Part shown: piece by piece, positions 1-64,000 of the stretch
How the letters are laid out: each line of letters opens with the position of its first letter
Position numbering within the stretch: position 1 is the first letter of the stretch
Source of the DNA: Lepidostoma basale
Taxonomy: Eukaryota; Arthropoda; Insecta; Trichoptera; Lepidostomatidae
DNA length: 64,000 bases
NCBI GenBank assembly: GCA_022606425.2
Contig: JAHDVF020000581.1
Span: 248,001 to 312,000 of the forward strand
Direction of reading: 5' to 3'
The notes under the pieces: model-generated
What the model was told of the DNA's origin: nothing
The model's input: the letters and a program-made list of their open reading frames with translations, nothing else
The model's database searches: none
Position numbers and translations under genes: made by a program

Positions 1-116
1 GAGGGGAGAAAATTCTTGGTCCCGCTTCCGGTGGCGCTGTTCTCGTATCTCTCTTCCCACAGCTGATTCGTGTGTTCTCTGATAGTGCGCTTTGCGTAGC
101 TGAGAGGAAACTCAGA
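1..116 (-). pseudogene. Remnant of R1-type ORF2 C-terminus (after RNase H)
   Basis: Read from 116 downward, this frame is open to the window edge and contains YAKRTIREHT, QLWEERYENS and TGSGTKNFLP. This pattern resembles the short tail that follows RNase H in R1-like ORF2 proteins (arginine-rich helix, W-x-x-R, then T-K-x-F-x-P). It is in the +1 frame relative to ORF2, which stops at 121-123. The catalytic RNase H segment that should lie between them is absent, so a deletion with a frame change is inferred. Confidence 0.55.
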
Positions 117-120
117 GAAA

Positions 121-2952
121 CTAAATATCAATTTCGTCAGAGGGGAATGCATCTCTTCTGTATGTCTCAGGGTGGGCCGTCAATTCCCCGGTCTGCTCGA
201 CAGGATGCGGCAGCTCCGTCCACTTGACGACACCCTGGTACCCGCGGTCCCCCGGTAAGAGTTCGATCGAGCCGGTTCGTTTGACATCACCTATCATTTT
301 GAGCTCCTTGAGCCTCAGGTCCAGCGGCATCAGGTCTGCTATCGCTTGAACAGAGGTCAGAGAGACGGTCCTATAGGCCTTACAAATTCTAATGCCTATC
401 GTTCTCTGCACCCTGTTCAGCTTCAGCTGGATGTTATTCCTGCATGCCGCTTCTGCCCAGACGCTCGCCGCATAGGTGATGGTCGGCTCCACCACGCCGA
501 TATAAAGGGCCCGCAGTACCTCCGGGCTGAGTCCCCATGTGGCCTTCGCCATGCACGTCAGCTTCTTGGTGTAATTGACGGCCTTTTTGCACGCCATGTC
601 CACGTGTTTACTCCAGTTGAGAGTGTCGTCTAATACAATCCCCAGAACCTTGCAGTCCTTGGACAGCGGGAGAGGCTTCCCGTTCATCACGAGGTTAGGG
701 GCTGACGCCTTTCTTCTCGTGATGAACAAAGCCTTAGTTTTCTCCTCTGAGAATTGCAATTTGACTCGATCCCCCCAGGAGGTGATCTGTTCGAGTGTTT
801 CGTTGACTATCGCTTCCACGGCTCCGACGTCTCGGTGCCTTACGATCAGCAGCACGTCGTCGGCGAAAGCCTGGATGTGGACTTCCTTGCGATACGGCAG
901 CTGCAGAAGCTCGTCCAGCGCTATGTTCCAGAGAACCGGTCCGCAGGCTGATCCCTGGATGCAGCCCTTGCTCGTCGACCTGCTCGAGTAGGCCCCTGCG
1001 TGTCGCATCTCCACAGTCCTGTCCGAGAGGTAGTCTTTGAAGACGCCGTAGACGTTTCTCGGACAGTCATGTCGGGCGAGCTGCGACAGCAGATGGGGCC
1101 ACCAGGCGTTGTCGAACGCCCCTTTGATGTCTAGGGATATCACACAAGCGTGACACCCCTCGCTGTTTGCTTTCTTGATAAGGCCGACCGCAGATACCAT
1201 CGCGTCCTCAGTGCCCATCTGCCGGGTGAATCCGTACTGGCGGACGCTGAGCGCTCCCCGTCCTCCGAATCTCCAGGAGATGCGGTTGATCAGGAGCTTT
1301 TCGAGCGTCTTTCCCAGCACAGGAAGCAGTCCCAGGGGTCTGTAGGAGGCGACTTCTCCGTAGTCGTCCTTATTGGGCTTCGGAATGACTTTGACTCTCG
1401 CTATTTTCCACAGAATCGGAAAGGTCCCCAAACGCAGACAGGCATTGAAGATGCCGGTCAGCACCTCGGGGGCGGTCGCGAAAGCTCTCGAGCAGATGTC
1501 CGAGGTGAGATGGTCTCGTCCCGGCGCTCTGGTCGGATCCATATTATTCAGCACTCTAGAGATCTCCTCAGCCGCGAATGGGACGTCGTCCTCCGCGAGC
1601 AGTGACTCGTAGTCGTTTCGGCGAATGCAGAGCTGCTCGGGCGTTTCGCGTGAAGTTACGTCTGCGGGGAAAAAATGTTCCAGAAGTGCGGTCGCCGTCT
1701 CAAGCGCGGAGTCGGTGGTGTTATTCCCAAATTTGAGGGTGGCGGGAGGCGGACGCCGGGCGCTCTTCATGATCCTCTGTACAGACGACCAGACCGTCTC
1801 TTTATTTTGAATGCAGCAGAACTCTTTCCAGCTGTTTATCTTCGCGTGTTTGATCGCGTCTTTATATTTTTGCTTTATTTCTAGATAGGCGGGCAACGTC
1901 ACGAGCTCCTTGCGGACTGGGCCGGAACTGGCGAGTTTCCTTCTGGCCCGGACGACCTCCCTCTTCATGTCGTCCAGGTCTGAGTTCCACCACGGGTTCC
2001 TCCGGCGCTCGGGAGGCTTGATGGTCGGTATTGACTCCCGACACGCGTCCGCGATTGCCTCGATGTAGTCCCCCACCTGCCTGTTGAGCGCGCTTTGTCG
2101 CGTGTTAGATTCGATGTTTTCGACTGTGAGCTGTTTGGATACGAGGTTAATTCGTAGCGGCTTGTCAAATTTTTTCCAGTTCGCTCTGCTCGTCTTGTAC
2201 AGGAATGTAGTTTCGCATCTCCCGGCGTCGGGACTCTTGCGCAGCGACACGGTAAAAGTGATGGCGTTGTGGTCGGACAAGGCGGCTATGTCTCTATCCA
2301 CCCTCCAGTGCTCCACTTCCTTGATGAGGTTGGCGGAGCAGACGGTCACGTCGATGACGCTGCTGAGAAGAGCGCTCCCTCGCATCGTTTCGAAAGTCGG
2401 AACGGAGCCCTCGTTCAACACGTGTAGCTGGTTGTGGGAAATAAATTGATCAACCCTGTCTCCTCTCTTGTCGGTCCGTTTACTCCCCCACCAAATGCTC
2501 TTCGCGTTGACGTCGGCCCCGATCAGGATGCGGTGGTGCCTCTTCTTGTCTATCAGCTCACCGGCCTTGAGGAGTCCGGCGTCTATGTTATCGCCTGGAG
2601 GAAAGTAGAGAGAGCCCACCACCAAAGGAGGTCCTCCCACTTCTGCCTGTACAAATATGTTCGCGCGATCGCTGTGCTCGTCCAGAAGAATAGATCTCTC
2701 GGCCAGTTTCGGGTTCAAAATAATCACGGCCGCTTTAGCCGGCGAATCCGCACTGCCTTTTTGGTACACCGGACCGTCGTACGTTGACTTGTTAATTATT
2801 CCCGCGCGTCCGGTGTACGGCTCCTGAATAATCGCGACGTCATATTTTAGTGATGTGATGTTTCTAAGAAACGATAGGGTGGCTGTTTCGCACCGTTGAA
2901 GGTTCGCTTGAGCAACCCTGCATTCCCAATTCGTCGACGCTTCACTGGCCAT
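121..2952 (-). CDS. LINE ORF2: APE endonuclease and reverse transcriptase
   Basis: This is a 943-residue frame. Residues about 10-230 form an APE-type endonuclease (IIQEPY near the start, LIGADVNAKSIWWGS, then SSVIDVTVCS and LSDHNAITF). The reverse transcriptase spans about 440-760, with VIPKPNKDDYGEVASYRPLG, SLDIKGAFDNAWW (RT-A), GCIQGSACGPVLWN and the catalytic FADD in QAFADDVLL. The thumb region includes YAASVWAEA. In the cell it would nick a target and prime reverse transcription of the element RNA. The start is ATG at 2952, whose first 11 bases overlap the ORF1 stop. The frame ends soon after HPETYRRDAFPSDEIDI, where an RNase H domain would normally follow, so the protein is C-terminally truncated. 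I see no stop or frameshift within endonuclease or RT. Confidence 0.9.
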   Translation of the reverse strand: MASEASTNWECRVAQANLQRCETATLSFLRNITSLKYDVAIIQEPYTGRAGIINKSTYDGPVYQKGSADSPAKAAVIILNPKLAERSILLDEHSDRANIFVQAEVGGPPLVVGSLYFPPGDNIDAGLLKAGELIDKKRHHRILIGADVNAKSIWWGSKRTDKRGDRVDQFISHNQLHVLNEGSVPTFETMRGSALLSSVIDVTVCSANLIKEVEHWRVDRDIAALSDHNAITFTVSLRKSPDAGRCETTFLYKTSRANWKKFDKPLRINLVSKQLTVENIESNTRQSALNRQVGDYIEAIADACRESIPTIKPPERRRNPWWNSDLDDMKREVVRARRKLASSGPVRKELVTLPAYLEIKQKYKDAIKHAKINSWKEFCCIQNKETVWSSVQRIMKSARRPPPATLKFGNNTTDSALETATALLEHFFPADVTSRETPEQLCIRRNDYESLLAEDDVPFAAEEISRVLNNMDPTRAPGRDHLTSDICSRAFATAPEVLTGIFNACLRLGTFPILWKIARVKVIPKPNKDDYGEVASYRPLGLLPVLGKTLEKLLINRISWRFGGRGALSVRQYGFTRQMGTEDAMVSAVGLIKKANSEGCHACVISLDIKGAFDNAWWPHLLSQLARHDCPRNVYGVFKDYLSDRTVEMRHAGAYSSRSTSKGCIQGSACGPVLWNIALDELLQLPYRKEVHIQAFADDVLLIVRHRDVGAVEAIVNETLEQITSWGDRVKLQFSEEKTKALFITRRKASAPNLVMNGKPLPLSKDCKVLGIVLDDTLNWSKHVDMACKKAVNYTKKLTCMAKATWGLSPEVLRALYIGVVEPTITYAASVWAEAACRNNIQLKLNRVQRTIGIRICKAYRTVSLTSVQAIADLMPLDLRLKELKMIGDVKRTGSIELLPGDRGYQGVVKWTELPHPVEQTGELTAHPETYRRDAFPSDEIDI

Positions 2953-3829
2953 AATCCACCCTGGCCCTGTAAGCGACGACGTGCCTCTGGAAGTGAGGAC
3001 ACTCCTCGGAGAACACTCGATGAGTGGTCGCGAGGCGAGTTTTGTCAGATCTGTTGGAGCGCTCGCAGCTGATACAAGTATCGCTCGCGCCCGCTGCCTT
3101 CTTGCAGCTAGCCGCCTTGTGTTCGCCGCCGCAGCGCCAACAGGCCTCCTTGCTCCTGCAGTGGACAGAAGTGTGTCCGTACGACAAACACTTCTGGCAG
3201 GTAAGCACTGCCAGGTACTCCGCTACGCGGGCCCTCGCGTACCCCACATTTACAGTTTTACTTTGCCCATTAATTAAGAGCCCATATACCGGCGGCGCGA
3301 CGGAGAGGATGGCGCACTTTCGATCTTTATCCTTGCGGAACCCGACGAAGAAGAGGACCGAAGCCAACTCCTCCCTCGAGGCTCCCGCAAGGAGTCCCTC
3401 TAGGGCTCTGTTCTGTGAGAAGAGGGCGGCGACGACGTCTTCCTTGGACATCGTCGCGTCCACTCCCTTAATGATCACGCGCGGGCGGAGTTTGACCTCC
3501 TCCCGCACCTCCAAGGTGGCATTTTGTGTGACCGCATCCTTAAAAATGCGGCACTCTTCCAGGGTGTCGCACCTGACGATCACCTTGGTCGCGGTTCTCT
3601 TTAGACTCTGGATGCCGACTCCGAGAGCCGTCACCTTAACGTTTTGCTTAACGATCCTCTCGATCGCCTCGCCGGCCATTGTCTCCTTTCCGGAGATGAC
3701 GACGGTGTGCCCAGCTTTAGGGCTCACGCCGGGTGAAGCTATTGTCTGATTTGACTGATATGAGGTTTTGTTGGCGCTGCGGGGGGTCGCAGCGGCCCCG
3801 GCGTAGCTTTTGGAAGTCGATGCTTCCAC
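2942..3829 (-). CDS. LINE ORF1: gag-like nucleic-acid-binding protein
   Basis: This is a 295-residue protein with a low-complexity Ser/Ala/Thr-rich N-terminus (1-40), a central RRM-like region (about 40-190) and three C-terminal zinc knuckles. The first two are CQKCLSYGHTSVHC and CWRCGGEHKAASC; the third begins CISCERSNRSDK and ends with a histidine and EEC. This arrangement is typical of R1/Jockey-type ORF1 proteins, which coat the element RNA. It ends in YGQ-stop, with the TGA inside the ATGGCCAGTGA that also starts ORF2, giving an 11-bp overlap and suggesting coupled or reinitiated translation. It is shorter than many R1 ORF1 proteins, so the N-terminus may be truncated; ATG at 3829 is the first in frame. 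Confidence 0.85.
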   Translation of the reverse strand: MEASTSKSYAGAAATPRSANKTSYQSNQTIASPGVSPKAGHTVVISGKETMAGEAIERIVKQNVKVTALGVGIQSLKRTATKVIVRCDTLEECRIFKDAVTQNATLEVREEVKLRPRVIIKGVDATMSKEDVVAALFSQNRALEGLLAGASREELASVLFFVGFRKDKDRKCAILSVAPPVYGLLINGQSKTVNVGYARARVAEYLAVLTCQKCLSYGHTSVHCRSKEACWRCGGEHKAASCKKAAGASDTCISCERSNRSDKTRLATTHRVFSEECPHFQRHVVAYRARVDYGQ

Positions 3830-4600
3830 TTATGTTCAGCACTGGACGATAAACGTCTGCTAAGAGATAAGAGAAGAGAAGAACAAAGTGTAATATTAGT
3901 TTATTATAGAAAGTTTGGGAAGAAATTAAACGCACGCCGTGAAAACATATTTTCAATTTTACAATTAAGGTTTAGTTTTATTCCTCTTTTATCTATTTCC
4001 TAGTTCTAGTTGTCCGAATTCTTCATGGTTGAAATATCCAAATTCTGTGAAAGGATTGAAAAGGGGATAAACAATATAATGTAAAGTTCGTATTTTGAAA
4101 CAAAAAAGGTAGCCCTACAGATCTTGTTATTATAAAAACAGTTCGTTGCCCATTTAATAAGCTACATACGTAATCGTAAAACATACAAGCTTTACGACAA
4201 ACAGTAAAATTTCTCCGCGGTTATTTTTAAGATGACCTTTCCTTCGGGGAGTATCAGGATTTTGGTTAATCCTCCATGAAAGCTCTCATAGAGAGGTTGA
4301 TAAAGGAAGTTACCAGAAATTGACGAAGAGACAGCGTACTATAAAGATTAGAGTCGACTTTTGTTTTGTTTTATTTTTCTTGAAACTTTTACAAAATCAT
4401 ATAGTGGAAGCTCTACTCTCATTGTGAAATAGATTTTAAATATTATGTGTTTTTTTAATGTGACTTATACATGTTTCAAACAAATAGTATTTTCTATTAA
4501 TATGTATATCATTCTTCATTAATGTTATAAAACGTTAGAAACATGTAAAAATAAATCGAAAATGCTTTTTATAAAAATACTTTTTTCACTGACATGTATG
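3830..4600. other. AT-rich sequence without a recognisable gene
   Basis: No coding frame with recognisable content. The 4020-4130 stretch may include the 5' leader of the adjacent LINE, but nothing marks the boundary. Confidence 0.3.
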
Positions 4601-4602
4601 AA

Positions 4603-5082
4603 TCATCATCATCCATCATCATCCTAAGCTCGACAGCCCTGGGTGGGCCTTGGCTGAATCCAGGAGCTTCCTCCATTCTTGTCTGTTTGATGCCCTTATT
4701 CTCCAATTTCTCACTTGCAACACCGATGCATCCGTGTTGACACTGTCCATCCATCGCATTTTGGGCCTTCCTGGTCTTCTACGTCCCTGTGGTACTGAGA
4801 GCGTGAGGCGTTTTGTAGGGTTGTCGTCGTCCATTCTGATTATGTGACCAGCCCATCTCAAGCGCCCTACTTTGATGGATCTGATCACATCGGGCTCTTT
4901 ATAGATATCATATAGCTCTCGGTTATATCGACGACGCCAACCATTGTGGTCTCTCACTGGGCCATATATTGTCCTAAGAACCCTTCTTTCAAATGCTGCG
5001 ATGGACCTTTCAGTGTGTTTTGTCATCACCCAGGTTTCAGAGGCATATGTGAGGACTGGTTTGATCGGAGTCTTGTACAATA
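4603..5082 (-). mobile_element. LINE 3' fragment with (GAT)n-type tail, RT C-terminal region
   Basis: The frame from about 5082 down to 4619 reads through motifs typical of LINE ORF C-termini: KPVLTYASETWVM, AFERRVLRTIYGP, GRLRWAGHIIRM and GRRRPGRPKMRWMDSV. On the plus strand the 3' end is a TCATCATC-rich run (4603-4622), which is the microsatellite tail. The 5' end is truncated at the palm/thumb boundary. The exact clade is not certain (RTE-like or a related group). Confidence 0.75.
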
Positions 5083-5194
5083 GTGTATGACATGTATTAA
5101 TAGTGTATAGTAAACATTTTAAATACAAGTATATGCAGAAAAAACTTAACCTATTTCTGATATATCTAAAATTAAAAAAATCATGGAGTTTCAA

Positions 5195-5565
5195 GGGGGT
5201 TACTAAGAAGAATGTACGGAAAAACAATATATGATAGAATACCGAACCAATATATAAGGAAATAAATAAAGCTAAGTAAGTAACATTAAGATGGTTGGAC
5301 ATATGAAATTAACGGATAAAGGAAAAATCGTTAAAATGTTGTATTCAAGAAGTGCGAATTGATAAATAGTAGACACCTGAAGATGGTGTTTATTTCCAAA
5401 ACATCTTTATCTTTCTAAATTGAAGAAAACAAAGTTGAGGAAATCTGAAGAAAACATAGTGGGAAACAAAATTAATCAAATACTAACAAGCGGTCATTCT
5501 CGAGGTCGGAAAATACGACGAGGGGCATGTCGCGATGAAATAATTTAAGTTAAGATCGAGGGATA
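5195..5565 (+). mobile_element. Degraded RTE-like LINE 3' fragment
   Basis: Broken frames still show RRMYGKTIYDRI and a WLDI remnant of the usual WFGHMERM. Further on, INQILTSGHSRGR-like and cgacg-rich blocks match the intact copy at 52213-53025. It is decayed by many substitutions and joins directly to the head of a tail-sharing element at 5571. Confidence 0.5.
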
Positions 5566-5570
5566 TGTCA

Positions 5571-5800
5571 TAACTAACTAACTAACTAACTAACCATCAC
5601 GCCGTTTCAAAGGGTAGGCAGAAAGAATGGACTGTCACCGATGCGGCACTTCATCCTTCGCTTTTCGCCCCACAGGAGACGCGGTGTGATGGGTTGCGAA
5701 CCTAATCGCCACCAATAGGCATCTCCCGCGCACACCTCGATCGTAAAACATTCACAAAATAAATCTAAAACAAATAATATAAAATACAATGATTTAAAAT
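5571..5800 (-). mobile_element. Short non-autonomous element G, copy 1
   Basis: On the minus strand it runs from an AT-rich head through a conserved block (TGGTGGCGAT, CCATCACACCGCGTCTCC, GCGAAAAG, GTGCCGCATCGGT) to CTTTCTGCCTACCC and the GGCGTGATGG(TTAG)n tail. That 3' end is shared with the RTE-like LINE in this window. Other copies are at 21672-22062, 40156-40485, 47801-47962 and 48703-48955. No coding capacity is seen. Confidence 0.65.
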
Positions 5801-5837
5801 AAAATGTTTGAAATATCTTTTAGAACTTTAAAATAAT

Positions 5838-6165
5838 ATTGAAGACTGCATCATGGATAAAATTAAAAAAGGATCCCTGATATGGTTTGGACATATAGAA
5901 CGAATGGATGAGAGTAGAATGGTAAAAAAGTTGTACACAAGCAGCGTGAGTGGAAAAGAAGCTGAGAACGACCGAGGAAAACATGGTCAAATTAATCAAT
6001 TACTAAAAGGCGGTCACATTCGAATTAGGAATAATCGACGCGCGTGCATGGTACGATGTATGAATGTAGAGGAACCTGAGAGGTATGCCAGGACAGAGCA
6101 TTGTGGCGATCCATCCTCTCTGCCGTCCCCTCCGGGGAATTGGCGTGATGGTTAGTTAGTTGAGA
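5838..6165 (+). mobile_element. RTE-like LINE 3' fragment, (GTTA)n tail
   Basis: The frame contains MDKIKKGSLIWFGHIERMDE, MVKKLYTSSVSGK, INQLLKGGHIRIRNNRRAC and MVRCMNVEEPE, ending in the usual CTCTGCCG..GGCGTGATGGTTAGTTAG. These are the last ~110 residues of the LINE ORF. Only the 3' end was integrated, as is usual for LINEs. Confidence 0.75.
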
Positions 6166-7290
6166 AATTATTCAAATTGTCATTGGAACAAATGAAAAAA
6201 ATATTTTTACACCTGTCAAAATTCTTTATATACACGAAAAAACTTGTATAATTGATTTTTCGAATACGTATATAACGAATATTTCAAAATATATCATTTC
6301 TATGAAATACGAGTAGGGTCAAAGCACCAATGAATGACCGTTTAAGGTTCAGCTTGTACTGAAATCCACATTAAAGGCATTAATTTCATTATTTCAGTGT
6401 ACAAAATAAAAGAAAACAATAAAAAACACGTTGACTTCTCTAAATTCTCTAACTTTTTTTATTGAAAAATGAGTATTACTAATTAAATTAACATTTCTCT
6501 AAAAAAAATAGCACAATCACCAGTAATTGACCACTTCAGGTTATATTGACACAATACATAGATTTTGTTTTCACATTATGAAACACTCTAACATATAAAA
6601 ATATGTAAATATTCAAAGAATTGCATAAGAAATAACATTAAAAAAAAATCACTTACTACACTTTTCTTTATAAAAAACTACTAACAATCTCAGAACAACA
6701 ACGGGAAGACGCACTTTTACCGTTTGACAAGGCACAGTTCAAAACTGATAGTTTTGTTTCTTACCAACAGTTGTCTCTGCCTACCTCTTTTGTCATAGTT
6801 TCTTGGGATTAAAGTTTTTTGACTGGACACATAGAGCAATTCTTATTTTATATTTTGTTTTATTAACCAACGGTCATTTACTGGGGGCAGCCCAAATTCT
6901 GGTGCTTCGACCCTATATGAGTTATAAAACTTAATTTGTGATATTATGTAGCCCGAATAGTTTTTTCGGGTATATCTTTTTGTTTAGTTACGACCCCGAG
7001 GTCGACTCCGCGCGGCATAATTCTGTAATTTGTGCTTCAGGCAAGGGCTAAGTTTGTTCATAAGCGGGTCTTAACGGAGCGCCCTCCCAGTGTGTTCTTC
7101 GCCACTTTGTCAAACGACAAAATGTCTCCGGAAGTATGCTGAAACAAGCAACTTACTCCGTATTTGTAGGCCGTACAGTACACAAGATTATTCTGAATAT
7201 TTTGTTAAAACCGAAAAGAGTGACAACATTTTGAATGTATACAAATTCTTGTAGACAAATACTGGATTTTACCCATTGCGGATAAATATG
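6166..7290. other. Non-coding AT-rich sequence with a repeat head at 7225-7290
   Basis: No gene seen. The 7225-7290 stretch (GTAGACAAATACTGGATTTTACCC) recurs at 31458-31605 as a fold-back and in altered form near 10310, so it belongs to the repeat family that follows. Confidence 0.4.
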
Positions 7291-7295
7291 TTTTT

Positions 7296-7690
7296 ATAAG
7301 GATTAACTGTATCTCAATACAGACGGGGATGTAAATTGTTTTCTGGGAACAGAATATGGTGGCCGAGGCGTTTACGGGACTTATGACCTGTCATTGGTTG
7401 GGTTCAGCGATCGCTTTATGTATAACAACATTCTCCATTCCTCCATTCTTACGACCACCACGTCGTGACAAATTTTTGGAAGTTGTATATATATGCTAGA
7501 ATGCAACTTCCAAAAATTTGTCAGACGTTGTGGTCGTAAGAAGGGCGGAATGGGGATGTTGTTAAACATAAAGCGCTCGCTCAACCCAACCAATGACAGG
7601 TCATAAATGCTGTAAGCACCTCGGCCACCATATTCTGTTCCCAGAAAACAATTTACATCTTCTTCTGAGATACAATTAATCCTTACAAAA
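7296..7690. repeat. Long fold-back repeat (MITE-like), ~190-bp arms
   Basis: The left arm (about 7296-7490) and right arm (about 7500-7690) are inverted copies. Each contains GTATCTCA, TTGTTTTCTGGGAACAGAAT, GTGGCCGAGGCG, GACCTGTCATTGGTTGGGTT and a GGAAGTTGTAT block, separated by only a few bases. Partial single-arm relatives lie at 10355-10560 and 30820-31005. No transposase and no certain target duplication were found. Confidence 0.75.
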
Positions 7691-7789
7691 AGAGTGATTT
7701 GTGGATCGAAACGAAGCAATCTGTGTTTTTTTTTTATGAATTAAAATACTCTGGTTACTTACTTACTTCCTATGGCCATACAACTCTTG

Positions 7790-8290
7790 AAGAGTTTCAG
7801 CTCTTTAATGATTTTTTGCTAAGCTCCTCGATCCTGCGCCTTTTGTTCCCAGCAGTCCGATTCGCCCAACCTAGCCAGGTAAGCCAGAACATTGTCCATT
7901 AGGTGCTGCCTAGGCCTTCCTAGAGGTCTTTCTCGAGTCGGTCTAGACGCGTACAGGGTCTTGATTGTTCTGGTCTCTTCGGCTTGGCATACGTGCCCAA
8001 TCTTACATAGTCCGACCAACACAAATCTCGCCATGGAAGAACATAATATATCTTTAATCACATTACTCACGAATAAGGAGGGTGTCCATTCCGTACTCCT
8101 GTTACCGGTTAATCTTCAACCTGCAGCTATTGAGAGGCCAGTCAGCGTCCCGATTTGATGAAGCCAATAGGTTAGTGGATGTACTTGTGGTCGCTTTCCA
8201 TCTTCTTCATTCGGTGTCATGTCAGGTCCCCCCAACATTGACTATCATCTCGGTCCCTAAAAGCCCGAAGCAGATCTTACTATTTTTTTT
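7790..8290 (-). mobile_element. Composite of LINE C-terminal fragments
   Basis: The minus frame 7819-8070 contains RPTRERPLGRPRQHLMDNVL and ARLGESDCWEQKAQDRGA, a typical LINE ORF tail. At 8095-8170 the sequence matches (inverted) the CTCTCAATAGCTGCAG block of the LINE at 33225-33610. At 8200-8280 it matches the 3' end of the LINE at 53620-54300 (GTCCCCCCAACATTG). At least two LINE types are therefore joined here. Confidence 0.5.
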
Positions 8291-8299
8291 TTAAAAGAC

Positions 8300-8480
8300 T
8301 AAAGTCAAGGATTTATATCAATGATATTAGAATTTATTTACAATCTTCAATGTGAGCAGAAAATAGCTTATTATTATAAATAAGCAATCTGTTCGTGTCC
8401 AGGCTTAAACCAAAGTCCCCTGGATCAGGAGCCAAGCGTTCTATCACGTAGACCACCACCCGGTTTTTAAGCCAATCTAG
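8300..8480 (-). mobile_element. tRNA-derived SINE, family 2 copy
   Basis: The reverse complement gives GGTGGTGGTCTACGTGATAG, AACGCTTGGCTCCTGATCCA and a TCTGCTCACATTGAAGATTG body, matching the better copy at 51846-52065. The A-box is slightly decayed. Confidence 0.6.
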
Positions 8481-8599
8481 TCGATTATGTTGCTTAGCCA
8501 GGAAATTCGCATCATTTCCATCTTAATTTGCCCATTGTGAGCATTTCGAGGCCTTTCTTTTTGTACTGATCTCCCCGGGCTGTGACCATAATATTTATT

Positions 8600-8765
8600 G
8601 GAAGGTGGCATTGACGACCCGCCACCCCGAAGGTTCCGGGTTCGATTCACGCTGATAGCAGTGTGATTGCCACACTGTCCTGGGTCTGGTGCAGAATTCT
8701 CGTGACAATAAAATGGCGATAGATTAGCTACCTATCATATATGTCACGAAAATCAATACGATAGC
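8600..8765 (+). mobile_element. tRNA-derived SINE, family 1 copy (5' damaged)
   Basis: The B-box GGTTCGATTCA is followed by the family body GGCAGTGTGATT-like, CACACTGTC and GACAATAAAATGGCGATAGATT. The A-box portion is not recognisable, so it is 5' truncated or rearranged. Confidence 0.6.
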
Positions 8766-8829
8766 TTTACCCTTTAAATCGATTTGGTTTGCGTTGTAAT
8801 GATGTAAAGAGCAACAAATTAAAATTATA

Positions 8830-9096
8830 AATAAAATAAAATTTTATTTGAAATAATGAAAACAAAAAAAAATGATACAAAATTTCTTTATTATTATGTA
8901 TTTAGTGTGCTTCCACTTGTGTTTATGTTCGACCGGTTTTGGCAGCTTGCTGCCATTTTCTGGTATTATCACCAGATCATGCCGAAACTGGTCGAACTTA
9001 AATACAAGTGGAAGCACACTAAATACGAGTATATAATAATAAAGAAATTTTGTATAATTTTTTTTTGTTTTAATTATTTAAAATAAACTTCTACCA
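8830..9096. repeat. Fold-back repeat with degenerate hammerhead-like core
   Basis: Inverted arms (8830-8944 and 8985-9096) share ATTTAGTGTGCTTCCACTTG and GTTCGACC. The centre includes GGCAGC-loop-GCTGCC followed by AAAACCGGTCGAAC on the minus strand, the same order (stem II, AAAAC, NN, GTC) seen in better-preserved copies. A half copy is at about 36040-36130. Confidence 0.7.
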
Positions 9097-9099
9097 AGA

Positions 9100-10350
9100 A
9101 ATTTCAATAAAAAAACATTAATTATTAAAAAATGTATTTGTTTAGTTTTCTCAGAAAACGTGACATATTGTATCTATAAAAAATCCGTATATGATATAAT
9201 AGTAATATTAGAATTATCACTAGTCTGTCGAAATCATGAACGCCAAAGAATCCGTAAAAGCGCTTTTGTTCATTTATATTAAAATAAAACATTTGTTTTG
9301 GTCAGTAAATATAAAAAATATGCATTATATATATTTTTGTTTTACGTTATAGTATTGTACGATATACAAGGCAATTACGTACGAAGTGGAAAAGATAATG
9401 AAACACAAATTTATTCAGATTTCAGTATTTATTTTTTAAATCACTACATAGAACATACAATACGTTATACATGTAAAATATATAAAATGAGATGATAGTA
9501 CAAAAATGGAACAAATAATGATGTACATGTACGTTAGAATTTAAATGACGAAATCAAAATTTCGTTCCAGAAATTTTGCTTTGAGTCTTGGTATTTAATA
9601 TTCATATTTTTGTCGATTGAATAATGGAAACTTGTAAATCATAGAATTTCATAAATAAAGTAAAAATACACGATTAATCTAAACATATACTTATTTTATA
9701 TTTACAGTTCGTATATTTATTAGAATTACATAATTTTGAAGGCACAAGGGGTTCCATCAATTAATTTTTTTGATACAAAAATTTCAATAAATAATTCTGC
9801 TATACAAATTACTTTCTTCGAATAAGATATGTATTTAATGTAGTTGCTACAAATAAAAAAAATCTCTATATCCTATTTTAAATAAATTACAAAAATAATA
9901 ATAAAAAGTACATAATATAAAAATAATACTATGAAAACTGATAAGTTTTAAAAATAGCTTCTTATTCTATATACAAAAAGATTGTAATTTCAGTCTATGG
10001 CTTAATATTTACAAAAATGTAATGTGTTCAAAGTGTTTATTTTTTTTTTGTATATATCTATAAACTATCAAACTTTTGTTTTAACAGATTTTATTGTATA
10101 ATAAACATTATAAATGAACATTTTGCTAATAAGATAAAAATACGTATATGTTTACTGAACGTTCTTTGCAATAAAATAAAAATGTTTTTGAGCAATGTTC
10201 ACGATAATTGTCAATGCTACAAGTAGGGAGAAGGGACCAATTATTGACCGTTTGCCAAAGGCGCAGGAATCCAAGCATTTATAAAGCGTCTTTTATAAAT
10301 GTTTTATAATATATATATTTTTACTTGTATACGAATACTGGATTTCACCC
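9100..10350. other. Non-coding AT-rich sequence
   Basis: Very low GC, no coding frame with recognisable content. Short frames such as 9298-9495 have random composition. Confidence 0.3.
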
Positions 10351-10354
10351 ATTA

Positions 10355-10560
10355 CTGGTTTAATTGTATCTCAATAGAGACGAAGATACAAATCGGAAAC
10401 TGAATATGGTTGATCAAGGTGTTTACAGGACTTATGACCTGTCATTGGTTGGGTTAAGTGCACACTTTATGTAATTACAACATTCCCCATTCCACCTTTC
10501 TTATGACCATATGTGACAATTTTTTGGAAGTTGTATATATGTTAAAGTCCAACACCAGAA
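10355..10560 (+). repeat. Single arm of the 7296-7690 fold-back family
   Basis: Shares TTTAATTGTATCTCAATAGA, GACCTGTCATTGGTTGGGTT and ATTCC.CCTTTCTTATGACC with the 7296-7490 arm, about 80-85 percent by eye. The second arm is missing. Confidence 0.6.
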
Positions 10561-11329
10561 TTCACATGTTAGTCTCAATGCGCCATCTATGAAGATTTTG
10601 ATTATATATGTTAATCTCTAAGATTAATCTATATAATCTACATACTAACGCCATCTATGAAGATGTATATTTTTTCATATGATAATAAAACAATGAAATT
10701 TACGATAGATACCAGTTTTGAAAAGAACTGTTTTTCTTATCCAACAATTTAATTGAATTTAAAATTTAATTAATCTTTTAGAATCACCATAAAACACATA
10801 CTCGTCATTTTTTAATGCATCGGAATAATGAATATTTCATAAATGTTTATGTTTTTTCAAATGTCATAAGTCATAAAATTTTGACCAATTGTTTACTTAA
10901 TCAATAGTCTCATACTAGAAGCGGTCAAAAATTGGGGTGGTTACTTTTCTTTCATTGTCATTAATCTTAGCTCTTATTACATGCTTGATGATGCTTATAG
11001 CTGGCACTGACAATTATCGGTAACAGTGTTGCTACTTTTTGGTACATACTACATTACGAAATGCGTCATTATTATTGGTACCTATTTTTATAAAACTTTG
11101 GTAAAAGTTATAATATTGTGCACTGATTTGTAAGTGGTGGAATACTATATATTGGATTTTTGACTAGTTATTTACATATATACCTTCATATTCATTCAAT
11201 CTTTATACAAATACAGAAATTCAAATCGCCATACAGTAATTACTGACTTATTTACATTAAAGGCATTGTTAAATTATGCATGTGTATTATACAACTTAAC
11301 AAATTATACAGTATTTTTATTGTTTCTGG
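10561..11329. other. Non-coding AT-rich sequence
   Basis: I see no gene. A short ATTAATCT/TATATAATCTA duplication occurs near 10600-10640. Confidence 0.3.
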
Positions 11330-11830
11330 AACAATAATGTAAAACTCTTTATTTAAATAATTAATACGAATGAAAACGTCTGTTTTCTTAAAGTTTTATT
11401 ATATGTATAATAGTTTATGGGAATCTAAATTGTAAAATATTGATGGTTGTGGTTTTAATTTGGTGAAACTCCTTTATAAAACGATTACGTATTAATAACG
11501 CGATTGTTTTTTGCTTTTACACTGATTTTGCATATATACATAATAGTGACAAATTTATTTCGCAAGGCGAAACAATATGTCACTTTTTCATATATTTTTT
11601 ATATGTAAATACTAAAAAAATCAATGTAAAACCAAATAAACAATCGGGTTTTTAATAAATACTCTTATTAAATTGTAAGCCAAACAAGTTATTTCCATAA
11701 CCTTTGATAATGCCTTAGAAAGACAAAACAAGTCATTCCCATATTATAATTGAATTTCTAAAACATTGACGTATTTATTCGTATTAATTAAATTATATTG
11801 TAATATTTTCTGATATTTTTAGTTTAAAAA
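11330..11830. repeat. Two half-copies of a fold-back family with TTGATAATGCCTTAG core
   Basis: 11330-11420 carries TAATACGAATGAAAACGTCTG and a TTTTATT arm. 11700-11830 carries TTTGATAATGCCTTAGAAAG, ACAAAACAAGTCATTCCCAT and the inverted end. Between them (11440-11600) is a second unit with GTGGTTTTAATTTGGTGAAA and CGCAAGGCGAAACAATATGT, related to the perfect palindrome at 43569-43788. Confidence 0.55.
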
Positions 11831-12474
11831 CATTATAAAGCAATCATGGATATCAGAAAGTCTAAATCGATTGACAACAAAAGCAAAGAATTACACAATC
11901 AATTGAATAGCTCTCTTGCAGTGTTTCAATTTCCTTGTGTTAGATAAGATGTGCTACATAGATAAAACTTGGTCAGAAGAAACAATTTGCAAGAGTATCG
12001 TATTACAGAGACATTATTCAGGTGCAGCAAGCCATGGCTCAAAATCATATTACTAATTGAGCCATTATTCGATGTCAGCAATATTAAATATAGTATTTCA
12101 CTCATGGTACTTAGTTACTGAACATCGTGGCTTTGTTTCTTTGATCATTTACTATTTTCTCTACCCATTGAATTCCTAGCAATACAAATATTGTACAAGA
12201 TTTTTTATATGTAAAATAGATGCACGAAAACCTATTTATTTACAGTTAAATCAGCTGCATATTAAGGCACTTAAACGTAATTACATAATGTAATATGTAA
12301 ATTACAAATCAGTTTTACTATCGTAGACATAATGAGGAATGAATGTTGTAATGTTGAGTTCAATTAATTACAGATCTGATGAACAAAACCTATCTTATAA
12401 TTATAATACAAATGGTAAATTTGTCATGGTAATTTTTCATTATGTATTTACAAATAACTGTTAAAAATTATATG

Positions 12475-13260
12475 AGAATAATTCCACGTTCATTATTCAC
12501 TTTTTGAAAACGTCGCGACAGCTGTTTCGCCAACCGATATTGGCATCATCAGGATACAAACAACTAAAGTTATATATCTGAACTCTGTATAACGGACTAA
12601 ATTCACGGAAATCCACACTTCGCTCGGCAAACTCCTCAGCAATAGGAAGATTAGTTGAGCCGAAGCGTTGCCCCAGTACAAATTTCGGGGATCGAGCGTT
12701 CGCGGTAGCCGGTCCATCAGCTTGGAACAATCTCCCTTCACACTCAGATGCATAAATGATCCGACAGATTTCAGATCTAAATTGAAAACCCATCTTTTTC
12801 ATATTTCATACCCAATTTAAACATTTATACTTTGTTCTACTATACTTTTAAACCGATCGTTTTTTAAGCGGTCACATTTAGATTTTTAGATTTAAAACAC
12901 GTCTTAATGCGCCCTTGAGGTGATTACATCACAAAAACGGCGCTTTAAAAGTTAGCATATTATTATTATTATTATTATTAAAGATACAAATTTGAAAGAC
13001 TCAAAATTTATAGGTCATTAAACTCAGTAGTGTGATTAGTCATAGTTAAAATTTAAACTATGCGAAATCTGTTTCACAATGTTACAAACTGCTCGTATAA
13101 TATAATAATAAAAAAATATATAACAAAGTGTCAGGACATTCTCAAAAAGTGAATAATAAAAATTGTGATTTTACAGCAGTGTTATAAATTTAAACAGTTA
13201 ATAATGTTGAAGTATCATAGAGTTTCTACCAAACAATGGACTATTCATTTACAAATATAT
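12475..13260. repeat. Fold-back element with hammerhead-like core, split by a CR1-like insertion
   Basis: The left end (CATTATTCACTTTTTGAAAA, then GCGACAGCTGTTTCGCC) and right end (CTCAAAAAGTGAATAATA at about 13141) are inverted. The minus strand at 12512-12555 shows CTGATGA, one T, stem II GCCAA..TTGGC, GAAAC, AGCT, GTC. The CR1-like 3' fragment at 12578-12985 lies between the ends, so it inserted later. Confidence 0.6.
12578..12985 (+). mobile_element. CR1/L2-like LINE 3' fragment, (ATT)n tail
   Basis: Matches the last ORF part and 3' UTR of the LINE at 48949-50734 and, inverted, 56817-57190. It includes AATAGGAAGATTAGTTGAGC, GGTAGCCGGTCCATCAGCTT, GCGCCCTTGAGGTGATTACA and AACGGCGCTTTAAAAGTTAG, then (ATT)n. 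The frame is disrupted. Confidence 0.75.
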
Positions 13261-13998
13261 GACTTATCGTTACCTTTATGGCTTGGTTTTATAATGTTTT
13301 ATATGGAGGAGTTATGGTCAGCAAGAGATATTCTTTGAGAAAAAATAAAAAGTTTATGTAATTTTATAAAGAATTACATTTTTGATACTTTTGAAAATGC
13401 TCAATGATTTCATTTAACTTATAATGAATATTTTTAATTGTTAGATTCTGATGATTTTTAACATAACAATGATTTTATTTAAAAAAAAATATGTTCAGTA
13501 TGAAATTTGTAAATAAACGAATAAACGAAAATTAATTCTTTGGTATGTACATATAAAACAAATTACCATCTTTCGCTGTCTTACTTTGGTTATGAATTTT
13601 ACGAGTAAAAGTACGAGATCTCTCATGATTAAAGATTTTAACCACGAAAAACAAATGTCACATTTCCTTGAAATTTTTATGGCACATTATTTTTGGTATT
13701 AAATTTTCATTCACTTCAATATGAAAACAGTTTTTAAACACGTAAATTAATACATAAATAATACATTTTCCTTTTAAGGATAACTCATTTCCCATCTACA
13801 CTATAATTTATAATCAAAATATTTATTAAATCAACGCTCCTTTTTCCTTTCACATTCACTATAACGATCACTAAATTAATCATTTTTGTTATTTATATTA
13901 ATATTTGGTAATCAAATGGCACTTGGACCAAAATGTTAACGTTTTAACTGTTTAGTTTTTGGCACTTATGAAACTTTTGTACACGTTGATTAAAAGTA
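13260..13998 (-). other. Probable 3' UTR and downstream flank of the FGF receptor
   Basis: AT-rich and without frames. On the minus strand the first AATAAA after the FGFR stop is at about 13822-13827, some 175 bases downstream; others follow. Use of any one is not demonstrable from sequence. Confidence 0.3.
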
Positions 13999-14203
13999 TT
14001 AACTAAGGAAAGGAAGGCCACATTCACTATCATCCTGTGAGCCGTCGTAGCTCGATGGCGGAGTGTCCAGTGGTGGCAAACCAAGATCCAAGTATTCGTG
14101 GTTCGCTGTGATAGTCAGGATTCTGTCGAGATCCTGAACCAGCTCACTGAACGACGGCCTTTCCGAAGGTTGGAAGGACCAGCAGTCTCGCATGAGCATA
14201 TAT
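13999..14203 (-). CDS. FGFR: FGFR last coding exon: kinase C-lobe end and tail
   Basis: Starts phase 2 (one base, then TAT) after an AG at 14205-14204. Reads [20 protein letters not shown], then [11 protein letters not shown], the last kinase helices with the conserved RDCW and ERP. A short tail ([20 protein letters not shown], ending CGLPFLS) follows before TAA at 14001-13999. The EYLDL tyrosine is in the place of the tail tyrosine that recruits PLC-gamma in vertebrate FGFRs; that role is inferred. Confidence 0.93.
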
Positions 14204-17200
14204 CTGTAATAATAATAAAAAAAATTATAAGGTTAGTTTTTAGAGTAACATTTTATTGTCTGTTAAAAAAATTGTCCGTCTTTTGTCCGTAAATCAATTT
14301 AAGTACAATATTTACAAAACTCTAAACATCATTAGTATGAATAAAATCGCAAGATTAAAGTCTATGTAAAAATAATTCATTTTTAATAAAATACTGGAAA
14401 GTTGGTTTTTATAAAGTATAAACAAACAAGGATGTTTAAATATAAAAATTAATAAGGATTTGCTAAATATAAATCAACACATTCATATCAGTAGCCAATT
14501 AAGATGTCGATGTTGTTAATTGGAATTTTTTTTTCATAAGTTCACTGAAAATAATAAAAATATAAAAAATAAAAACCTATTCTTAATATAAGTTTGGTTT
14601 TATTCTACTTATTAATTTTATTAAATTTCTATTTGTCTGAAGCAAGTAATAAACAACTGAATTTAAAATAATTGAACAATATTGATTTAACTTTGTTACA
14701 CAACAGTTTATTTTAAATATACATAAAAGTAAAAATGAAAACAAATATGTTTCGGGACACAGAAACCCTTCATCGGTGTAGTTACATATGATATATAAAA
14801 AATAATAAGGAAGGTATCTGTGCCCGGAACATGTTTGTTTTAATTTGTAATTTAAATAAAGTGTTGTATTACAAATAAAATAAAAACATTGATCAATTAT
14901 GAATCTACAATGTATCTGTAAATGACCTTGAAAACTGTTTTTCCTTCATTATTATAATATTCTACAAGTCATTACAACTACAATAAATGTTTTAAAATTC
15001 GAATTTGAATGTTTTGAATATATCTTTTGCTTATATGTAAAATATATTTCTATAATTTACTTTCTAATAAAAAAAATATTTCAGATACGTAGACGAGTAA
15101 AAGTTAAAATAATCACGTGATTAACATCAACCAAGGAATCAATCACGAATAATAATGATTGTAATATCTCATCCGTAAAGCGAAAACAGAGATAAATTCC
15201 ATTTTCATCGTGTGATGAATACAAATCATTGTTTTGCAAGTCTAAAATAAATTTCAGTAAAAATCATGGTATGGCAGTGGTTGTCGGTCAATTGGTTTTT
15301 TATGCAATTATGCATTATGCTAGTATTTTTTTTATTGCTTATTAATGAATTATGTACGTATGCTAAAATGAAATATGTTTGAAATGCATTGGATGAGTGT
15401 AAATTTTATTCAAATAACTAATGTGTCAATAGGTTGCTAGGACATAAAGAATCGTGAATGAATTTTATATTCTTAAGAAGTCTAAAGAATTGTTTTGTTG
15501 TCTAAGCTTAAACGTGACATTTATAGTCCGGAGACACAATTACAAATGAGTAGATTTAAATGTGTATACATATTATATAACTAATAACTAACTAACTAAC
15601 TATAACGTCGTTTTGGGGTAGGCACATATGCAGAATGGGTCGGTCACACTGTTCTATCGATTTATTTAGAACACTATCATGATTATCTGTTGAAATTGAA
15701 GAATGTTATAACATAAGGTGTTGACGCTTTGTGGAAGATGTCCAGAGAAATTTCGTTTTGGACAAATTAAGTGTAAATTTATTTGATGCCATCCATATTT
15801 AGTGAAGTCGAGGTTGCTAAAAAAGGAGTTGCTTATCATCAAGCATAGCAAAGTGATTTTGGTTACTTCTTAAACATGATAAACGAAAATTGGTCCCGGT
15901 AAAGAGCCTTGTGGTATATCACATTAGAAATATCTTTTTAACCATTCGTCCTATATGTCCACACCAAATTAGTGACCCTTCATTAATTATATTTAGGATG
16001 CATTTAGCTACCTTACATTTTTTCTTACCTTTTTTTCGGTATTCTATCTTACATATTTTTTTTCCGCACATTCTTAGCGATCTCATTTCAACGGCATTCA
16101 TTATACTTTCAACCTTCTTCTCCCAACTCCAGTCAGATCTTCTATATATATTATGGTATATATTATATACTATTATGGTATACATTAATGTGTATAAAAA
16201 CTAACACATAACTAACATACCATCTCCCCGAAGGGGTAGGCAGAAAGAATGGATAGCCACACTGTTCTTTCTTAACATGCTTATTTTGCTTCATTATCAT
16301 TTCTCCGACTTCTCAGGTGGCAGACATTAAGAATATTTTATATATTTTATAAAAATATATAATAGTAATGATCATTAGCCTTTAACTATTTTCTTCTGAA
16401 CTTTACGCATACCTTTAAAAAATATTTTTCCACAACCTTTTTAATTTATTTATTGCTAATTTAATAAGTAGATGGTTTAATACCTTCCAACTGGTGTAAC
16501 CCGTTCTAGGGAATTTAAAGCACTCTTTATATTCGCAATAGAAAAATATGAAAATATATAACAAATAGGGAATAAAGTATATCTTAATTCGCATAGTATT
16601 ACTTTAAAATTAAATGTCTTCTATGATATATGATATTAACACAATTTTAATCAATCTTTACTTATTTATAAAAGGTCATTTACATAAAAGTTTTTCTATC
16701 TCCATATAATATTATCGTTTTAAAGAAATCATAGGAATAAGAGAAGGTAAATTCGGGGATACTAACACTTCTAAAGAGCAGCAGGGCGGTTTCTCCATCC
16801 TGTTTCCAGCGCTGAGGTGTTGGTACATGTACTGCCCTGGGACCGTGGGATATGGCGTCCCTCCTAGAGTCATAATCTCCCAAAGTAAAACACCAAACGA
16901 CCACCTGAAACAAACAGTAATACATGTTTTACAACTGAATTCCTTTGCTTATGTATATTTTTCTATGAAGTTGTAACATTTGTCTAATCCAGAATTTTTG
17001 ATATCGTTTGTTAATTGTTATAATTTTTAAATAACAGTATATCTTCGAATCTTCTCCGCTAGTTACAATCCAATGCATTGGTTTGAAGCAAAATGTAACA
17101 TTATTTAGTTGTTCTTGGGATGCCACTTGGGCCTTTAACGCGGTAGTTTCCTATCGCTTTCTACATATTTAATAATATTATATATTTTCTAGAAATATTA

Positions 17201-20200
17201 TGCTTATTTATAATTTCTTGAACATTGGTGTGAAACTCCATATTAAATAAATATAATACAAATAAAAACATCTGTTTTCTAGAAGTTTTAGTATTTTTTT
17301 ATGGGATTGACGTGTTTCATCTTGCTAAGGCATTATCAAATGTTCAAAAGTTAAAATTATCGAAAAACATTTGATTATTCCTTAGTAAGGTGAAACATAT
17401 CATTTCCATAAAATATAATAAAACTTCTAGAAAACAGACGTTTTCAATCGTATTAATTGCTAAATATTGTGATATTTGATGTGGAGATCATGGAAGGGAG
17501 ACCATGGGAGAGAAACCATGACTCATCACAACCATGGGACACCAAATACAACGGGCTGAGAATATAATCCTATTCAGGGGAAGAAGATGGATGAGAGTTG
17601 AGCAGGATAGAAGAAAATCTATACTATTTGAAGAGACCCATACCCAGCAGTGGAGACAACAAAAAACCTAGATGGCTAGGGATTAGAATGATATTTAAAA
17701 ATATTTCGCAAATGATATGATTCGATTTAAAAAAAAATTCAACTTTTCATTGGTTAAAAATGTTTGTTTAAATTAAGTATTTACAAAGCGCCTTTGAGGA
17801 GATTTACTAACGAAAACCACGCTATTAAAATTAGACTAATTATTATTTATTAATATATTACACGTCTGTTTGTGTTGTGAAAACTTTGTGGTACAAAGAT
17901 TCAGGCGCCATCCACCGGACTGGCAATCTGCCCTCAGTTTTCTTCCTGTAGTAGTCGTTGGACTGTACGTCCTTAGCGAGGCCGAAGTCAGCTATCTTCA
18001 GGATGTAACCGTCGGACACCAGCACGTTGCGAGCAGCCAAGTCTCGGTGAATACACTAAAATGATACAAAGAATGTTCCATTTATTATTCGGGGAGACGG
18101 CGTGATGGTTAGTTAGTTAGTCATAAAATAAGATAAAAAAATATCCTTAATAAAAAATTGATACCTATGAAAACGTCAGTTTTCTAGAAGTTTTATTATA
18201 ATTTATAAGAAAGACATGTTTCGTCTTCCTAAGGCATTGATAATGACTTAGAAAGGCGAAACAAATCATTGCCATAAATTCTAATAAAAGAGACTTTTTA
18301 ATTTGTATTAATACGAATGTTCCAAATACAGACATTATAATTTTGATATTATTTATTGTTTCTTGGACAATGAAAAACCCCTTTTTAGAACTTTTATTAT
18401 ACTATAAGGGAATGATTTATTTCGCCGTTCTAAAGCATTATCAAATTTGGAGCTATTGATTTATTATTGTATTTATAATGAGTATTCCTTAAGCATTATC
18501 AAATATCTAATTTATAAAATATTTAATAATACCTTAGAAAGGCGATGTCGTTACCATACAATATAAGAATACTTCTAGAAAACATACTTTTTCATTCGTA
18601 TTAATTGAGATATATTACAATATATTAAAACTATTTAGTTTAAACTAAAAAATTAAACGAATGTAACTAAATGAGCAAATTATTATTATTGTTATATTTA
18701 TAATAATTATAATTTGAAGTGTTTAAGAAATTTTAATTAATTATATAAATAAAACAACTTTGTATTTAACCACGGTAGGGTTATTATATTGATGCCAACT
18801 AGTTTCGCTTGGACCCAAGCTTCATCAGGGCAGTATAATAACTATGTTATTATACTGCCCTGATGAAGCTTGGGTCCAAGCAAAACTAGTTGGCATCAAT
18901 ATCCCTACCGTGGTTTAATACAAAGTTGTTTTATTTATATAATTATTTAAAATGTCTATCCACAAAGTGAGTGTTTTATATGAAGAATAAATTTTAATTA
19001 TTACTTAAACATTTTAATTGTACTTACTCTTCTGGAAGCCAAATATTCCATTCCTTTAGCGACTTGATAAGAAAATGAGACGAGATCTTTTTGCATCAGA
19101 GATTTGTTCTCTTTGTCGTCTGCTCCCATTGCTGGTTCATATCTAAAAATAATGTTTAATCCTTATATTTCCAAATATTTTCATACAAACACAAATTTCC
19201 AGAGAAGTGTTCAACAGTAAAATATTCTCGAGTCATATACCAAGTGGTAAAAAAATACTCATTAATCCAACTGGTACTTGAAGAAAATATCTAAAAACAA
19301 TATGAATTGGTAGTAGATGAATGCTATAATGCAACGTTCACATTTAGATTTTTAGATTTAAAACACGTCGTAATGCGTCCGTGAGGTGATTAAATCAGAA
19401 AAACGGCGCTTTAAAAGTTAGCATATTATTATTATTATTATTATTATAAACAACACAAGATGTTCTCCTTGAAAACTGCAAGCCTTTATGCACACCCAAA
19501 AAACATTTTTCAAATCAAGTAAATATCAATGATAATAATTAGATAAAACTGGGAAATGGTGTAGGGGACAGAACACTTGATTCTAGATCCAGATGACTTT
19601 GATTCAAGCCTGAACACAACCAGATTCTACTCACATTGTATTGTTGTATTATAGAGTGTATAATACAATTCTAAATCTTTTGATTTTAATCTTTGGTGTT
19701 AGCGTTTTTATTTAAAAATAATAATAATAATAAAACAATAACATACCCATTTCCGGTTCTGTGGTTTCTGAGGAACTCTCGAAGATTTCCGTGTGGCGCG
19801 TACTCTACAATGACATAGAGAGGCCCACCCTGCGTACAGCATCCCAGAAGATTGATGATGTTGATGTGCTTCCCTATCATCTTCATCATCTCCATTTCAG
19901 AAACCAGAGCCATCATTTCTGCGTCTGTGTGACCCTCTGAAACATTTAAAAAAAAAAAAATTATCTTATTTGAATTGACGCTGTTTTTGTATTCTATACT
20001 GCCTACAAATTACTATAAAACTTTTCACTTTTCACTAAAAAGGTAATTCACTATAAGTTCGTTTATTTTTTCTTGAATAACGATGTAAACATAAACACCA
20101 AAACATTTTCTAGTGTGACATTTTTCACTTTGTAAGAGTATCATCAAATGTTTGATAACTATCATACCAAAAGGAGCGAAACACCCCATTCTCATAAATT

Positions 20201-23200
20201 ATAATGAAACCTTCATTCAAATATTGTAATACAAGTCAGTGATATTAAAAAGAAAGTTTATTTTCCGAAAAAGGTATTAATTTTATGAAGATAATAAAAT
20301 CCCATTTTTATTAGATATACATACGCATCAAAAGTGCTGAATTGACCTTTAATAATAAGTTTTTTTTTTCAAATTCTGACAGTCGTATTCTTGTATGCAT
20401 GAAAATGCCATACACATTTTTATCTTTGACAAGTGCTTTCGCTCAACAAGTTATGATGCATTGTAAAAAATGTGTATCGATTGCTTTGTTGATAAATTTT
20501 AATGACAGTGATATAGAGAATGCAATAATTATGGAGTACAACATTTTTTAATGTCCAAAAACATAGCCAAAGTACACAGTTGTCAAATGGATTGAATGAA
20601 ATATTACCTTTGAGCATTTTAACTGCCACAACTGACTTGATTCCTTGTTTCAACACTCCAACGCCTTCAGCCATAACCACTTTTCCAAATTCACCTTCTC
20701 CAAGTATTTTTCCAAAGCCCAGTAATTCCCTTTGCTTCTCCCAGTCCAAGTCCACAGGGAGTTCGTATTCCGAGACAAGCATCGAGTCAGTGTTGGAACT
20801 AGGAACTTGTGACAGTTTTTGCTTCTCGATTTTTACAATTGGCATTAACTGGAAACAAATAACACATTTACATATGTAATATTAAAATTTTAATGCTTAT
20901 TCAATTAAAATATCATATCTAATGTAAAAAAATATGTCTTAGATTTTTTATCTGAGATGTAACATTGCACATTGTATAGTTGGTAAACATTTGTAATATC
21001 TTATATTGTTGAAATAAATATAGTCTTATATTAATATATTTTATATTATAATATCTAATTTCAATTCTAATGCAATTATAAATACAATTAATAACAGTAG
21101 TTTATCCCAATACGGTTTAAAAATGTGTCATTTTATGCGAGTAACTTACCAGTGGTTCTGTGACAGTTCCTGCAGATTGTCCATTCTCCAAATGCTGTTT
21201 CTCTACAGTCACCTTCTTGGTCCAGTGAGTAACTACAACTGCTCTGGCCGTTTCGATGGCCAAATGCTTCTTCATCTTTTCTCGCTTTAGCTTCTTGTAA
21301 ATGTAGATAACACATATCGTAGCAGCAATAAACAAAATACAAAGCACTCCAGATAAGACGTTGACCAGTGTGGAATGCTGTCTTACCGCCGCGATTGGCT
21401 CAGGATAAGCTAGAAAATAGAAAAAAATATGTTTAAAATTCGAATTCGATACAATATTGACCCTTTCAGTCTCGAATTGATTCTGATTGAACTTAATTTA
21501 TTAAGGTTTTTTAGGAAACAAGGAAAACTTGTATTTTTCGTAAGTTTGTTTTAATGAATAATTAAATAAAACGATGTTTTTTAACTACTTCAACTTTTGT
21601 CTTTATTTCGACAGCGACCGGTTTCGCCAGGCTCTCTGGCATCAACAGACTGGTCAGACCAGTCAGTTAGTCCGGATCGTCCATGTCAACATGTGCAACA
21701 TCGAAAAAAACATTATGTGTTATTACATTATGTGCTAAATTAAAAAAACGACGGATTCGTGGAACATAAATTAAATAGACAATATGTGCACCATCTAAAA
21801 AGAACATTTTGTGTTAAATTATTTTTATTTTGTAATTTTATTTAAATCATTGTATTTTATATTATTTATTTTGTGGGTGTTGCACGATCAAAGTGTGCGC
21901 GGGAGATGGCTATTGGTGGCGATGAGGTTCGCAACCCATCACACCGCGTCTCCTGCGGATCGAAAAGAGAAGGATGGAGTGCCGCATCAGTAAAAGTGTG
22001 ACAATCCATTCTTTCTGCCTACCCTTTCAGGGAGATGGCGTGATGGTTAGTTAGTTAGTTAGTTTTTAAAAAACATCATTTTATTTAATTATTATTTCAA
22101 ATCAACTTCCATTAGGGATTTCAGTAAAACCATTTGATTATCTTTGTATTGGATTTTGAGTCATAAAGAAAAAGTGAGATAAAGATGTTGAAATAATGCA
22201 ATTTCGCATGTACATTTTATCCTAAGATTTTACATAAAAAATCTGATATAATTAAAAATATCACCCGCTACTGAATTGCCAGTAAACGAACACGTAATCA
22301 CTTAATACACGCGTTTTAGTATTGATAACAGCTTGCAATTAAATTAATCTCATTCAATATAACAGTGTCTTAGCTTTGAGGATGAACCGCCACACTGTTA
22401 TATCTTTATATACCTCTCAAGCTTCATCTGTATTTAGTCAGGTTGACAGAATATATGAAACACTCTTCTGTTTCACGGCATTATATTCAAGTCTCCTTCA
22501 TATTCATGTACCGATTTTTAATAAATTATGAAGAAAAAAAATACACGATGTTTATATTTCAAAAAATTATCGCAGGTGTTATGTGGATTGCATATGTCCA
22601 GGAGATCATCAACGTTGTATTTGTATTATAATGAAATATATGTTGCAAATATTTTCTTGTGACAAAAATTGTTGATCCTCTAAGGAATTGAGTTAATGTG
22701 AGAAAAATATTTTTGGTACAGTTTAGTTATAAAATAAAAGAATCTACACTTTTATTCGGAAAATTTACAAAAATCATCCATAGATGGCATTAATATGTTA
22801 TTTTTATGAATACATTTAATAGAAGAAGATACTCTTTTTTTCGGATATATTATTCACGATGTTCTAATTCACGATAAGAAATAAATGTAAGGTGGATGAA
22901 TGCGTGATAAATAAAATAAAGAAATGGTCACTAAGATGGTTTGGACATATGAAACGAAGAATGGTTAAAAAGATATATACAAGTAGTATGAATGGAAAAA
23001 GAAGTCGAGGAAGGCCAAGGAAGACGTGGCACGACCAAATTAATTAATTACTGAAAGGCGGACATGTTCGAAGCAGGAACAATCGACGAGCGTGCATGTC
23101 ACGATGTGTGAATGTAGAAAAGGCGCGAGAGTTATGTGAGAATAGAACAATATGGCGATCCATCGTCTCAGCCTACTCCTCCGGGGAAACGGCGTGATGG

Positions 23201-26200
23201 TTAGTTAGCTAGTTAGTTATAATTGAAACTCTTGAAGAAATGAAATCTTAACCTCTCCAGTGGTATAACCGTACCGGTACGGTTGCACCTAGAAATAACT
23301 TATTACTCATTTTTTTCCAAATACCAAACGATACAGGCATCTGTGAACCATTTGTCACAAATGTTCCAAGTTTTGAGCAATGTAACTATAATACCGACGG
23401 ATTAAGTCACATTTTGAATATTCCGTGACATCATCACTTTAATTCGTATTGCCAACCTTTTAATGTCAGGATGCGATTTATATGCAATTTAATATAATAA
23501 TAAAAATTAAGTTTAATTATTTTAAGCGAAAAGAAAAAGAAGATTTTGTATGTATAATTTATCATGACATGATCCCGATTATGTTAAATAAATTAATGAT
23601 CTGTTGATGACTGATGGTTGACTATTTAAAAATAATCATTTTTCACACTAAATCGTTTTGTATTGTTTTTTTTTAGTAGATCCTAACTAAAAATGTATTG
23701 TACTTTCATATGATTTGGTATTTAATTATTTTATTTTGTTGTGTTCGAAAAAACTAACTACCTGACAGGTTAAAACATCATCATATATTGCATATATCAG
23801 ATCAGTTTTTACTTACATTCAAGAACAGTTAGATATGCCTTCGCGAATGTTTTTCCGAGACCATTTTCAGCAATGCACACGTACCAGCCTTCATCTTCCA
23901 TTGTTACATTAGTTATTTCCAGTACAGCGGGGTTGTCACTTGTACCACTCGTCTGTGAAAGGCAATTACAGCTATAGTATAAATTGCAATACTTATTTAT
24001 TTAATTCATGCAAGAACCTTATGCATACAATTATAAAATTGAGAAAAAACAAAAAAAAATCTACAATTTCATTTATATACTGTTAGGGCACTTAATTTTT
24101 AATTTAAATAATTTTCTGTTTAAATTATATTTTTGTTTATTATAAAAATACCATCATTTTCAATATTAAAAACAATAATAAGTTATAAATAATGTGGAAT
24201 TACATTTTTACGATTTTTTGTGGATAAAACCTTTTTTCTTTTCTTTTGAGTTTATTTTCTTGACTTATTTCAAATGTATTATACTAATGAATGAGGTATA
24301 AAACCTTAAAAATTTTCGATAAACATATTAATGGATTGTGTTTAGCTAAAAGTTAATAGTTCATTTTGATTTAATTTCATATAGGTAACATGTTTGTCAA
24401 TATGAATAATTACAAATTGTATCGAAACGCTGTTATTTTTATATATTCTTTTAAATTTCAACTAAATTTAAGATTGCTAATCATAAAATATTGTCGAAGA
24501 AACAATATCTAGTTTCATTTTTTGTTTACTTAAGGTAATTCCAAAAGGACGACGTTTGAATGAAATAAAATGTGAATTTTTATTATTATTTGTATTTAAA
24601 ATAAAATTAAACAAGACACTGCACTTTATTTTTCACCACAATGTGGTTATTTTAATTGCCGACTAGTTTCGCTTGTACCCAAACTTCTTCAGGGCCTCGT
24701 AATAAAATGTGTTACGTAAAACTGTTATTACGAATCCCTGAGGAAGTTTGGGTACAAGCGAAACTAGTCGGCAATTAAAATAACTGCATAGTGGTGAAAA
24801 ACAAAGTACAGTGTCTTATTTTAATTTATTTTAAATACAAATAATAATAAAAAATTAAAATATCTAACCACAAAGTGAATGCTTCATACAAAAATTTAAA
24901 TGAAACTAGATTTTTTTCCAATTTTGCATTTTTTTTACATATTTTGAAGGTTTCATACCTTCATCGGAAGAAAAGTGTTATAATTCATTTTTAAAATCGT
25001 AATTGTTAATTTTAAAGTTTTTAGTTACAAGATAGCTACTTATCGTGCATGAAGTTTTTGTTAGTCACTCAAGAACCCATAGCCAAATATATACCTTCAC
25101 CAGATTTAGTTTGGAGTCGAGGGAAGAGTTAAGGACCACAGAGCCCGGAGGAGTCCTCATCCACTGGATGTGGGGATGGAGATCGGAGAGGATCTCACAC
25201 GAGAAGGTGACATTCTCTCCCACGATCTTAGTTTGATTCAAGGGCGCCTGAGTCAGCACCGGTCTATGGTTTAATCTCTCTATAACATGATAAAGTCACA
25301 ATTCAAAAATTTGTCATAATTAATAAATGTGAGCAAAGCGTTATTACATTAATAACATAAACTTTTCATATTGTTTAGATTTAGTTTTATAAATCCCAAC
25401 ACCGTAACTGTTAAATACATTGAAATTCAGGCAGTATACATAATATCTAAGGTCAGTCGTGAAAACGAATGAAAACGTCTGTGTTTTAGTAGTTTTATTT
25501 TATTTTATTGGATTGACATATTTTTCATTGCAAATGACATTTGATAATGCCTTAGCAAGGTGAAATATGCCATTCCCATAAATTATAATATCATTTCTGG
25601 AAAAGAGACATTTGAATTCGTATTAATTATTCGAATTTTACATCATTGTCACCAAGAAACAACAAAAATAAATAAAGTCAGCCATGAAGTTGCTTATACT
25701 TCAAAAATTGAACTAAGCGAGTATAAAAATATTGTTTTTTTTATGCTTACAGCGTACATTTTTTGTGGCGTGATATTTTTTGTATGTCTTCTCCAACATA
25801 ATTTGTATTTGCATATAATAAAAATTCCACATATTAATTGGTGGGAAGGAGCTAAAGTAAGCCTTACTCTCAATTAAAATTATATTAAATGTTTCTAAAA
25901 ATATTGCAAAATATTGTGAAGTTCAATGCTTTTTATTAAGTTTTTAATATAAAAAAAAAAACAAAAAAAAAACAGGAAAGCGAACATTTTTGTAAATATT
26001 GCATATTATAAATACACCTACGCCCTAAATTTCACAATGCTCCTAAAAAAAGTAGCTACACTCTATAAACTTACACATTTTTATTATTCTAATATACTAC
26101 AGTGAAACTACAACAATATTCGTATACAGAGTTACTGTTTTCGGCATATAATAAATAAATAAATATAGGCTGTTCTTTCCTGACATACTTCTCTCGCTTC

Positions 26201-29200
26201 CTCAACATTAATACATCGCGTCATGCATGCATGTCGATTTCTCCGACTCCGTACACGGCCGACATTCAATATTTGATTTATTTGATCGTGTCACGTTTTC
26301 CTCGGTCTGATTTTTCTCTATTTCTAGTTCCGTTTAGAACGTTAACATATACTATTTTTTACCATTCTTTCTCCATTCATTCATTTCCTGTGTCCATATT
26401 AATGATCCTTTCATTATTTTGTTCATAACACCTTAATTCGCATTGCATTAATTTAAGTGGTATGTATATTTTCATTCGATACTCTCTATTATACACAAAA
26501 TTTTCCACACATTCGTCCAAGAAATCTAATTTCTACTGCATTTGTTTGACTTTCATCCTTTTTTGTTAGTTCCGTGCTTCACTTCCATCCATTAGAGTCG
26601 GTACACGAACACCTTTGTAACTAACTAACCAACTAACCATCACGCCGTCTCCCGAAGGGGTACGCAGAAATAATGAACTACCACACTTTTCTTTTCTGAC
26701 ATATTTCTCTCACTTCCTCAACATTCATACATCGTGTCATGCACGCGCGTCGATTTCTCTGGCTCCTTAAATGAACGAAATTCAAAATTTGATTTATTTG
26801 ATCGTGCCACGTTTTCCTCGGTCTTCCTCTATTTCTGGTTCCATTTACATCGTTAACCTATATTTTTTACCATTCTTTCTTCATTCATTCTCTCCATATG
26901 TTCAAACCATCTTAATGATCCTTTTACTATTTTGTTCATAACACCATCATTCGCACCGCATTCACTTCTTATATTTTCATTTGTCACTATCATACACAGA
27001 GTATCCGCACATTCGTCTAAGAGATCTCATTTCTACTGCATTTATTCTACTTTCATCCTTCTTTTGCCAGTTCCTTGCTTCACTTCCATGCATTTGGGTC
27101 GGTACAAGAACACCCTTTGCATATTGCCATAGCTTTTTTGGATAGGATGGAAAATATAGATTAAAGAAACAAGAAGAGAAAAGGGATAGGTCCTTAACCA
27201 ATCATTTTCCAACACCACCAGATGTCTGGTACCTGTAGGACTCTTCCTTTAGGGATATTAGTATCCTCCTCTTGGCTGTTTTCCTCTGTATAGGTTATGT
27301 TATCAACCCTCAGCCATTGGATGTAAGGTCCCAGATCAGAGGTCGGAGGACATTGGAGGATTGCGGTGGAATTTACAACTATTGTTTTGTTTCCAGGATA
27401 TCCTTCCTTGATGTATGGTTTCGAAGGGAATCGTTCTAAATATACGATAAACTTTTTGTAAAAAAAATCATACACACTTCTAATCGTTTAAAAAAGGTGT
27501 TTTTAAATGTAAATTTAAATTAAACTTAATTTTAAATCAAATTTAAAGATTAATGTAAATGAATTTAATACCATTATAACTGTTATTGTAACAGCCGATG
27601 ACGCCAACATCGGTTAGCGAATTAAAAGAAATTGTGAGATAATAACAGTGTTTTATATTTCAACAGAAATAATATTGAAGTATCATAGTGTTTCGGCCAA
27701 AACAATGGACTATTGAATTTAATACCGTTAAATGTATAAAATTCTATAATTTTTTTCTTATTACAAAAATCAATTATATATTTTCATAAGATAAAAAAAT
27801 TGTGTGCAGAGAAATGTATTATATTATAAATTGTAAAGATATAAATAATACTCGTACAATGAAAGTATATTATTAAGATTTTTATGAAAAACGGCAGTGT
27901 ATTTCGAATTTTTAATTTATAAGAGATGAAACTTGAGAGTGGAGAATACAGTTTTTAATTTTAAATAAAATATATTATAGATAAACCACAATCAAATGAT
28001 TTCTTGATGAGTGTTCATAAGTAATAATAAAATAAAACGATGGTTTTAAATAACTGCTAGCCTTTATTTTGACAGCGACCGGTTTCGCCACCTGCCTGGC
28101 ATTGACAGACCGATCGATTGCTAATGGTCCAGTCTGTCAATGCCAGCTAGTCTAGCGAAACCGATCGTTGTTAAAATAAAGTCAAAATTGGAAATAATTA
28201 TTGAAGTACATAGTTTTTTTATAATTATTATATACCACAATACCTATGTACGACCTCTGTGCATGATTACAAATGTTTTATGAAATATTTTGTGAATAAA
28301 TTTATTATTATATTTTAGATTATGTTTATATCTATATCATGATTGTAGAACAAAAAAAAAACAATAAATGGAACTGACCTATGACTTCAAGTTTCGATGT
28401 GAATTCTATGCAACCCATAACATTGCAGACTTTGCAGGTATAGTTGCCGTTATCCTGTGGGATGAGATCTTCCAGATTCAGGGCCCAGCGGGTCACCGTG
28501 ATCCTACCAAGGTATCGCTCAGGAGGAGTCTGCCCATTCTTGTACCATGTAATGTTTGGGAATGGGTTGCCTGCAATATCAATATAAACTATCAAAACTT
28601 GAAAATAATGGATTTGGAAACTTATATACTAAAAGTAGTGGAGAGGGGTTAAATTTTAACTAATTATGATTTTTGAGGGGGGAGGGAAGGATAGCGGGAA
28701 CATTTCGAACATGGGAATTAAAGTTAAATATAAATTTCTTCTATATTCGCCATAATTTGTGTTGTAATTGCTTTATTTCTATTTTTCTTTTTTATGCACA
28801 TTATTTATACAACAATACATAAAAAAAAAATTACATAGACATATTTCGGACAACCAGTCTTTCTTCAGTGATTTATAATATATAAAGATACATAAGAAAT
28901 TTAAAATATTATAAAATTGTTTATATGATCTGACAGATGTTACAAAGATTTCTAACATCTGTCAGATCATGTAAACAATTTTAAATATTTTAAATCTGTA
29001 TAATATGTATCACTGAAGAATGACTGGTTGTCCGAAACATTCTATGCAATTTTAATTTTTTAAATGTAAGTGTTGTGTAAACAAAGTGCATAAAAAAATA
29101 AAAAGAGAAATTAAATATAAGTGGTTGATAATATTTTCGTTTTCTCTAAAGGCTTTTTTTATTTCTTGAAAATAATAAAAAATCAAGTGAAATGGAACTA

Positions 29201-32200
29201 ATACCGTTTTTTTAATAATGTGCTGTTAAAATACACTTTGTATTTTAACAGCACTTTATTTATTTTTTTACAGACATATTTCGCCCAGGACCCACCCTTT
29301 TTCGATGTACAAATTAAAAAAAAAAAACTTCGAGAAAAGTTTGGTCACAACAGAAACGTGTCTGTAAAGTGTAAAAAAGTGTTGTAAAAATACAACGTGT
29401 ACTAATATTAAATTTATTTAAGCACTATTTTTATTGTTTTTATTTTATTTTCATTTTTAAATGGCAAAATATTTAAAGATTTTAACCTTCAGCTGGACAC
29501 TTGAACTTGATAGAACTACCCGCTGGTTTGGCCTCGATTTTGTGCATTTTGTCTGGACTCTTGAATCTCGGAGCTATCATGGAAGCAGTTGTGTCCACAG
29601 CTCCAGCCATTACTTTAGTCCCGTCTTGTTCTGTATCCCTAGAGTCCGTCTTGGGGTCTGCTGTGACCTCGTACTCCACATCTCTCGTCTCGTCAGACTC
29701 CTTGTCGCTGTCGTAGTGAGTCTTGGCGTTGGCATCGAGGGTTTGGTCGTCATTGTCGTAGTTGAAGCCTTCTTCGTCCTGAGAGCCGGTCAGGGCTGCG
29801 GTATCCGGGAGACCTCTCTGCGACAGTATTTCGAGACTCGGTTTTGGGATGTCAGTATCCGCTTGATATCCTAAAAACAGCACACTTAGTTAGAAGACCA
29901 AGTTAAAAGAACTTTATTATTTTTATATTTAAATATCAATGTTGTCTAATGAAACTCCTAAATTAATCAATTTATTAATTAATTTTTAATCATGAAGAAA
30001 AATAATAAGTAACATATATTTTTTATGAATTTTTAATTAAATCACTGTTATAGAATATCACAAATTGATTTTTTTTCTTTTAAAATTATCGCAATAGCTG
30101 TTTCGCTAACCAATGTTAGCATCGCCAGGTGTTACAATCAACATAAGTTGTAATAACACCTGTCGATGCTAACCTTGGTTTAGCGGTTGATTATAATACC
30201 TGATGATGCTAACATCGGTTAGTGAAACAGCTGTCGCGATAATTTTAAAAGAAATAAAATCAATTTGTGATATTCTAAAACAGTGTTGTAATTAAAAAGT
30301 TAATAATGTTAAAATATCAATGTGTTTCCGGTAAAACAATGGATTATTTAATATATTTTAATAATATTATAATAAGTTTTGGACTAGAAATAAGCAACAA
30401 ACTGCAAAACCAGTAGAATCTATCAAAGAAGGTAATTAATTATACTTAATATAATATTTTACATTACAATATATTTTACTGAACATAGAAAACCGACATT
30501 ATGTATTTTTTAATGAAAATGGCGCTTATGATTAACAAATTATCATTTAACTTAATGGAGTTTTTTTACATTCATTGTAGCGCTTACTTGGTCGTGTGAC
30601 ACTAAGTGATAACACTCAAAAATTTTGTTTTTACACTAATTTATTTGTTTCATAATAATGTGGTGTCAACAGAAACTTTTTTACTGTACACAGTTACAGT
30701 TACTGTTTAATTATAATTATACAATTAATCAAAAATAGTATGTAAAAAAGTACGTTTGACAGACTTACATAATATCCTTTTAAATAGCATGACCTGTTAA
30801 ACATTATAATTTAATAAGGATTAATTGTATCTCAATAGATACGAAGACGTAAATTGTTTTCTGGGAACAGAATGTGGTGGCCGAGGCGCTTACAGGACTT
30901 ATGACCTGTCATTGATTAGGTTGAGCGATCGCTTTATGTTTAACAACATTCCCCATTCCGCCTTTCTTATGACCACTACGTCTGACAATTTTTTAGAACT
31001 TGTATATATCGCACCGTGAGTGTAAAACCGAGATAACTGCAAATATAATTTTGGGAGATATGGGAGTTTAAAGACTTTTTATTGCTTGGAATTTTTTTAT
31101 TTTTTTAAATAAACCAATGATTTTCGGTTTATAGGTATATTACTATAAACCGAAAATCATTGGTTTATTTAAAAAAAAACAGTTTTTCCAAGCAATGTGA
31201 AGCCTTTAAACTCCCATATATCCAAAATGTATATTTGCACTTATCTCGGTTGCACTCATGGTGCGATATGCTAGAATCGCATGCTTATCTTTACATTTTT
31301 AAGTTCACTCTACACTAGCGTCATCTATTAGGATTGGGAAGCATTAAGCAGAAAAACTTTATTAATGCACTGTGAAAGTCTCTGCAAATCATACAGTACT
31401 AGATTACGCCTGGAGATGTCTCTCCAATGTTTATGCCTACTTGGACCAGTTATTTTATATAACATTTTGAATGTATACAATTTTTTGTAGACAAATACTG
31501 GATTTTACCCATTGTGGATAAATTCAATTAAATGTATCCGCAATGGGTAAAATCCAGTATTTGTCTACAAGAATTTGTATATATTCAAAATTATAATTTA
31601 AGTCAATTTGTTTGTTTTAACTAAAAAATAATAATGCTTACAGAAAACGGAAGCATTCGTTAATATTATATATCTAGTTTTAAATCATTGTTCAAGAATC
31701 AATAATACCTTCTAAAACATCCTGCAGATTCTCTTGATTAGAGTCAGCAATATTCCTCTTGCCTGGCAGGACCCTGATGGTAATGTTATAACTATCCGAC
31801 GTAGCCATTGTCTTCCCATCGCGTACCATGCAGGAGTATGCACCAGCATCAGCTGGCCTAACCGATTTGATTTTCAACCTGGAATTAATAAATAAACATT
31901 CTTTTTATAAACAAAATTCCTCTAGCGACATCGCCCAAAAGGTGGTTTGCTTTAATCAAAACAAACTTCATACGTACATGTATATCATAAAACAACTTAT
32001 ATGGAACAAACACAAACTGCAAATGCAAGCTTGCCAAAGATTAAACTTCAAAGTAATATGATGTTTTCTGTAACTTATTTGTCACGATAAGAGAGTAACA
32101 TCCTTGTCTTGGAATTATTATTTGATATTGCTCTAGCAAGGATGTATATTTAATATTTTATACTATATATAAGTAACAAAGTGAATGGTGGATTTAAAGT

Positions 32201-32982
32201 TGTCATCGCAAACAAAAACCTATCCAAAAAAGCTAAAATGGCAGTGCACTATGTTGTTCTTATACCGACCCTTATATATGGAAGCGAAGAATGGAACTGG
32301 CAAAAGAAGCATGAAAGTTGAATAATATTATGTGTATGATAGAGTGTCGAATGAAAATATAAGAAGTGAACGCGGCGGGAATGATGGTGTTATGAACAAA
32401 ATAATAAAAGGACCATTAAGGAGGTTTGGACACATGGAAAGAATTAATGTAGAAAGAATGGTAAAAAAAAATGTCTGTGAACTATGTAAATGGAAATAGA
32501 AATAGAGGAAAACCGAGGAAAACGTGGCACGATCAAATAAATTAATGTCGGCCACGTAAGGAGTCAGAGAAATCGACGCGCGTGCATGACACGATGTATG
32601 AATGTTGAGGAAGCGAAAGAAATATGCCAGGAAAGAAAATTGGCAGTCCATTCTTATTGCCTACTCGTCCGGGGTGACGGCTTGATGGTTAGTTAGTTAG
32701 TTATTTATTGGCCCAGCTTATAACTTATTTTGGATACACACCATTAAAAAACTTGAATAATCCTTCTTAAAAGTAAAACCATGTTTGGTTAATGTTTGTT
32801 TTATATATTTATACTTTAAAATTCTTACCACAATCTCTGCACCTTGATCCGATTATTTCCAGACGCTTTTAAGCTTTCGCCATTTTTGTACCATCTTATT
32901 GAAGACGTCTTCGCGAAAACAGCATTACATCTTAACTGAAGTCTTTCTCCCAAGAAGACCAGCCCAGTGGCGTTGTGTGCAT
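13999..32982 (-). CDS. FGFR: Fibroblast growth factor receptor (receptor tyrosine kinase), 5' partial, multi-exon
   Basis: Fourteen exons are visible, two of them alternatives, so one transcript joins 13 exons and about 854 codons. Order: Ig1 (32829-32982, 31709-31878), acidic box plus start of Ig2 (29487-29870), rest of Ig2 (28379-28570), first half of Ig3 (27233-27435 or 25095-25279), second half of Ig3 (23817-23952), membrane span (21150-21409), kinase (20608-20848, 19747-19936, 19028-19142, 17862-18055, 16767-16904) and tail (13999-14203). Every junction keeps frame and uses GT/AG. Kinase landmarks are LGEGEFGKV, the VAVK lysine, [11 protein letters not shown], a paired NDYYRKK activation-loop tyrosine motif and APE. 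FGFRs bind FGF with heparan sulphate at the cell surface and signal through Ras/MAPK; in insects they guide tracheal and mesodermal migration. Whether this is a breathless or heartless ortholog, or a single ancestral FGFR, cannot be told. The signal-peptide exon(s) should lie above 32982 and were not found. Confidence 0.95.
14204..15570. repeat. FGFR intron; contains a fold-back repeat at 14690-14875
   Basis: Mostly AT-rich. At 14690-14875 two inverted arms share CAAA.ATGTTTC and GGGACACAG..ACCCTTC. On the minus strand about 14749-14785 reads CCGATGA, one A, GGG-loop-CCC, GAAAC, then AT, a degenerate hammerhead-like core. Confidence 0.5.
15575..16345 (-). mobile_element. Nested LINE fragments in an FGFR intron
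   Basis: Three parts, all minus. 15575-15665 is an RTE-like 3' end with an AACTAACT tail. 15685-15925 is an internal piece of the CR1/L2-like LINE RT, matching 57610-57920 (block at 15714-15750; ACAGAGCCTTGTGG-like at 15902). 15926-16185 is RTE-like ORF ([26 protein letters not shown]). A separate RTE-like 3' end with tail lies at 16203-16345. The CR1-like piece probably inserted into the RTE-like copy. Confidence 0.65.
16346..16766. other. FGFR intron, AT-rich
   Basis: Nothing recognisable between the RTE-like fragment and the exon end at 16767. Confidence 0.3.
16767..16904 (-). CDS. FGFR: FGFR kinase exon ([11 protein letters not shown]-lobe)
   Basis: Enters in phase 2 (G then TGG) and reads [40 protein letters not shown], then CCSLEV split at GT. 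The donor is GTTAGT at 16766. I chose this donor over nearby GT dinucleotides because only it restores VYMLMRDCW with the next exon. WSFG and PYP are conserved in receptor tyrosine kinases. Confidence 0.93.
17213..17475. repeat. Fold-back repeat, TTGATAATGCC-type family
   Basis: Inverted arms share AAAACATCTGTTTTCTAGAA, ATGTTTCA-like and a CTTGCTAAGG..CCTTAGTAAGG core. It sits in the FGFR intron between 16905 and 17861. On the plus strand TTGATTATTCCTTAGTAAGG is followed by TGAAACATAT, a decayed form of the hammerhead-like order. Confidence 0.6.
17862..18055 (-). CDS. FGFR: FGFR kinase exon: catalytic and activation loops
   Basis: Begins in phase 0 at TGT after tttag and ends at GT in phase 2 (donor GTAATA). 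It encodes [40 protein letters not shown] and [20 protein letters not shown]. All catalytic residues are present: HRD Asp, Asn of AARN, DFG Asp and APE Glu. Tandem YY in the activation loop is characteristic of FGFRs. Confidence 0.96.
18150..18620. repeat. Two adjacent fold-back copies of the TTGATAATGCC-type family
   Basis: Copy one is 18150-18320 (GTTTTCTAGAAGTTTTATTA, CTAAGGCATTGATAATG, CTTAGAAAGGCGAAACAAAT). Copy two is 18342-18620, with a decayed centre. Both lie in the FGFR intron 18056-19027. Confidence 0.6.
18737..18946. repeat. Near-perfect palindrome with two hammerhead-like cores, in an FGFR intron
   Basis: Arms of about 100 bp in inverted orientation. The minus-strand core is intact: stem I TGCC 18832-18829 pairs with GGCA 18796-18793; CTGATGA 18828-18822; one A; stem II 18820-18807 (GCTTG/CAAGC); GAAAC 18806-18802; TA; GTT 18799-18797. 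The plus-strand core (18856-18895) has AAAAC in place of GAAAC. A 3' extension with CCACAAAGTGA at about 18960 recurs in the related copies at 24855 and 34515. Confidence 0.75.
19028..19142 (-). CDS. FGFR: FGFR kinase-insert exon
   Basis: Enters phase 2 (A then TAT) and leaves phase 0 at AGA AGA, donor GTAAGT. Encodes [20 protein letters not shown] then [18 protein letters not shown]. The first half is the kinase insert, which is acidic and variable. The second is the alpha-E helix leading to the catalytic loop. Confidence 0.94.
19330..19446 (+). mobile_element. CR1/L2-like LINE extreme 3' end, (ATT)n tail
   Basis: Contains AGATTTAAAACACGTCGTAA, GCGTCCGTGAGGTGATTA and AACGGCGCTTTAAAAGTTAG followed by (ATT)n, as at 12890-12980. 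It is only 3' UTR, inserted in an FGFR intron. Confidence 0.75.
19545..19740 (+). mobile_element. tRNA-derived SINE, family 2, ending beside an FGFR splice donor
   Basis: Shows GGTGTAGGGGACAGAACACT, CTAGATCCAGA, a B-box-like GATTCAAGCCTG, ACCAGATTCTACTCAC and the family's TTTTGATTTTAATCTTTGGT, then an AATA-rich tail. It matches 51846-52065. The tail stops only a few bases from the FGFR donor at 19746. Confidence 0.65.
19747..19936 (-). CDS. FGFR: FGFR kinase exon: alpha-C helix and hinge
   Basis: Enters phase 1 (AG then GGT) and leaves phase 2 (donor GTATGT). Encodes [40 protein letters not shown] and [20 protein letters not shown]. [20 protein letters not shown] is nearly invariant in FGFRs and includes the alpha-C glutamate. 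EYAPHGNL is the hinge with the FGFR-type molecular-brake region. Confidence 0.96.
20070..20245. repeat. Decayed fold-back repeat, in an FGFR intron
   Basis: AACGATGTAAACATAAACAC on one side and ATTCTCATAAATTATAATGA on the other match the TTGATAATGCC-type family. The core reads TTTGATAACTATC..GGAGCGAAACACC, partly scrambled. Confidence 0.45.
20608..20848 (-). CDS. FGFR: FGFR juxtamembrane and N-lobe exon
   Basis: Phase 0 in, phase 1 out (AAA G, donor GTAATA). Encodes [60 protein letters not shown] and [12 protein letters not shown]. The Gly-rich loop GEGEFG and the ATP-binding lysine in VAVK are intact. LPVDLDWE..R is the usual juxtamembrane entry to the FGFR kinase. Confidence 0.96.
20849..21149. 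other. FGFR intron, AT-rich
   Basis: No repeat or gene recognised. Confidence 0.3.
21150..21409 (-). CDS. FGFR: FGFR transmembrane exon
   Basis: Enters phase 1 (CT completing a Ser codon) and leaves phase 0 (donor GTAAGT). Encodes an extracellular stalk ([20 protein letters not shown]), the membrane span [16 protein letters not shown] and a basic stop-transfer [12 protein letters not shown] cytoplasmic stretch [15 protein letters not shown] and GTVTEPL then joins the kinase exon. Confidence 0.93.
21550..22140. repeat. ACCGGTTTCGCC fold-back repeat interrupted by element G
   Basis: The left arm (21550-21670: AATAAAACGATG, ACTTTTGTCTTTATTTCGAC, GACCGGTTTCGCCAGGC) and the end of the right arm (22063-22140: AAACATCATTTTATTTAATT plus the family's TTCCATTAGGGATTTCAG extension) flank a full copy of element G at 21672-22062. 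Compare the uninterrupted copy at 55508-55762. It lies in the FGFR intron 21410-23816. Confidence 0.65.
21672..22062 (+). mobile_element. Element G, longest copy
   Basis: Starts near GTCCGGATCGTCCATGTC and passes through GTGCACCATCTAAAAAG and the AT-rich GTATTTTATATTATTTATT. It then has the conserved block (CGCAACCCATCACACCGCGT, AGTGCCGCATC), the LINE-like CTTTCTGCCTACCC and GGCGTGATGG(TTAG)n. About 390 bp, non-coding. Confidence 0.65.
22141..22865. other. FGFR intron, no gene seen
   Basis: AT-rich. A small frame at 22443-22631 has no recognisable content. Confidence 0.3.
22870..23217 (+). mobile_element. RTE-like LINE 3' fragment, (GTTA)n tail
   Basis: Reads [54 protein letters not shown], then the standard ending GGCGTGATGGTTAGTTAG. 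One in-frame stop follows HDQIN. Confidence 0.75.
23218..23816. other. FGFR intron, no gene seen
   Basis: AT-rich unique-looking sequence. Confidence 0.3.
23817..23952 (-). CDS. FGFR: FGFR exon: second half of Ig3
   Basis: Phase 0 in (ACG AGT), phase 1 out (GAA T, donor GTAAGT). Encodes [40 protein letters not shown] and LTVLE, with the second Ig cysteine in YVCIAENG. There is a single version here, unlike vertebrates, where this half is the IIIb/IIIc alternative. If both upstream Ig3 exons are skipped, its frame becomes GAC GAG TGG TAC AAG TGA. Confidence 0.95.
23953..24580. other. FGFR intron, AT-rich
   Basis: Nothing recognised apart from a possible decayed arm (TTTGAGTTTATTTTCTTGAC, about 24245) of the repeat at 42893-43188. 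Confidence 0.3.
24582..24900. repeat. Fold-back repeat with two intact hammerhead-like cores, in an FGFR intron
   Basis: Minus core 24657-24695: CTGAAGA 24692-24686, one A, GTTTGGGTACAAGC, GAAAC 24670-24666, TA, GTC 24663-24661, with GCC before and GGC after able to pair. Plus core 24735-24772: CTGAGGA, A, the same stem II, GAAAC, TA, GTC 24767-24769. The arms continue for 60-70 bp, followed by the AACCACAAAGTGAATGCTTC extension. Confidence 0.75.
25095..25279 (-). CDS. FGFR: FGFR alternative exon A: first half of Ig3
   Basis: Phase 1 in (AG completing Glu), phase 0 out (AAG, donor GTATAT); 185 bp. Encodes [40 protein letters not shown], then [19 protein letters not shown] and LVK. It has the first Ig cysteine (FSCE), the core tryptophan (IQW), and N-glycosylation sequons NQT, NVT and NSS. 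The D2-D3 linker pattern ER..(H)RP is that of FGFR D3. It is homologous to exon B (27233-27435), sharing entry and exit phase, the ER start, C, SDL, P.IQW and R. Placed directly after exon B it would read AGA GAT TAA, a stop. Mutually exclusive use is inferred from phase. Confidence 0.92.
25450..25660. repeat. Fold-back repeat, TTGATAATGCC-type, in the intron between alternative exons and Ig2
   Basis: GAAAACGTCTGTGTTTTAGT on one side and TTCTGGAAAAGAGACATTTG on the other. The core TTTGATAATGCCTTAGCAAG is followed by GTGAAATATGCC. It lies between exons A and B. Confidence 0.55.
25661..26160. other. Intron between alternative Ig3 exons, no gene
   Basis: AT-rich. The frame at 25560-25877 has no domain content and overlaps a repeat. 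Confidence 0.3.
26165..26608 (-). mobile_element. RTE-like LINE fragment, 3' tail missing
   Basis: The reverse complement shows the family blocks (CGTGACACGATCAAATAAAT; GGATCATTAATATGGACACA), with decayed frames. Adjacent to a second copy in the same orientation. Confidence 0.65.
26619..27150 (-). mobile_element. RTE-like LINE 3' fragment with tail
   Basis: On the minus strand it contains [20 protein letters not shown] and [20 protein letters not shown], then the usual end with an AACTAACC-type tail at 26619-26640. It inserted between alternative exons A and B. Confidence 0.7.
27233..27435 (-). CDS. FGFR: FGFR alternative exon B: first half of Ig3
   Basis: Phase 1 in (AA completing Glu), phase 0 out (CTA CAG, donor GTACCA), the same as exon A; 203 bp. 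Encodes [60 protein letters not shown] and IPKGRVLQ. It has the first Ig cysteine (LQCP), the IQW tryptophan, and sequons NKT, NST and NIT. It differs from exon A in an acidic EENSQEED loop six codons longer overall. The frame stays open past the donor into the intron, but the donor is needed to keep frame with 23817-23952. No frameshift or stop suggests a dead copy. Confidence 0.9.
27590..27725 (+). repeat. Half copy of the GCTAAC-type hammerhead-like repeat
   Basis: CGATGACGCCAACATCGGTTAGCGAATT, then ATAACAGTGTTTTATATTTC and GAAGTATCATAGTGTTTCGG, as in the copies at 30052-30360 and 42510-42790 (first motif given as part blocks CGATGACGCCAAC and ATCGGTTAGCGAA). Confidence 0.5.
27726..28020. 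other. FGFR intron, AT-rich
   Basis: Nothing recognised. Confidence 0.25.
28022..28205. repeat. ACCGGTTTCGCC fold-back repeat, in an FGFR intron
   Basis: Inverted arms with AATAAAACGATG, GACAGCGACCGGTTTCGCC and CTGTCAATGCCAGCTAG-loop-CTAGCGAAACC. Less similar arms than the copy at 55508-55762. Confidence 0.65.
28379..28570 (-). CDS. FGFR: FGFR exon: second half of Ig2
   Basis: Phase 1 in and out (donor GTCAGT after GTC ATA G). Encodes [60 protein letters not shown] and LEVI, with the Ig2 tryptophan and second cysteine. The closing G joins AA of exon B or AG of exon A; both give Glu-Arg. Confidence 0.95.
28745..29110. repeat. Fold-back repeat with hammerhead-like core, in an FGFR intron
   Basis: Arms share GACTGGTTGTCCGAAA in opposite orientations (minus about 28840-28875, plus about 29010-29045). 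Each has CTGAAGA, one A, a hairpin around GAC..GTC, GAAAY; the minus copy is followed by AT and GTC. TCTAACATCTGTCAGATCAT repeats make the centre palindromic. Confidence 0.6.
29215..29425. repeat. Decayed fold-back repeat, in an FGFR intron
   Basis: TTTTTTACAGACATATTTCGCCC on one arm and GTGTCTGTAAAGTGTAAAAA on the other (parts quoted short), with AACAGCACTTT and AGTGTTGT ends. The core is poorly preserved. Confidence 0.5.
29487..29870 (-). CDS. FGFR: FGFR exon: acidic box and start of Ig2
   Basis: Phase 1 in and out (384 bp). Encodes a long linker rich in Asp/Glu ([15 protein letters not shown], then [20 protein letters not shown]), the equivalent of the FGFR acid box. It ends with [20 protein letters not shown] and SIKFKCPAE. 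The basic [11 protein letters not shown] stretch aligns with the heparin-binding start of Ig2 in vertebrate FGFRs, and FKCPAEG carries the first Ig2 cysteine. Confidence 0.95.
30052..30360. repeat. Fold-back repeat with hammerhead-like core, in an FGFR intron
   Basis: The plus core at 30200-30235 reads CTGATGA, one T, stem II GCTAAC..GTTAGT, GAAAC, AGCT, GTC. An inverted arm at 30085-30125 is similar. The outer part GTTAATAATGTTAAAATATC recurs at 13195 and 42725. Confidence 0.65.
30361..30819. other. FGFR intron, AT-rich
   Basis: No gene or repeat recognised. Confidence 0.3.
30820..31005 (+). repeat. Single arm of the 7296-7690 fold-back family
   Basis: GGATTAATTGTATCTCAATA, TTTTCTGGGAACAGAATGTG and GTGGCCGAGGCGCTTACAGG match 7308-7385 closely. 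No inverted partner. Confidence 0.65.
31006..31270. repeat. Fold-back repeat (ATATCGCACC ends)
   Basis: The left end TATATCGCACCGTGAGTG and right end CACTCATGGTGCGATATG are inverted, as are GAGATAACTGCAAATAT and the central ACCAATGATTTTCGGTTTAT. Arms about 125 bp. No hammerhead-like core seen. It sits in an FGFR intron beside the previous arm. Confidence 0.65.
31458..31605. repeat. Fold-back of the GGATTTTACCCATTG repeat head
   Basis: GTAGACAAATACTGGATTTT then CCCATTG at 31489-31515, and the inverse at 31540-31575. The same head occurs singly at 7225-7290. Confidence 0.6.
31709..31878 (-). CDS. FGFR: FGFR exon: second half of Ig1 and linker
   Basis: Phase 2 in (one G), phase 1 out (GAA G, donor GTATTA). 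Encodes [40 protein letters not shown] and [24 protein letters not shown] is the Ig F-strand motif with the second Ig1 cysteine. Confidence 0.92.
31879..32185. other. FGFR intron, AT-rich
   Basis: No gene seen. Confidence 0.25.
32190..32705 (+). mobile_element. RTE-like LINE 3' fragment, (GTTA)n tail
   Basis: Blocks from AAGTTGTCATCGCAAACAAA through TATATGGAAGCGAAGAATGG, AATCGACGCGCGTGCATGAC and GGCTTGATGGTTAGTTAG match the longer copy at 52213-53025. Frames are broken. Confidence 0.7.
32829..32982 (-). CDS. FGFR: FGFR most 5' exon visible: first half of Ig1
   Basis: Phase 1 in (AT completing a codon, acceptor ttcag), phase 2 out (TTG TG, donor GTAAGA). Encodes [40 protein letters not shown] and [11 protein letters not shown], with the Ig1 cysteine (LRCN) and tryptophan (IRWYKNG). 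The upstream exon with a signal peptide must end in phase 1; none was recognised. Confidence 0.9.
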
Positions 32983-33220
32983 CTGAAATTAAATAAAATA
33001 AATTATTTAAACAATATACAACAGAAAAATGGCTATATGATCTAGGTACAACGGCTCAAGATAAATCTATTTTTAAGCGAACACTCTCATTTCCAAGAAA
33101 ATTCCGATTGGTTTCGATAGTGCTAAAAATTACTACATAAAAGTCATTTTAAATAAATAGAAAAAGTTTTTTAAACGCAAGGAGTTTGATTTTCAACACA
33201 ATGTTATAATATCCAATATG
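32983..33220. other. FGFR intron or upstream region, no gene seen
   Basis: AT-rich. Confidence 0.25.
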
Positions 33221-33224
33221 GTTG

Positions 33225-33610
33225 CGAATCTTGAACTTTGCCAGCATCGGTGGATCCCAAAATTGATGCTTTATAAATATGGTGATGGCGGCAAATGCTG
33301 TGCATACCCTGAGACGAAGAGTAAATGATCTAGTCTATCGTTGACCAGCCGGGCATCAGGGCAAGACTCTGGAGGGTGTTCTCTCAAAGAGTGTTAAAAT
33401 ATTTTGGTCACATAGCTCGAAGAAATTTGGCCAACCTCGAAAAAGTCATAATAATGGGCAAAGTAGAGGGAAGGCCATCAAAAGGACAGCCACCAAGCAG
33501 TTGGTACGATCAAATCAGGGCGATGACTAGCCTCTCAATAGCTGCAGCCAGGAGGCTGACTGGTGACAGGAGCGCATGGTGAGCCATGGTGAATGGTTTA
33601 TGGGGTGGAC
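33225..33610 (+). mobile_element. LINE ORF C-terminal fragment
   Basis: The frame includes LKYFGHIARRNLANLEKVII, MGKVEGRPSKGQPPSSWYDQ and SIAAARRLTGDRSAW, a typical LINE tail (FGH.AR, GRP..GQPP..W.D). The upstream part is frame-shifted. A short inverted relative is at 8095-8170. Confidence 0.65.
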
Positions 33611-34055
33611 ACGAACAGTACTAAAGAGAGAATTACAACACAAATATGTCCGTAGATATATTCAGTTAAAGGGACATTACGATACACATATAATATCCCA
33701 TTAATTACAAAACAAAATGTTTTATTTCTGTGAATTTAATGAATGTAAACAAAAACAAGCAAAAATAGCATATCTTTTTAGTTCAGAATAATAAAACAAA
33801 CCACAAAGTGGTTGCTTTGTGTGAAAACACGTAAATTTATCTCAAGAACGAAAGTTTGCAGATTAATCCTAATACAAAAATTTACATCTAAATATAGTCT
33901 CCCGGAGCAACTCTGGTGAAAATTCACCGGAAATTCTTTCCATAATACCGTTCGGGTTGAATGAATCGGCTTCAGAAATAACACCTAAGAGAACATTTTA
34001 CTAGGTGAGCAGTGCTGCTGGGTGCACATACGAGTATATGTATAATGCACATAAA
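33611..34055. other. Non-coding, no gene seen
   Basis: A CCACAAAGTGGTTGCTTTGT block at 33800 resembles the 3' extension of the 18737 and 24582 repeats, so part of that family may end here. Confidence 0.3.
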
Positions 34056-34062
34056 AATACGA

Positions 34063-34675
34063 GTATTGTTTCTTGAAAATTGATGTGAAATTCCATATTA
34101 AATATTTAATACGAATGAAACGCAAGTTTTCTAGAAGTGTTATTATATTTTATGGGAAATACATGTTTTGCCCTTCTAAAGCATTCTCACATTTGATTAT
34201 AATTTGGAGTTTTATATAATTTTTCAAAAACAATAAATAAGAAGATTCGTATTTATTGTTTCTTAAACAATGATGTAAATTTTTATTCTTATTTATATTT
34301 AAAGTAAAATGGAAATAAAAACACTGCACTTTGTTTTTTACCAGTATGCGGTTATTTTAATTGCATACTAGTTTCGCTTGTACCCAAGCTTCCTCAGGGC
34401 TTCGTAATAACAGCAATTAAAATAATTGCTTAGTGGTGAAAAACAAAGTGCAGTGTTTTTATTTCTATTTTATTTTAAATATAAATAAAAAATATAAAAA
34501 ATTAAATGTCTTACCGCAAAGTGAAAGCTTCATACGAAAATTAATTGATGTAAAACTCCATTTTAAATAATTATCATTTTAAAAGAATGCCTTAGAAGGG
34601 CGAAACATGTCATTCTCATAAAATATAATAAAACTTCTAGAAAGCTGACGTTTTCATTCTTAATAATTAAGACGA
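34063..34675. repeat. TTGATAATGCC-type fold-back split by a CTGAGGA-type repeat
   Basis: The arms at 34063-34265 and 34547-34675 (AATACGAATGAAACG; CTAGAAAGCTGACGTTTTCA) flank a fold-back at 34270-34545. Within that, the minus core 34364-34400 reads CTGAGGA, A, GCTTGGGTACAAGC, GAAAC, TA, GTA. The right core is deleted, leaving only the outer arm. Confidence 0.6.
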
Positions 34676-35088
34676 TTCGTTTTCACCTTCTATATAATCC
34701 TATATTTTATGATTTAATGATAATTCATCAAATATATTATATAATATTTCGATTGCATTTTTTCTATTTTCACCTTATTTTTCAATTACACCGTAATCCG
34801 AAGGCAAGCAAACTTATCGTATGTTTATTAAATCATTAACAGATAACAATTTATTCCGGAACAACGTGTTCTCGTTAGAATAATGCTGTAGCTTATGACG
34901 CCATTAAATTTTCATCGCGCTAATTACGTTATTAAAAGCGCGATGAAACTTTTTAGGAAGTGCGGAACACTGGCGCGGAATGGTGAGTGGGGGAGTTTTT
35001 TTCCTTTTCTTAGCAAAAAACTTTGAAATCCATCTATAAATACGATATTAATTGGAGCTGTTTTATGGCCAAATACTACAATTTTAAG
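34676..35088. other. Non-coding, no gene seen
   Basis: Contains an inverted GCGCGATGAAA/TTTTCATCGCGC pair at about 34909-34950, possibly a small hairpin. Confidence 0.3.
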
Positions 35089-35091
35089 CCA

Positions 35092-35462
35092 ACTAACTAA
35101 CCATCACGCATACTCCACGAAGAGAAGAAAATGGAACGCTACGATGTCCTATCCTGATATACTTTTCTCGTATTCTCAACATTCATACATCGAGTCATGT
35201 ACGCCCGTCGATTTCTCCGACTTTTCACGTGAACGATTATTAAAATCTGATTTATTAAATCATGGCACGTTTTCGGTATATCTTTATTTATTGTTCCGTT
35301 TACATCTATAAAATATACTTTCTTGGCCATTCTTCCTTTATTCATTCTTCCCGTGTGTCCAAACCATCTTAACAACCCTTTCACTATTTTGTTCGTAACA
35401 CTTTCATTCGCACCGCATTCACTTCTTATTATTTGCATTTGACACTCTATCATAACAATAAC
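35092..35462 (-). mobile_element. RTE-like LINE 3' fragment
   Basis: Minus frame SECGANESVTNKIVKGLLRW, FGHTGRMNKGRMAKKVYFID and [20 protein letters not shown]. The tail (AACTAACTAACC) is at 35092-35103. Confidence 0.75.
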
Positions 35463-35469
35463 TATGAAT

Positions 35470-35945
35470 TAAAACTAACTGACTAACATGCCATCACACC
35501 GTCTGCCAGAAGAGGTAAGCAGAAAGAATGGACCGCCACACTATTCTATCCTGGAATATTTATCTCGCTTCCTCAACATTGATATATCGTGTCTGTCGAT
35601 TTCTCAGACTTTTCACTTGGCCGACATTAAAAGTATGATTGATTTGATCGTGTCACGATTTATAATAATAAGAAATTGGATAATTTATAGAGCGGCAATT
35701 TCATGAATTACCTACTCATCTCAAGGACGCTGTGGAAAATGCTCCGTTTTATGAATTAGATAAAAAAAAAATATATATATAATTTCCTCGGTCTTCCTCT
35801 ATTTCATGTTCCGTTTTCATCTTTAAAATGTACTGTCTTCACCATTCTTCTTTCGTTTATTCTTTACATGTGTTCATACCTTCCTAATGGCTATTTCATT
35901 ATTTTGTTCAAAACACTCTCATTCGCACTCTTTTAATTTTTTATA
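35470..35945 (-). mobile_element. RTE-like LINE 3' fragment with ~130-bp insertion
   Basis: The 3' end is at 35470-35656 and upstream LINE sequence at 35791-35945. The intervening 35657-35790 is foreign to the family. Read on the plus strand it has a short frame HELPTHLKDAVENAPFYELD then an A-rich run, origin unknown. Confidence 0.6.
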
Positions 35946-36039
35946 TTTTCATTTATACAAATGCGAATTTGAATTTCAAAATTCAAATTCACCAAATTAT
36001 TATCAATGAAAATAAAATAAAATTGTAATCTATTTATGT

Positions 36040-36140
36040 TTGTATCTTCGATCAGTTTTGGCAGCTCGCTGCCATCTTTTGATGACATTTAACAATATAT
36101 ACATAAAAAATATATAAATATATATATTTTTTTAATATAC
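36040..36140. repeat. Half copy of the 8830-9096 fold-back
   Basis: GATCAGTTTTGGCAGCTCGCTGCCATC-like block (GGCAGC-loop-GCTGCC) with ATAAAATTGTAATC upstream. Confidence 0.45.
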
Positions 36141-36910
36141 AATAAACACCATTTCAAATAACAAAATAAATATTAATGCTAGTTGCAACCCATGAAATAT
36201 TTACAGAAGTAAAAATTTTCAACCCTTTAAAAACTAGGTTCACCATAGTCGTAATCAGTAATAAGTTTTTTCACAAAGTTAAAATTTCACAATGAACAAT
36301 ACCATATTGTTCTCCTTTTATTTTACACACTACAATAATAATCAAAACAAAATTCAAAATTTGATTCAGAAACAGAACAAAATTCAGAGAAGTTCTTGCT
36401 CTCCTGTACTCAAAATATTCTTGTACTCTTTCTTGATGACATCCGAGTTTGGCCTGTTAATATTTTGATCATTAAGATAGGTGCACTTTTAATACAAGCA
36501 CACAAATCTAATTCTGATGTTGTCTCTTATATATAGAAATGTATTGCATGCATCGTTTGTACTGCAGAAGATCACGAGACTGTAATAGAAGGATTACACA
36601 CGCAAGCTGCCTAGATATATTCATTTCCGAATTTCATTGCCAGAGAACGATTTTACAATTTACAAACACCGCCCACAATTTTCCTGGTTTCGTGTTAACC
36701 ATTAATATTGAGAAATTCAGGTTCAATGAGTATGCTTCTCTGCGTATATGCAAATAACTATCTGACATTTGTATATATACAATAAACAAAATATGAATAC
36801 AGAATATCTTTCTAAAGATCCAACACGTTTCTCGGAAGAGGTAGGCAAAGAAGAGAGACCGTTTTTTTATTTCAAGACTGCCAAACAATAATAATAATAA
36901 TATGCTTATT
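36141..36910. other. Non-coding, no gene seen
   Basis: AT-rich unique-looking sequence. Small frames have no recognisable content. Confidence 0.3.
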
Positions 36911-37170
36911 AATTGTTTCTTGAACAATGATATAAAACTCCAGACTCAATTATTAATATGAATGAAAACGTGTGTTTTCTAGAAGTTTTATTATAATTTA
37001 TGGGAATGACATGTTTCGTCTATCTAAGGTTTTGAAAACAGACGTTTTCAGACATATTAATAATACCCTAACTTTTAAAGCGCCGATTTCGTGATTTTAT
37101 CACCCCGAAGGCGCATTGGGACGTGTTTTAATTCCATAGATCTAAAAAATAACGCTGCGTCTGATACTGA
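36911..37170. repeat. TTGATAATGCC-type fold-back joined to a CR1-like 3' end
   Basis: GAACAATGATATAAAACTCC, GTTTTCTAGAAGTTTTATTA and the inverse GAAAACAGACGTTTTCAGAC (36911-37065). Then at 37068-37165 (minus) is the CR1-like 3' UTR (GCGCCGATTTCGTGATTTTA, GGCGCATTGGGACGTGTTTT). Confidence 0.55.
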
Positions 37171-38340
37171 GAAATATATTTCTCATGACATTCAACCAAC
37201 TATTAAATTATATATTTAAATAGCTATATTTATTTTCATATTGATTTCACAGACATTGACATAACAGTTAAGCAGTTTTTTTCTAAAAACATTATTTTAA
37301 AATATAAAATCTGTAACAGAAATTTGAATCAATTGACTGAAGATTCATTAGTTTATCGCAGTACCATAATGCTGTTATATAATTATTTTAAATCCATATT
37401 TCTATACCTATCTTTTGTTATAGTTAAAACACGCGTAAGTAAAATAGAAAGGAAGGATTTTTATGTATTTTAAATCGCCGAAATATAGCACCGACGAATA
37501 AGTTATGGTCTTTCGTTGTGAATTTAAAGGTTATTGATTTAAATAACTAAAAGGGTTTCCACATCCACACGCTGTAAACATGTCAGTAGGGAATTCTGGG
37601 GTCCCTTTCTCAACGCTCTTTGTAAACAAATTCTTCTAAAACCTAAATGGATTCGGCGTAATCTAACGCTTGACATGCCTATAATTAGTTTGATTTTGAG
37701 GAACAAACCTATATGATGAATGTGTCCTACTATAAAGAAATAAAAAATATGTAGAACTTTTTCATTTCTTAAATATTGAATATTCATTGATAACATCATT
37801 TAACTTTGTAATTAAACCCTTAGATATTAAATTGGTTTTGAAAGTATTAGTGAGAAATTTGGAGTTAAATGTTTACTTAATGAAAGAAATGTGCGCTTAA
37901 TCTTCTTTTAATATTTATTCGTACGAGCGTGCGAGTAAGATGCGCTATTTGTTGCACAAAAATTATTCTAATTTTAGCAATTACAAGTCATATTTTAGGC
38001 GATGATTGTTAAAAAAATATCTATAAAATCTTCGATAAAGGTATAAATATGTCAAGAAAAAGAATCGCTTTTTTTTAAATCAGTTTTGATTCATAGAAAT
38101 TCGTCTTTATGGAATTCCACAGTGTTAACGCCTTAAGATTATAACAAAATATTTACTTCAACAATTTGCGATGTAAGTCTACAATTTTTTTCTGCTTCTC
38201 TGCTTTGAAAATGTCTAATGGAATTCCTCAAATGCCCACATTAAAAAAATAAAAGCTTTAAGAATACAACAAGCAGAATTTCAAATTTTTTCATTTCTTA
38301 TTCTTTTTTTTAAGTAAATAAATTTTTAGATTTTTTCATT
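37171..38340. other. Non-coding, mostly unique sequence
   Basis: No supported gene. 38080-38145 (GAAATTCGTCTTTATGGAAT, GTGTTAACGCCTTAAG) is an arm related to 42850-42915. Confidence 0.3.
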
Positions 38341-38344
38341 GGTT

Positions 38345-38500
38345 TTTGAAACAGTAAAGTTAAACTCCATAGAAAATAGTTAATACGAATAAAAACGCCT
38401 GTTTTCTAGAAGTATTATTACAGAGATAATTAGTAAGGAAATTTCGTTTATACTACAATAAAATGTCTAGAAAACAGTCGTTATCATTCGTATTTTTATA
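38345..38500. repeat. TTGATAATGCC-type fold-back, short
   Basis: GTTTTCTAGAAGTATTATTA and its inverse ACTACAATAAAATGTCTAGA, with a reduced centre (AGTAAGGAAATTTCG). Confidence 0.5.
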
Positions 38501-39222
38501 GATTTTATATTTAAAAAAAAATTAAAGTTAATAACTACTTATGTATACTACTATGTTTAAAAAATGTATATACATATTTTAATGGTTTTAACACATTACT
38601 AGTGTACATTTTAATGAATGAAGCACCATCCTGAAATGATTTCATACATTGCGCGATTTAAAGCAACGTGTTACGCACACATTTCAGGATTCTCAGATTA
38701 ATCTCCATTCCTTGAAGATGCTGAATGAATCATAGGTATATGTACTGTCTGTTTCCTACTATGATTATATTTATTATTCATAAGAACTTGGGTAAAACAA
38801 GCATCTGGTAATTATCGCGTAGTGTTAATGATTCATTACATAAACCGTATTTATAGCAAAAAAAGCTCCGCAAAAAGCTGTCTGGGAGATCAGGCACCCG
38901 CGGGAATTCACTACAAACATGTCATACTATTTGTGTTTCAAAATTTGTTTATCGAAGGAATGTGGCGATTTCCTATGATGTTACGTGATGTTTGAGGTAT
39001 TCTGTTAAAAAAAAAACACGGATATGCTACTTGTTTCGTTTACATTTTGTTTGTGTAAATTAACTGACCGTTAAGATTGATCTCTAGAAAAGATTTTTTG
39101 CAAGAATACTCATAATATATACCCTATTATACCACGAGATATACATATAATATAATACTTCAACATTTACACCATAAACATATTCACGGGCTTGTCAATT
39201 GTTCGCTCATCGACTCCCAATA
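38501..39222. other. Non-coding, unique-looking
   Basis: No gene found. A modestly GC-richer patch at 38870-38960 (CTGGGAGATCAGGCACCCGC) has no convincing frame. Confidence 0.3.
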
Positions 39223-39225
39223 AAA

Positions 39226-39462
39226 TAATAATTAAATAAAACGATGTTTTTTTAACTAATTCCACTTTTGTCTTTATTTCGACAGCGCCCGGTTTTGCCA
39301 GGCTAGCTGGCATCGACAGTTTGGTCGGTACCCGTCTGTCGATGAAAACGAGCTAGGCGAAACCGGTCGCTGTCTAAATAAAGACAAAAGTGGAAGTAGT
39401 TAAAAAAATATCGTTTTATTTAATTATTATTTCCATGACAGATTTCAGATAAATAATTTGAT
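39226..39462. repeat. ACCGGTTTCGCC fold-back repeat
   Basis: Arms share AATAAAACGATG, ACTTTTGTCTTTATTTCGAC and GCTAGCTGG..GGCGAAACCGGTCGCTGTC (parts quoted). The right side carries the 3' extension with GATTTCAGATAAATAATTTG. Confidence 0.7.
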
Positions 39463-40150
39463 TATCCCAATAAAATATAAAAAACACTGTTATTTATTTT
39501 TACTTATATTTGTTTCTACTCTTCAACGTTTATACATCATGTTATGCATGCACTGCGATTTCTCCGACTCCTTACGTGAATGAAAATTAATATTTGATTG
39601 GTAATCAATTACCCTAGTTAATAACCATATATTGTCATTTTGTTTGTGGGTTATTAACATTTTTCTTTGTTAAATTACATGTTTAAGGTCCAAGTAGGAT
39701 AGTATTTGTTAGTTAGTCAGTGAGTTATTCGGTTTAGTTCCATTGAGTAAGCTAGCAGAATGAACATCTGATCTCTGTTTGCGTGCAGAAATGCAGCTGC
39801 ATACGAAATGTTATAGGTACAATTGCAGGGTAGACATTGAAGGTGTATTTATGGCCGCAAGTTATTCTAAATGTGACCAGCCAATAGCTAGCCGGTGAGT
39901 GTGTCCTCGGCCAGTAGACACGCGGCAGACACGTGTGCGAAGTCCTGCGGAAACAGCGCTTTTACGAGGATATCATACCCAATGGTTGAAACATTCTAGT
40001 CAGGCTGGTTCATTATACAAAATATAGAAAATAACTCAATTTTAAAAATTTCCTCAATATTATTTTTAAGTTCTTGCTGGTGTTTGATTGCTTTAAGTAC
40101 CTAATAGCAGCTAATTTAAAAAAAACGGTAGATTTTACCATAAATCTAAT
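39463..40150. other. Non-coding; short RTE-like remnant at 39520-39600
   Basis: CTCTTCAACGTTTATACATC and CGATTTCTCCGACTCCTTAC are inverted RTE-like 3' sequence without its tail. The rest (39640-40150) holds no gene I can see. Confidence 0.35.
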
Positions 40151-40155
40151 AATCA

Positions 40156-40485
40156 CAAAAGTCCGAATCGTCCATATGAACAAGTGCACCATCTAAAATG
40201 AACATTATGTGTTAAAATATTTATATTTTGATATTTTATTTTATTTCATATCATTGTATTTTATATAATTTGTTTTAGATTTATTTTGTGGATGTTGGAC
40301 GATCGAAGTGTGCGTGGGAGACGCCTATTGGTGGCGATGAGGTTCGCAACCCATCACACCGCGTCTCCCGCGGGGCGAAAAGAGAAAGATGGAATGCCGC
40401 ATCGGTTAAAATGTGACAGTCCATACTTTCTGCTAGCCTTTTGGGGAGAAGGCGTGATGGTTAGTTAGTTAGTTAGTTAGTTAGA
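40156..40485 (+). mobile_element. Element G copy with (GTTA)n tail
   Basis: GTCCGAATCGTCCATATGAA, GTGCACCATCTAAAATGAAC, CGCAACCCATCACACCGCGT and GAAGGCGTGATGG(TTAG)n. Close to the copy at 21672. Confidence 0.65.
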
Positions 40486-40489
40486 ACAT

Positions 40490-40735
40490 ACTCGTATCTA
40501 TGGAAGTTCTGTGAAGTATCAATAATCTTCAATGGGGAGTAATAATTGATGTTTGATTTATGTAACGTTTATGCCTTGTGATGTACAAAACAAGGAAAGA
40601 GAAAATTAAAGTGATGGAAATGTTTGTTTAGTATCTTTTCTTTATTATAAAATAGTTGAAGTTTTATATTGTTGCTAAAAAAACAATAAATCAACACGTG
40701 GTTCTCTATTGTAAAATAAAAATAAAAGGCCTCAC
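40490..40735. other. Non-coding, no gene seen
   Basis: AT-rich. Confidence 0.2.
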
Positions 40736-40737
40736 AG

Positions 40738-41112
40738 AATGGCACCAGCCTATGTATCTGATCTTTGTATTGCTGATAGCCCTACGCTTCGATCAGGAAA
40801 CTTCTCGGCAATAGGCGGATTAGTTGAGACAGAGCCTAGTCCCCAGAAAAAAATCGGAGATTGGGCTTTCGCGGTGACAGATCTTTCCGCCTAGAATATG
40901 CTCCCTGCACGCCTCAGGTGCATTGACAATCCGACTTCAAATTGAACTTAAGAGTTTAAATCCAACTTTAAAACCCATCTTTTCAAAATATCACATAAAA
41001 TATAGACTATTATTATCTGATTGGTAGTGTCGATTCAGCTCTCATGACTAAAAACATTGTCAAAGCGTCAATGAGGTGACTTATTCACGAAAACGGTGTT
41101 TAATGAATTATT
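40738..41112 (+). mobile_element. CR1/L2-like LINE 3' fragment
   Basis: Matches 50330-50700 (GGCACCAGCCTATGTATCTG, GCAATAGGCGGATTAGTTGA, CATTGTCAAAGCGTCAATGA). The frame is broken by small deletions. Confidence 0.75.
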
Positions 41113-41116
41113 ATCA

Positions 41117-41297
41117 AATGATTTTACTGAAATCTCTTGATAGATGTTCGTTTTCAATAATAATCAAATAAAATGATGTTTTAAACTACTTCCACTTTCG
41201 TCTTTATTTCCACATGGAGCCTGGCGAAACCGGTCGCTGTCGATATAAAGACAAAAGTGGAAGTAGTTAAAAAACATCGTTTTATTTGATTATAATT
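41117..41297. repeat. ACCGGTTTCGCC fold-back repeat, central deletion
   Basis: The left side has the 3' extension (GATTTTACTGAAATCTCTTG). Arms ACTTCCACTTTCGTCTTTAT and ATAAAGACAAAAGTGGAAGT are inverted, with one core left (GAGCCTGGCGAAACCGGTCG). Confidence 0.65.
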
Positions 41298-41315
41298 TTA
41301 TTAATTAAAGAACTT

Positions 41316-41685
41316 CATAAAAAACCTTATCAATGAAAGCGAAAATGGCCGTTCACAATGGACATCTGGTCCCAACCCTTATGTATGAAAGCGAGGCATG
41401 AAAATAGAGAATGGATCGCTGCGTTGGTTTGGAAATATAGAGCGCATGGATGGAGAAAGAATGGTTAAAAAGTATACGTTAACGATGTGAATGGAGTACG
41501 GAGTCGAGGTAGACCAAATTAATCAAATTTTAAGGGTTGGTCATGTCAGAAGCCGGAAGAATCGACGTGCGTGTACGACTCGCTGTATGAATGTGGAGGA
41601 AGCTAGAGAGGTATATCAGGATAGAGTAGTGTGATGGTCTATTCTCTCTGCCTACCCCTGCGGAGAAACGGCCTGATTTGTTGTT
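41316..41685 (+). mobile_element. RTE-like LINE 3' fragment
   Basis: AGCGAAAATGGCCGTTCACA, TGGGTCGGAAATATAGAGCG-like and AGAAGCCGGAAGAATCGACG blocks. The end GAAACGGCCTGAT lacks the GTTA tail and passes into (TTG)n. Confidence 0.6.
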
Positions 41686-41689
41686 GTTG

Positions 41690-42100
41690 TTTTAAAAAAT
41701 CTTTTAGTCAGATACCTATATATTGATCACATCTAAAATGTACAATTCTAAGTTCTACAAGCGTGTTTTCTTGAGACTCTTTACATTATTATAGCGCACA
41801 CAAATCGAGTTTCGTTTCAGTTCCCAAGATAATGGAACGTGGACGCAAGATGAACATCACAATGTTGTTACAGATGATTCCCCATGGTTTCTCCCAAGGG
41901 TTTTTTGTTACAGCGTAGCGTTTAGAATAATACCAGACTTCACGTTGATACATTATGAAATCTTAAACCATAACTAGGCAAACACGTACCCATCATAAAA
42001 TTTTATTTTTAAAATAATATTCTAATACCAAAAAAAATAATAAGGCATTATTTTTTTAAACCATTTTTTATAACCACGACTGTCGTTTATTATTTTATTC
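41690..42100. other. Non-coding, no gene seen
   Basis: AT-rich. Confidence 0.25.
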
Positions 42101-42104
42101 TTTA

Positions 42105-42485
42105 TATGTGCGGAAAAACAATGTATGATAGAATATCTAATGATGAAGTAAGAAAGGAATATAAGGCCGATGAATGTGTTATAAATATAATTAAGAAAGG
42201 GTCACTTAGATGGTTTAGATATATGGAACGTATGGATGAAGGAAGAATGGTTAAAAAGATATATACAAGTAGTGTGAATGGAAAAAAAGTCCAAGAAGGC
42301 CAAGGAAGACATGGCATGACCAAATTAATCAATTACTGAAAGGAGGAACAATCGACGAGCGTGCATGTTACGATGTGCGAATGTAGAAGAGACGCGAGAG
42401 TTATGTCAGGATAGAACAATCTGGCGATCCATCCTCTCTGTCTACCCTTCCGGGGAAACGGCGTGATGGTTAGTTAGTTACTTAA
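42105..42485 (+). mobile_element. RTE-like LINE 3' fragment, (GTTA)n tail
   Basis: Frame MCGKTMYDRISNDEVRKEYK, VINIIKKGSLRWFRYMERMD and [14 protein letters not shown], later frame-shifted, ending GGCGTGATGGTTAGTTAG. Confidence 0.75.
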
Positions 42486-42509
42486 AATTTATAACAATGC
42501 TATGATATC

Positions 42510-42790
42510 ACCATTTTTTTTATTCAATTTTCGGAAGTGTCGCGATAGCAGTTTCACCTACCGATGTCGGCATCATCAGTTATTACAAATATCCTTTGAC
42601 CAAACCCAAAACCCAAAGAATTGATTATAACATCTAACGATAACAACATCGGTTGGCCAAACAGCTGTTGCGACACCCCAAAAAAGTTAAAAATAAAATT
42701 TTGATATCGTAAAATAATTATAAATTTTAACAGTTAATAATGTTGAAGTATCATAGTGTTTCGGCCGAAATATTGGCAATTCGTTTGATT
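42510..42790. repeat. Fold-back repeat of GCTAAC-type with hammerhead-like core
   Basis: Minus core about 42540-42585: CTGATGA, T, GCCGACATCGGTAGGT, GAAAC, TGCT, ATC (GTC mutated). The plus arm at about 42625-42670 is decayed. The outer GTTAATAATGTTGAAGTATC block matches 13200. Confidence 0.6.
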
Positions 42791-42892
42791 CAATGTCATG
42801 ATAGATTAGTGAGTTTTACAATAATACAATAGGCTTAAGTAAGTTCATTTTAGATAAACTTAAGGCGTTAACACTGTGGAATTCCAAAGTGA

Positions 42893-43188
42893 CGAATTTT
42901 TATGAATGAAAACACTGTTTTTTTTTTCACTTTCGAGTTTATTTTTCTCGACATGTTTCGAAGGCTAACACCTTCATCATCGGGAGACAGATATAAACTA
43001 TATAAACTGATCACATTCGAAGTCGGAATAATCGACGTGCGTGCATGGGACGATGTATGAATGTAGAGGAAGCCCGAGAGGTATGCCAGGACAGAGCATT
43101 GTGGCGATCCATCCTCTCTGCCTAGGTTAGTTAGTTAGTTAAACTCAAAAGTGGAAAAAAAACGTGTTTTTATTCATAAAAATTCGTA
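42893..43188. repeat. Fold-back repeat with hammerhead-like core, split by an RTE-like insertion
   Basis: Left arm TTTTTATGAATGAAAACACT, then CACTTTCGAGTTTATTTTTC. Right arm AAACTCAAAAGTGGAAAAAA at 43141-43160 and GTTTTTATTCATAAAAATTC. Minus core 42951-42993: stem I CTC/GAG, CCGATGA, T, GAAGG-loop-CCTTC, GAAAC, AT, GTC. The RTE-like 3' end at 43008-43140 lies between the arms. Confidence 0.65.
43008..43140 (+). mobile_element. RTE-like LINE extreme 3' end
   Basis: CACATTCGAAGTCGGAATAA, CGATGTATGAATGTAGAGGA and the TAGTTAGTTAGTTA tail; about 130 bp. Confidence 0.65.
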
Positions 43189-43189
43189 T

Positions 43190-43560
43190 GTAAGTTCAAG
43201 TTAATTTTTCTACTGTACCCACCCTGACAATCTTGAACGTAACTTAAATAATGGTTTAAAATATTATTTTATAATTTCATGGTTATTAGTGCTCATCCTG
43301 GCGATGTTTATTACGAAAGAATGCGGATATTGCCGGAAATATTGTCATATTCCCTTCCGTTATTATGTCGGCCTGGAATGCGGAGAATTCTGGAATGTTT
43401 TCTTTATTCATTTTACCTCCTAATATTACACCCTTTCTGAACACATTCTCGGAGAGATTACAGCCAAATCTTCCGGAAAACGTTCAATTTATGCTTACCT
43501 CAAATCGTGTGCAAAACAATCAGAAATTCTATTGATTGTCGAGGTTTTAGTTTGGTAAAA
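43190..43560. other. Unique-looking non-coding block
   Basis: Slightly less AT-rich (ATGCGGAGAATTCTGGAATG, TTCTCGGAGAGATTACAGCC). No frame or domain. Could be non-coding regulatory DNA or an undetected 5' exon; I have no support for either. Confidence 0.2.
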
Positions 43561-43568
43561 CTCCATTA

Positions 43569-43788
43569 TAATAGTTATAATAATAAACGTGAATGTTTAA
43601 TGGTTTTACTATGTTTTTATTCATATAATCTCTTATACAAATATTAGTTACAAATTTGTTTCGCCTTGCGAGGTTGAAAATGCCCTCGCAAGGCGAAACA
43701 AATTTGTAACTAATATTTGTATAAGAGATTATATGAATAAAAACATAGTAAAACCATTAAACATTCACGTTTATTATTATAACTATAA
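43569..43788. repeat. Perfect palindrome with ~100-bp identical arms
   Basis: The left arm ends at GCCTTGCGAGG and the right arm starts at CCTCGCAAGGC, with about a dozen bases between. The arms appear identical over about 100 bp, including ACATAGTAAAACCATTAAAC and ACAAATTTGTAACTAATATT. Each arm holds GCGAAAC followed by AAATTTGTA, the hammerhead-like GAAAC..GTA order. It is preceded by GGTTTTAGTTTGGTAAAACT, a head also seen at 11450 and 63505. Confidence 0.8.
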
Positions 43789-43799
43789 CTAACTAATCA

Positions 43800-44055
43800 G
43801 AAATTCTTTATAAGTAACTAGGCACTTACGGTATCATTAGCCATAATAAGCTTAAAGATGGTGAATACGTGATGTTTTGCTTATGTTTACATCAATATCT
43901 CAAATGATTGCGTGGATTTTCACGGTTAGTAGTAGTATGTTTTTGGGATTTTAGGTATATCCATGTCATTCTCGATCGACGTTTAAGAGATCGTCGCAGC
44001 TTCCATCTTCAGGGTAGTTAGCTAATACTCCACACAACACGGCATCTTGCATAGT
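43800..44055. other. Non-coding, no gene seen
   Basis: No recognised content. Confidence 0.2.
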
Positions 44056-44059
44056 CACA

Positions 44060-44545
44060 TAACACAGCAGCAAATGTCCAGAAAGGATACGATACAAGCT
44101 CTGCTGGACGGTCTTCAAGGCGTTTCATGGTATGGCACCAGCTTATATATCTGAACTCTGCATCAACGAAAACCTGAATGCCGGACAGTCTATATTGCTA
44201 ATACTTCTGCGATCGGTAGATTGACTGTGCCAAAACGCTGTCCTACCACAACATTTGGCGACCGAGCCTTCGTGGTAGCCGGCCATTCAGCCTGGAACAA
44301 TCTTCCAGCAGACCTTAAGTGCATTGAAAATCAATCAGAGTTTAGATTGATACTCAAAACGCACATTTTCAAATTATCCTTTCCTGATAAGAAGGGTTGA
44401 TCGACTTCGTTGGGTGCAGCCCTCATACTAAATATGTTTATTTTTGAATAGCTCATATAACGGATCATTTTCTACGGCACCATTGAAATGAGTGATTCAT
44501 AAAAATGACACTCTATTAATTATCCAATTTATTATTATTATATTA
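44060..44545 (+). mobile_element. CR1/L2-like LINE 3' fragment, diverged
   Basis: ACGATACAAGCTCTGCTGGA, TATGGCACCAGCTTATATAT, GGTAGCCGGCCATTCAGCCT and an ATT-rich end. More diverged from 48949-50734 than the 40738 copy, so probably an older insertion or another subfamily. Confidence 0.7.
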
Positions 44546-44875
44546 TAATACCTACCCTGAAGTAAGTCAACAACTACCCTCATAACTACCCTGAAAGCGG
44601 AGATCGAAATGATTTCCGAAACGTCGACCGAGAAAGACAAGTTACTAGGATTTATCCAAGATTACAATAAACATCGTTTCACTTTTAATATTACTATATA
44701 AAATTTTCGTACGATATAATAAAATTGCTTAAATAGAAATGTATTGATTGTTACACATAGGTAGACGAATAATTAAATACATTGTGAACAGTATTCCAAT
44801 TTAAAGAGATTTTAATAAAATAGATACAAATAAATAAGTAAACATTCGTATAAAGCACTTATTGTGGCCTGACAT
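44546..44875. other. Non-coding; possible repeat remnant
   Basis: CCTGAAAGCGGAGATCGAAATGATTTCC-type order around 44580-44640 (parts: CCTGAAAGCGGAG; TTTCCGAAACGTCGACC) vaguely resembles the hammerhead-like order, but the stem does not close convincingly. Confidence 0.25.
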
Positions 44876-44879
44876 TATT

Positions 44880-45100
44880 AAATAAAATAATAATACACTT
44901 TGAGTAATTTGTATCAACACCACTTTATTTGGTAACACCAACTGGTTTCACTCCCACCGGAGCTTCGTCAGGGTGAGAGAATAAACCAGTTTATTATCTC
45001 ACCCTGACGAACTCCGGTGGGAGCGAAACCGGTTGGTGTTACCAAATAAAGTGGTGTTAATACAAATTACTAAAAGTGTATTATTATTTTATTAAATAAA
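44880..45100. repeat. Palindrome with two hammerhead-like cores (CTGACGA type)
   Basis: Arms of about 100 bp share ACACTTT.AGTAATTTGTAT and CCACTTTATTTGGTAACACC. Plus core: stem I CACC 45000-45003 with GGTG 45035-45038; CTGACGA 45004-45010; A; CTCC/GGAG stem II; GAAAC 45025-45029; CG; GTT. The minus core (44936-44977) reads CTGACGA, A, GCTCC..GGAGT, GAAAC, CA, GTT. Confidence 0.75.
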
Positions 45101-45104
45101 TATG

Positions 45105-45598
45105 GTGTTCTTCTACAGACCCTTATGTATGGAAGCGAAGCATGGAACTGGCAAAATAAGGATGAAAGTAGAATAAATGCAGAAGAAATGAGATCTCTTA
45201 GACGAATGTGTAGATACTATGTGTACGATGAGTGTCGAATGAAAATATAAGAAGTGAATGCGGTGCGAATGATGGTGTTATGAACAAAATAATGAAAGGA
45301 TCATTAAGATGGTTTTGGACATATGGAAAGAATGAATGAAGAAAGAATGGTAAAAAAATTATATGTTAATGATGTAAATGGAACCAGAAATAGAGGAAGA
45401 CCGAGGAAAACGTGGCACGATCAAATAAATCAAATATTGAATGTCGGCCATGTGAGGAGTCAGAGAAATTGACGCGCGTGCATGACACGATGTATGAATG
45501 TTGCGTAAGCGAGAGAAAGATGTCAGGAAAGAAATGTGTGGCAGTCCATTCTTTCTGCCTACCCCTTCGGAGAGACGGCGCGATAGTTAGTTAGGTAA
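45105..45598 (+). mobile_element. RTE-like LINE 3' fragment with tail
   Basis: From ATGGAAGCGAAGCATGGAAC through GAAGACCGAGGAAAACGTGG and AGTCAGAGAAATTGACGCGC to GGCGCGATAGTTAGTTAG. Frames disrupted. Confidence 0.75.
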
Positions 45599-46320
45599 AT
45601 AAATAAGTTCATAATTTTGGGTTTTATATCGTTATCGTTCTATCTTTCAGTAATTGATTAATTTGGTCATGCCATGTCTTCCTTACCCTTCCTCGACTTC
45701 TTTTTCCATTCACACTACTTGTAATTATTTTGTATTTACATTTGTACAAATATTTATGTTATTATTGTTTTGCTTTTAAATACGAACATGATTATATTAA
45801 GTGAGAATTAGCAGGCTAATATTTACAAATAAATCGAGTGTAGAAAACTGCCAAAAAATTCTCACGCCAAACAACGATAGATCACAAATCTAAAATAATC
45901 TTCATCTTAAAAAAAATACAAACAAGCAAAGTAAGAATTGGCCGCACATGGCCTGAACCCACAACAGCCACAGCGACCCTTACAAAAAAGGTAAGACGTT
46001 GAAACAAAAACACATCCATAAATTTTCATTTCAGAAATTTGAGAACGCTTTTGGACTTAAGGTCCTAATGAAGACTTCAACATAATGTCCATGGTAAGGG
46101 AACATTATTGGTCTCGAATACTTAGAGGAGTTTCCACGTGTCAATTTACTATTTTATTTCGAAACCGTGTTTTTTAATGGGGCAAGTTATTTTTAAAATA
46201 ATTTAACCCCATCTCCATACTAGAAAACAACTGACTGACGCTACCCTTATCACTCTAAAAACATTGTTAAATAAACAAAGTTGTAAAGTATGTATAATAA
46301 GAATTATGAATGATTATGTA
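45599..46320. other. Non-coding, mostly unique
   Basis: A short inverted RTE-like scrap at 45650-45725 (GATTAATTTGGTCATGCCAT). Otherwise nothing recognised. Confidence 0.3.
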
Positions 46321-46321
46321 T

Positions 46322-46465
46322 AATGACGAGCTTCGTGGCCGAGTGGTAAGTGCATTGACTGCCGCCCCGAAGGTTCCGGGTTCGATTTCCGGAGATGGCA
46401 GTGTGATTGTCACAAGGTCTTTGGTCTGGTGCAGAATTCACTTGACAATAAAATGGCGATAGATT
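46322..46465 (+). mobile_element. tRNA-derived SINE, family 1
   Basis: A-box TGGCCGAGTGG and B-box GGTTCGATTTC about 40 bases apart, then GGCAGTGTGATTGTCACA, GGTGCAGAATTCACTTGAC and AATAAAATGGCGATAGATT. It abuts the (ATT)n end of a minus-strand CR1-like fragment. Confidence 0.75.
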
Positions 46466-46660
46466 ATTAATAATAATAATAATAAGTGCCGTTTTTGTGA
46501 TGTTATCACCTTAAGGGCGCATTAAGACGTGTTTTAAATCTAAATGTGAACGCTGCATCTGATTGATATTCGCGATCGGTTAGAAAATTTAATAGAACAA
46601 AATATGCAAGTTTTAAATTGGGTATGAAATATGAAAAATATGAAATTGGGAATAAAATAT
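46466..46660 (-). mobile_element. CR1/L2-like LINE 3' end
   Basis: (ATT)n on the minus strand, then GCACTTATTA.., AACACGTCTTAATGCGCCCT and TTCTATTAAATTTTCTAACC, matching 12830-12980. Confidence 0.7.
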
Positions 46661-46664
46661 GAAA

Positions 46665-46757
46665 AGAGGAAGCGTGAGAAGTATGTCAGGACAGAAAAGT
46701 GTGGCGGTCCATTATTTCTGCCTTCCCCTCCGGAGAGACGGCGTGATGGTAAGTAAG
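46665..46757 (+). mobile_element. RTE-like LINE extreme 3' end
   Basis: AGAAGTATGTCAGGACAGAA and GGCGTGATGG followed by a degenerate GTTA tail. It meets a minus-strand copy tail-to-tail at about 46760. Confidence 0.6.
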
Positions 46758-46766
46758 TTAGATTAA

Positions 46767-47320
46767 CTAACTAACTAACCATCACGCCGTCTCCCCAAAG
46801 GGGTAGGCAGAAAGAATGGACTGCCACACCTTTCTTTCCTGACATATTTCTGTCGCTTCCTCAACATTTATACATCGTGTCATGCACGTGCGTCGATTTC
46901 TCTGACTCCTCACATGGCCGACATTCAATATTTGATTTATTTGATCGTGACACGTTTTCCTCGGTCTTCCTCTATTTCTGGTTCCATTTACATCGTTAAC
47001 ATAATTTTTTTACCATTCTTTCTTCATTCATTCTTTCCATATGTCCAAACCATCTTAATGATCCTTTCATTATTTTGTTCATGACACCATCATTCGCACC
47101 GCATTCACTTCTTATATTTTCATTCGACACTCTATCGTACACAGAATATATATCAACACATCCGTCTAAGAGATCTCATTTCTACTGCATTTATTCTACT
47201 TTCATCCTTCCTTTGCCAGTTCCATGCTTCACTTCCATACATAAGGGTCGGTAGAAGAACACCATTGTGCACTGCCATTCTAGCTTTTTTGGATAGGTTT
47301 TTGTTTAGTAAGTTAGATAG
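46767..47320 (-). mobile_element. RTE-like LINE 3' fragment with tail
   Basis: Tail AACTAACTAACC at 46767. The minus strand includes GTGCATGACACGATGTATAA, AGAAATAGAGGAAGACCGAG and TTCTACCGACCCTTATGTAT. Frames are decayed but blocks match 52213-53025. Confidence 0.75.
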
Positions 47321-47798
47321 TTTAATTATTTTTAAAGTTGATACGAGGAAACTTCCCTTCTCTAAGAATTATGATCAGACGCATAATGACCTGCGCATGT
47401 TTTCAACAATCCGTTGAGCCGTTGGATTTTGAACCGAAATTCATTTGGAACAGTTTGGTGGTGTAACTTACGGACCGAACATGTGAAGAAATTTGGCAAA
47501 ATTTCAACGGAAGCTGCTCGAAGATTCGGCTTATTCCGGAATTCGCGGCAAAACCGCTCCGTCCTCTTGCTGTTATTTCAAATGTACAAGTTAACATTTA
47601 GGCCGTGGACATGTGGTAGAAATGGCGGAGAAATAACTTCGTTCATTTTAAATGGCACGGGAACGCAAGATGTTATATGTATATATATTGAAGGAGATTG
47701 ACAAGCCAGTAATTTAAATTTAAACGCAGAATTATTTCTAGAACAATGAATGATTTGAATGATAAGGAAATGATGAATCGTATTCATTATTTAATATA
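47321..47798. other. Non-coding; unique sequence
   Basis: Overlapping short frames at 47400-47700 on both strands are without recognisable content; not called. Confidence 0.25.
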
Positions 47799-47800
47799 TT

Positions 47801-47962
47801 AACTAACTAACTAACCATCACGCCGTCTCCCCGAAAGGGTAGGCAGAAAGAATGGACTGTCACACTTTAACCGATGCGGCACTCCATCCTTCTCTTTTCG
47901 CCCCGCGGGAGACGCGGTGTGATGGGTTGCGAACCTCATCGCCACCAACAGGCATCTCCCAA
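47801..47962 (-). mobile_element. Element G copy, 5' truncated
   Basis: Tail AACTAACTAACC, then inverted GTAGGCAGAAAG, GATGCGGCACTCCATCC and TGGGTTGCGAACCTCATC. Confidence 0.65.
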
Positions 47963-48126
47963 TAATATATTATAGAATTGTATATCATCGTTTAAGAAAC
48001 AATAAATATATACATATAATGATAATTTAGAAAAACCTCTCTGCTAATATTCTCCAAGAGCATGCAGATAGCAGTCCGAGCCCACAGCTAGGGGAGTCTA
48101 GCGGTACGCCACACTGAGAGCCGCCA

Positions 48127-48700
48127 TTTGTAATAATAATAATAATAATAATAATATGCTAACTTTTAAAGCGCCGCTTTCGTGATGTAATCACCTCAAG
48201 GGCACATTAACCGTTTTAGTGCTAAGTAATTTTTGCAAAAGTGTGTCAATTGCTATACATATATTGATTAATTAAGAGTGAAAAATAATGGTGTCAAATA
48301 AAACACTCTTATTTACACAAATATCAATCAATTTTAATAATTCTTTAATGAGCACCAAAAACACACTGAAACTCGCAGCGTTTATGCGCTGCGTCGCAAT
48401 TTTCGATACAAACGATCGCAGCGCTTTTGTGCTGCGTAGCATTCTAACGGTTAAGACGTGTTTTAAATCTAAATGTGAACGCTGCATCTGATTGATATTC
48501 GCGATCGATTAGAAAGTATAATAGAACAAAATATGCAAGTTTTAAATTGGGTATGAAATATAAAAAAGATAGGTGTTCAGCTTAGATCTGAAATCTGTCG
48601 GATCATTTATGCATCTAAGGTATGAATGAAGATTGTTCCAAGTTGATGAACCGGCTATCGCAAACGCTCGATTTGGATCCCCGAAATTTGTGGACTAGGG
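48127..48700 (-). mobile_element. CR1/L2-like LINE 3' fragment interrupted by a piggyBac-like MITE
   Basis: Minus-strand 3' UTR with ATT tail (48127-48206) continues at 48451-48700 (GACGTGTTTTAAATCTAAAT, GATATTCGCGATCGATTAGA, GGATCATTTATGCATCTAAG). The intervening 48211-48450 is flanked by TTAA on both sides. Confidence 0.75.
48211..48450. mobile_element. piggyBac-like MITE, 240 bp, TTAA target duplication
   Basis: Ends CCGTTTTAGTGCT and AGCATTCTAACGG form 13-bp imperfect inverted repeats, flanked by TTAA at 48207-48210 and 48451-48454. Removing the element with one TTAA restores the CR1-like GCACATTAAGACGTG as in other copies. TTAA duplication is the hallmark of piggyBac. The element is non-coding and has internal GC-rich hairpins (CAGCGTTTATGCGCTG). 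Confidence 0.75.
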
Positions 48701-48702
48701 CA

Positions 48703-48955
48703 ACCCTTATTTTGTTATTTTATTTTATATCATTGTATATTATTTGATATAGATTTATTTTGTGGATTATGGACGATCGAAATGTGCACGGAAGATGCCT
48801 ATTGGTGGCGATGAGGTTCGTAACCCATCACACCGCGTCTCCCGCAGGGGCGAAAAGAGAAGGATGGAGTGCCGCATCGGTTAAAGTGTGGCAGTCCATA
48901 ATTTCTGCCTACCCCTTCGGAGAGACGGCGGGATGGTTAGTTAGTTACAACCATT
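48703..48955 (+). mobile_element. Element G copy, tail split by a CR1-like LINE
   Basis: Conserved block and GGCGGGATGGTTAGTTAG. The rest of the tail, TTAGTTAGTTAGTTAG, reappears at 50735-50753 after the LINE. Confidence 0.65.
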
Positions 48956-50734
48956 ACAGCCCCATCACCATTCTTCTCCGAGAATACTGGAGGGAGCCTC
49001 CTTAAGTTTACGGACACTGACCTAGCTTTAATAACAAAATTAATATTAGGATCGCCCAATAAGCAGTGCTCACTTGATCCGATCCCGACATGGTTACTAA
49101 AAAAGTGCTGTCATCAACTTGCCCCAATATTGTTAAATTTATTTAATAAATCTCTTCGAACCGGCCAAGTCCCCGAACCACTTAAGATGGCTATCGTCAC
49201 TCCCCTTCTCAAAAAATCTCAATTAGATTCTGAAAATCTAGTAAATTATCGTCCGGTCTCAAATTTGCCTTTCATTTCCAAATTATTAGAAAAAATTGTA
49301 GCCAGCCAAATCAATTCCCACCTCACCGCAAATGATCTATTATCAAAATTCCAGTCTGCATACAGACCTAATCATTCAACGGAAACAGGACTTCTTCGTA
49401 TCATGTCGGATCTGGTATTAGCTAATGAATCGGGCAAGTTAGCACTGCTTTCTTTACTAGATATGAGTGCTGCTTTTGATACCATCGATCATTCTTACCT
49501 CATTAAACGGCTCGAGACTACTTACGGTTTCACAGGCAATACAATAGAGTGGATAACTTCATATCTGTCGGATCGCTCACAAGCAGTTCAGGTCGCAGGA
49601 AAAATATCGTCTTTTTTCACCCTCAAATCTGGTGTTCCGCAAGGTTCAGTGCTAGGCCCGATATTATTTATAATGTTCACTAATGACATTGTCAAAATAA
49701 TTGATTCATTTGGTCTGCTGTCTCATTGCTATGCTGACGACCAGCAAATTTATTTCTTTTGTGACCCTCATAACATCAGCCATCTAAAATCTATAACATT
49801 AAAGTGCATTGAAGCTATATCGAATTGGATGGCCTCAAATAAATTAAAATTAAACCCTTCCAAAACGGAATTTCTCTGGACCGCCTCAATGAAGCGCCAG
49901 CACTTAGTCGATCATGCTCCGATATCAACATTCGGAATTGACATCATCCCTAATAACTCCATAAAACTTCTTGGAGTCAACTTCGAAGCAGATCTTTCAT
50001 TAAAAACCCAAATAAATAAGACAGTGAGCGCCAGCTTCTTTCACCTAAGGCAGCTGAAAGCAATCAAAAGAAATATTCCCACTGATGCATTAAAAACACT
50101 TCTTAATTCCTTCGTCGTATCTCGACTCGACTATTGCAACGGCATATATGCCAACATACCCAAGAAACAAACGAACAAACTTCAATCCGTTTTCAATGCG
50201 GCAGCACGACTTATAAAAGGTGTTCCAAAAAACTCGCATATTTCACAACATCTAAAAGATCTTCATTGGCTCAAGTGTCCTGAAAGAATCCAGTATAAAC
50301 TATGCTGGACGGTTTTTAAAGCGCTTCACGGAATGGCACCAGCCTATATATCTGAACTTTGTGTTGCTGATAGCCCTAACTTGCGGCAATCTACGCTTCG
50401 ATCAGCAAACTCCTCGGCAATAGGCAGATTAGTTGAGCCAAAGCGCAACCCCCGGACAAATTTCGGAGATCGGGCCTTCGCAGTGGCAGGTCCGTCCGCC
50501 TGCAATATGCTTCCTGCACGCCTCAGATGCATTGACAATCCGACAGACTTTAAATCTCACCTAAAAACCCACCTTTTCAAAATATCCCATAAAATGTAAA
50601 CAACGGTTATCTGATGCTGGTGTCACATGCAGCTCTCATGACTAAAAACATTGTCAAAGCGCCCTTGAGGTGAGCTATTCACGAAAACGGTGCTATACAA
50701 ATTAGCCTAATTATTATTATTATTATTATTATTA
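48949..50734 (+). mobile_element. CR1/L2-like LINE, 5' truncated, long open RT frame
   Basis: Starts inside the (GTTA)n tail of element G and ends with a (ATT)n run at 50709-50734. It contains an open frame from 48956 to 50599 and a 3' UTR with GCGCCCTTGAGGTGA and AACGGTGCTATACAAATTAG. The endonuclease domain is missing by 5' truncation. It is the best-preserved copy of the family in the window. Confidence 0.85.
48956..50599 (+). CDS. CR1/L2-like LINE reverse transcriptase (5' partial)
   Basis: Open without interruption to the stop after KTHLFKISHKM. Motifs in order: SLDPIPTWLLKKCCHQLAP, VNYRPVSNLPFISKLLEKI, SAYRPNHSTETGLL, LLDMSAAFDTIDH (RT-A with catalytic Asp), SGVPQGSVLGPILF, HCYADDQQI (catalytic YADD), NKLKLNPSKTEFLW and LLGVNFEADLSL, then a C-terminal HLKDLHWLKCPERIQYKLCW. 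YADDQQ and the PQGSVLGP spacing suit the CR1/L2/Daphne-like group. No stop or frameshift is seen, so insertion is probably recent. Nothing upstream supplies a start; translation is unlikely. Confidence 0.9.
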   Translation, partial: TAPSPFFSENTGGSLLKFTDTDLALITKLILGSPNKQCSLDPIPTWLLKKCCHQLAPILLNLFNKSLRTGQVPEPLKMAIVTPLLKKSQLDSENLVNYRPVSNLPFISKLLEKIVASQINSHLTANDLLSKFQSAYRPNHSTETGLLRIMSDLVLANESGKLALLSLLDMSAAFDTIDHSYLIKRLETTYGFTGNTIEWITSYLSDRSQAVQVAGKISSFFTLKSGVPQGSVLGPILFIMFTNDIVKIIDSFGLLSHCYADDQQIYFFCDPHNISHLKSITLKCIEAISNWMASNKLKLNPSKTEFLWTASMKRQHLVDHAPISTFGIDIIPNNSIKLLGVNFEADLSLKTQINKTVSASFFHLRQLKAIKRNIPTDALKTLLNSFVVSRLDYCNGIYANIPKKQTNKLQSVFNAAARLIKGVPKNSHISQHLKDLHWLKCPERIQYKLCWTVFKALHGMAPAYISELCVADSPNLRQSTLRSANSSAIGRLVEPKRNPRTNFGDRAFAVAGPSACNMLPARLRCIDNPTDFKSHLKTHLFKISHKM

Positions 50735-50754
50735 GTTAGTTAGTTAGTTAGAAT

Positions 50755-51205
50755 AACCTTCTGCGTATCATACTTAAAATAACGTCAATGGAAACTAATA
50801 TAATACAAGACATTTCTTCTGATTTACATCTGCCTGCTTCCCATTGACCCCAAATGTAGACAGCTTGACATTTTAAAACCACAATTAAAATAAATTTCAA
50901 CGGTAGAATTCCGACATATTTGAGGGGCTAATGGAATGTGTCCAAAGATTTGATATTTGAGTTAAAACAACGTTATTCAAAACATTTTAAAACCGACTTA
51001 AATAATATACTAACTTGTTCTATAATATTATGATAATCATAAGATATGTTGAGCTATTCAGAATTCGAAAAAACAACAATTAAATTCATAAAAATGGTCA
51101 TGATGGAATTTCATAGTGTTAATGGCATAATTTAAATAAAATTCATTGAAAGTGAATAGCTCATAACCCTTTTTAGGTACCCTTTCAGAGACACGTCACA
51201 TTACA
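50755..51205. other. Non-coding, mostly unique
   Basis: 51070-51145 (AAATTCATAAAAATGGTCAT, TTTCATAGTGTTAATGGC) resembles the outer arm at 42850-42915. No gene. Confidence 0.3.
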
Positions 51206-51209
51206 TTAA

Positions 51210-51530
51210 TTAACTAACCAACTAACTAACCATCAAATCTACTTGAAGAAGTGGGCAGAAATAATGGATCGCCCCACTTTTCTGACTTACTTCTCTCGCT
51301 TCCTCAATATAGATACGTCGTGTAATGCACGCAAGTCGATTTCTTAAACTCCTCACATAGCCAACATTTAAAATTTGATTGATTTGACGGTGCTAATGTT
51401 TAAATCGTTAACATGCACATTATTCCAATCGTTGTGTCCAAACTGTCTTAATGACCCTTTCATTATTTTGATAACACTTTCATTCGGACTGCATTCACTT
51501 CTTATATTTGCATTTGACACTTTCACATAC
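51210..51530 (-). mobile_element. RTE-like LINE 3' fragment, decayed
   Basis: Tail AACTAACCAACTAAC at 51212, then inverted family blocks TACGTCGTGTAATGCACGCA and GTGTCCAAACTGTCTTAATG. Confidence 0.6.
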
Positions 51531-51534
51531 ATAT

Positions 51535-51795
51535 TTCTTCTTCTTCTTATTCAGCCTATTCCCGTCCACTCGTGGACAAATGCCTCCTCTATTCGCTTCC
51601 ATGTCACTCTATCTTGTGCAGACTGCATCCAGGTTATTCCGACATATCTGTTCAGATCATCTTTCCACCGTAGTTGCAGTCACCCTGCACTTTTCTTTGC
51701 CGTCCACGGTCTCCAAGTCAGCAGTCTTTTTGTTCATTTTTCGTCTGAGCTCCAGGCTACGTGACCTGCCATTGCCATTTTAGAGTCGCTACCCG
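51535..51795 (-). mobile_element. LINE ORF C-terminal fragment, (AAG)n tail
   Basis: On the minus strand it encodes RRWKDDLNRYVGITWMQSAQ and DRVTWKRIEEAFVHEWTG, the usual tail of a LINE ORF (KRW.DD.......W...A.DR..W). The plus strand starts with TTCTTCTTCTT, the tail. A different LINE from the RTE-like and CR1-like families. Confidence 0.7.
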
Positions 51796-51845
51796 GTACA
51801 GATTGTACAGACCGTTCATAAATCTAAAAGATCTCATTTAAGATT

Positions 51846-52065
51846 TATGAACGGGTGGTGGTCTAGGGGATAGAATCGGGTGGTGGTCTAGGGGATAGAA
51901 CGCTTGGCTCCTGATCCACGGGACATGGGTTCAAGCCTGGAAACGACCGGATTCCTTCTTCATAATAATGAGTTATTTTCTGCTCATATTGAAGATTGTA
52001 AAATAAATTCTTATATCGTTGATTTAAATCCTCGGTATTAGTCTTTTAAAAAAAAATAATAAAAA
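51846..52065 (+). mobile_element. tRNA-derived SINE, family 2, with duplicated head
   Basis: A-box TGGTCTAGGGG and B-box GGTTCAAGCCT, followed by ACCGGATTCCTTCTTCATAA, GCTCATATTGAAGATTGTAA and TCCTCGGTATTAGTCTTTTAA, then an A-rich tail. The first ~28 bases (CGGGTGGTGGTCTAGGGGAT) occur twice in tandem. Confidence 0.75.
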
Positions 52066-52116
52066 AAAAATAATAATAATAAATAATAATAAAAAATATA
52101 TAAAAATAAAAAATCT

Positions 52117-52205
52117 ACATTCATCCTTCTTTTTCCAGTTCCATGCTTCGCTTACATACAAAAGGGTCGGCATAAGAATACCATTGGGCCTTGGCATTTT
52201 AGCAT
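52117..52205 (-). mobile_element. RTE-like LINE internal scrap
   Basis: TTCCAGTTCCATGCTTCGCT and AGGGTCGGCATAAGAATACC match 52670-52710. It joins the tail of the next copy. Confidence 0.55.
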
Positions 52206-52212
52206 TATTGAT

Positions 52213-53025
52213 AAGTTAACTAACTAACTTACCATCACGCCGTCTCCCCGGAGGGGTAGGCAGAAAGAATGGAACGCCACACTGTTCTGTCCTGACATAC
52301 GTCTCTCGCTTCCTCTACATTCATACATCTTGTCATGCACGCACGTCGATTTTTTCCGACTCCTCACGTGACCGACATTCAATATTTGATTGATTTGATC
52401 GTGCCACGTTTTCCTCGGCCTTCCTCTATTTCTAGCTCCGTTCACGCCGTTTACATACCTTCTTTACCATTCTGTCTTCACTCATTCTTTCCATGTGTCC
52501 AAACCATCTTAATGACCCTTTCCTTATTTTGTTCATAACACTTTCATTCGCACCACATTCACTTCTTATACTTGCATTTGTCACTCTATCATATACAGAT
52601 TTGCCACACATTCGTCTTAGAGATCTCATTTCTACTGCATTTATTCTACTTTCATCCTTCTTTGCCAGTTCCATGCTTCACTTCCATACATAAGGGTCGG
52701 CACAAGAACACCATTGTGCACTGCCATCTTAACTTTTTTGGATAGGCTTTTGTTTGCGATGACAACTTTAAGTGCACCATTTATTCTGTTGCCTGCCCCA
52801 ACCCTTCTTTCAATATCCTTCTCCACCCTCCCATCCTTTGTAAACAGACTTCCTAAATAAACAAATTCATCCACTTGTTCCAGATTTTCACCGTTTACAC
52901 TAATGTTGCAGACTGTCATGCTTCCTTCTTTTTCGAAAATCATTACCTTGGACTTATTCACATTCATCATCAAATCGTATCGCTTGCATACCTCATACAT
53001 ACTAGACACCAGGGCTTGCAGTTGG
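52213..53025 (-). mobile_element. RTE-like LINE, longest copy, RT thumb to 3' end
   Basis: From the 5' side: frame 52641-53009 with RYDLMMNVNKSKVMIFEKEG, VDEFVYLGSLFTKDGRVEKD and AVHNGVLVPTLMYGSEAWNW. Then [20 protein letters not shown] and [20 protein letters not shown] (52432-52674), and [20 protein letters not shown] (52224-52445). It ends with GGCGTGATGGTAAGTTAGTT. Three frames imply small indels, with the protein order preserved. LNVNKSKVM..YLGS and Y.SE.W are standard LINE RT C-terminal motifs. I use RTE-like because of the short microsatellite tail; the clade is not proven. Confidence 0.75.
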
Positions 53026-53585
53026 TGATGAGTTGATTAAACAAATACTGATGAACTTATTTAAATAATTTTATTACCACTTATATAGTTAAGAATCGAT
53101 TTATTAGTCTACTACGATTTATCATTGCTCGTATCTTTTAATGGCATTGACGCCCGATTGACCAACAGAAGCGTTATTGATACGATAATAAACAATCATA
53201 TTATTCACCTTGTCAATGTGTACTCAACGAAAACTATCGAGCATTTTATTTGAATATAAATAGATTGTAAACACATCATGACAAAACTCGCATAGTTTTG
53301 GTGGAACATACTTTACCGCAGTGGCATATCGCCCGCTGGAGGTATCAGTATGTACCGTATCTTTCATTAGCTCAAATTGCCGATAGGACACACGATGTAA
53401 AGAAATCACTTCGCCAGCTCAATTTGTATCAATCAGCTGAAACACGAATTGAATGCGAGTGCGACTTGCTGTTTCGGCAATGTAAGCTTACGCGAAACTC
53501 ACTTAGAATTGATCAATGTTTGTCCATTTAACTATGGACCAAAAACTAAACTCGACAAAACACAGCACCTGACAAAGTCACTAGC
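53026..53585. other. Non-coding, unique-looking
   Basis: GC is slightly higher at 53290-53480 (GCAGTGGCATATCGCCCGCT, CACACGATGTAAAGAAATCA). The frames 53224-53409 and 53298-53531 have no recognised domain. Could be a worn repeat. Confidence 0.25.
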
Positions 53586-53586
53586 A

Positions 53587-54300
53587 TCATTTTTTAAAAT
53601 TATTTTTACAAAGTAAATAATAAATAATATCTTCTTCTTCTTCTTCAAGTGCCCTGTCGGGTCCCCCAACGTTGGCGATCACCTCGGCGAACCTGTCCCT
53701 GTCCTGCGCCGCTCGGAACAGCTCCTCAACAATTCGGATGCCGGTCCACTCCCTCACGTTTCGCAGCCAGGACATTTGTCTCCTTCCGGGCCCTCGGCGT
53801 CCCTCAATTTTTCCCTCCAATATCAGTTGGAGAAGGTGGTACTTTTCCCCACGCAGTATATGACCCAGATATGAGATCTTTCGAACCTTGATAGTTGATA
53901 ACAATTCCCTGTCAACTCTAGCTCGCCTCAGGACTTCGGTATTGGTAACCATGTCTGTCCAGGGAACTCTGAGCATTCGGCGATGGAGCCACATTTCAAA
54001 TGCTTCCAGTCTGTTCATTGAGTTAACTTTCAGGGTCCAAGTTTCACACCCGTACAATAAAACAGACCACACATAGCATTTGATCATTCTCTGGCGGAAT
54101 TTCAAGTTTACGTTATCATTGCAGAAGAGTGATTTCATTTTATTAAACGTAGCTCTTGCTGCCTCAATTCTGCATTTTATCTCTACATTTGGGTCAAGAG
54201 ATTGCGTTAGTATGCTGCCGAGGTATTTAAATTTTTCCACCCTTTCAACGTTACGGCCGTTCAAATGCAATACTGATCCACTGAAAAGTCATTATGTAAA
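53587..54300 (-). mobile_element. LINE 3' fragment with (GAA)n tail and open ORF end
   Basis: The open 227-residue frame contains VEKFKYLGSILTQSLDPNVE, SVLLYGCETWTLKVNSMNRL, EAFEMWLHRRMLRVPWTDMV, RKISYLGHILRGEKYHLLQL and GRRGPGRRQMSWLRNVREWT, ending in an EEEEE run read from the GAA tail. This is the C-terminal third of a LINE RT protein common in insects. It is 5' truncated and apparently undecayed. Confidence 0.8.
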
Positions 54301-54560
54301 AAGCTTGGACATGGACTTGGATCTTCTGGCTTACGGGGTTTCGGCTCTTGAGTATATTCCTCTTAGGTCTGATAGAAACAATTTTTTGGAAAGGTGATTT
54401 GATAGGTTGTTGCTTTATGAACGTTAAACGTCGACTCACTAATATAATCCTCTTCTGGAGGACAGGAAATCTAAAAGGCATTGGAAAATTTCAAAAACAG
54501 TATACTAAAATAAAAATAAATGTCCATAACATCAAGGTTTTAGATTTAAAACACGTCTTA
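54301..54560. other. Unassigned sequence
   Basis: CTTGGACATGGACTTGGATC and GTTGCTTTATGAACGTTAAA. Short frames on both strands; family not recognised. Confidence 0.2.
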
Positions 54561-54570
54561 ATGCGCCCGT

Positions 54571-54830
54571 GTCCCTTTCGTGATCGCTGTGTTTAATTTT
54601 TAAGGTCTCAAGATTGCCTGTATACTTGTATGGCTTGGGTCAGAAACTTAATAATAATAATAATATGCTAACTTTTAATGCGCCCGTGAGGTGATTACAC
54701 CACCAAAACGGCGCTTTAAAAGTTAGCATATTATTATTATTATTAAGTATCTGACCCAAGCCATACAAGTATACAGGCAATCTTGAGACCTTAAAAATTA
54801 AACACAGCGATCACAAAAGGGATAAACATA
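54571..54830. repeat. Inverted duplication centred on a CR1-like 3' end
   Basis: Outer arms (about 54571-54650 and 54748-54830) are inverted copies of a unique-looking sequence (AAGATTGCCTGTATACTTGT, GATCGCTGTGTTTAATTTTT). Inside them are (AAT)n and (ATT)n runs flanking one CR1-like 3' UTR (GCGCCCGTGAGGTGATTACA, AACGGCGCTTTAAAAGTTAG). Confidence 0.7.
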
Positions 54831-54834
54831 CTGT

Positions 54835-55505
54835 AGCTATAAATTATCCAAAAACTCAGACGTATACAGACACAAGACTAGAAACTGTAACAAATCACTT
54901 ACCGAACGCACGAAAGAAGACAGGACAATCAAGGATATTATATAAATGATTAAAACTTAATAATGACCAACCAAACAAACGAAAGCGTGTACATAGATAT
55001 GAGTAACTTTATAACCCGATTGATTTTTATTCCCTCTCAATAAATTTAAAACAATGTTTAAGTGCACACATTGGACAGTTACAACCTTCTTGTGAGCTTA
55101 CTTTGCCGCTGAGTACAATCGGTGCCTGTGGATCGCGTTGTAAAGAAGAGTAATTGTGACATTGATAATCAACTTGTTGCGAACAGCGCACTCTGGGTAC
55201 AAGTGATTGCCGTATTTATTGGTGTTACAATTGCTTTGAGATTCATCAGGCAGGTTGCGAAATCAACACGCTCCAATGATGTACTCGTGGGTAGGAGACC
55301 TGACCGAGGGGAGAGGCGACCAGGAGACAGTCAACCGTTTGATATTCCGGTCGGGTTTTTGATTATGGTTGTTTTGGGACACTGCCACAGTTTGAGTTTC
55401 GAATGTTTCAGCGTCGACACACTTTCATTTAAATTCGTGTTTTCTTAAAGCGTTCGATTCTATTTTTAAAATTATTGTAACCTTGGGCCACATTTTATAT
55501 AATGT
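54835..55505. other. Non-coding or unrecognised; GC-richer patch 55130-55440
   Basis: The plus frame 55122-55448 (108 aa: QVIAVFIGVTIALRFIRQVA, then VGRRPDRGERRPGDSQPFD) has a hydrophobic stretch but no family I recognise. It could be a worn repeat or an undetected exon; not called as a gene. Confidence 0.25.
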
Positions 55506-55507
55506 AA

Positions 55508-55762
55508 TAATTAAATAAAACGATGTTTTTTAACTACTTCCACTTTTGTCTTTATTTAGACAGCGACCGGTTTCGCCAGGCTCACTGGCATCGACAGACT
55601 GGTCCGGTCTTTGACCAGTCTGTCGATGCCAGCGAGCCTGGCGAAACCGGTCGCTGTCTAAATAAAGACAAAAGTGGAAGTAGTTAAAAAACATCGTTTT
55701 ATTTAATTATTATTTAAAATGAACTTCCATCAAGAGATTTCAGTAAAATCATTTGATTATCT
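55508..55762. repeat. ACCGGTTTCGCC fold-back repeat, best copy
   Basis: Arms of about 105 bp are almost identical (GATGTTTTTTAACTACTTCC, CTTTATTTAGACAGCGACCG). Plus core 55615-55660: CAGT, CTGTCGA, T, GCCAG-loop-CTGGC, GAAAC, CG, GTC, GCTG. CAGT/GCTG can pair as stem I. The CTGANGA box has one change (A to T). The extension GAACTTCCATCAAGAGATTT is shared with 22090 and (inverted) 59050. Confidence 0.75.
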
Positions 55763-55894
55763 TATATAATGTAGTTAAATAAAAAAATGTTTTGGTTTAT
55801 TATAATAAAATCATCAAAAATAAATATTTGAGATCATTATAAGCATATGCAAAAAGACGATGAATCAAGAAATTCTACAAAAAAATATTTATTA

Positions 55895-55985
55895 ATTACA
55901 TTAATACGAATAATTTTAGAAGTTTCTGTATATTATATTTTGTGGGAATGATATATTTCGCCTTACTAAGGCGTTATCACATTTT
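55895..55985. repeat. Half of a TTGATAATGCC-type repeat
   Basis: ATTAATACGAATAATTTTAG, GAATGATATATTTCGCCTTA and CTAAGGCGTTATC. Confidence 0.45.
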
Positions 55986-55989
55986 TCTT

Positions 55990-56600
55990 TTAATAGACCT
56001 GAAGATCTGCGACACAGAAATCTTGTCTCGTTGGATGATGAGGTCCACCTGTCCCTCCATCTCTTAGGCGGTCTTCCAGGTGGGCAGTGTCCGGTAGGGA
56101 TTTCATAATCGGCTGGATATGCGAGTCTGTCACCGAGCTACATGGTTCCTCCAGTATCTTCTTCTGGATCAATTCACCACAACGATATCCTTTATTTCGC
56201 AAGTTTTTGTTATGTCTGCGTTGCGGACACGATCTCGGAGAGTTTTTCTAGGAATTGATCTTAGGACCTTCATCTCCGATGTTCTTAGTAGTCCCTTGGT
56301 TCGCACAGTTTTGGTCCGCGTATCTACAGCGTACGTTATGATAGGTCGCACGCACGTCTTATAAATTCTGATCTTGCTATCGATACGCATGTGTTTGTTC
56401 TTCCAGACCAGATTCTTCCAACACCCTCACACGACAGAGGCTTAACTGACTTGTTCTCATACTTCTCATAGCTGCAGATCGCTTCTCTTAAATATCTGAA
56501 ACTCATTACTTGCTCCACAGGTTTATCACCAACAATCAGCTTAACTTGTAGATTGTCTAGATATAGTGAGACTTTTTGTTTTGATGACTGATATAGCCAT
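55990..56600 (-). mobile_element. LINE RT C-terminal fragment, frame-broken
   Basis: Minus-strand pieces EQVMSFRYLREAICS (56470-56518), RIYKTCVRPIITYAVDTRTK, TSEMKVLRSIPRKTLRDRVR (56169-56390) and HIQPIMKSLPDTAHLEDRLR (55990-56202) follow LINE order (YLG, RP..TYA.., EM..LR, RDR.RN). Frames change twice. Confidence 0.65.
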
Positions 56601-56601
56601 A

Positions 56602-56755
56602 CTTAACTAACTTACTAACTAAATAACCATCACGCCACACTGTTTCGCGAAAGAATGGAACGCCACACTGTTCTGTCCTGAGATACTTCTCTCGCTTCGT
56701 CTACATTCACATATCTTGTCATGCATGTACGTCGATTTCTCCGACTCCTCAGCCA
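56602..56755 (-). mobile_element. RTE-like LINE 3' end
   Basis: TTAACTAACTTACTAACTAA, GAATGGAACGCCACACTGTT and ACGTCGATTTCTCCGACTCC. Confidence 0.6.
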
Positions 56756-56816
56756 TGCTTAGGCGTTATTATACATTAATAATGACTTAGTAAGGCGAAT
56801 GGCGTCATTTACACCA

Positions 56817-58985
56817 ATAATAATAATAATAATAATATGCTAACTTTTAAAGCGCCGTTTTTGTGATGTAATCACCTCAAGGGCGCATTAAGACGAAAAA
56901 AACGATCGGTTTGAAAGTATAGTAGAACAAAGTATAAATGTTTAAATTGGGTATGAAATATGAAAAAGATGGGTTTTCAATTTAGATCTGAAATCTGTCG
57001 GATCATTTATGCATATATTTGGTGTGAAGGGAGATTGTTCCAAGCTGATGGACCGGCTACCGCGAACGCTCGATCCCCGAAATTTGTACTGGGGTAACGC
57101 TTCGGCTCAACTAATCTTCCTATTGCTGAGGAGTTCGCCGAGCGAAGTGTGGATTTCCGTGAATTTAGGCTGTCCGTTATACAGAGTTCAGATATATAAC
57201 TTGGTGCCATTCCATGTAGCGCTTTGAAGACTGTCCAGCAGAGTTTATACTGGATTCTTTCTGGACTTTTAAGCCATTGAAGTTCTTTGAGATGTTGTGT
57301 TATATGAGACTTTTTTGGAATGCCTTTAATGAGCCTTGCTGCTGCATTGAACGCAGATTGAAGTTTGTTTATTTGTTGTTTTGGAATGTTTGCATAAATT
57401 CCATTACAATAATCAAGTCGTGACACAACGAAGGAATTTACAAGAGTTTTGAAAGTGTCGTGGGGAATACTCCTTTTGACGGATTTTAATCGTCTTAGGT
57501 GGAAGAAACTAGCGCTGACCGTGTTATTAATTTGGGATTTTAGAGACAGATTTGCGTCAAGATAAACACCAAGAAGCTTTGTGGAGTTTTTGGGAACGAT
57601 ATCATTGTCAGCTGTTGAAATTGAGGAATGATCGATAAGATGTTGACGCTTTGCGGAAGAAGTCCAGAGAAATTCCGTTTTGGATGGATTTAGTTTAAGT
57701 TTGTTTGATGCCATCCATCTGGATATGGCATCAATGCAGTTGACAGTTGTTGACGTAAGATGTTTGGTGTCATCAGGGTTGCAGAAAAAATAAAGTTGCT
57801 GATCATCAGCATAGCAATGTGAGAGGAGGCCAAAGGATTCTATTATTTTGGCAACGTCATTTGTAAACATGATAAATAAATGGGGTCCTAAAACAGAGCC
57901 TTGTGGCACACCAGATTGGATATTAGTAAATGAGGATTTTTTACCTGCTAGCTGCACAGCTTGTGAACGATCCGACAGATATGAATTTAGCCAGTCTATG
58001 GCATTACCTCTAAAACCATACGTGATCGCTAATCGTTGGATAAGATATGAGTGATCAATTGTGTCAAACGCAGCGCTCATGTCCAGAAGGGAGAGCAGTG
58101 CCAATTTGCCCGATTCGTTTGCCAGTACTAAATCTGACATGACTCTAAGCAATCCCGTCTCCGTTGAATGGAAACGTCTGTAGGCGGATTGTTATTTAGA
58201 CAAAATATTATTTGTCGAAAGGTGATTAGAAATTTAGGAGGCTACAATTTTTTCAAGAACTTTAGAGATGAAAGGTAGATTTGAGACGGGCCGGAAGTTA
58301 CTAAGATTTTCGGAATCTAGTTGAGGTTTTTTTAATATGGGAGAAACAATAGCTTTCTTGAGCAAAAAGGGGACTTGTCCTGTTAGAAGAGATTTGTTAA
58401 AAATTTTGACTAAAAATGGAGCAACATGGTGACAGCATCTCTTGAGAAGCCATGTCGGAATCGGATCAAGCGAACACTGTTTATTAGGTGCGTTTAAGAT
58501 AAGTTTAATCACTTCTTGAGGTGTTGTGATATTAAATTTAGTTAGAAGTTTTCCCTCATATGTCGTGAAAGTTGGTGGTGTTGTAGATGAAGTCGTTGCA
58601 CGAATCACAGCGATTTTATCTTCAAAGAATTGGGCGAAGTCCTGAGGAGATAACTTGGTAGAGGCCTTTTCTTGTTGATTATTTCCGAGTACTGATTTAA
58701 CGGAATTCCATAGATGTCGGGGATTTTCCTTTTCCGATTCAATTTTACATTTCCAGTACTCCGATCTTTTCTTCTTGATCAGGTCTCTAAAAGAATTCTG
58801 CGATCTCACCCAGGCTTCTCTTGAAGAGCTTAGGCCTGTGTTTCGGTACATACGTTCAAACCTACGCATTAGTTTCTTGTTTCTACGACATTCTTCATCA
58901 AACCATGCATTAGACACTCGCACCCGGAGTGTTTTTGTCGAATGTGGAGCATGCTTGTCGAGAAGAGAAGAGAATATAATAATGC
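56817..58985 (-). mobile_element. CR1/L2-like LINE, 5' truncated, with disabled ORF
   Basis: Starts with a (ATT)n tail at 56817 and runs to about 58985. Sequence order and content match 48949-50734 but extend further 5' into the region between endonuclease and RT (SNAWFDEECRRNKKLMRRFE, LWNSVKSVLGNNQQEK). The endonuclease is missing. Confidence 0.85.
57007..58985 (-). pseudogene. CR1/L2-like LINE ORF2 fragment with two in-frame stops
   Basis: Open 58985-58231 (LLDKHAPHSTKTLRV, WFDEECRRNKKLM, SLDPIPTWLLKRCCHHVAP, FRPVSNLPFISKVLEKIVAS). Two TAA codons then occur in the same frame at about 58231 and 58196, between IVAS and QSAYRR. It reopens for 381 residues with LLDMSAAFDTIDH, SGVPQGSVLGPHLF, HCYADDQQL and LLGVYLDANLSL. 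The last ~20 residues are lost after NNLPS through a small rearrangement near 57010. Catalytic YADD is intact, but the ORF cannot be translated through. Confidence 0.85.
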
Positions 58986-59045
58986 TTCTAGAACATTATT
59001 TATTAAATACGGAGTGTTCCAGCTATGTCAAGAAACAATAAATAA

Positions 59046-59230
59046 ATCTAATGATTTTACTGAAATCTCTTGATGGAAGTTCATTTTAAATAATAATACA
59101 ATAAAACGATGTTTTAACTACTTCCACTTTTGTCCTTATTTCGATAGCGACCGGTTTCGCCAGGCTCGCTGGCATCGACAGACCAGTCTAAAAGTGGAAG
59201 TAGTTAAAAAACATCGTTTTAATTAATTAT
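59046..59230. repeat. ACCGGTTTCGCC fold-back repeat, right core lost
   Basis: The left side is the 3' extension (GAAATCTCTTGATGGAAGTT). Arms AACTACTTCCACTTTTGTCC and AAAGTGGAAGTAGTTAAAAA are inverted. One core, GACCGGTTTCGCCAGGC, is left on the minus strand. Confidence 0.65.
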
Positions 59231-59259
59231 TTATCAAAAAATAAATTAAAAGAAGATGA

Positions 59260-59535
59260 ACATGTCATCAGTAAAATTAGAAAGGGTCATTGAGATGGTT
59301 TAAATATCTTACACGAATGCTTATATAATGATTAAGTCAAATATGTATATACAAACAGGGAATATAGCAAGGGGAAAACAAAAATTTAAATGCGGAAATG
59401 TTCGAAGTCGGAATAATCGACGAGCTTGCGTATCACGACGTATGAAGGTTGGATTTATATCAGGAGAGAATAGTGTAGTGGTTCTTCCTATCTAACTACC
59501 CCACCAGAGAAACGGCGCAGTGTATTGTTAGTTAC
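59260..59535 (+). mobile_element. RTE-like LINE 3' fragment, decayed
   Basis: GAAAGGGTCATTGAGATGGT, GTTCGAAGTCGGAATAATCG and GAAACGGCGCAGTGTATTGT with a weak tail. Confidence 0.55.
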
Positions 59536-59944
59536 TTAATAACTGTTCTTTTTAAAATTGTGTTTAACAGTTAATTTATATTAAACGTACCAACAGTTTT
59601 TCAAGACAAGATTCCTAATGAACAGCAGACCTTCGAAAGCGGTTCTTGCATTTTATTTGTTAACCTCCATCCTTGCAGCCTCCTTTGACAAGATGTAATA
59701 AACATCAATTGGCTTAATGCGAGTCAATAGTAATTTAATTTAAATCAACGACCAATTGGAATAAAGGAACTCCAAACGATTATGAAGCTGTTATTTATGA
59801 ATTTTCCAACGGTTAAAGACGCAATGCAAAATTATATTTTTAATCCTTTTAATTTTCACAATATTCTAATTTGGAAATTATTATTAAACACATTTTTTCC
59901 ACTTTCGAGTTTATTTTTTTATAGATTTATTGTTTTCAGTATAA
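59536..59944. other. Non-coding; repeat scrap at 59890
   Basis: TTTTTTCCACTTTCGAGTTT (59887-59910) resembles one arm of the repeat at 42893-43188. No gene. Confidence 0.25.
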
Positions 59945-60577
59945 ATGAGATCTCTTCGACGGATGTGGAATACAATCTGTATATGAATGTCAAATATAGA
60001 GAAAATATAAATAAAAAATACATATATAAAAAGTAAATGCAGTGGAAATGATAGTACAAAAAATGAAAAGGTTTTTTAGATGGTTTGGACATATGTCATG
60101 GAAAAAATTAAATATGTGTACGATGTAAACGGATCAAAAAATAATGGAAGATCGAGAAAAACGTGGCACTATCAAATCAATCAATTATTAAATGTCGGAC
60201 ATGTGAGGAGTCGGAGGAATCGTTGTGCGTGCATGACACGATGTATGAATATTTAGTAATCGAGAAGTACTTTATGTCAGAAAATAACAGTTTGGCGGTC
60301 AATTATTATTATTTTTTTCCTTGTATACAACAGGTTGTTTGAACCCAATTACTGTATACAATTTATTATAGCTATTATATTGATTCTCATGACATGTGAT
60401 AGGTAGCCAATTTATCGCCATTTTATTGTCATGTGAATTCTAATCAACCTTCCATTGCCGGGAATCGAACCCGGGACCTTCGGTATGGAAGTCAGAGCTC
60501 TTACCACTCTACCACAAGGTTTGTGTCTGCCTATCCCTTCTGAAGACGGCGTGATGGTTAGTTAGGTAGTTAGTTAT
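59945..60577 (+). mobile_element. RTE-like LINE 3' fragment split by a SINE
   Basis: GAGATCTCTTCGACGGATGT through AGGAGTCGGAGGAATCGTTG to CAGTTTGGCGGTCAAT at 60300. It continues after the SINE as TGTCTGCCTATCCC and GGCGTGATGGTTAGTTAG (60525-60577). Confidence 0.65.
60303..60524 (-). mobile_element. tRNA-derived SINE, family 1, inside an RTE-like copy
   Basis: Reverse complement: A-box TGGTAGAGTGG, B-box GGTTCGATTCC (60459-60470 area), ACATGACAATAAAATGGCGA, AACCTGTTGTATACAAGG and an A-rich tail. Confidence 0.75.
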
Positions 60578-61088
60578 GTGTCTTCTTGAACTTCAGAATA
60601 AAGGGTTAACATCTGGTCAACAGATTTACGATTTTGGCGCTATTGTTTGTTGTAAAACAACAGTGCCAAACATCTGAAAATGTGTTCAAAGATGCTGGAC
60701 TTAACAAAAACATGTTTTGCTTGTATATAATACGTAGAAAGAGTATATATTACTATGGTCATATATATAGGTTCCAGTCTTAGGAATTTTGTAACGATTA
60801 AACCAAATATACGAGTGACAAGTGCATTGAGACCGAACAATAGATCGTTTGTAATACGCGACGGCAGAGTGATAAAATTTTGACTTGACACTAGAAAGAA
60901 TTGTTGTATTTTTTAAATATACCATAACTCTTAAAATTTTGTTAGATCGTAAACGTTTTTCATATACACACGGAGAAAAAAGTGACAATTGTTTACCAAT
61001 ATATGTATACACATGTGCTTACGTTACATTACGAAACACGTGTCTTATAATTAAAACCCCATTTTTTTTTCAAATTTGTATTTATTAT
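60578..61088. other. Non-coding, no gene seen
   Basis: GTTGTAAAACAACAGTGCCA with an inverted TTTGGCGCTATTGTTTGTTG at 60635-60672 forms a small hairpin. Nothing else recognised. Confidence 0.3.
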
Positions 61089-61090
61089 AT

Positions 61091-61515
61091 CATGGATTCT
61101 CAATGGGGCGGTACCGCCCCCAATGGGTGCTGGAACCTTTCAGGGGGCGGTAGTGTGTTCAGATGCAAATAGAGTGCGTTAAAATAGTAAAGGGGGCTGC
61201 CATTTTGTAACTGTTAAAAATATTAATAATAAAATATTTTTATCTCTTATAATCATCGCGAAAATAGGTAAAATAAAAATTAATTATAATAACATTTGTC
61301 ATACATATGTCTGATTTACTTTAGTTTTATAGGTGACAAGTCTTCCAATTTGGTGAGCGAATACGCGATTCACGTAAACAAGCATGTTTTGAAAGATAAA
61401 TATAGAGATTGCGTAGCAATATTATAATATTTACTATTGGTAAGCGGAGAGAGATCGTTGGAATTTGTATTTCTTGTAAAAGGGGCGGTGATCCCGAAAA
61501 GGTTGAGAACCTGTG
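61091..61515. mobile_element. hAT-like MITE
   Basis: The left end CATGGATTCTCAATGGGGCG and the reverse complement of the right end CACAGGTTCTCAACC, both followed by (ACC)GCCCC-type sequence, resemble hAT termini of the CAG.GGTTCTCAACC type. About 425 bp. An interior stretch (TTGGTGAGCGAATACGCGAT) could be a transposase relic. The 8-bp target duplication is not clear. Confidence 0.5.
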
Positions 61516-61570
61516 TTTTTTATTGACGTGTTTTGAAGGTATTGGACTTCCATCATCGAAATAACATCGT

Positions 61571-61805
61571 CAACATTGTCGACTTTCGTGGCAGAGTGGT
61601 AATAGCTCTGACTTCCATACCGAAGATCCCGGGTTCGATTCCCGGCGATGGCAGTGTGATTGTCACACTGTCTGGTATAAAATTGACGTGACAATAAAAT
61701 GGCGATAAATTGGCTACCTATCACATGTCATAAGGATCAATATAATAACTAAAAATAAATTGTATATCTACAATAATTGGGTTCAAGCGACCTGTTGTAT
61801 ATAAA
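61571..61805 (+). mobile_element. tRNA-derived SINE, family 1, full-length copy
   Basis: A-box TGGCAGAGTGG and B-box GGTTCGATTCC match the RNA polymerase III consensus at tRNA-like spacing. The body has GGCAGTGTGATTGTCACACT, ACAATAAAATGGCGATAAAT, TATCACATGTCATAAGGATC, GGTTCAAGCGACCTGTTG and an A-rich tail. Confidence 0.8.
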
Positions 61806-61809
61806 AAAA

Positions 61810-62660
61810 AATAAAGAAGATATAAAAACATTTTATTTATTATTATTTTCTAACGATAGAACATTTGTCTTTTAATAAAAATAATTCAAGTACCTAAGTA
61901 CGTAAAAAAACAAATCTTACACACATCCTCTTAAATTTCTACTCGAGCACCTACTAAAGCAGTTTTTAAACCTATTCGCAAAACACAGAACAAATAATAA
62001 ACACTGAATATCTACTCTCTGATTATTGATTTTATTTTCCGAGTTTTCTTAATGAACCTTGCCAATACTGGCACGGCAACGAAGGGTAAAAAACATGTGA
62101 AACGCATTAAAATTAAGTGTTAATGTGTTGTTTTGAACTGCTTTACAAAGTGCCAGAAGAATTGATAAGAAGTAATAACAATTTGTTCACGTGTTGTATC
62201 CTGGCCGATGGAGTTCGCCAGATCTTAATTTAGCTGATACAAGCCAGAGCGTCGGCTGCTCTCGGTGCTTTGGAATAACAACCCGTTGTATACGCGGAGA
62301 GGCGGCTTCTTCATGATTTATAAAGTCGTACTACCTGCCCGTGTAAATATATAGAGTATATATATATTTAAAAAAAAAAATTGTTACTGCACTTTAATTT
62401 ATCATCAGCACTTTAATTTATTCACCAGGATGGATGGGAAACAGGCCTAGGAAGTGCATGAGCGATGCTGACGAAAGGGCGACGCTGCGTCCTATAACAG
62501 CCTCGGGTATGTGATGGGAACCCCCTTCTCTGCACTTTAATTTATAGTTATTTTTGTTTCAACCACCGATCGCTAAAATTTAGATTTCAGTTAATTGTTT
62601 TATTTATGTTGTCTAACAAGGGGAGGGCTGGAATATTTGGGAATGGAATTGTAGATCCAA
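61810..62660. other. Non-coding; GC-richer patch 62200-62350
   Basis: 62200-62350 (CTGGCCGATGGAGTTCGCCA, GCCAGAGCGTCGGCTGCTCT) and 62430-62520 are less AT-rich, but no frame or domain is recognised. Could be repeat or promoter-like DNA. Confidence 0.25.
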
Positions 62661-62664
62661 TGCG

Positions 62665-63376
62665 GTAGTACGACTTTAATATGTGTTCCAAAAAAATCTC
62701 ATATTTCAAGACATCTAAAAGATTTTCTCTGATCCTGAAAGAATCTAGTACAAACTCTGCTGGACGGTTTTCAAAGCGCTTCGCAGAATGGCACCAGCCT
62801 ATATATCAGATATGTGTATTGCTGATAGCCCTAACATCAATCTACAACAATCTACGCTTCAATCATCAAACTCATCGGGAATAGGCAGATTAGTTGAGCC
62901 AAAGCGCAGCCTCCGAACAAATTTCGGAGATCTGGATTTCGCAGCGGCAGGTCCGTCCGCCTGGAATATGTTCCTGCAAGCCTCAGATGCAATGACAATC
63001 CGAGTGATTTGAAATCTAACCAAAAATCCACCTTTTCAAAATATCAAATAAAATATAAACAACTATCTTCTACATTCCTCATTACTTTATGTTGCGAATT
63101 CACATTTGAATAACTTTTTAGAAACATTGTAATATCACAATTTTAACAAATTAAAATTAATACAATTAAAGTTTAAATTCATGTACTGAAGAAGGGAAGT
63201 TTGTGTCCCGAAACATGTCTGTGAAAGGAGTAAAAAAGTGTTCTGAAAATACTATGTTTCTAAAAAGTTATTTAAACTATTATCTGATTGCTGGTGTCAG
63301 ATGCAGCTCTAATGACTAAAAACATTGTCAAAGCGCCCTTGAGCTGAGTTATTCACGAAAACGGCGCTATACTCCT
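62665..63376 (+). mobile_element. CR1/L2-like LINE 3' fragment interrupted by a hammerhead-like element
   Basis: ACATCTAAAAGATTTTCTCT, MAPAYISDMCIADSPN and SSGIGRLVEPKRSLRTNFGD correspond to the C-terminus of the 48956-50599 ORF with small indels. The 3' UTR resumes at 63281 (TATCTGATTGCTGGTGTCAG). Confidence 0.75.
63067..63274 (+). mobile_element. 208-bp hammerhead-like element with 6-bp target duplication
   Basis: Flanked by AACTAT at 63061-63066 and 63275-63280. The host LINE sequence is continuous when one copy and the insert are removed. Core: CTGAAGA 63186-63192, one A, GGGA..TCCC, GAAAC 63210-63214, AT, GTC 63217-63219. Unlike other copies it is a single unit, not a palindrome. Confidence 0.7.
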
Positions 63377-63595
63377 TAAGGAGTGTTGAAAGATTTTACT
63401 ACCCCCTAAGAGTTGTCGACAGTCAAAGTAAAAAACGCAATGACCTGCAAATTTCAATGAAAAAGCTTTACAAATTTTTACCTTAGCTTATGTTGATGAT
63501 CGTTGCGGTTTTAATTTAGTAAAAACCCATTATAAAATGTAAAATGAAGAGGCGATTGTTTTTTCGGTTCGAAATTTCGCCACTATCATTTATTT
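63377..63595. repeat. Remnant of the 43569-type repeat head
   Basis: GGTTTTAATTTAGTAAAAAC and AGGCGATTGTTTTTTCGGTT resemble 11450-11510 and 43540-43570. The core is decayed (GAAATTTCGCCAC). Confidence 0.4.
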
Positions 63596-63597
63596 TA

Positions 63598-63822
63598 CAA
63601 AACAGGTCGTTCAACGCAATTACTGTATACAATTTATTTTCAGCTATTTCATTGATTCTCATGATATGTGATATATAGCTAATATATCGTCATTTTATTG
63701 TCACGTGAATTCTACACCAGATAAACGACAGTATGATAATCACACTACCATCGGCGGGAATCGAACCAGGGACCTTCCGTGTGGCATTTGTAACTCTTGC
63801 TACTTTGCCACGAAGGTTGTCA
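63598..63822 (-). mobile_element. tRNA-derived SINE, family 1
   Basis: Reverse complement: A-box-like TGGCAAAGTAG, B-box GGTTCGATTCC, ACGTGACAATAAAATGACGA and GACCTGTTTTG end. Diverged copy. Confidence 0.7.
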
Positions 63823-64000
63823 ATTGAAATATATTATTGATCTACATTGTTACTATAACATACTTTTTTTTAATAAACGAACTTTCTTAACTATGAAACA
63901 AAATAATGTTTCTATCACTTATGATTTATGTATTGGTATTTTTCTCGACATTTATAGAAGTTTATTTATATCTGCATCATGGAAAAAAGTGTATTGATTT

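What the first reader, a model, noticed from the sequence alone, without database searches (positions are those of the whole stretch)
25095..27435. Two homologous, frame-locked alternative exons for the first half of FGFR Ig3
Exons 27233-27435 (B, 203 bp) and 25095-25279 (A, 185 bp) both start in phase 1 with Glu-Arg, carry one Ig cysteine and an IQW tryptophan, and end in phase 0. Joined B to A, the frame reads AGA GAT TAA and stops at once. With both skipped, it reads GAC GAG TGG TAC AAG TGA. Only one at a time gives a receptor, so they look like mutually exclusive exons. In vertebrate FGFRs the alternative exons (IIIb/IIIc) encode the second half of Ig3 and switch FGF preference; here the first half, including the D2-D3 linker, would be switched. 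I do not know of this arrangement being described in insects. The two also differ in charge (an acidic loop in B) and in glycosylation sites.
Basis: partly seen in the sequence, partly recalled or inferred. Interest (0 to 1): 0.88.

Follow-up and report, generated by a model that had tools for sequence, protein, structure and literature searches.

The report
Swappable half-domain in insect FGF receptor
A caddisfly-like insect gene for an FGF growth-factor receptor carries two alternative versions of one exon that helps shape the ligand-binding part; this arrangement has already been reported in insects, and the sequences compared here suggest that it is old and might be related to the fruit fly's two separate receptors.

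Summary
The two exons are real. B (27435-27233) and A (25279-25095), minus strand, are the only two copies found in the window of the exon for the first half of FGFR Ig3 (vertebrate IIIa), in a receptor frame of 13 coding exons. Either alone gives an open receptor; canonical B+A, or neither, stops at once. The lock leaks: an AG two bases inside exon A makes B+A open, and 3 of 18 directly fused protein models in other insects look like that join.

Added here: A-type and B-type forms among 200 classed relatives, from damselflies to moths; seven same-species protein pairs that differ almost only across this exon; two sharpest A/B differences at FGFR1 positions 256 and 284 (284 recalled as an FGF contact). 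Fly Heartless looks A-type; Breathless is mixed, B-like at 284 and in overall score, A-like at 256 and 279. So one gene plausibly makes two receptors by exon choice; a Heartless/Breathless link is a hypothesis. Splicing and ligand preference were not measured.

The parts
32829..32982 (-). FGFR coding exon, Ig1 first part (first coding exon located; the start codon and signal peptide exon were not located)
   Evidence: open frame, ag/gt sites
31709..31878 (-). FGFR coding exon, Ig1 second part
29487..29870 (-). FGFR coding exon, acidic linker and start of Ig2
28379..28570 (-). exon upstream of the pair: rest of Ig2, donor at 28379 (phase 1)
   Evidence: 104.2 bits to the exon profile
27233..27435 (-). 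alternative exon B: Ig3 first half, B type
25095..25279 (-). alternative exon A: Ig3 first half, A type
25276..25279 (-). AGAG at the start of exon A: its first AG, used as a +2 acceptor, would put B+A in frame
23817..23952 (-). exon downstream of the pair: Ig3 second half (one copy found; equivalent of IIIb/IIIc)
21150..21409 (-). transmembrane and juxtamembrane exon
13999..20848 (-). kinase exons: 20848-20608, 19936-19747, 19142-19028, 18055-17862, 16904-16767, 14203-13999 (stop)
   Evidence: PF07714 324.4 bits on the joined protein

Best explanation
The window holds the FGF receptor gene of a caddisfly-like insect. Its IIIa exon exists in two ancient versions, B and A, and a mature mRNA normally takes one of them. 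The choice replaces the D2-D3 linker and the first half of Ig3, keeping shared residues (ER at the linker, Cys277, Trp289 in FGFR1 numbering) and changing others, among the sharpest those at positions 256 and 284. The choice would make one gene yield two receptors with different FGF preference. Wrong combinations (both exons by the canonical sites, or neither) hit a stop at once and should be lost. Shown: anatomy, frame, an A/B pair of types shared with many insects, near-identical protein pairs differing in this exon in other species. Inferred: splicing in this species, nonsense-mediated loss of wrong products, ligand preference, any regulator. The confidence given is for the exon-choice part; for a change of ligand preference about 0.6.
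For: Frame and splice sites. Two IIIa-type exons in the window and no third among the printed matches. Of 205 relatives were classed by profile score: 113 B only, 58 A only, 20 B then A, 9 other patterns. Of 11 candidate same-species A/B pairs, six are identical outside the exon, R. maidis has one further difference of 7 residues, Loxostege and Pararge models are identical next to the exon but differ elsewhere, and Dendroctonus and Choristoneura turned out to be different genes. Tree of 78 chosen IIIa segments: 35 B rows, window B, 5 fly Breathless rows and 2 unsure dipteran rows on one side, 87/93. Print: PMC5703972 section 12 and Fig. 7 legend.
Against: No RNA evidence for this species. B+A can be in frame through a +2 acceptor, and 3 of 18 directly fused models elsewhere (P0104, P0116, P0119) look like that join. 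The ligand-preference step rests on analogy and on a contact residue recalled from memory. The window's own B exon has Gly at position 284, where 123 of 125 other B segments have Glu.
Confidence: 0.85

Rival explanations
1. Both exons can be included together through the +2 acceptor of exon A, giving a third receptor form with two Ig3 first halves in a row.
For: B+A with the +2 AG is open to the stop; 3 of 18 directly fused models (P0104 damselfly, P0116 ant, P0119 wasp) join in frame with what looks like the loss of just the Glu.
Against: The acceptor would be GAG, a weak kind (recalled); the product would hold two Ig first halves with one second half. The other 15 fused models bridge with extra residues or are cut short, as expected of prediction artefacts.
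Confidence: 0.07
2. One of the two exons is a relic, no longer used in this species.
For: Window B lacks the near-invariant Glu at position 284; there is no RNA evidence.
Against: Both exons keep open frame, splice sites, Cys and Trp, and score high with their own type (88.9 and 93.4 bits); each falls with Trichoptera or Lepidoptera kin of its type.
Confidence: 0.05
3. The exon choice does not change ligand preference; it tunes stability, glycosylation, heparan sulfate or partner binding.
For: Sequons differ in position between A and B; Arg250, recalled as a general FGF contact, is kept in most of both types; the sharpest A/B position, 256, is not one I know as an FGF contact.
Against: The second sharpest difference sits at position 284, recalled as an FGF contact. 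Two fly receptors with different ligands (PMC3863949, passage) fall on the two sides of the A/B tree, though with modest support.
Confidence: 0.25

Closest known systems
Insect FGFR exon IIIa mutually exclusive event (Burguera 2017, PMC5703972; Sharma 2015 on Tribolium cited there)
   Same: Same gene, same exon (IIIa), two versions used one at a time.
   Different: Here in a caddisfly-like insect, without expression data. Only the legend of Fig. 7 was seen, not the figure; the legend lists bee, flour beetle and fruit fly as the insects drawn, with the fly genes intronless. Sharma 2015 is not held.
Vertebrate FGFR1-3 IIIb/IIIc
   Same: Duplicated exon of Ig3, one used at a time, tied to ligand preference (PMC5703972, passages).
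   Different: There the second half of Ig3 is switched; here the first half, and the second half is single. PMC5703972 holds the chordate duplication to be separate.
Drosophila and other higher-fly Heartless and Breathless
   Same: Heartless has A-type features in its Ig3 first half; Breathless has some B-type ones.
   Different: Two separate genes, reported intronless (PMC5703972, Fig. 7 legend, which prints 'heartless and branchless'), not one gene with a choice. Breathless is mixed: A-like at positions 256 and 279.
Tenebrionid FGFR models (P0001, P0002)
   Same: Both A-type and B-type IIIa present.
   Different: There the models repeat a longer D2-D3 block with one type in each copy.

Membership tests
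FGF receptor gene | three Ig domains, acidic box, transmembrane segment, tyrosine kinase | tested here: met
   Pfam Ig domains (3 stretches) and PF07714 at 324.4 bits; best PDB match is FGFR1, E 6.4e-47 for A and 1.8e-46 for B; acidic box and transmembrane segment read by eye in the translation
Insect IIIa alternative pair | two IIIa-type exons between the same flanking exons | tested here: met
Insect IIIa alternative pair | the two belong to the same A and B types as in other insects | tested here: met
   win_A with Arctopsyche and Lepidoptera A 100/99; win_B with Lepidoptera B 98/87 (53 columns)
Mutually exclusive exons | single inclusion keeps the frame, double inclusion or skipping breaks it | tested here: inconclusive
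   met for canonical sites; a +2 acceptor makes double inclusion open
Mutually exclusive exons | mRNAs of this species contain exactly one of the two | not testable with these tools
   no RNA-seq at hand
Ligand-switching FGFR isoforms (IIIb/IIIc-like in effect) | isoforms differ in FGF preference | not testable with these tools
   needs binding or genetic tests

The most novel reading that the evidence does not exclude
The pair is the ancestral insect form of the Heartless/Breathless split. Before winged insects diversified, one FGFR gene gained two IIIa exons, A and B, read out as two receptors; in the line to higher flies the gene duplicated and each copy kept one version, so splice isoforms became two genes. 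Mosquitoes, said in print to lack breathless, still have a B-like form of the exon.
Probability: 0.45. Interest if true: 0.65.

Novelty: new member of a known kind. Interest (0 to 1): 0.4.

Why it matters
It offers a testable case of one receptor gene serving two ligands by swapping part of its binding domain, in a different half of the domain from vertebrates. If the Heartless/Breathless link holds, the two best-studied insect FGF receptors are former splice forms, and the statement that mosquitoes lack btl (PMC3130749, passage) would need rewording.

Tried and rejected
A frame break at the last kinase junction was suspected and withdrawn: donor GAAGT|gttagt at 16767 restores it. A third IIIa-type exon in the window: none among the printed matches. 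Docking or selector pairing between the introns: duplex energies of the 15 flank pairs lay between -34 and -51 kcal/mol with no control run and no related DNA at hand, so this is untested rather than excluded. Steric exclusion by a short intron: unlikely, the B-A intron is 1953 nt; all three introns around the pair are GT-AG. The IIIa tree as proof of Htl=A and Btl=B: not claimed. With ten rows left out (nine of the eleven flagged as long, and Melanaphis B, identical to a flagged row; the flagged Tribolium madens A and Rhopalosiphum A were kept), B+BTL holds with 84/84; holding HTL+BTL together is not rejected (p-AU 0.363), nor is B+HTL (p-AU 0.19). A second FGFR in this genome: the D2-D3 search found, outside this gene, nothing above 36% identity among 20 matches; the four kinase loci fetched are 35-39% identical to this kinase; a genome-wide FGFR-kinase search did not complete, so a second gene is not excluded.

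Papers. PMC5703972: search listing, passages, section 12 whole. Passages only: PMC6469426, PMC8224027, PMC4244043, PMC3863949, PMC3130749, PMC3320908. Not held, so not seen: Sharma 2015, Katsuma 2006, Mistry 2003. I recall the Sharma abstract as reporting exon-specific RNAi with separate tissue roles; that is memory, not a result. A link of Heartless/Breathless to the exon pair was looked for with the ten paper searches and not seen in the listings or the passages opened; Sharma 2015 may contain it.

Full report
WHAT WAS CHECKED. The minus strand at 29.0-23.4 kb was read directly. Exon B (27435-27233) and exon A (25279-25095) have AG/GT borders, enter in phase 1 and leave in phase 0. Translating the joins: upstream-B-downstream and upstream-A-downstream are open; B+A reads VLQRD*; neither reads VIDEWYK*. 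Extending to the whole gene gave 13 coding exons per isoform, from 32982 to the stop at 13999, 853 residues with A and 859 with B. The start codon was not located. Pfam finds three Ig stretches and a tyrosine kinase. The best solved-structure match for the Ig2-Ig3 part is human FGFR1 for both isoforms.

MORE THAN CHANCE. Profiles made from relatives found with A and with B were run over the six-frame stop-to-stop ORFs of at least 20 residues in the window. Exon A scores 88.9 (A profile) and 48.8 (B profile); exon B 93.4 (B profile) and 50.9 (A profile); the next ORF printed reaches 9.8 (eight rows printed per profile). So two IIIa-type exons were found and no third.

FRAME LOCK IS LEAKY. Exon A begins AGAG. 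If its first AG serves as acceptor, the exon loses two bases and B+A becomes open to the normal stop, while A alone by that acceptor stops early. A scan of GT around the B end and AG around the A start, 60 bases either way, found 7 donor-acceptor combinations that make B+A open; one of them keeps the canonical B donor with an acceptor within 5 bases of the canonical A start. In relatives, 18 models place B directly before A (20 'BA' rows less P0001 and P0002, where the blocks lie far apart). In three (P0104, P0116, P0119) the join is in frame and looks like loss of just the Glu, as the +2 acceptor would give. These are database models; whether RNA supports them was not seen.

WHOSE GENE. The kinase part is 89% identical to that of the caddisfly Arctopsyche grandis; the other 39 rows printed are below 85%. 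In a tree of 51 kinases (50 proteins chosen by me and the window) it joins Arctopsyche with 99/89 and then Lepidoptera with 100/100. A caddisfly is the likely source; one caddisfly protein was in the set. The genome is 769 Mb in 1572 contigs, and an Ig2-Ig3 search found no other locus above 36% identity.

RELATIVES. Three protein searches gave 205 proteins (one search listed 120 of 244). Of 205, 200 could be classed by A and B profile scores: 113 B, 58 A, 20 B-then-A, 6 unsure, and one each of ABA, AB and unsure-A (the A and B totals include fly Heartless- and Breathless-like rows). Both types were seen in damselflies, termites, bugs, beetles, Hymenoptera, Lepidoptera and mosquitoes; in mayflies, thrips and locust-type Orthoptera only B was among the rows used in the tree, and in lice only A. 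Of 11 candidate same-species pairs, six are identical outside the exon, R. maidis has one further 7-residue difference, Loxostege and Pararge models are identical beside the exon but differ elsewhere, and two (Dendroctonus, Choristoneura) proved to be different genes. Among 14 records on contigs of 3-7 kb each carries one type; four are fly Htl- or Btl-like and may be intronless, leaving ten that probably are transcripts.

WHAT DIFFERS. In 77 A and 125 B segments, Htl and Btl held apart, the most type-specific positions in FGFR1 numbering are 256 (Val 42 and Ile 32 in A against Tyr 119 in B), 284 (His 64 of 77 against Glu 123 of 125), 252 (Pro 123 in B) and 258. The classes were made with A and B profiles, so such differences are partly built in. 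The numbering was set by me from Cys277 and Pro252, which are recalled, as is the role of Gln284 and Arg250 as FGF contacts. The spacing from Pro255 to Asn264 is 8 in 73 of 73 measurable A segments (4 unmatched) and 9 in 117 of 121 measurable B segments (4 unmatched); the two vertebrate rows have 9. The window's A has 8 and its B has 9.

LINK TO FLY RECEPTORS. In the IIIa tree five higher-fly rows taken as Breathless (one so named by its source, the other four joined to it 97/92 in the kinase tree) fall with B, and three rows taken as Heartless (short, one D2-D3 unit found) fall with mosquito A, 94/90. At 284, 11 of 11 Btl-like rows have Glu and 0 of 5 Htl-like; the spacing is 9 in 11 of 11 and 8 in 5 of 5. 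Limits: six of the 11 Btl-like rows were assigned by me from length, layout or score and were not in the trees; a spacing of 9 is shared with vertebrates, so it is no sign of kinship with B, while 8 in Heartless is shared with A and with a few odd B rows only. Against the link: at 256, the sharpest position, Btl-like rows have Ile in 11 of 11, as many A do; at 279 they have Val in 10 of 11, as many A do; at 251 Leu in 11 of 11, the commonest A residue; at 252, 258 and 278 they match neither type's usual residue well. Heartless-like rows have Asn at 270 in 3 of 5, the B residue. The profile scores of the 11 Btl-like rows lean to B by 6-14 bits. Kinases of Htl and Btl form one side of a branch at 95/88 in a tree without outgroup, so the gene split looks younger than the exon pair. 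The IIIa alignment has 53 columns; with ten rows left out B+Btl falls to 84/84, and a tree with Htl and Btl IIIa together is not rejected (p-AU 0.363).

PRINT. PMC5703972 (Burguera and others 2017), section 12 and Fig. [quoted passage not shown] PMC3130749 (passage) states that mosquitoes lack btl and that Aedes and Culex have two htl genes. Here An. funestus has two protein forms identical outside the exon, one A (P0203) and one scoring 68 B to 61 A, unsure by my cut-off (P0183); how many genes mosquitoes have was not tested. [quoted passage not shown]

VERDICT.

Noticed in passing
window 121-3222 (-): An open LINE-type frame of 1033 residues (endonuclease PF14529 and reverse transcriptase PF00078); the first 4 kb have 55% GC against 28-39% in the other 4-kb steps.
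   Followed up: partly
window 57010-58995 (-): A second reverse transcriptase stretch (PF00078 for 57013-58191); the ORF just upstream in the same frame was not searched.
   Followed up: no
window 27200-26180 (-), also about 52677-52227, 47368-46785, 35468-35142: Similar stretches of what looks like one LINE tail (RRMCG...[15 protein letters not shown]); two copies lie in the intron between exons B and A (read by eye).
   Followed up: no
window 27329-27331 (-), in exon B: Gly (GGA) at the FGFR1 position 284, where 123 of 125 other B segments have Glu.
   Followed up: no
P0001 Zophobas, P0002 Tribolium madens, P0071 Asbolus: FGFR models of these beetles contain repeated D2-D3 blocks with A-type or B-type IIIa.
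   Followed up: no
P0061/P0077 Choristoneura, P0054/P0089 Dendroctonus: Signs of a second, divergent FGFR gene in some species: the A and B records differ along the kinase too.
   Followed up: no
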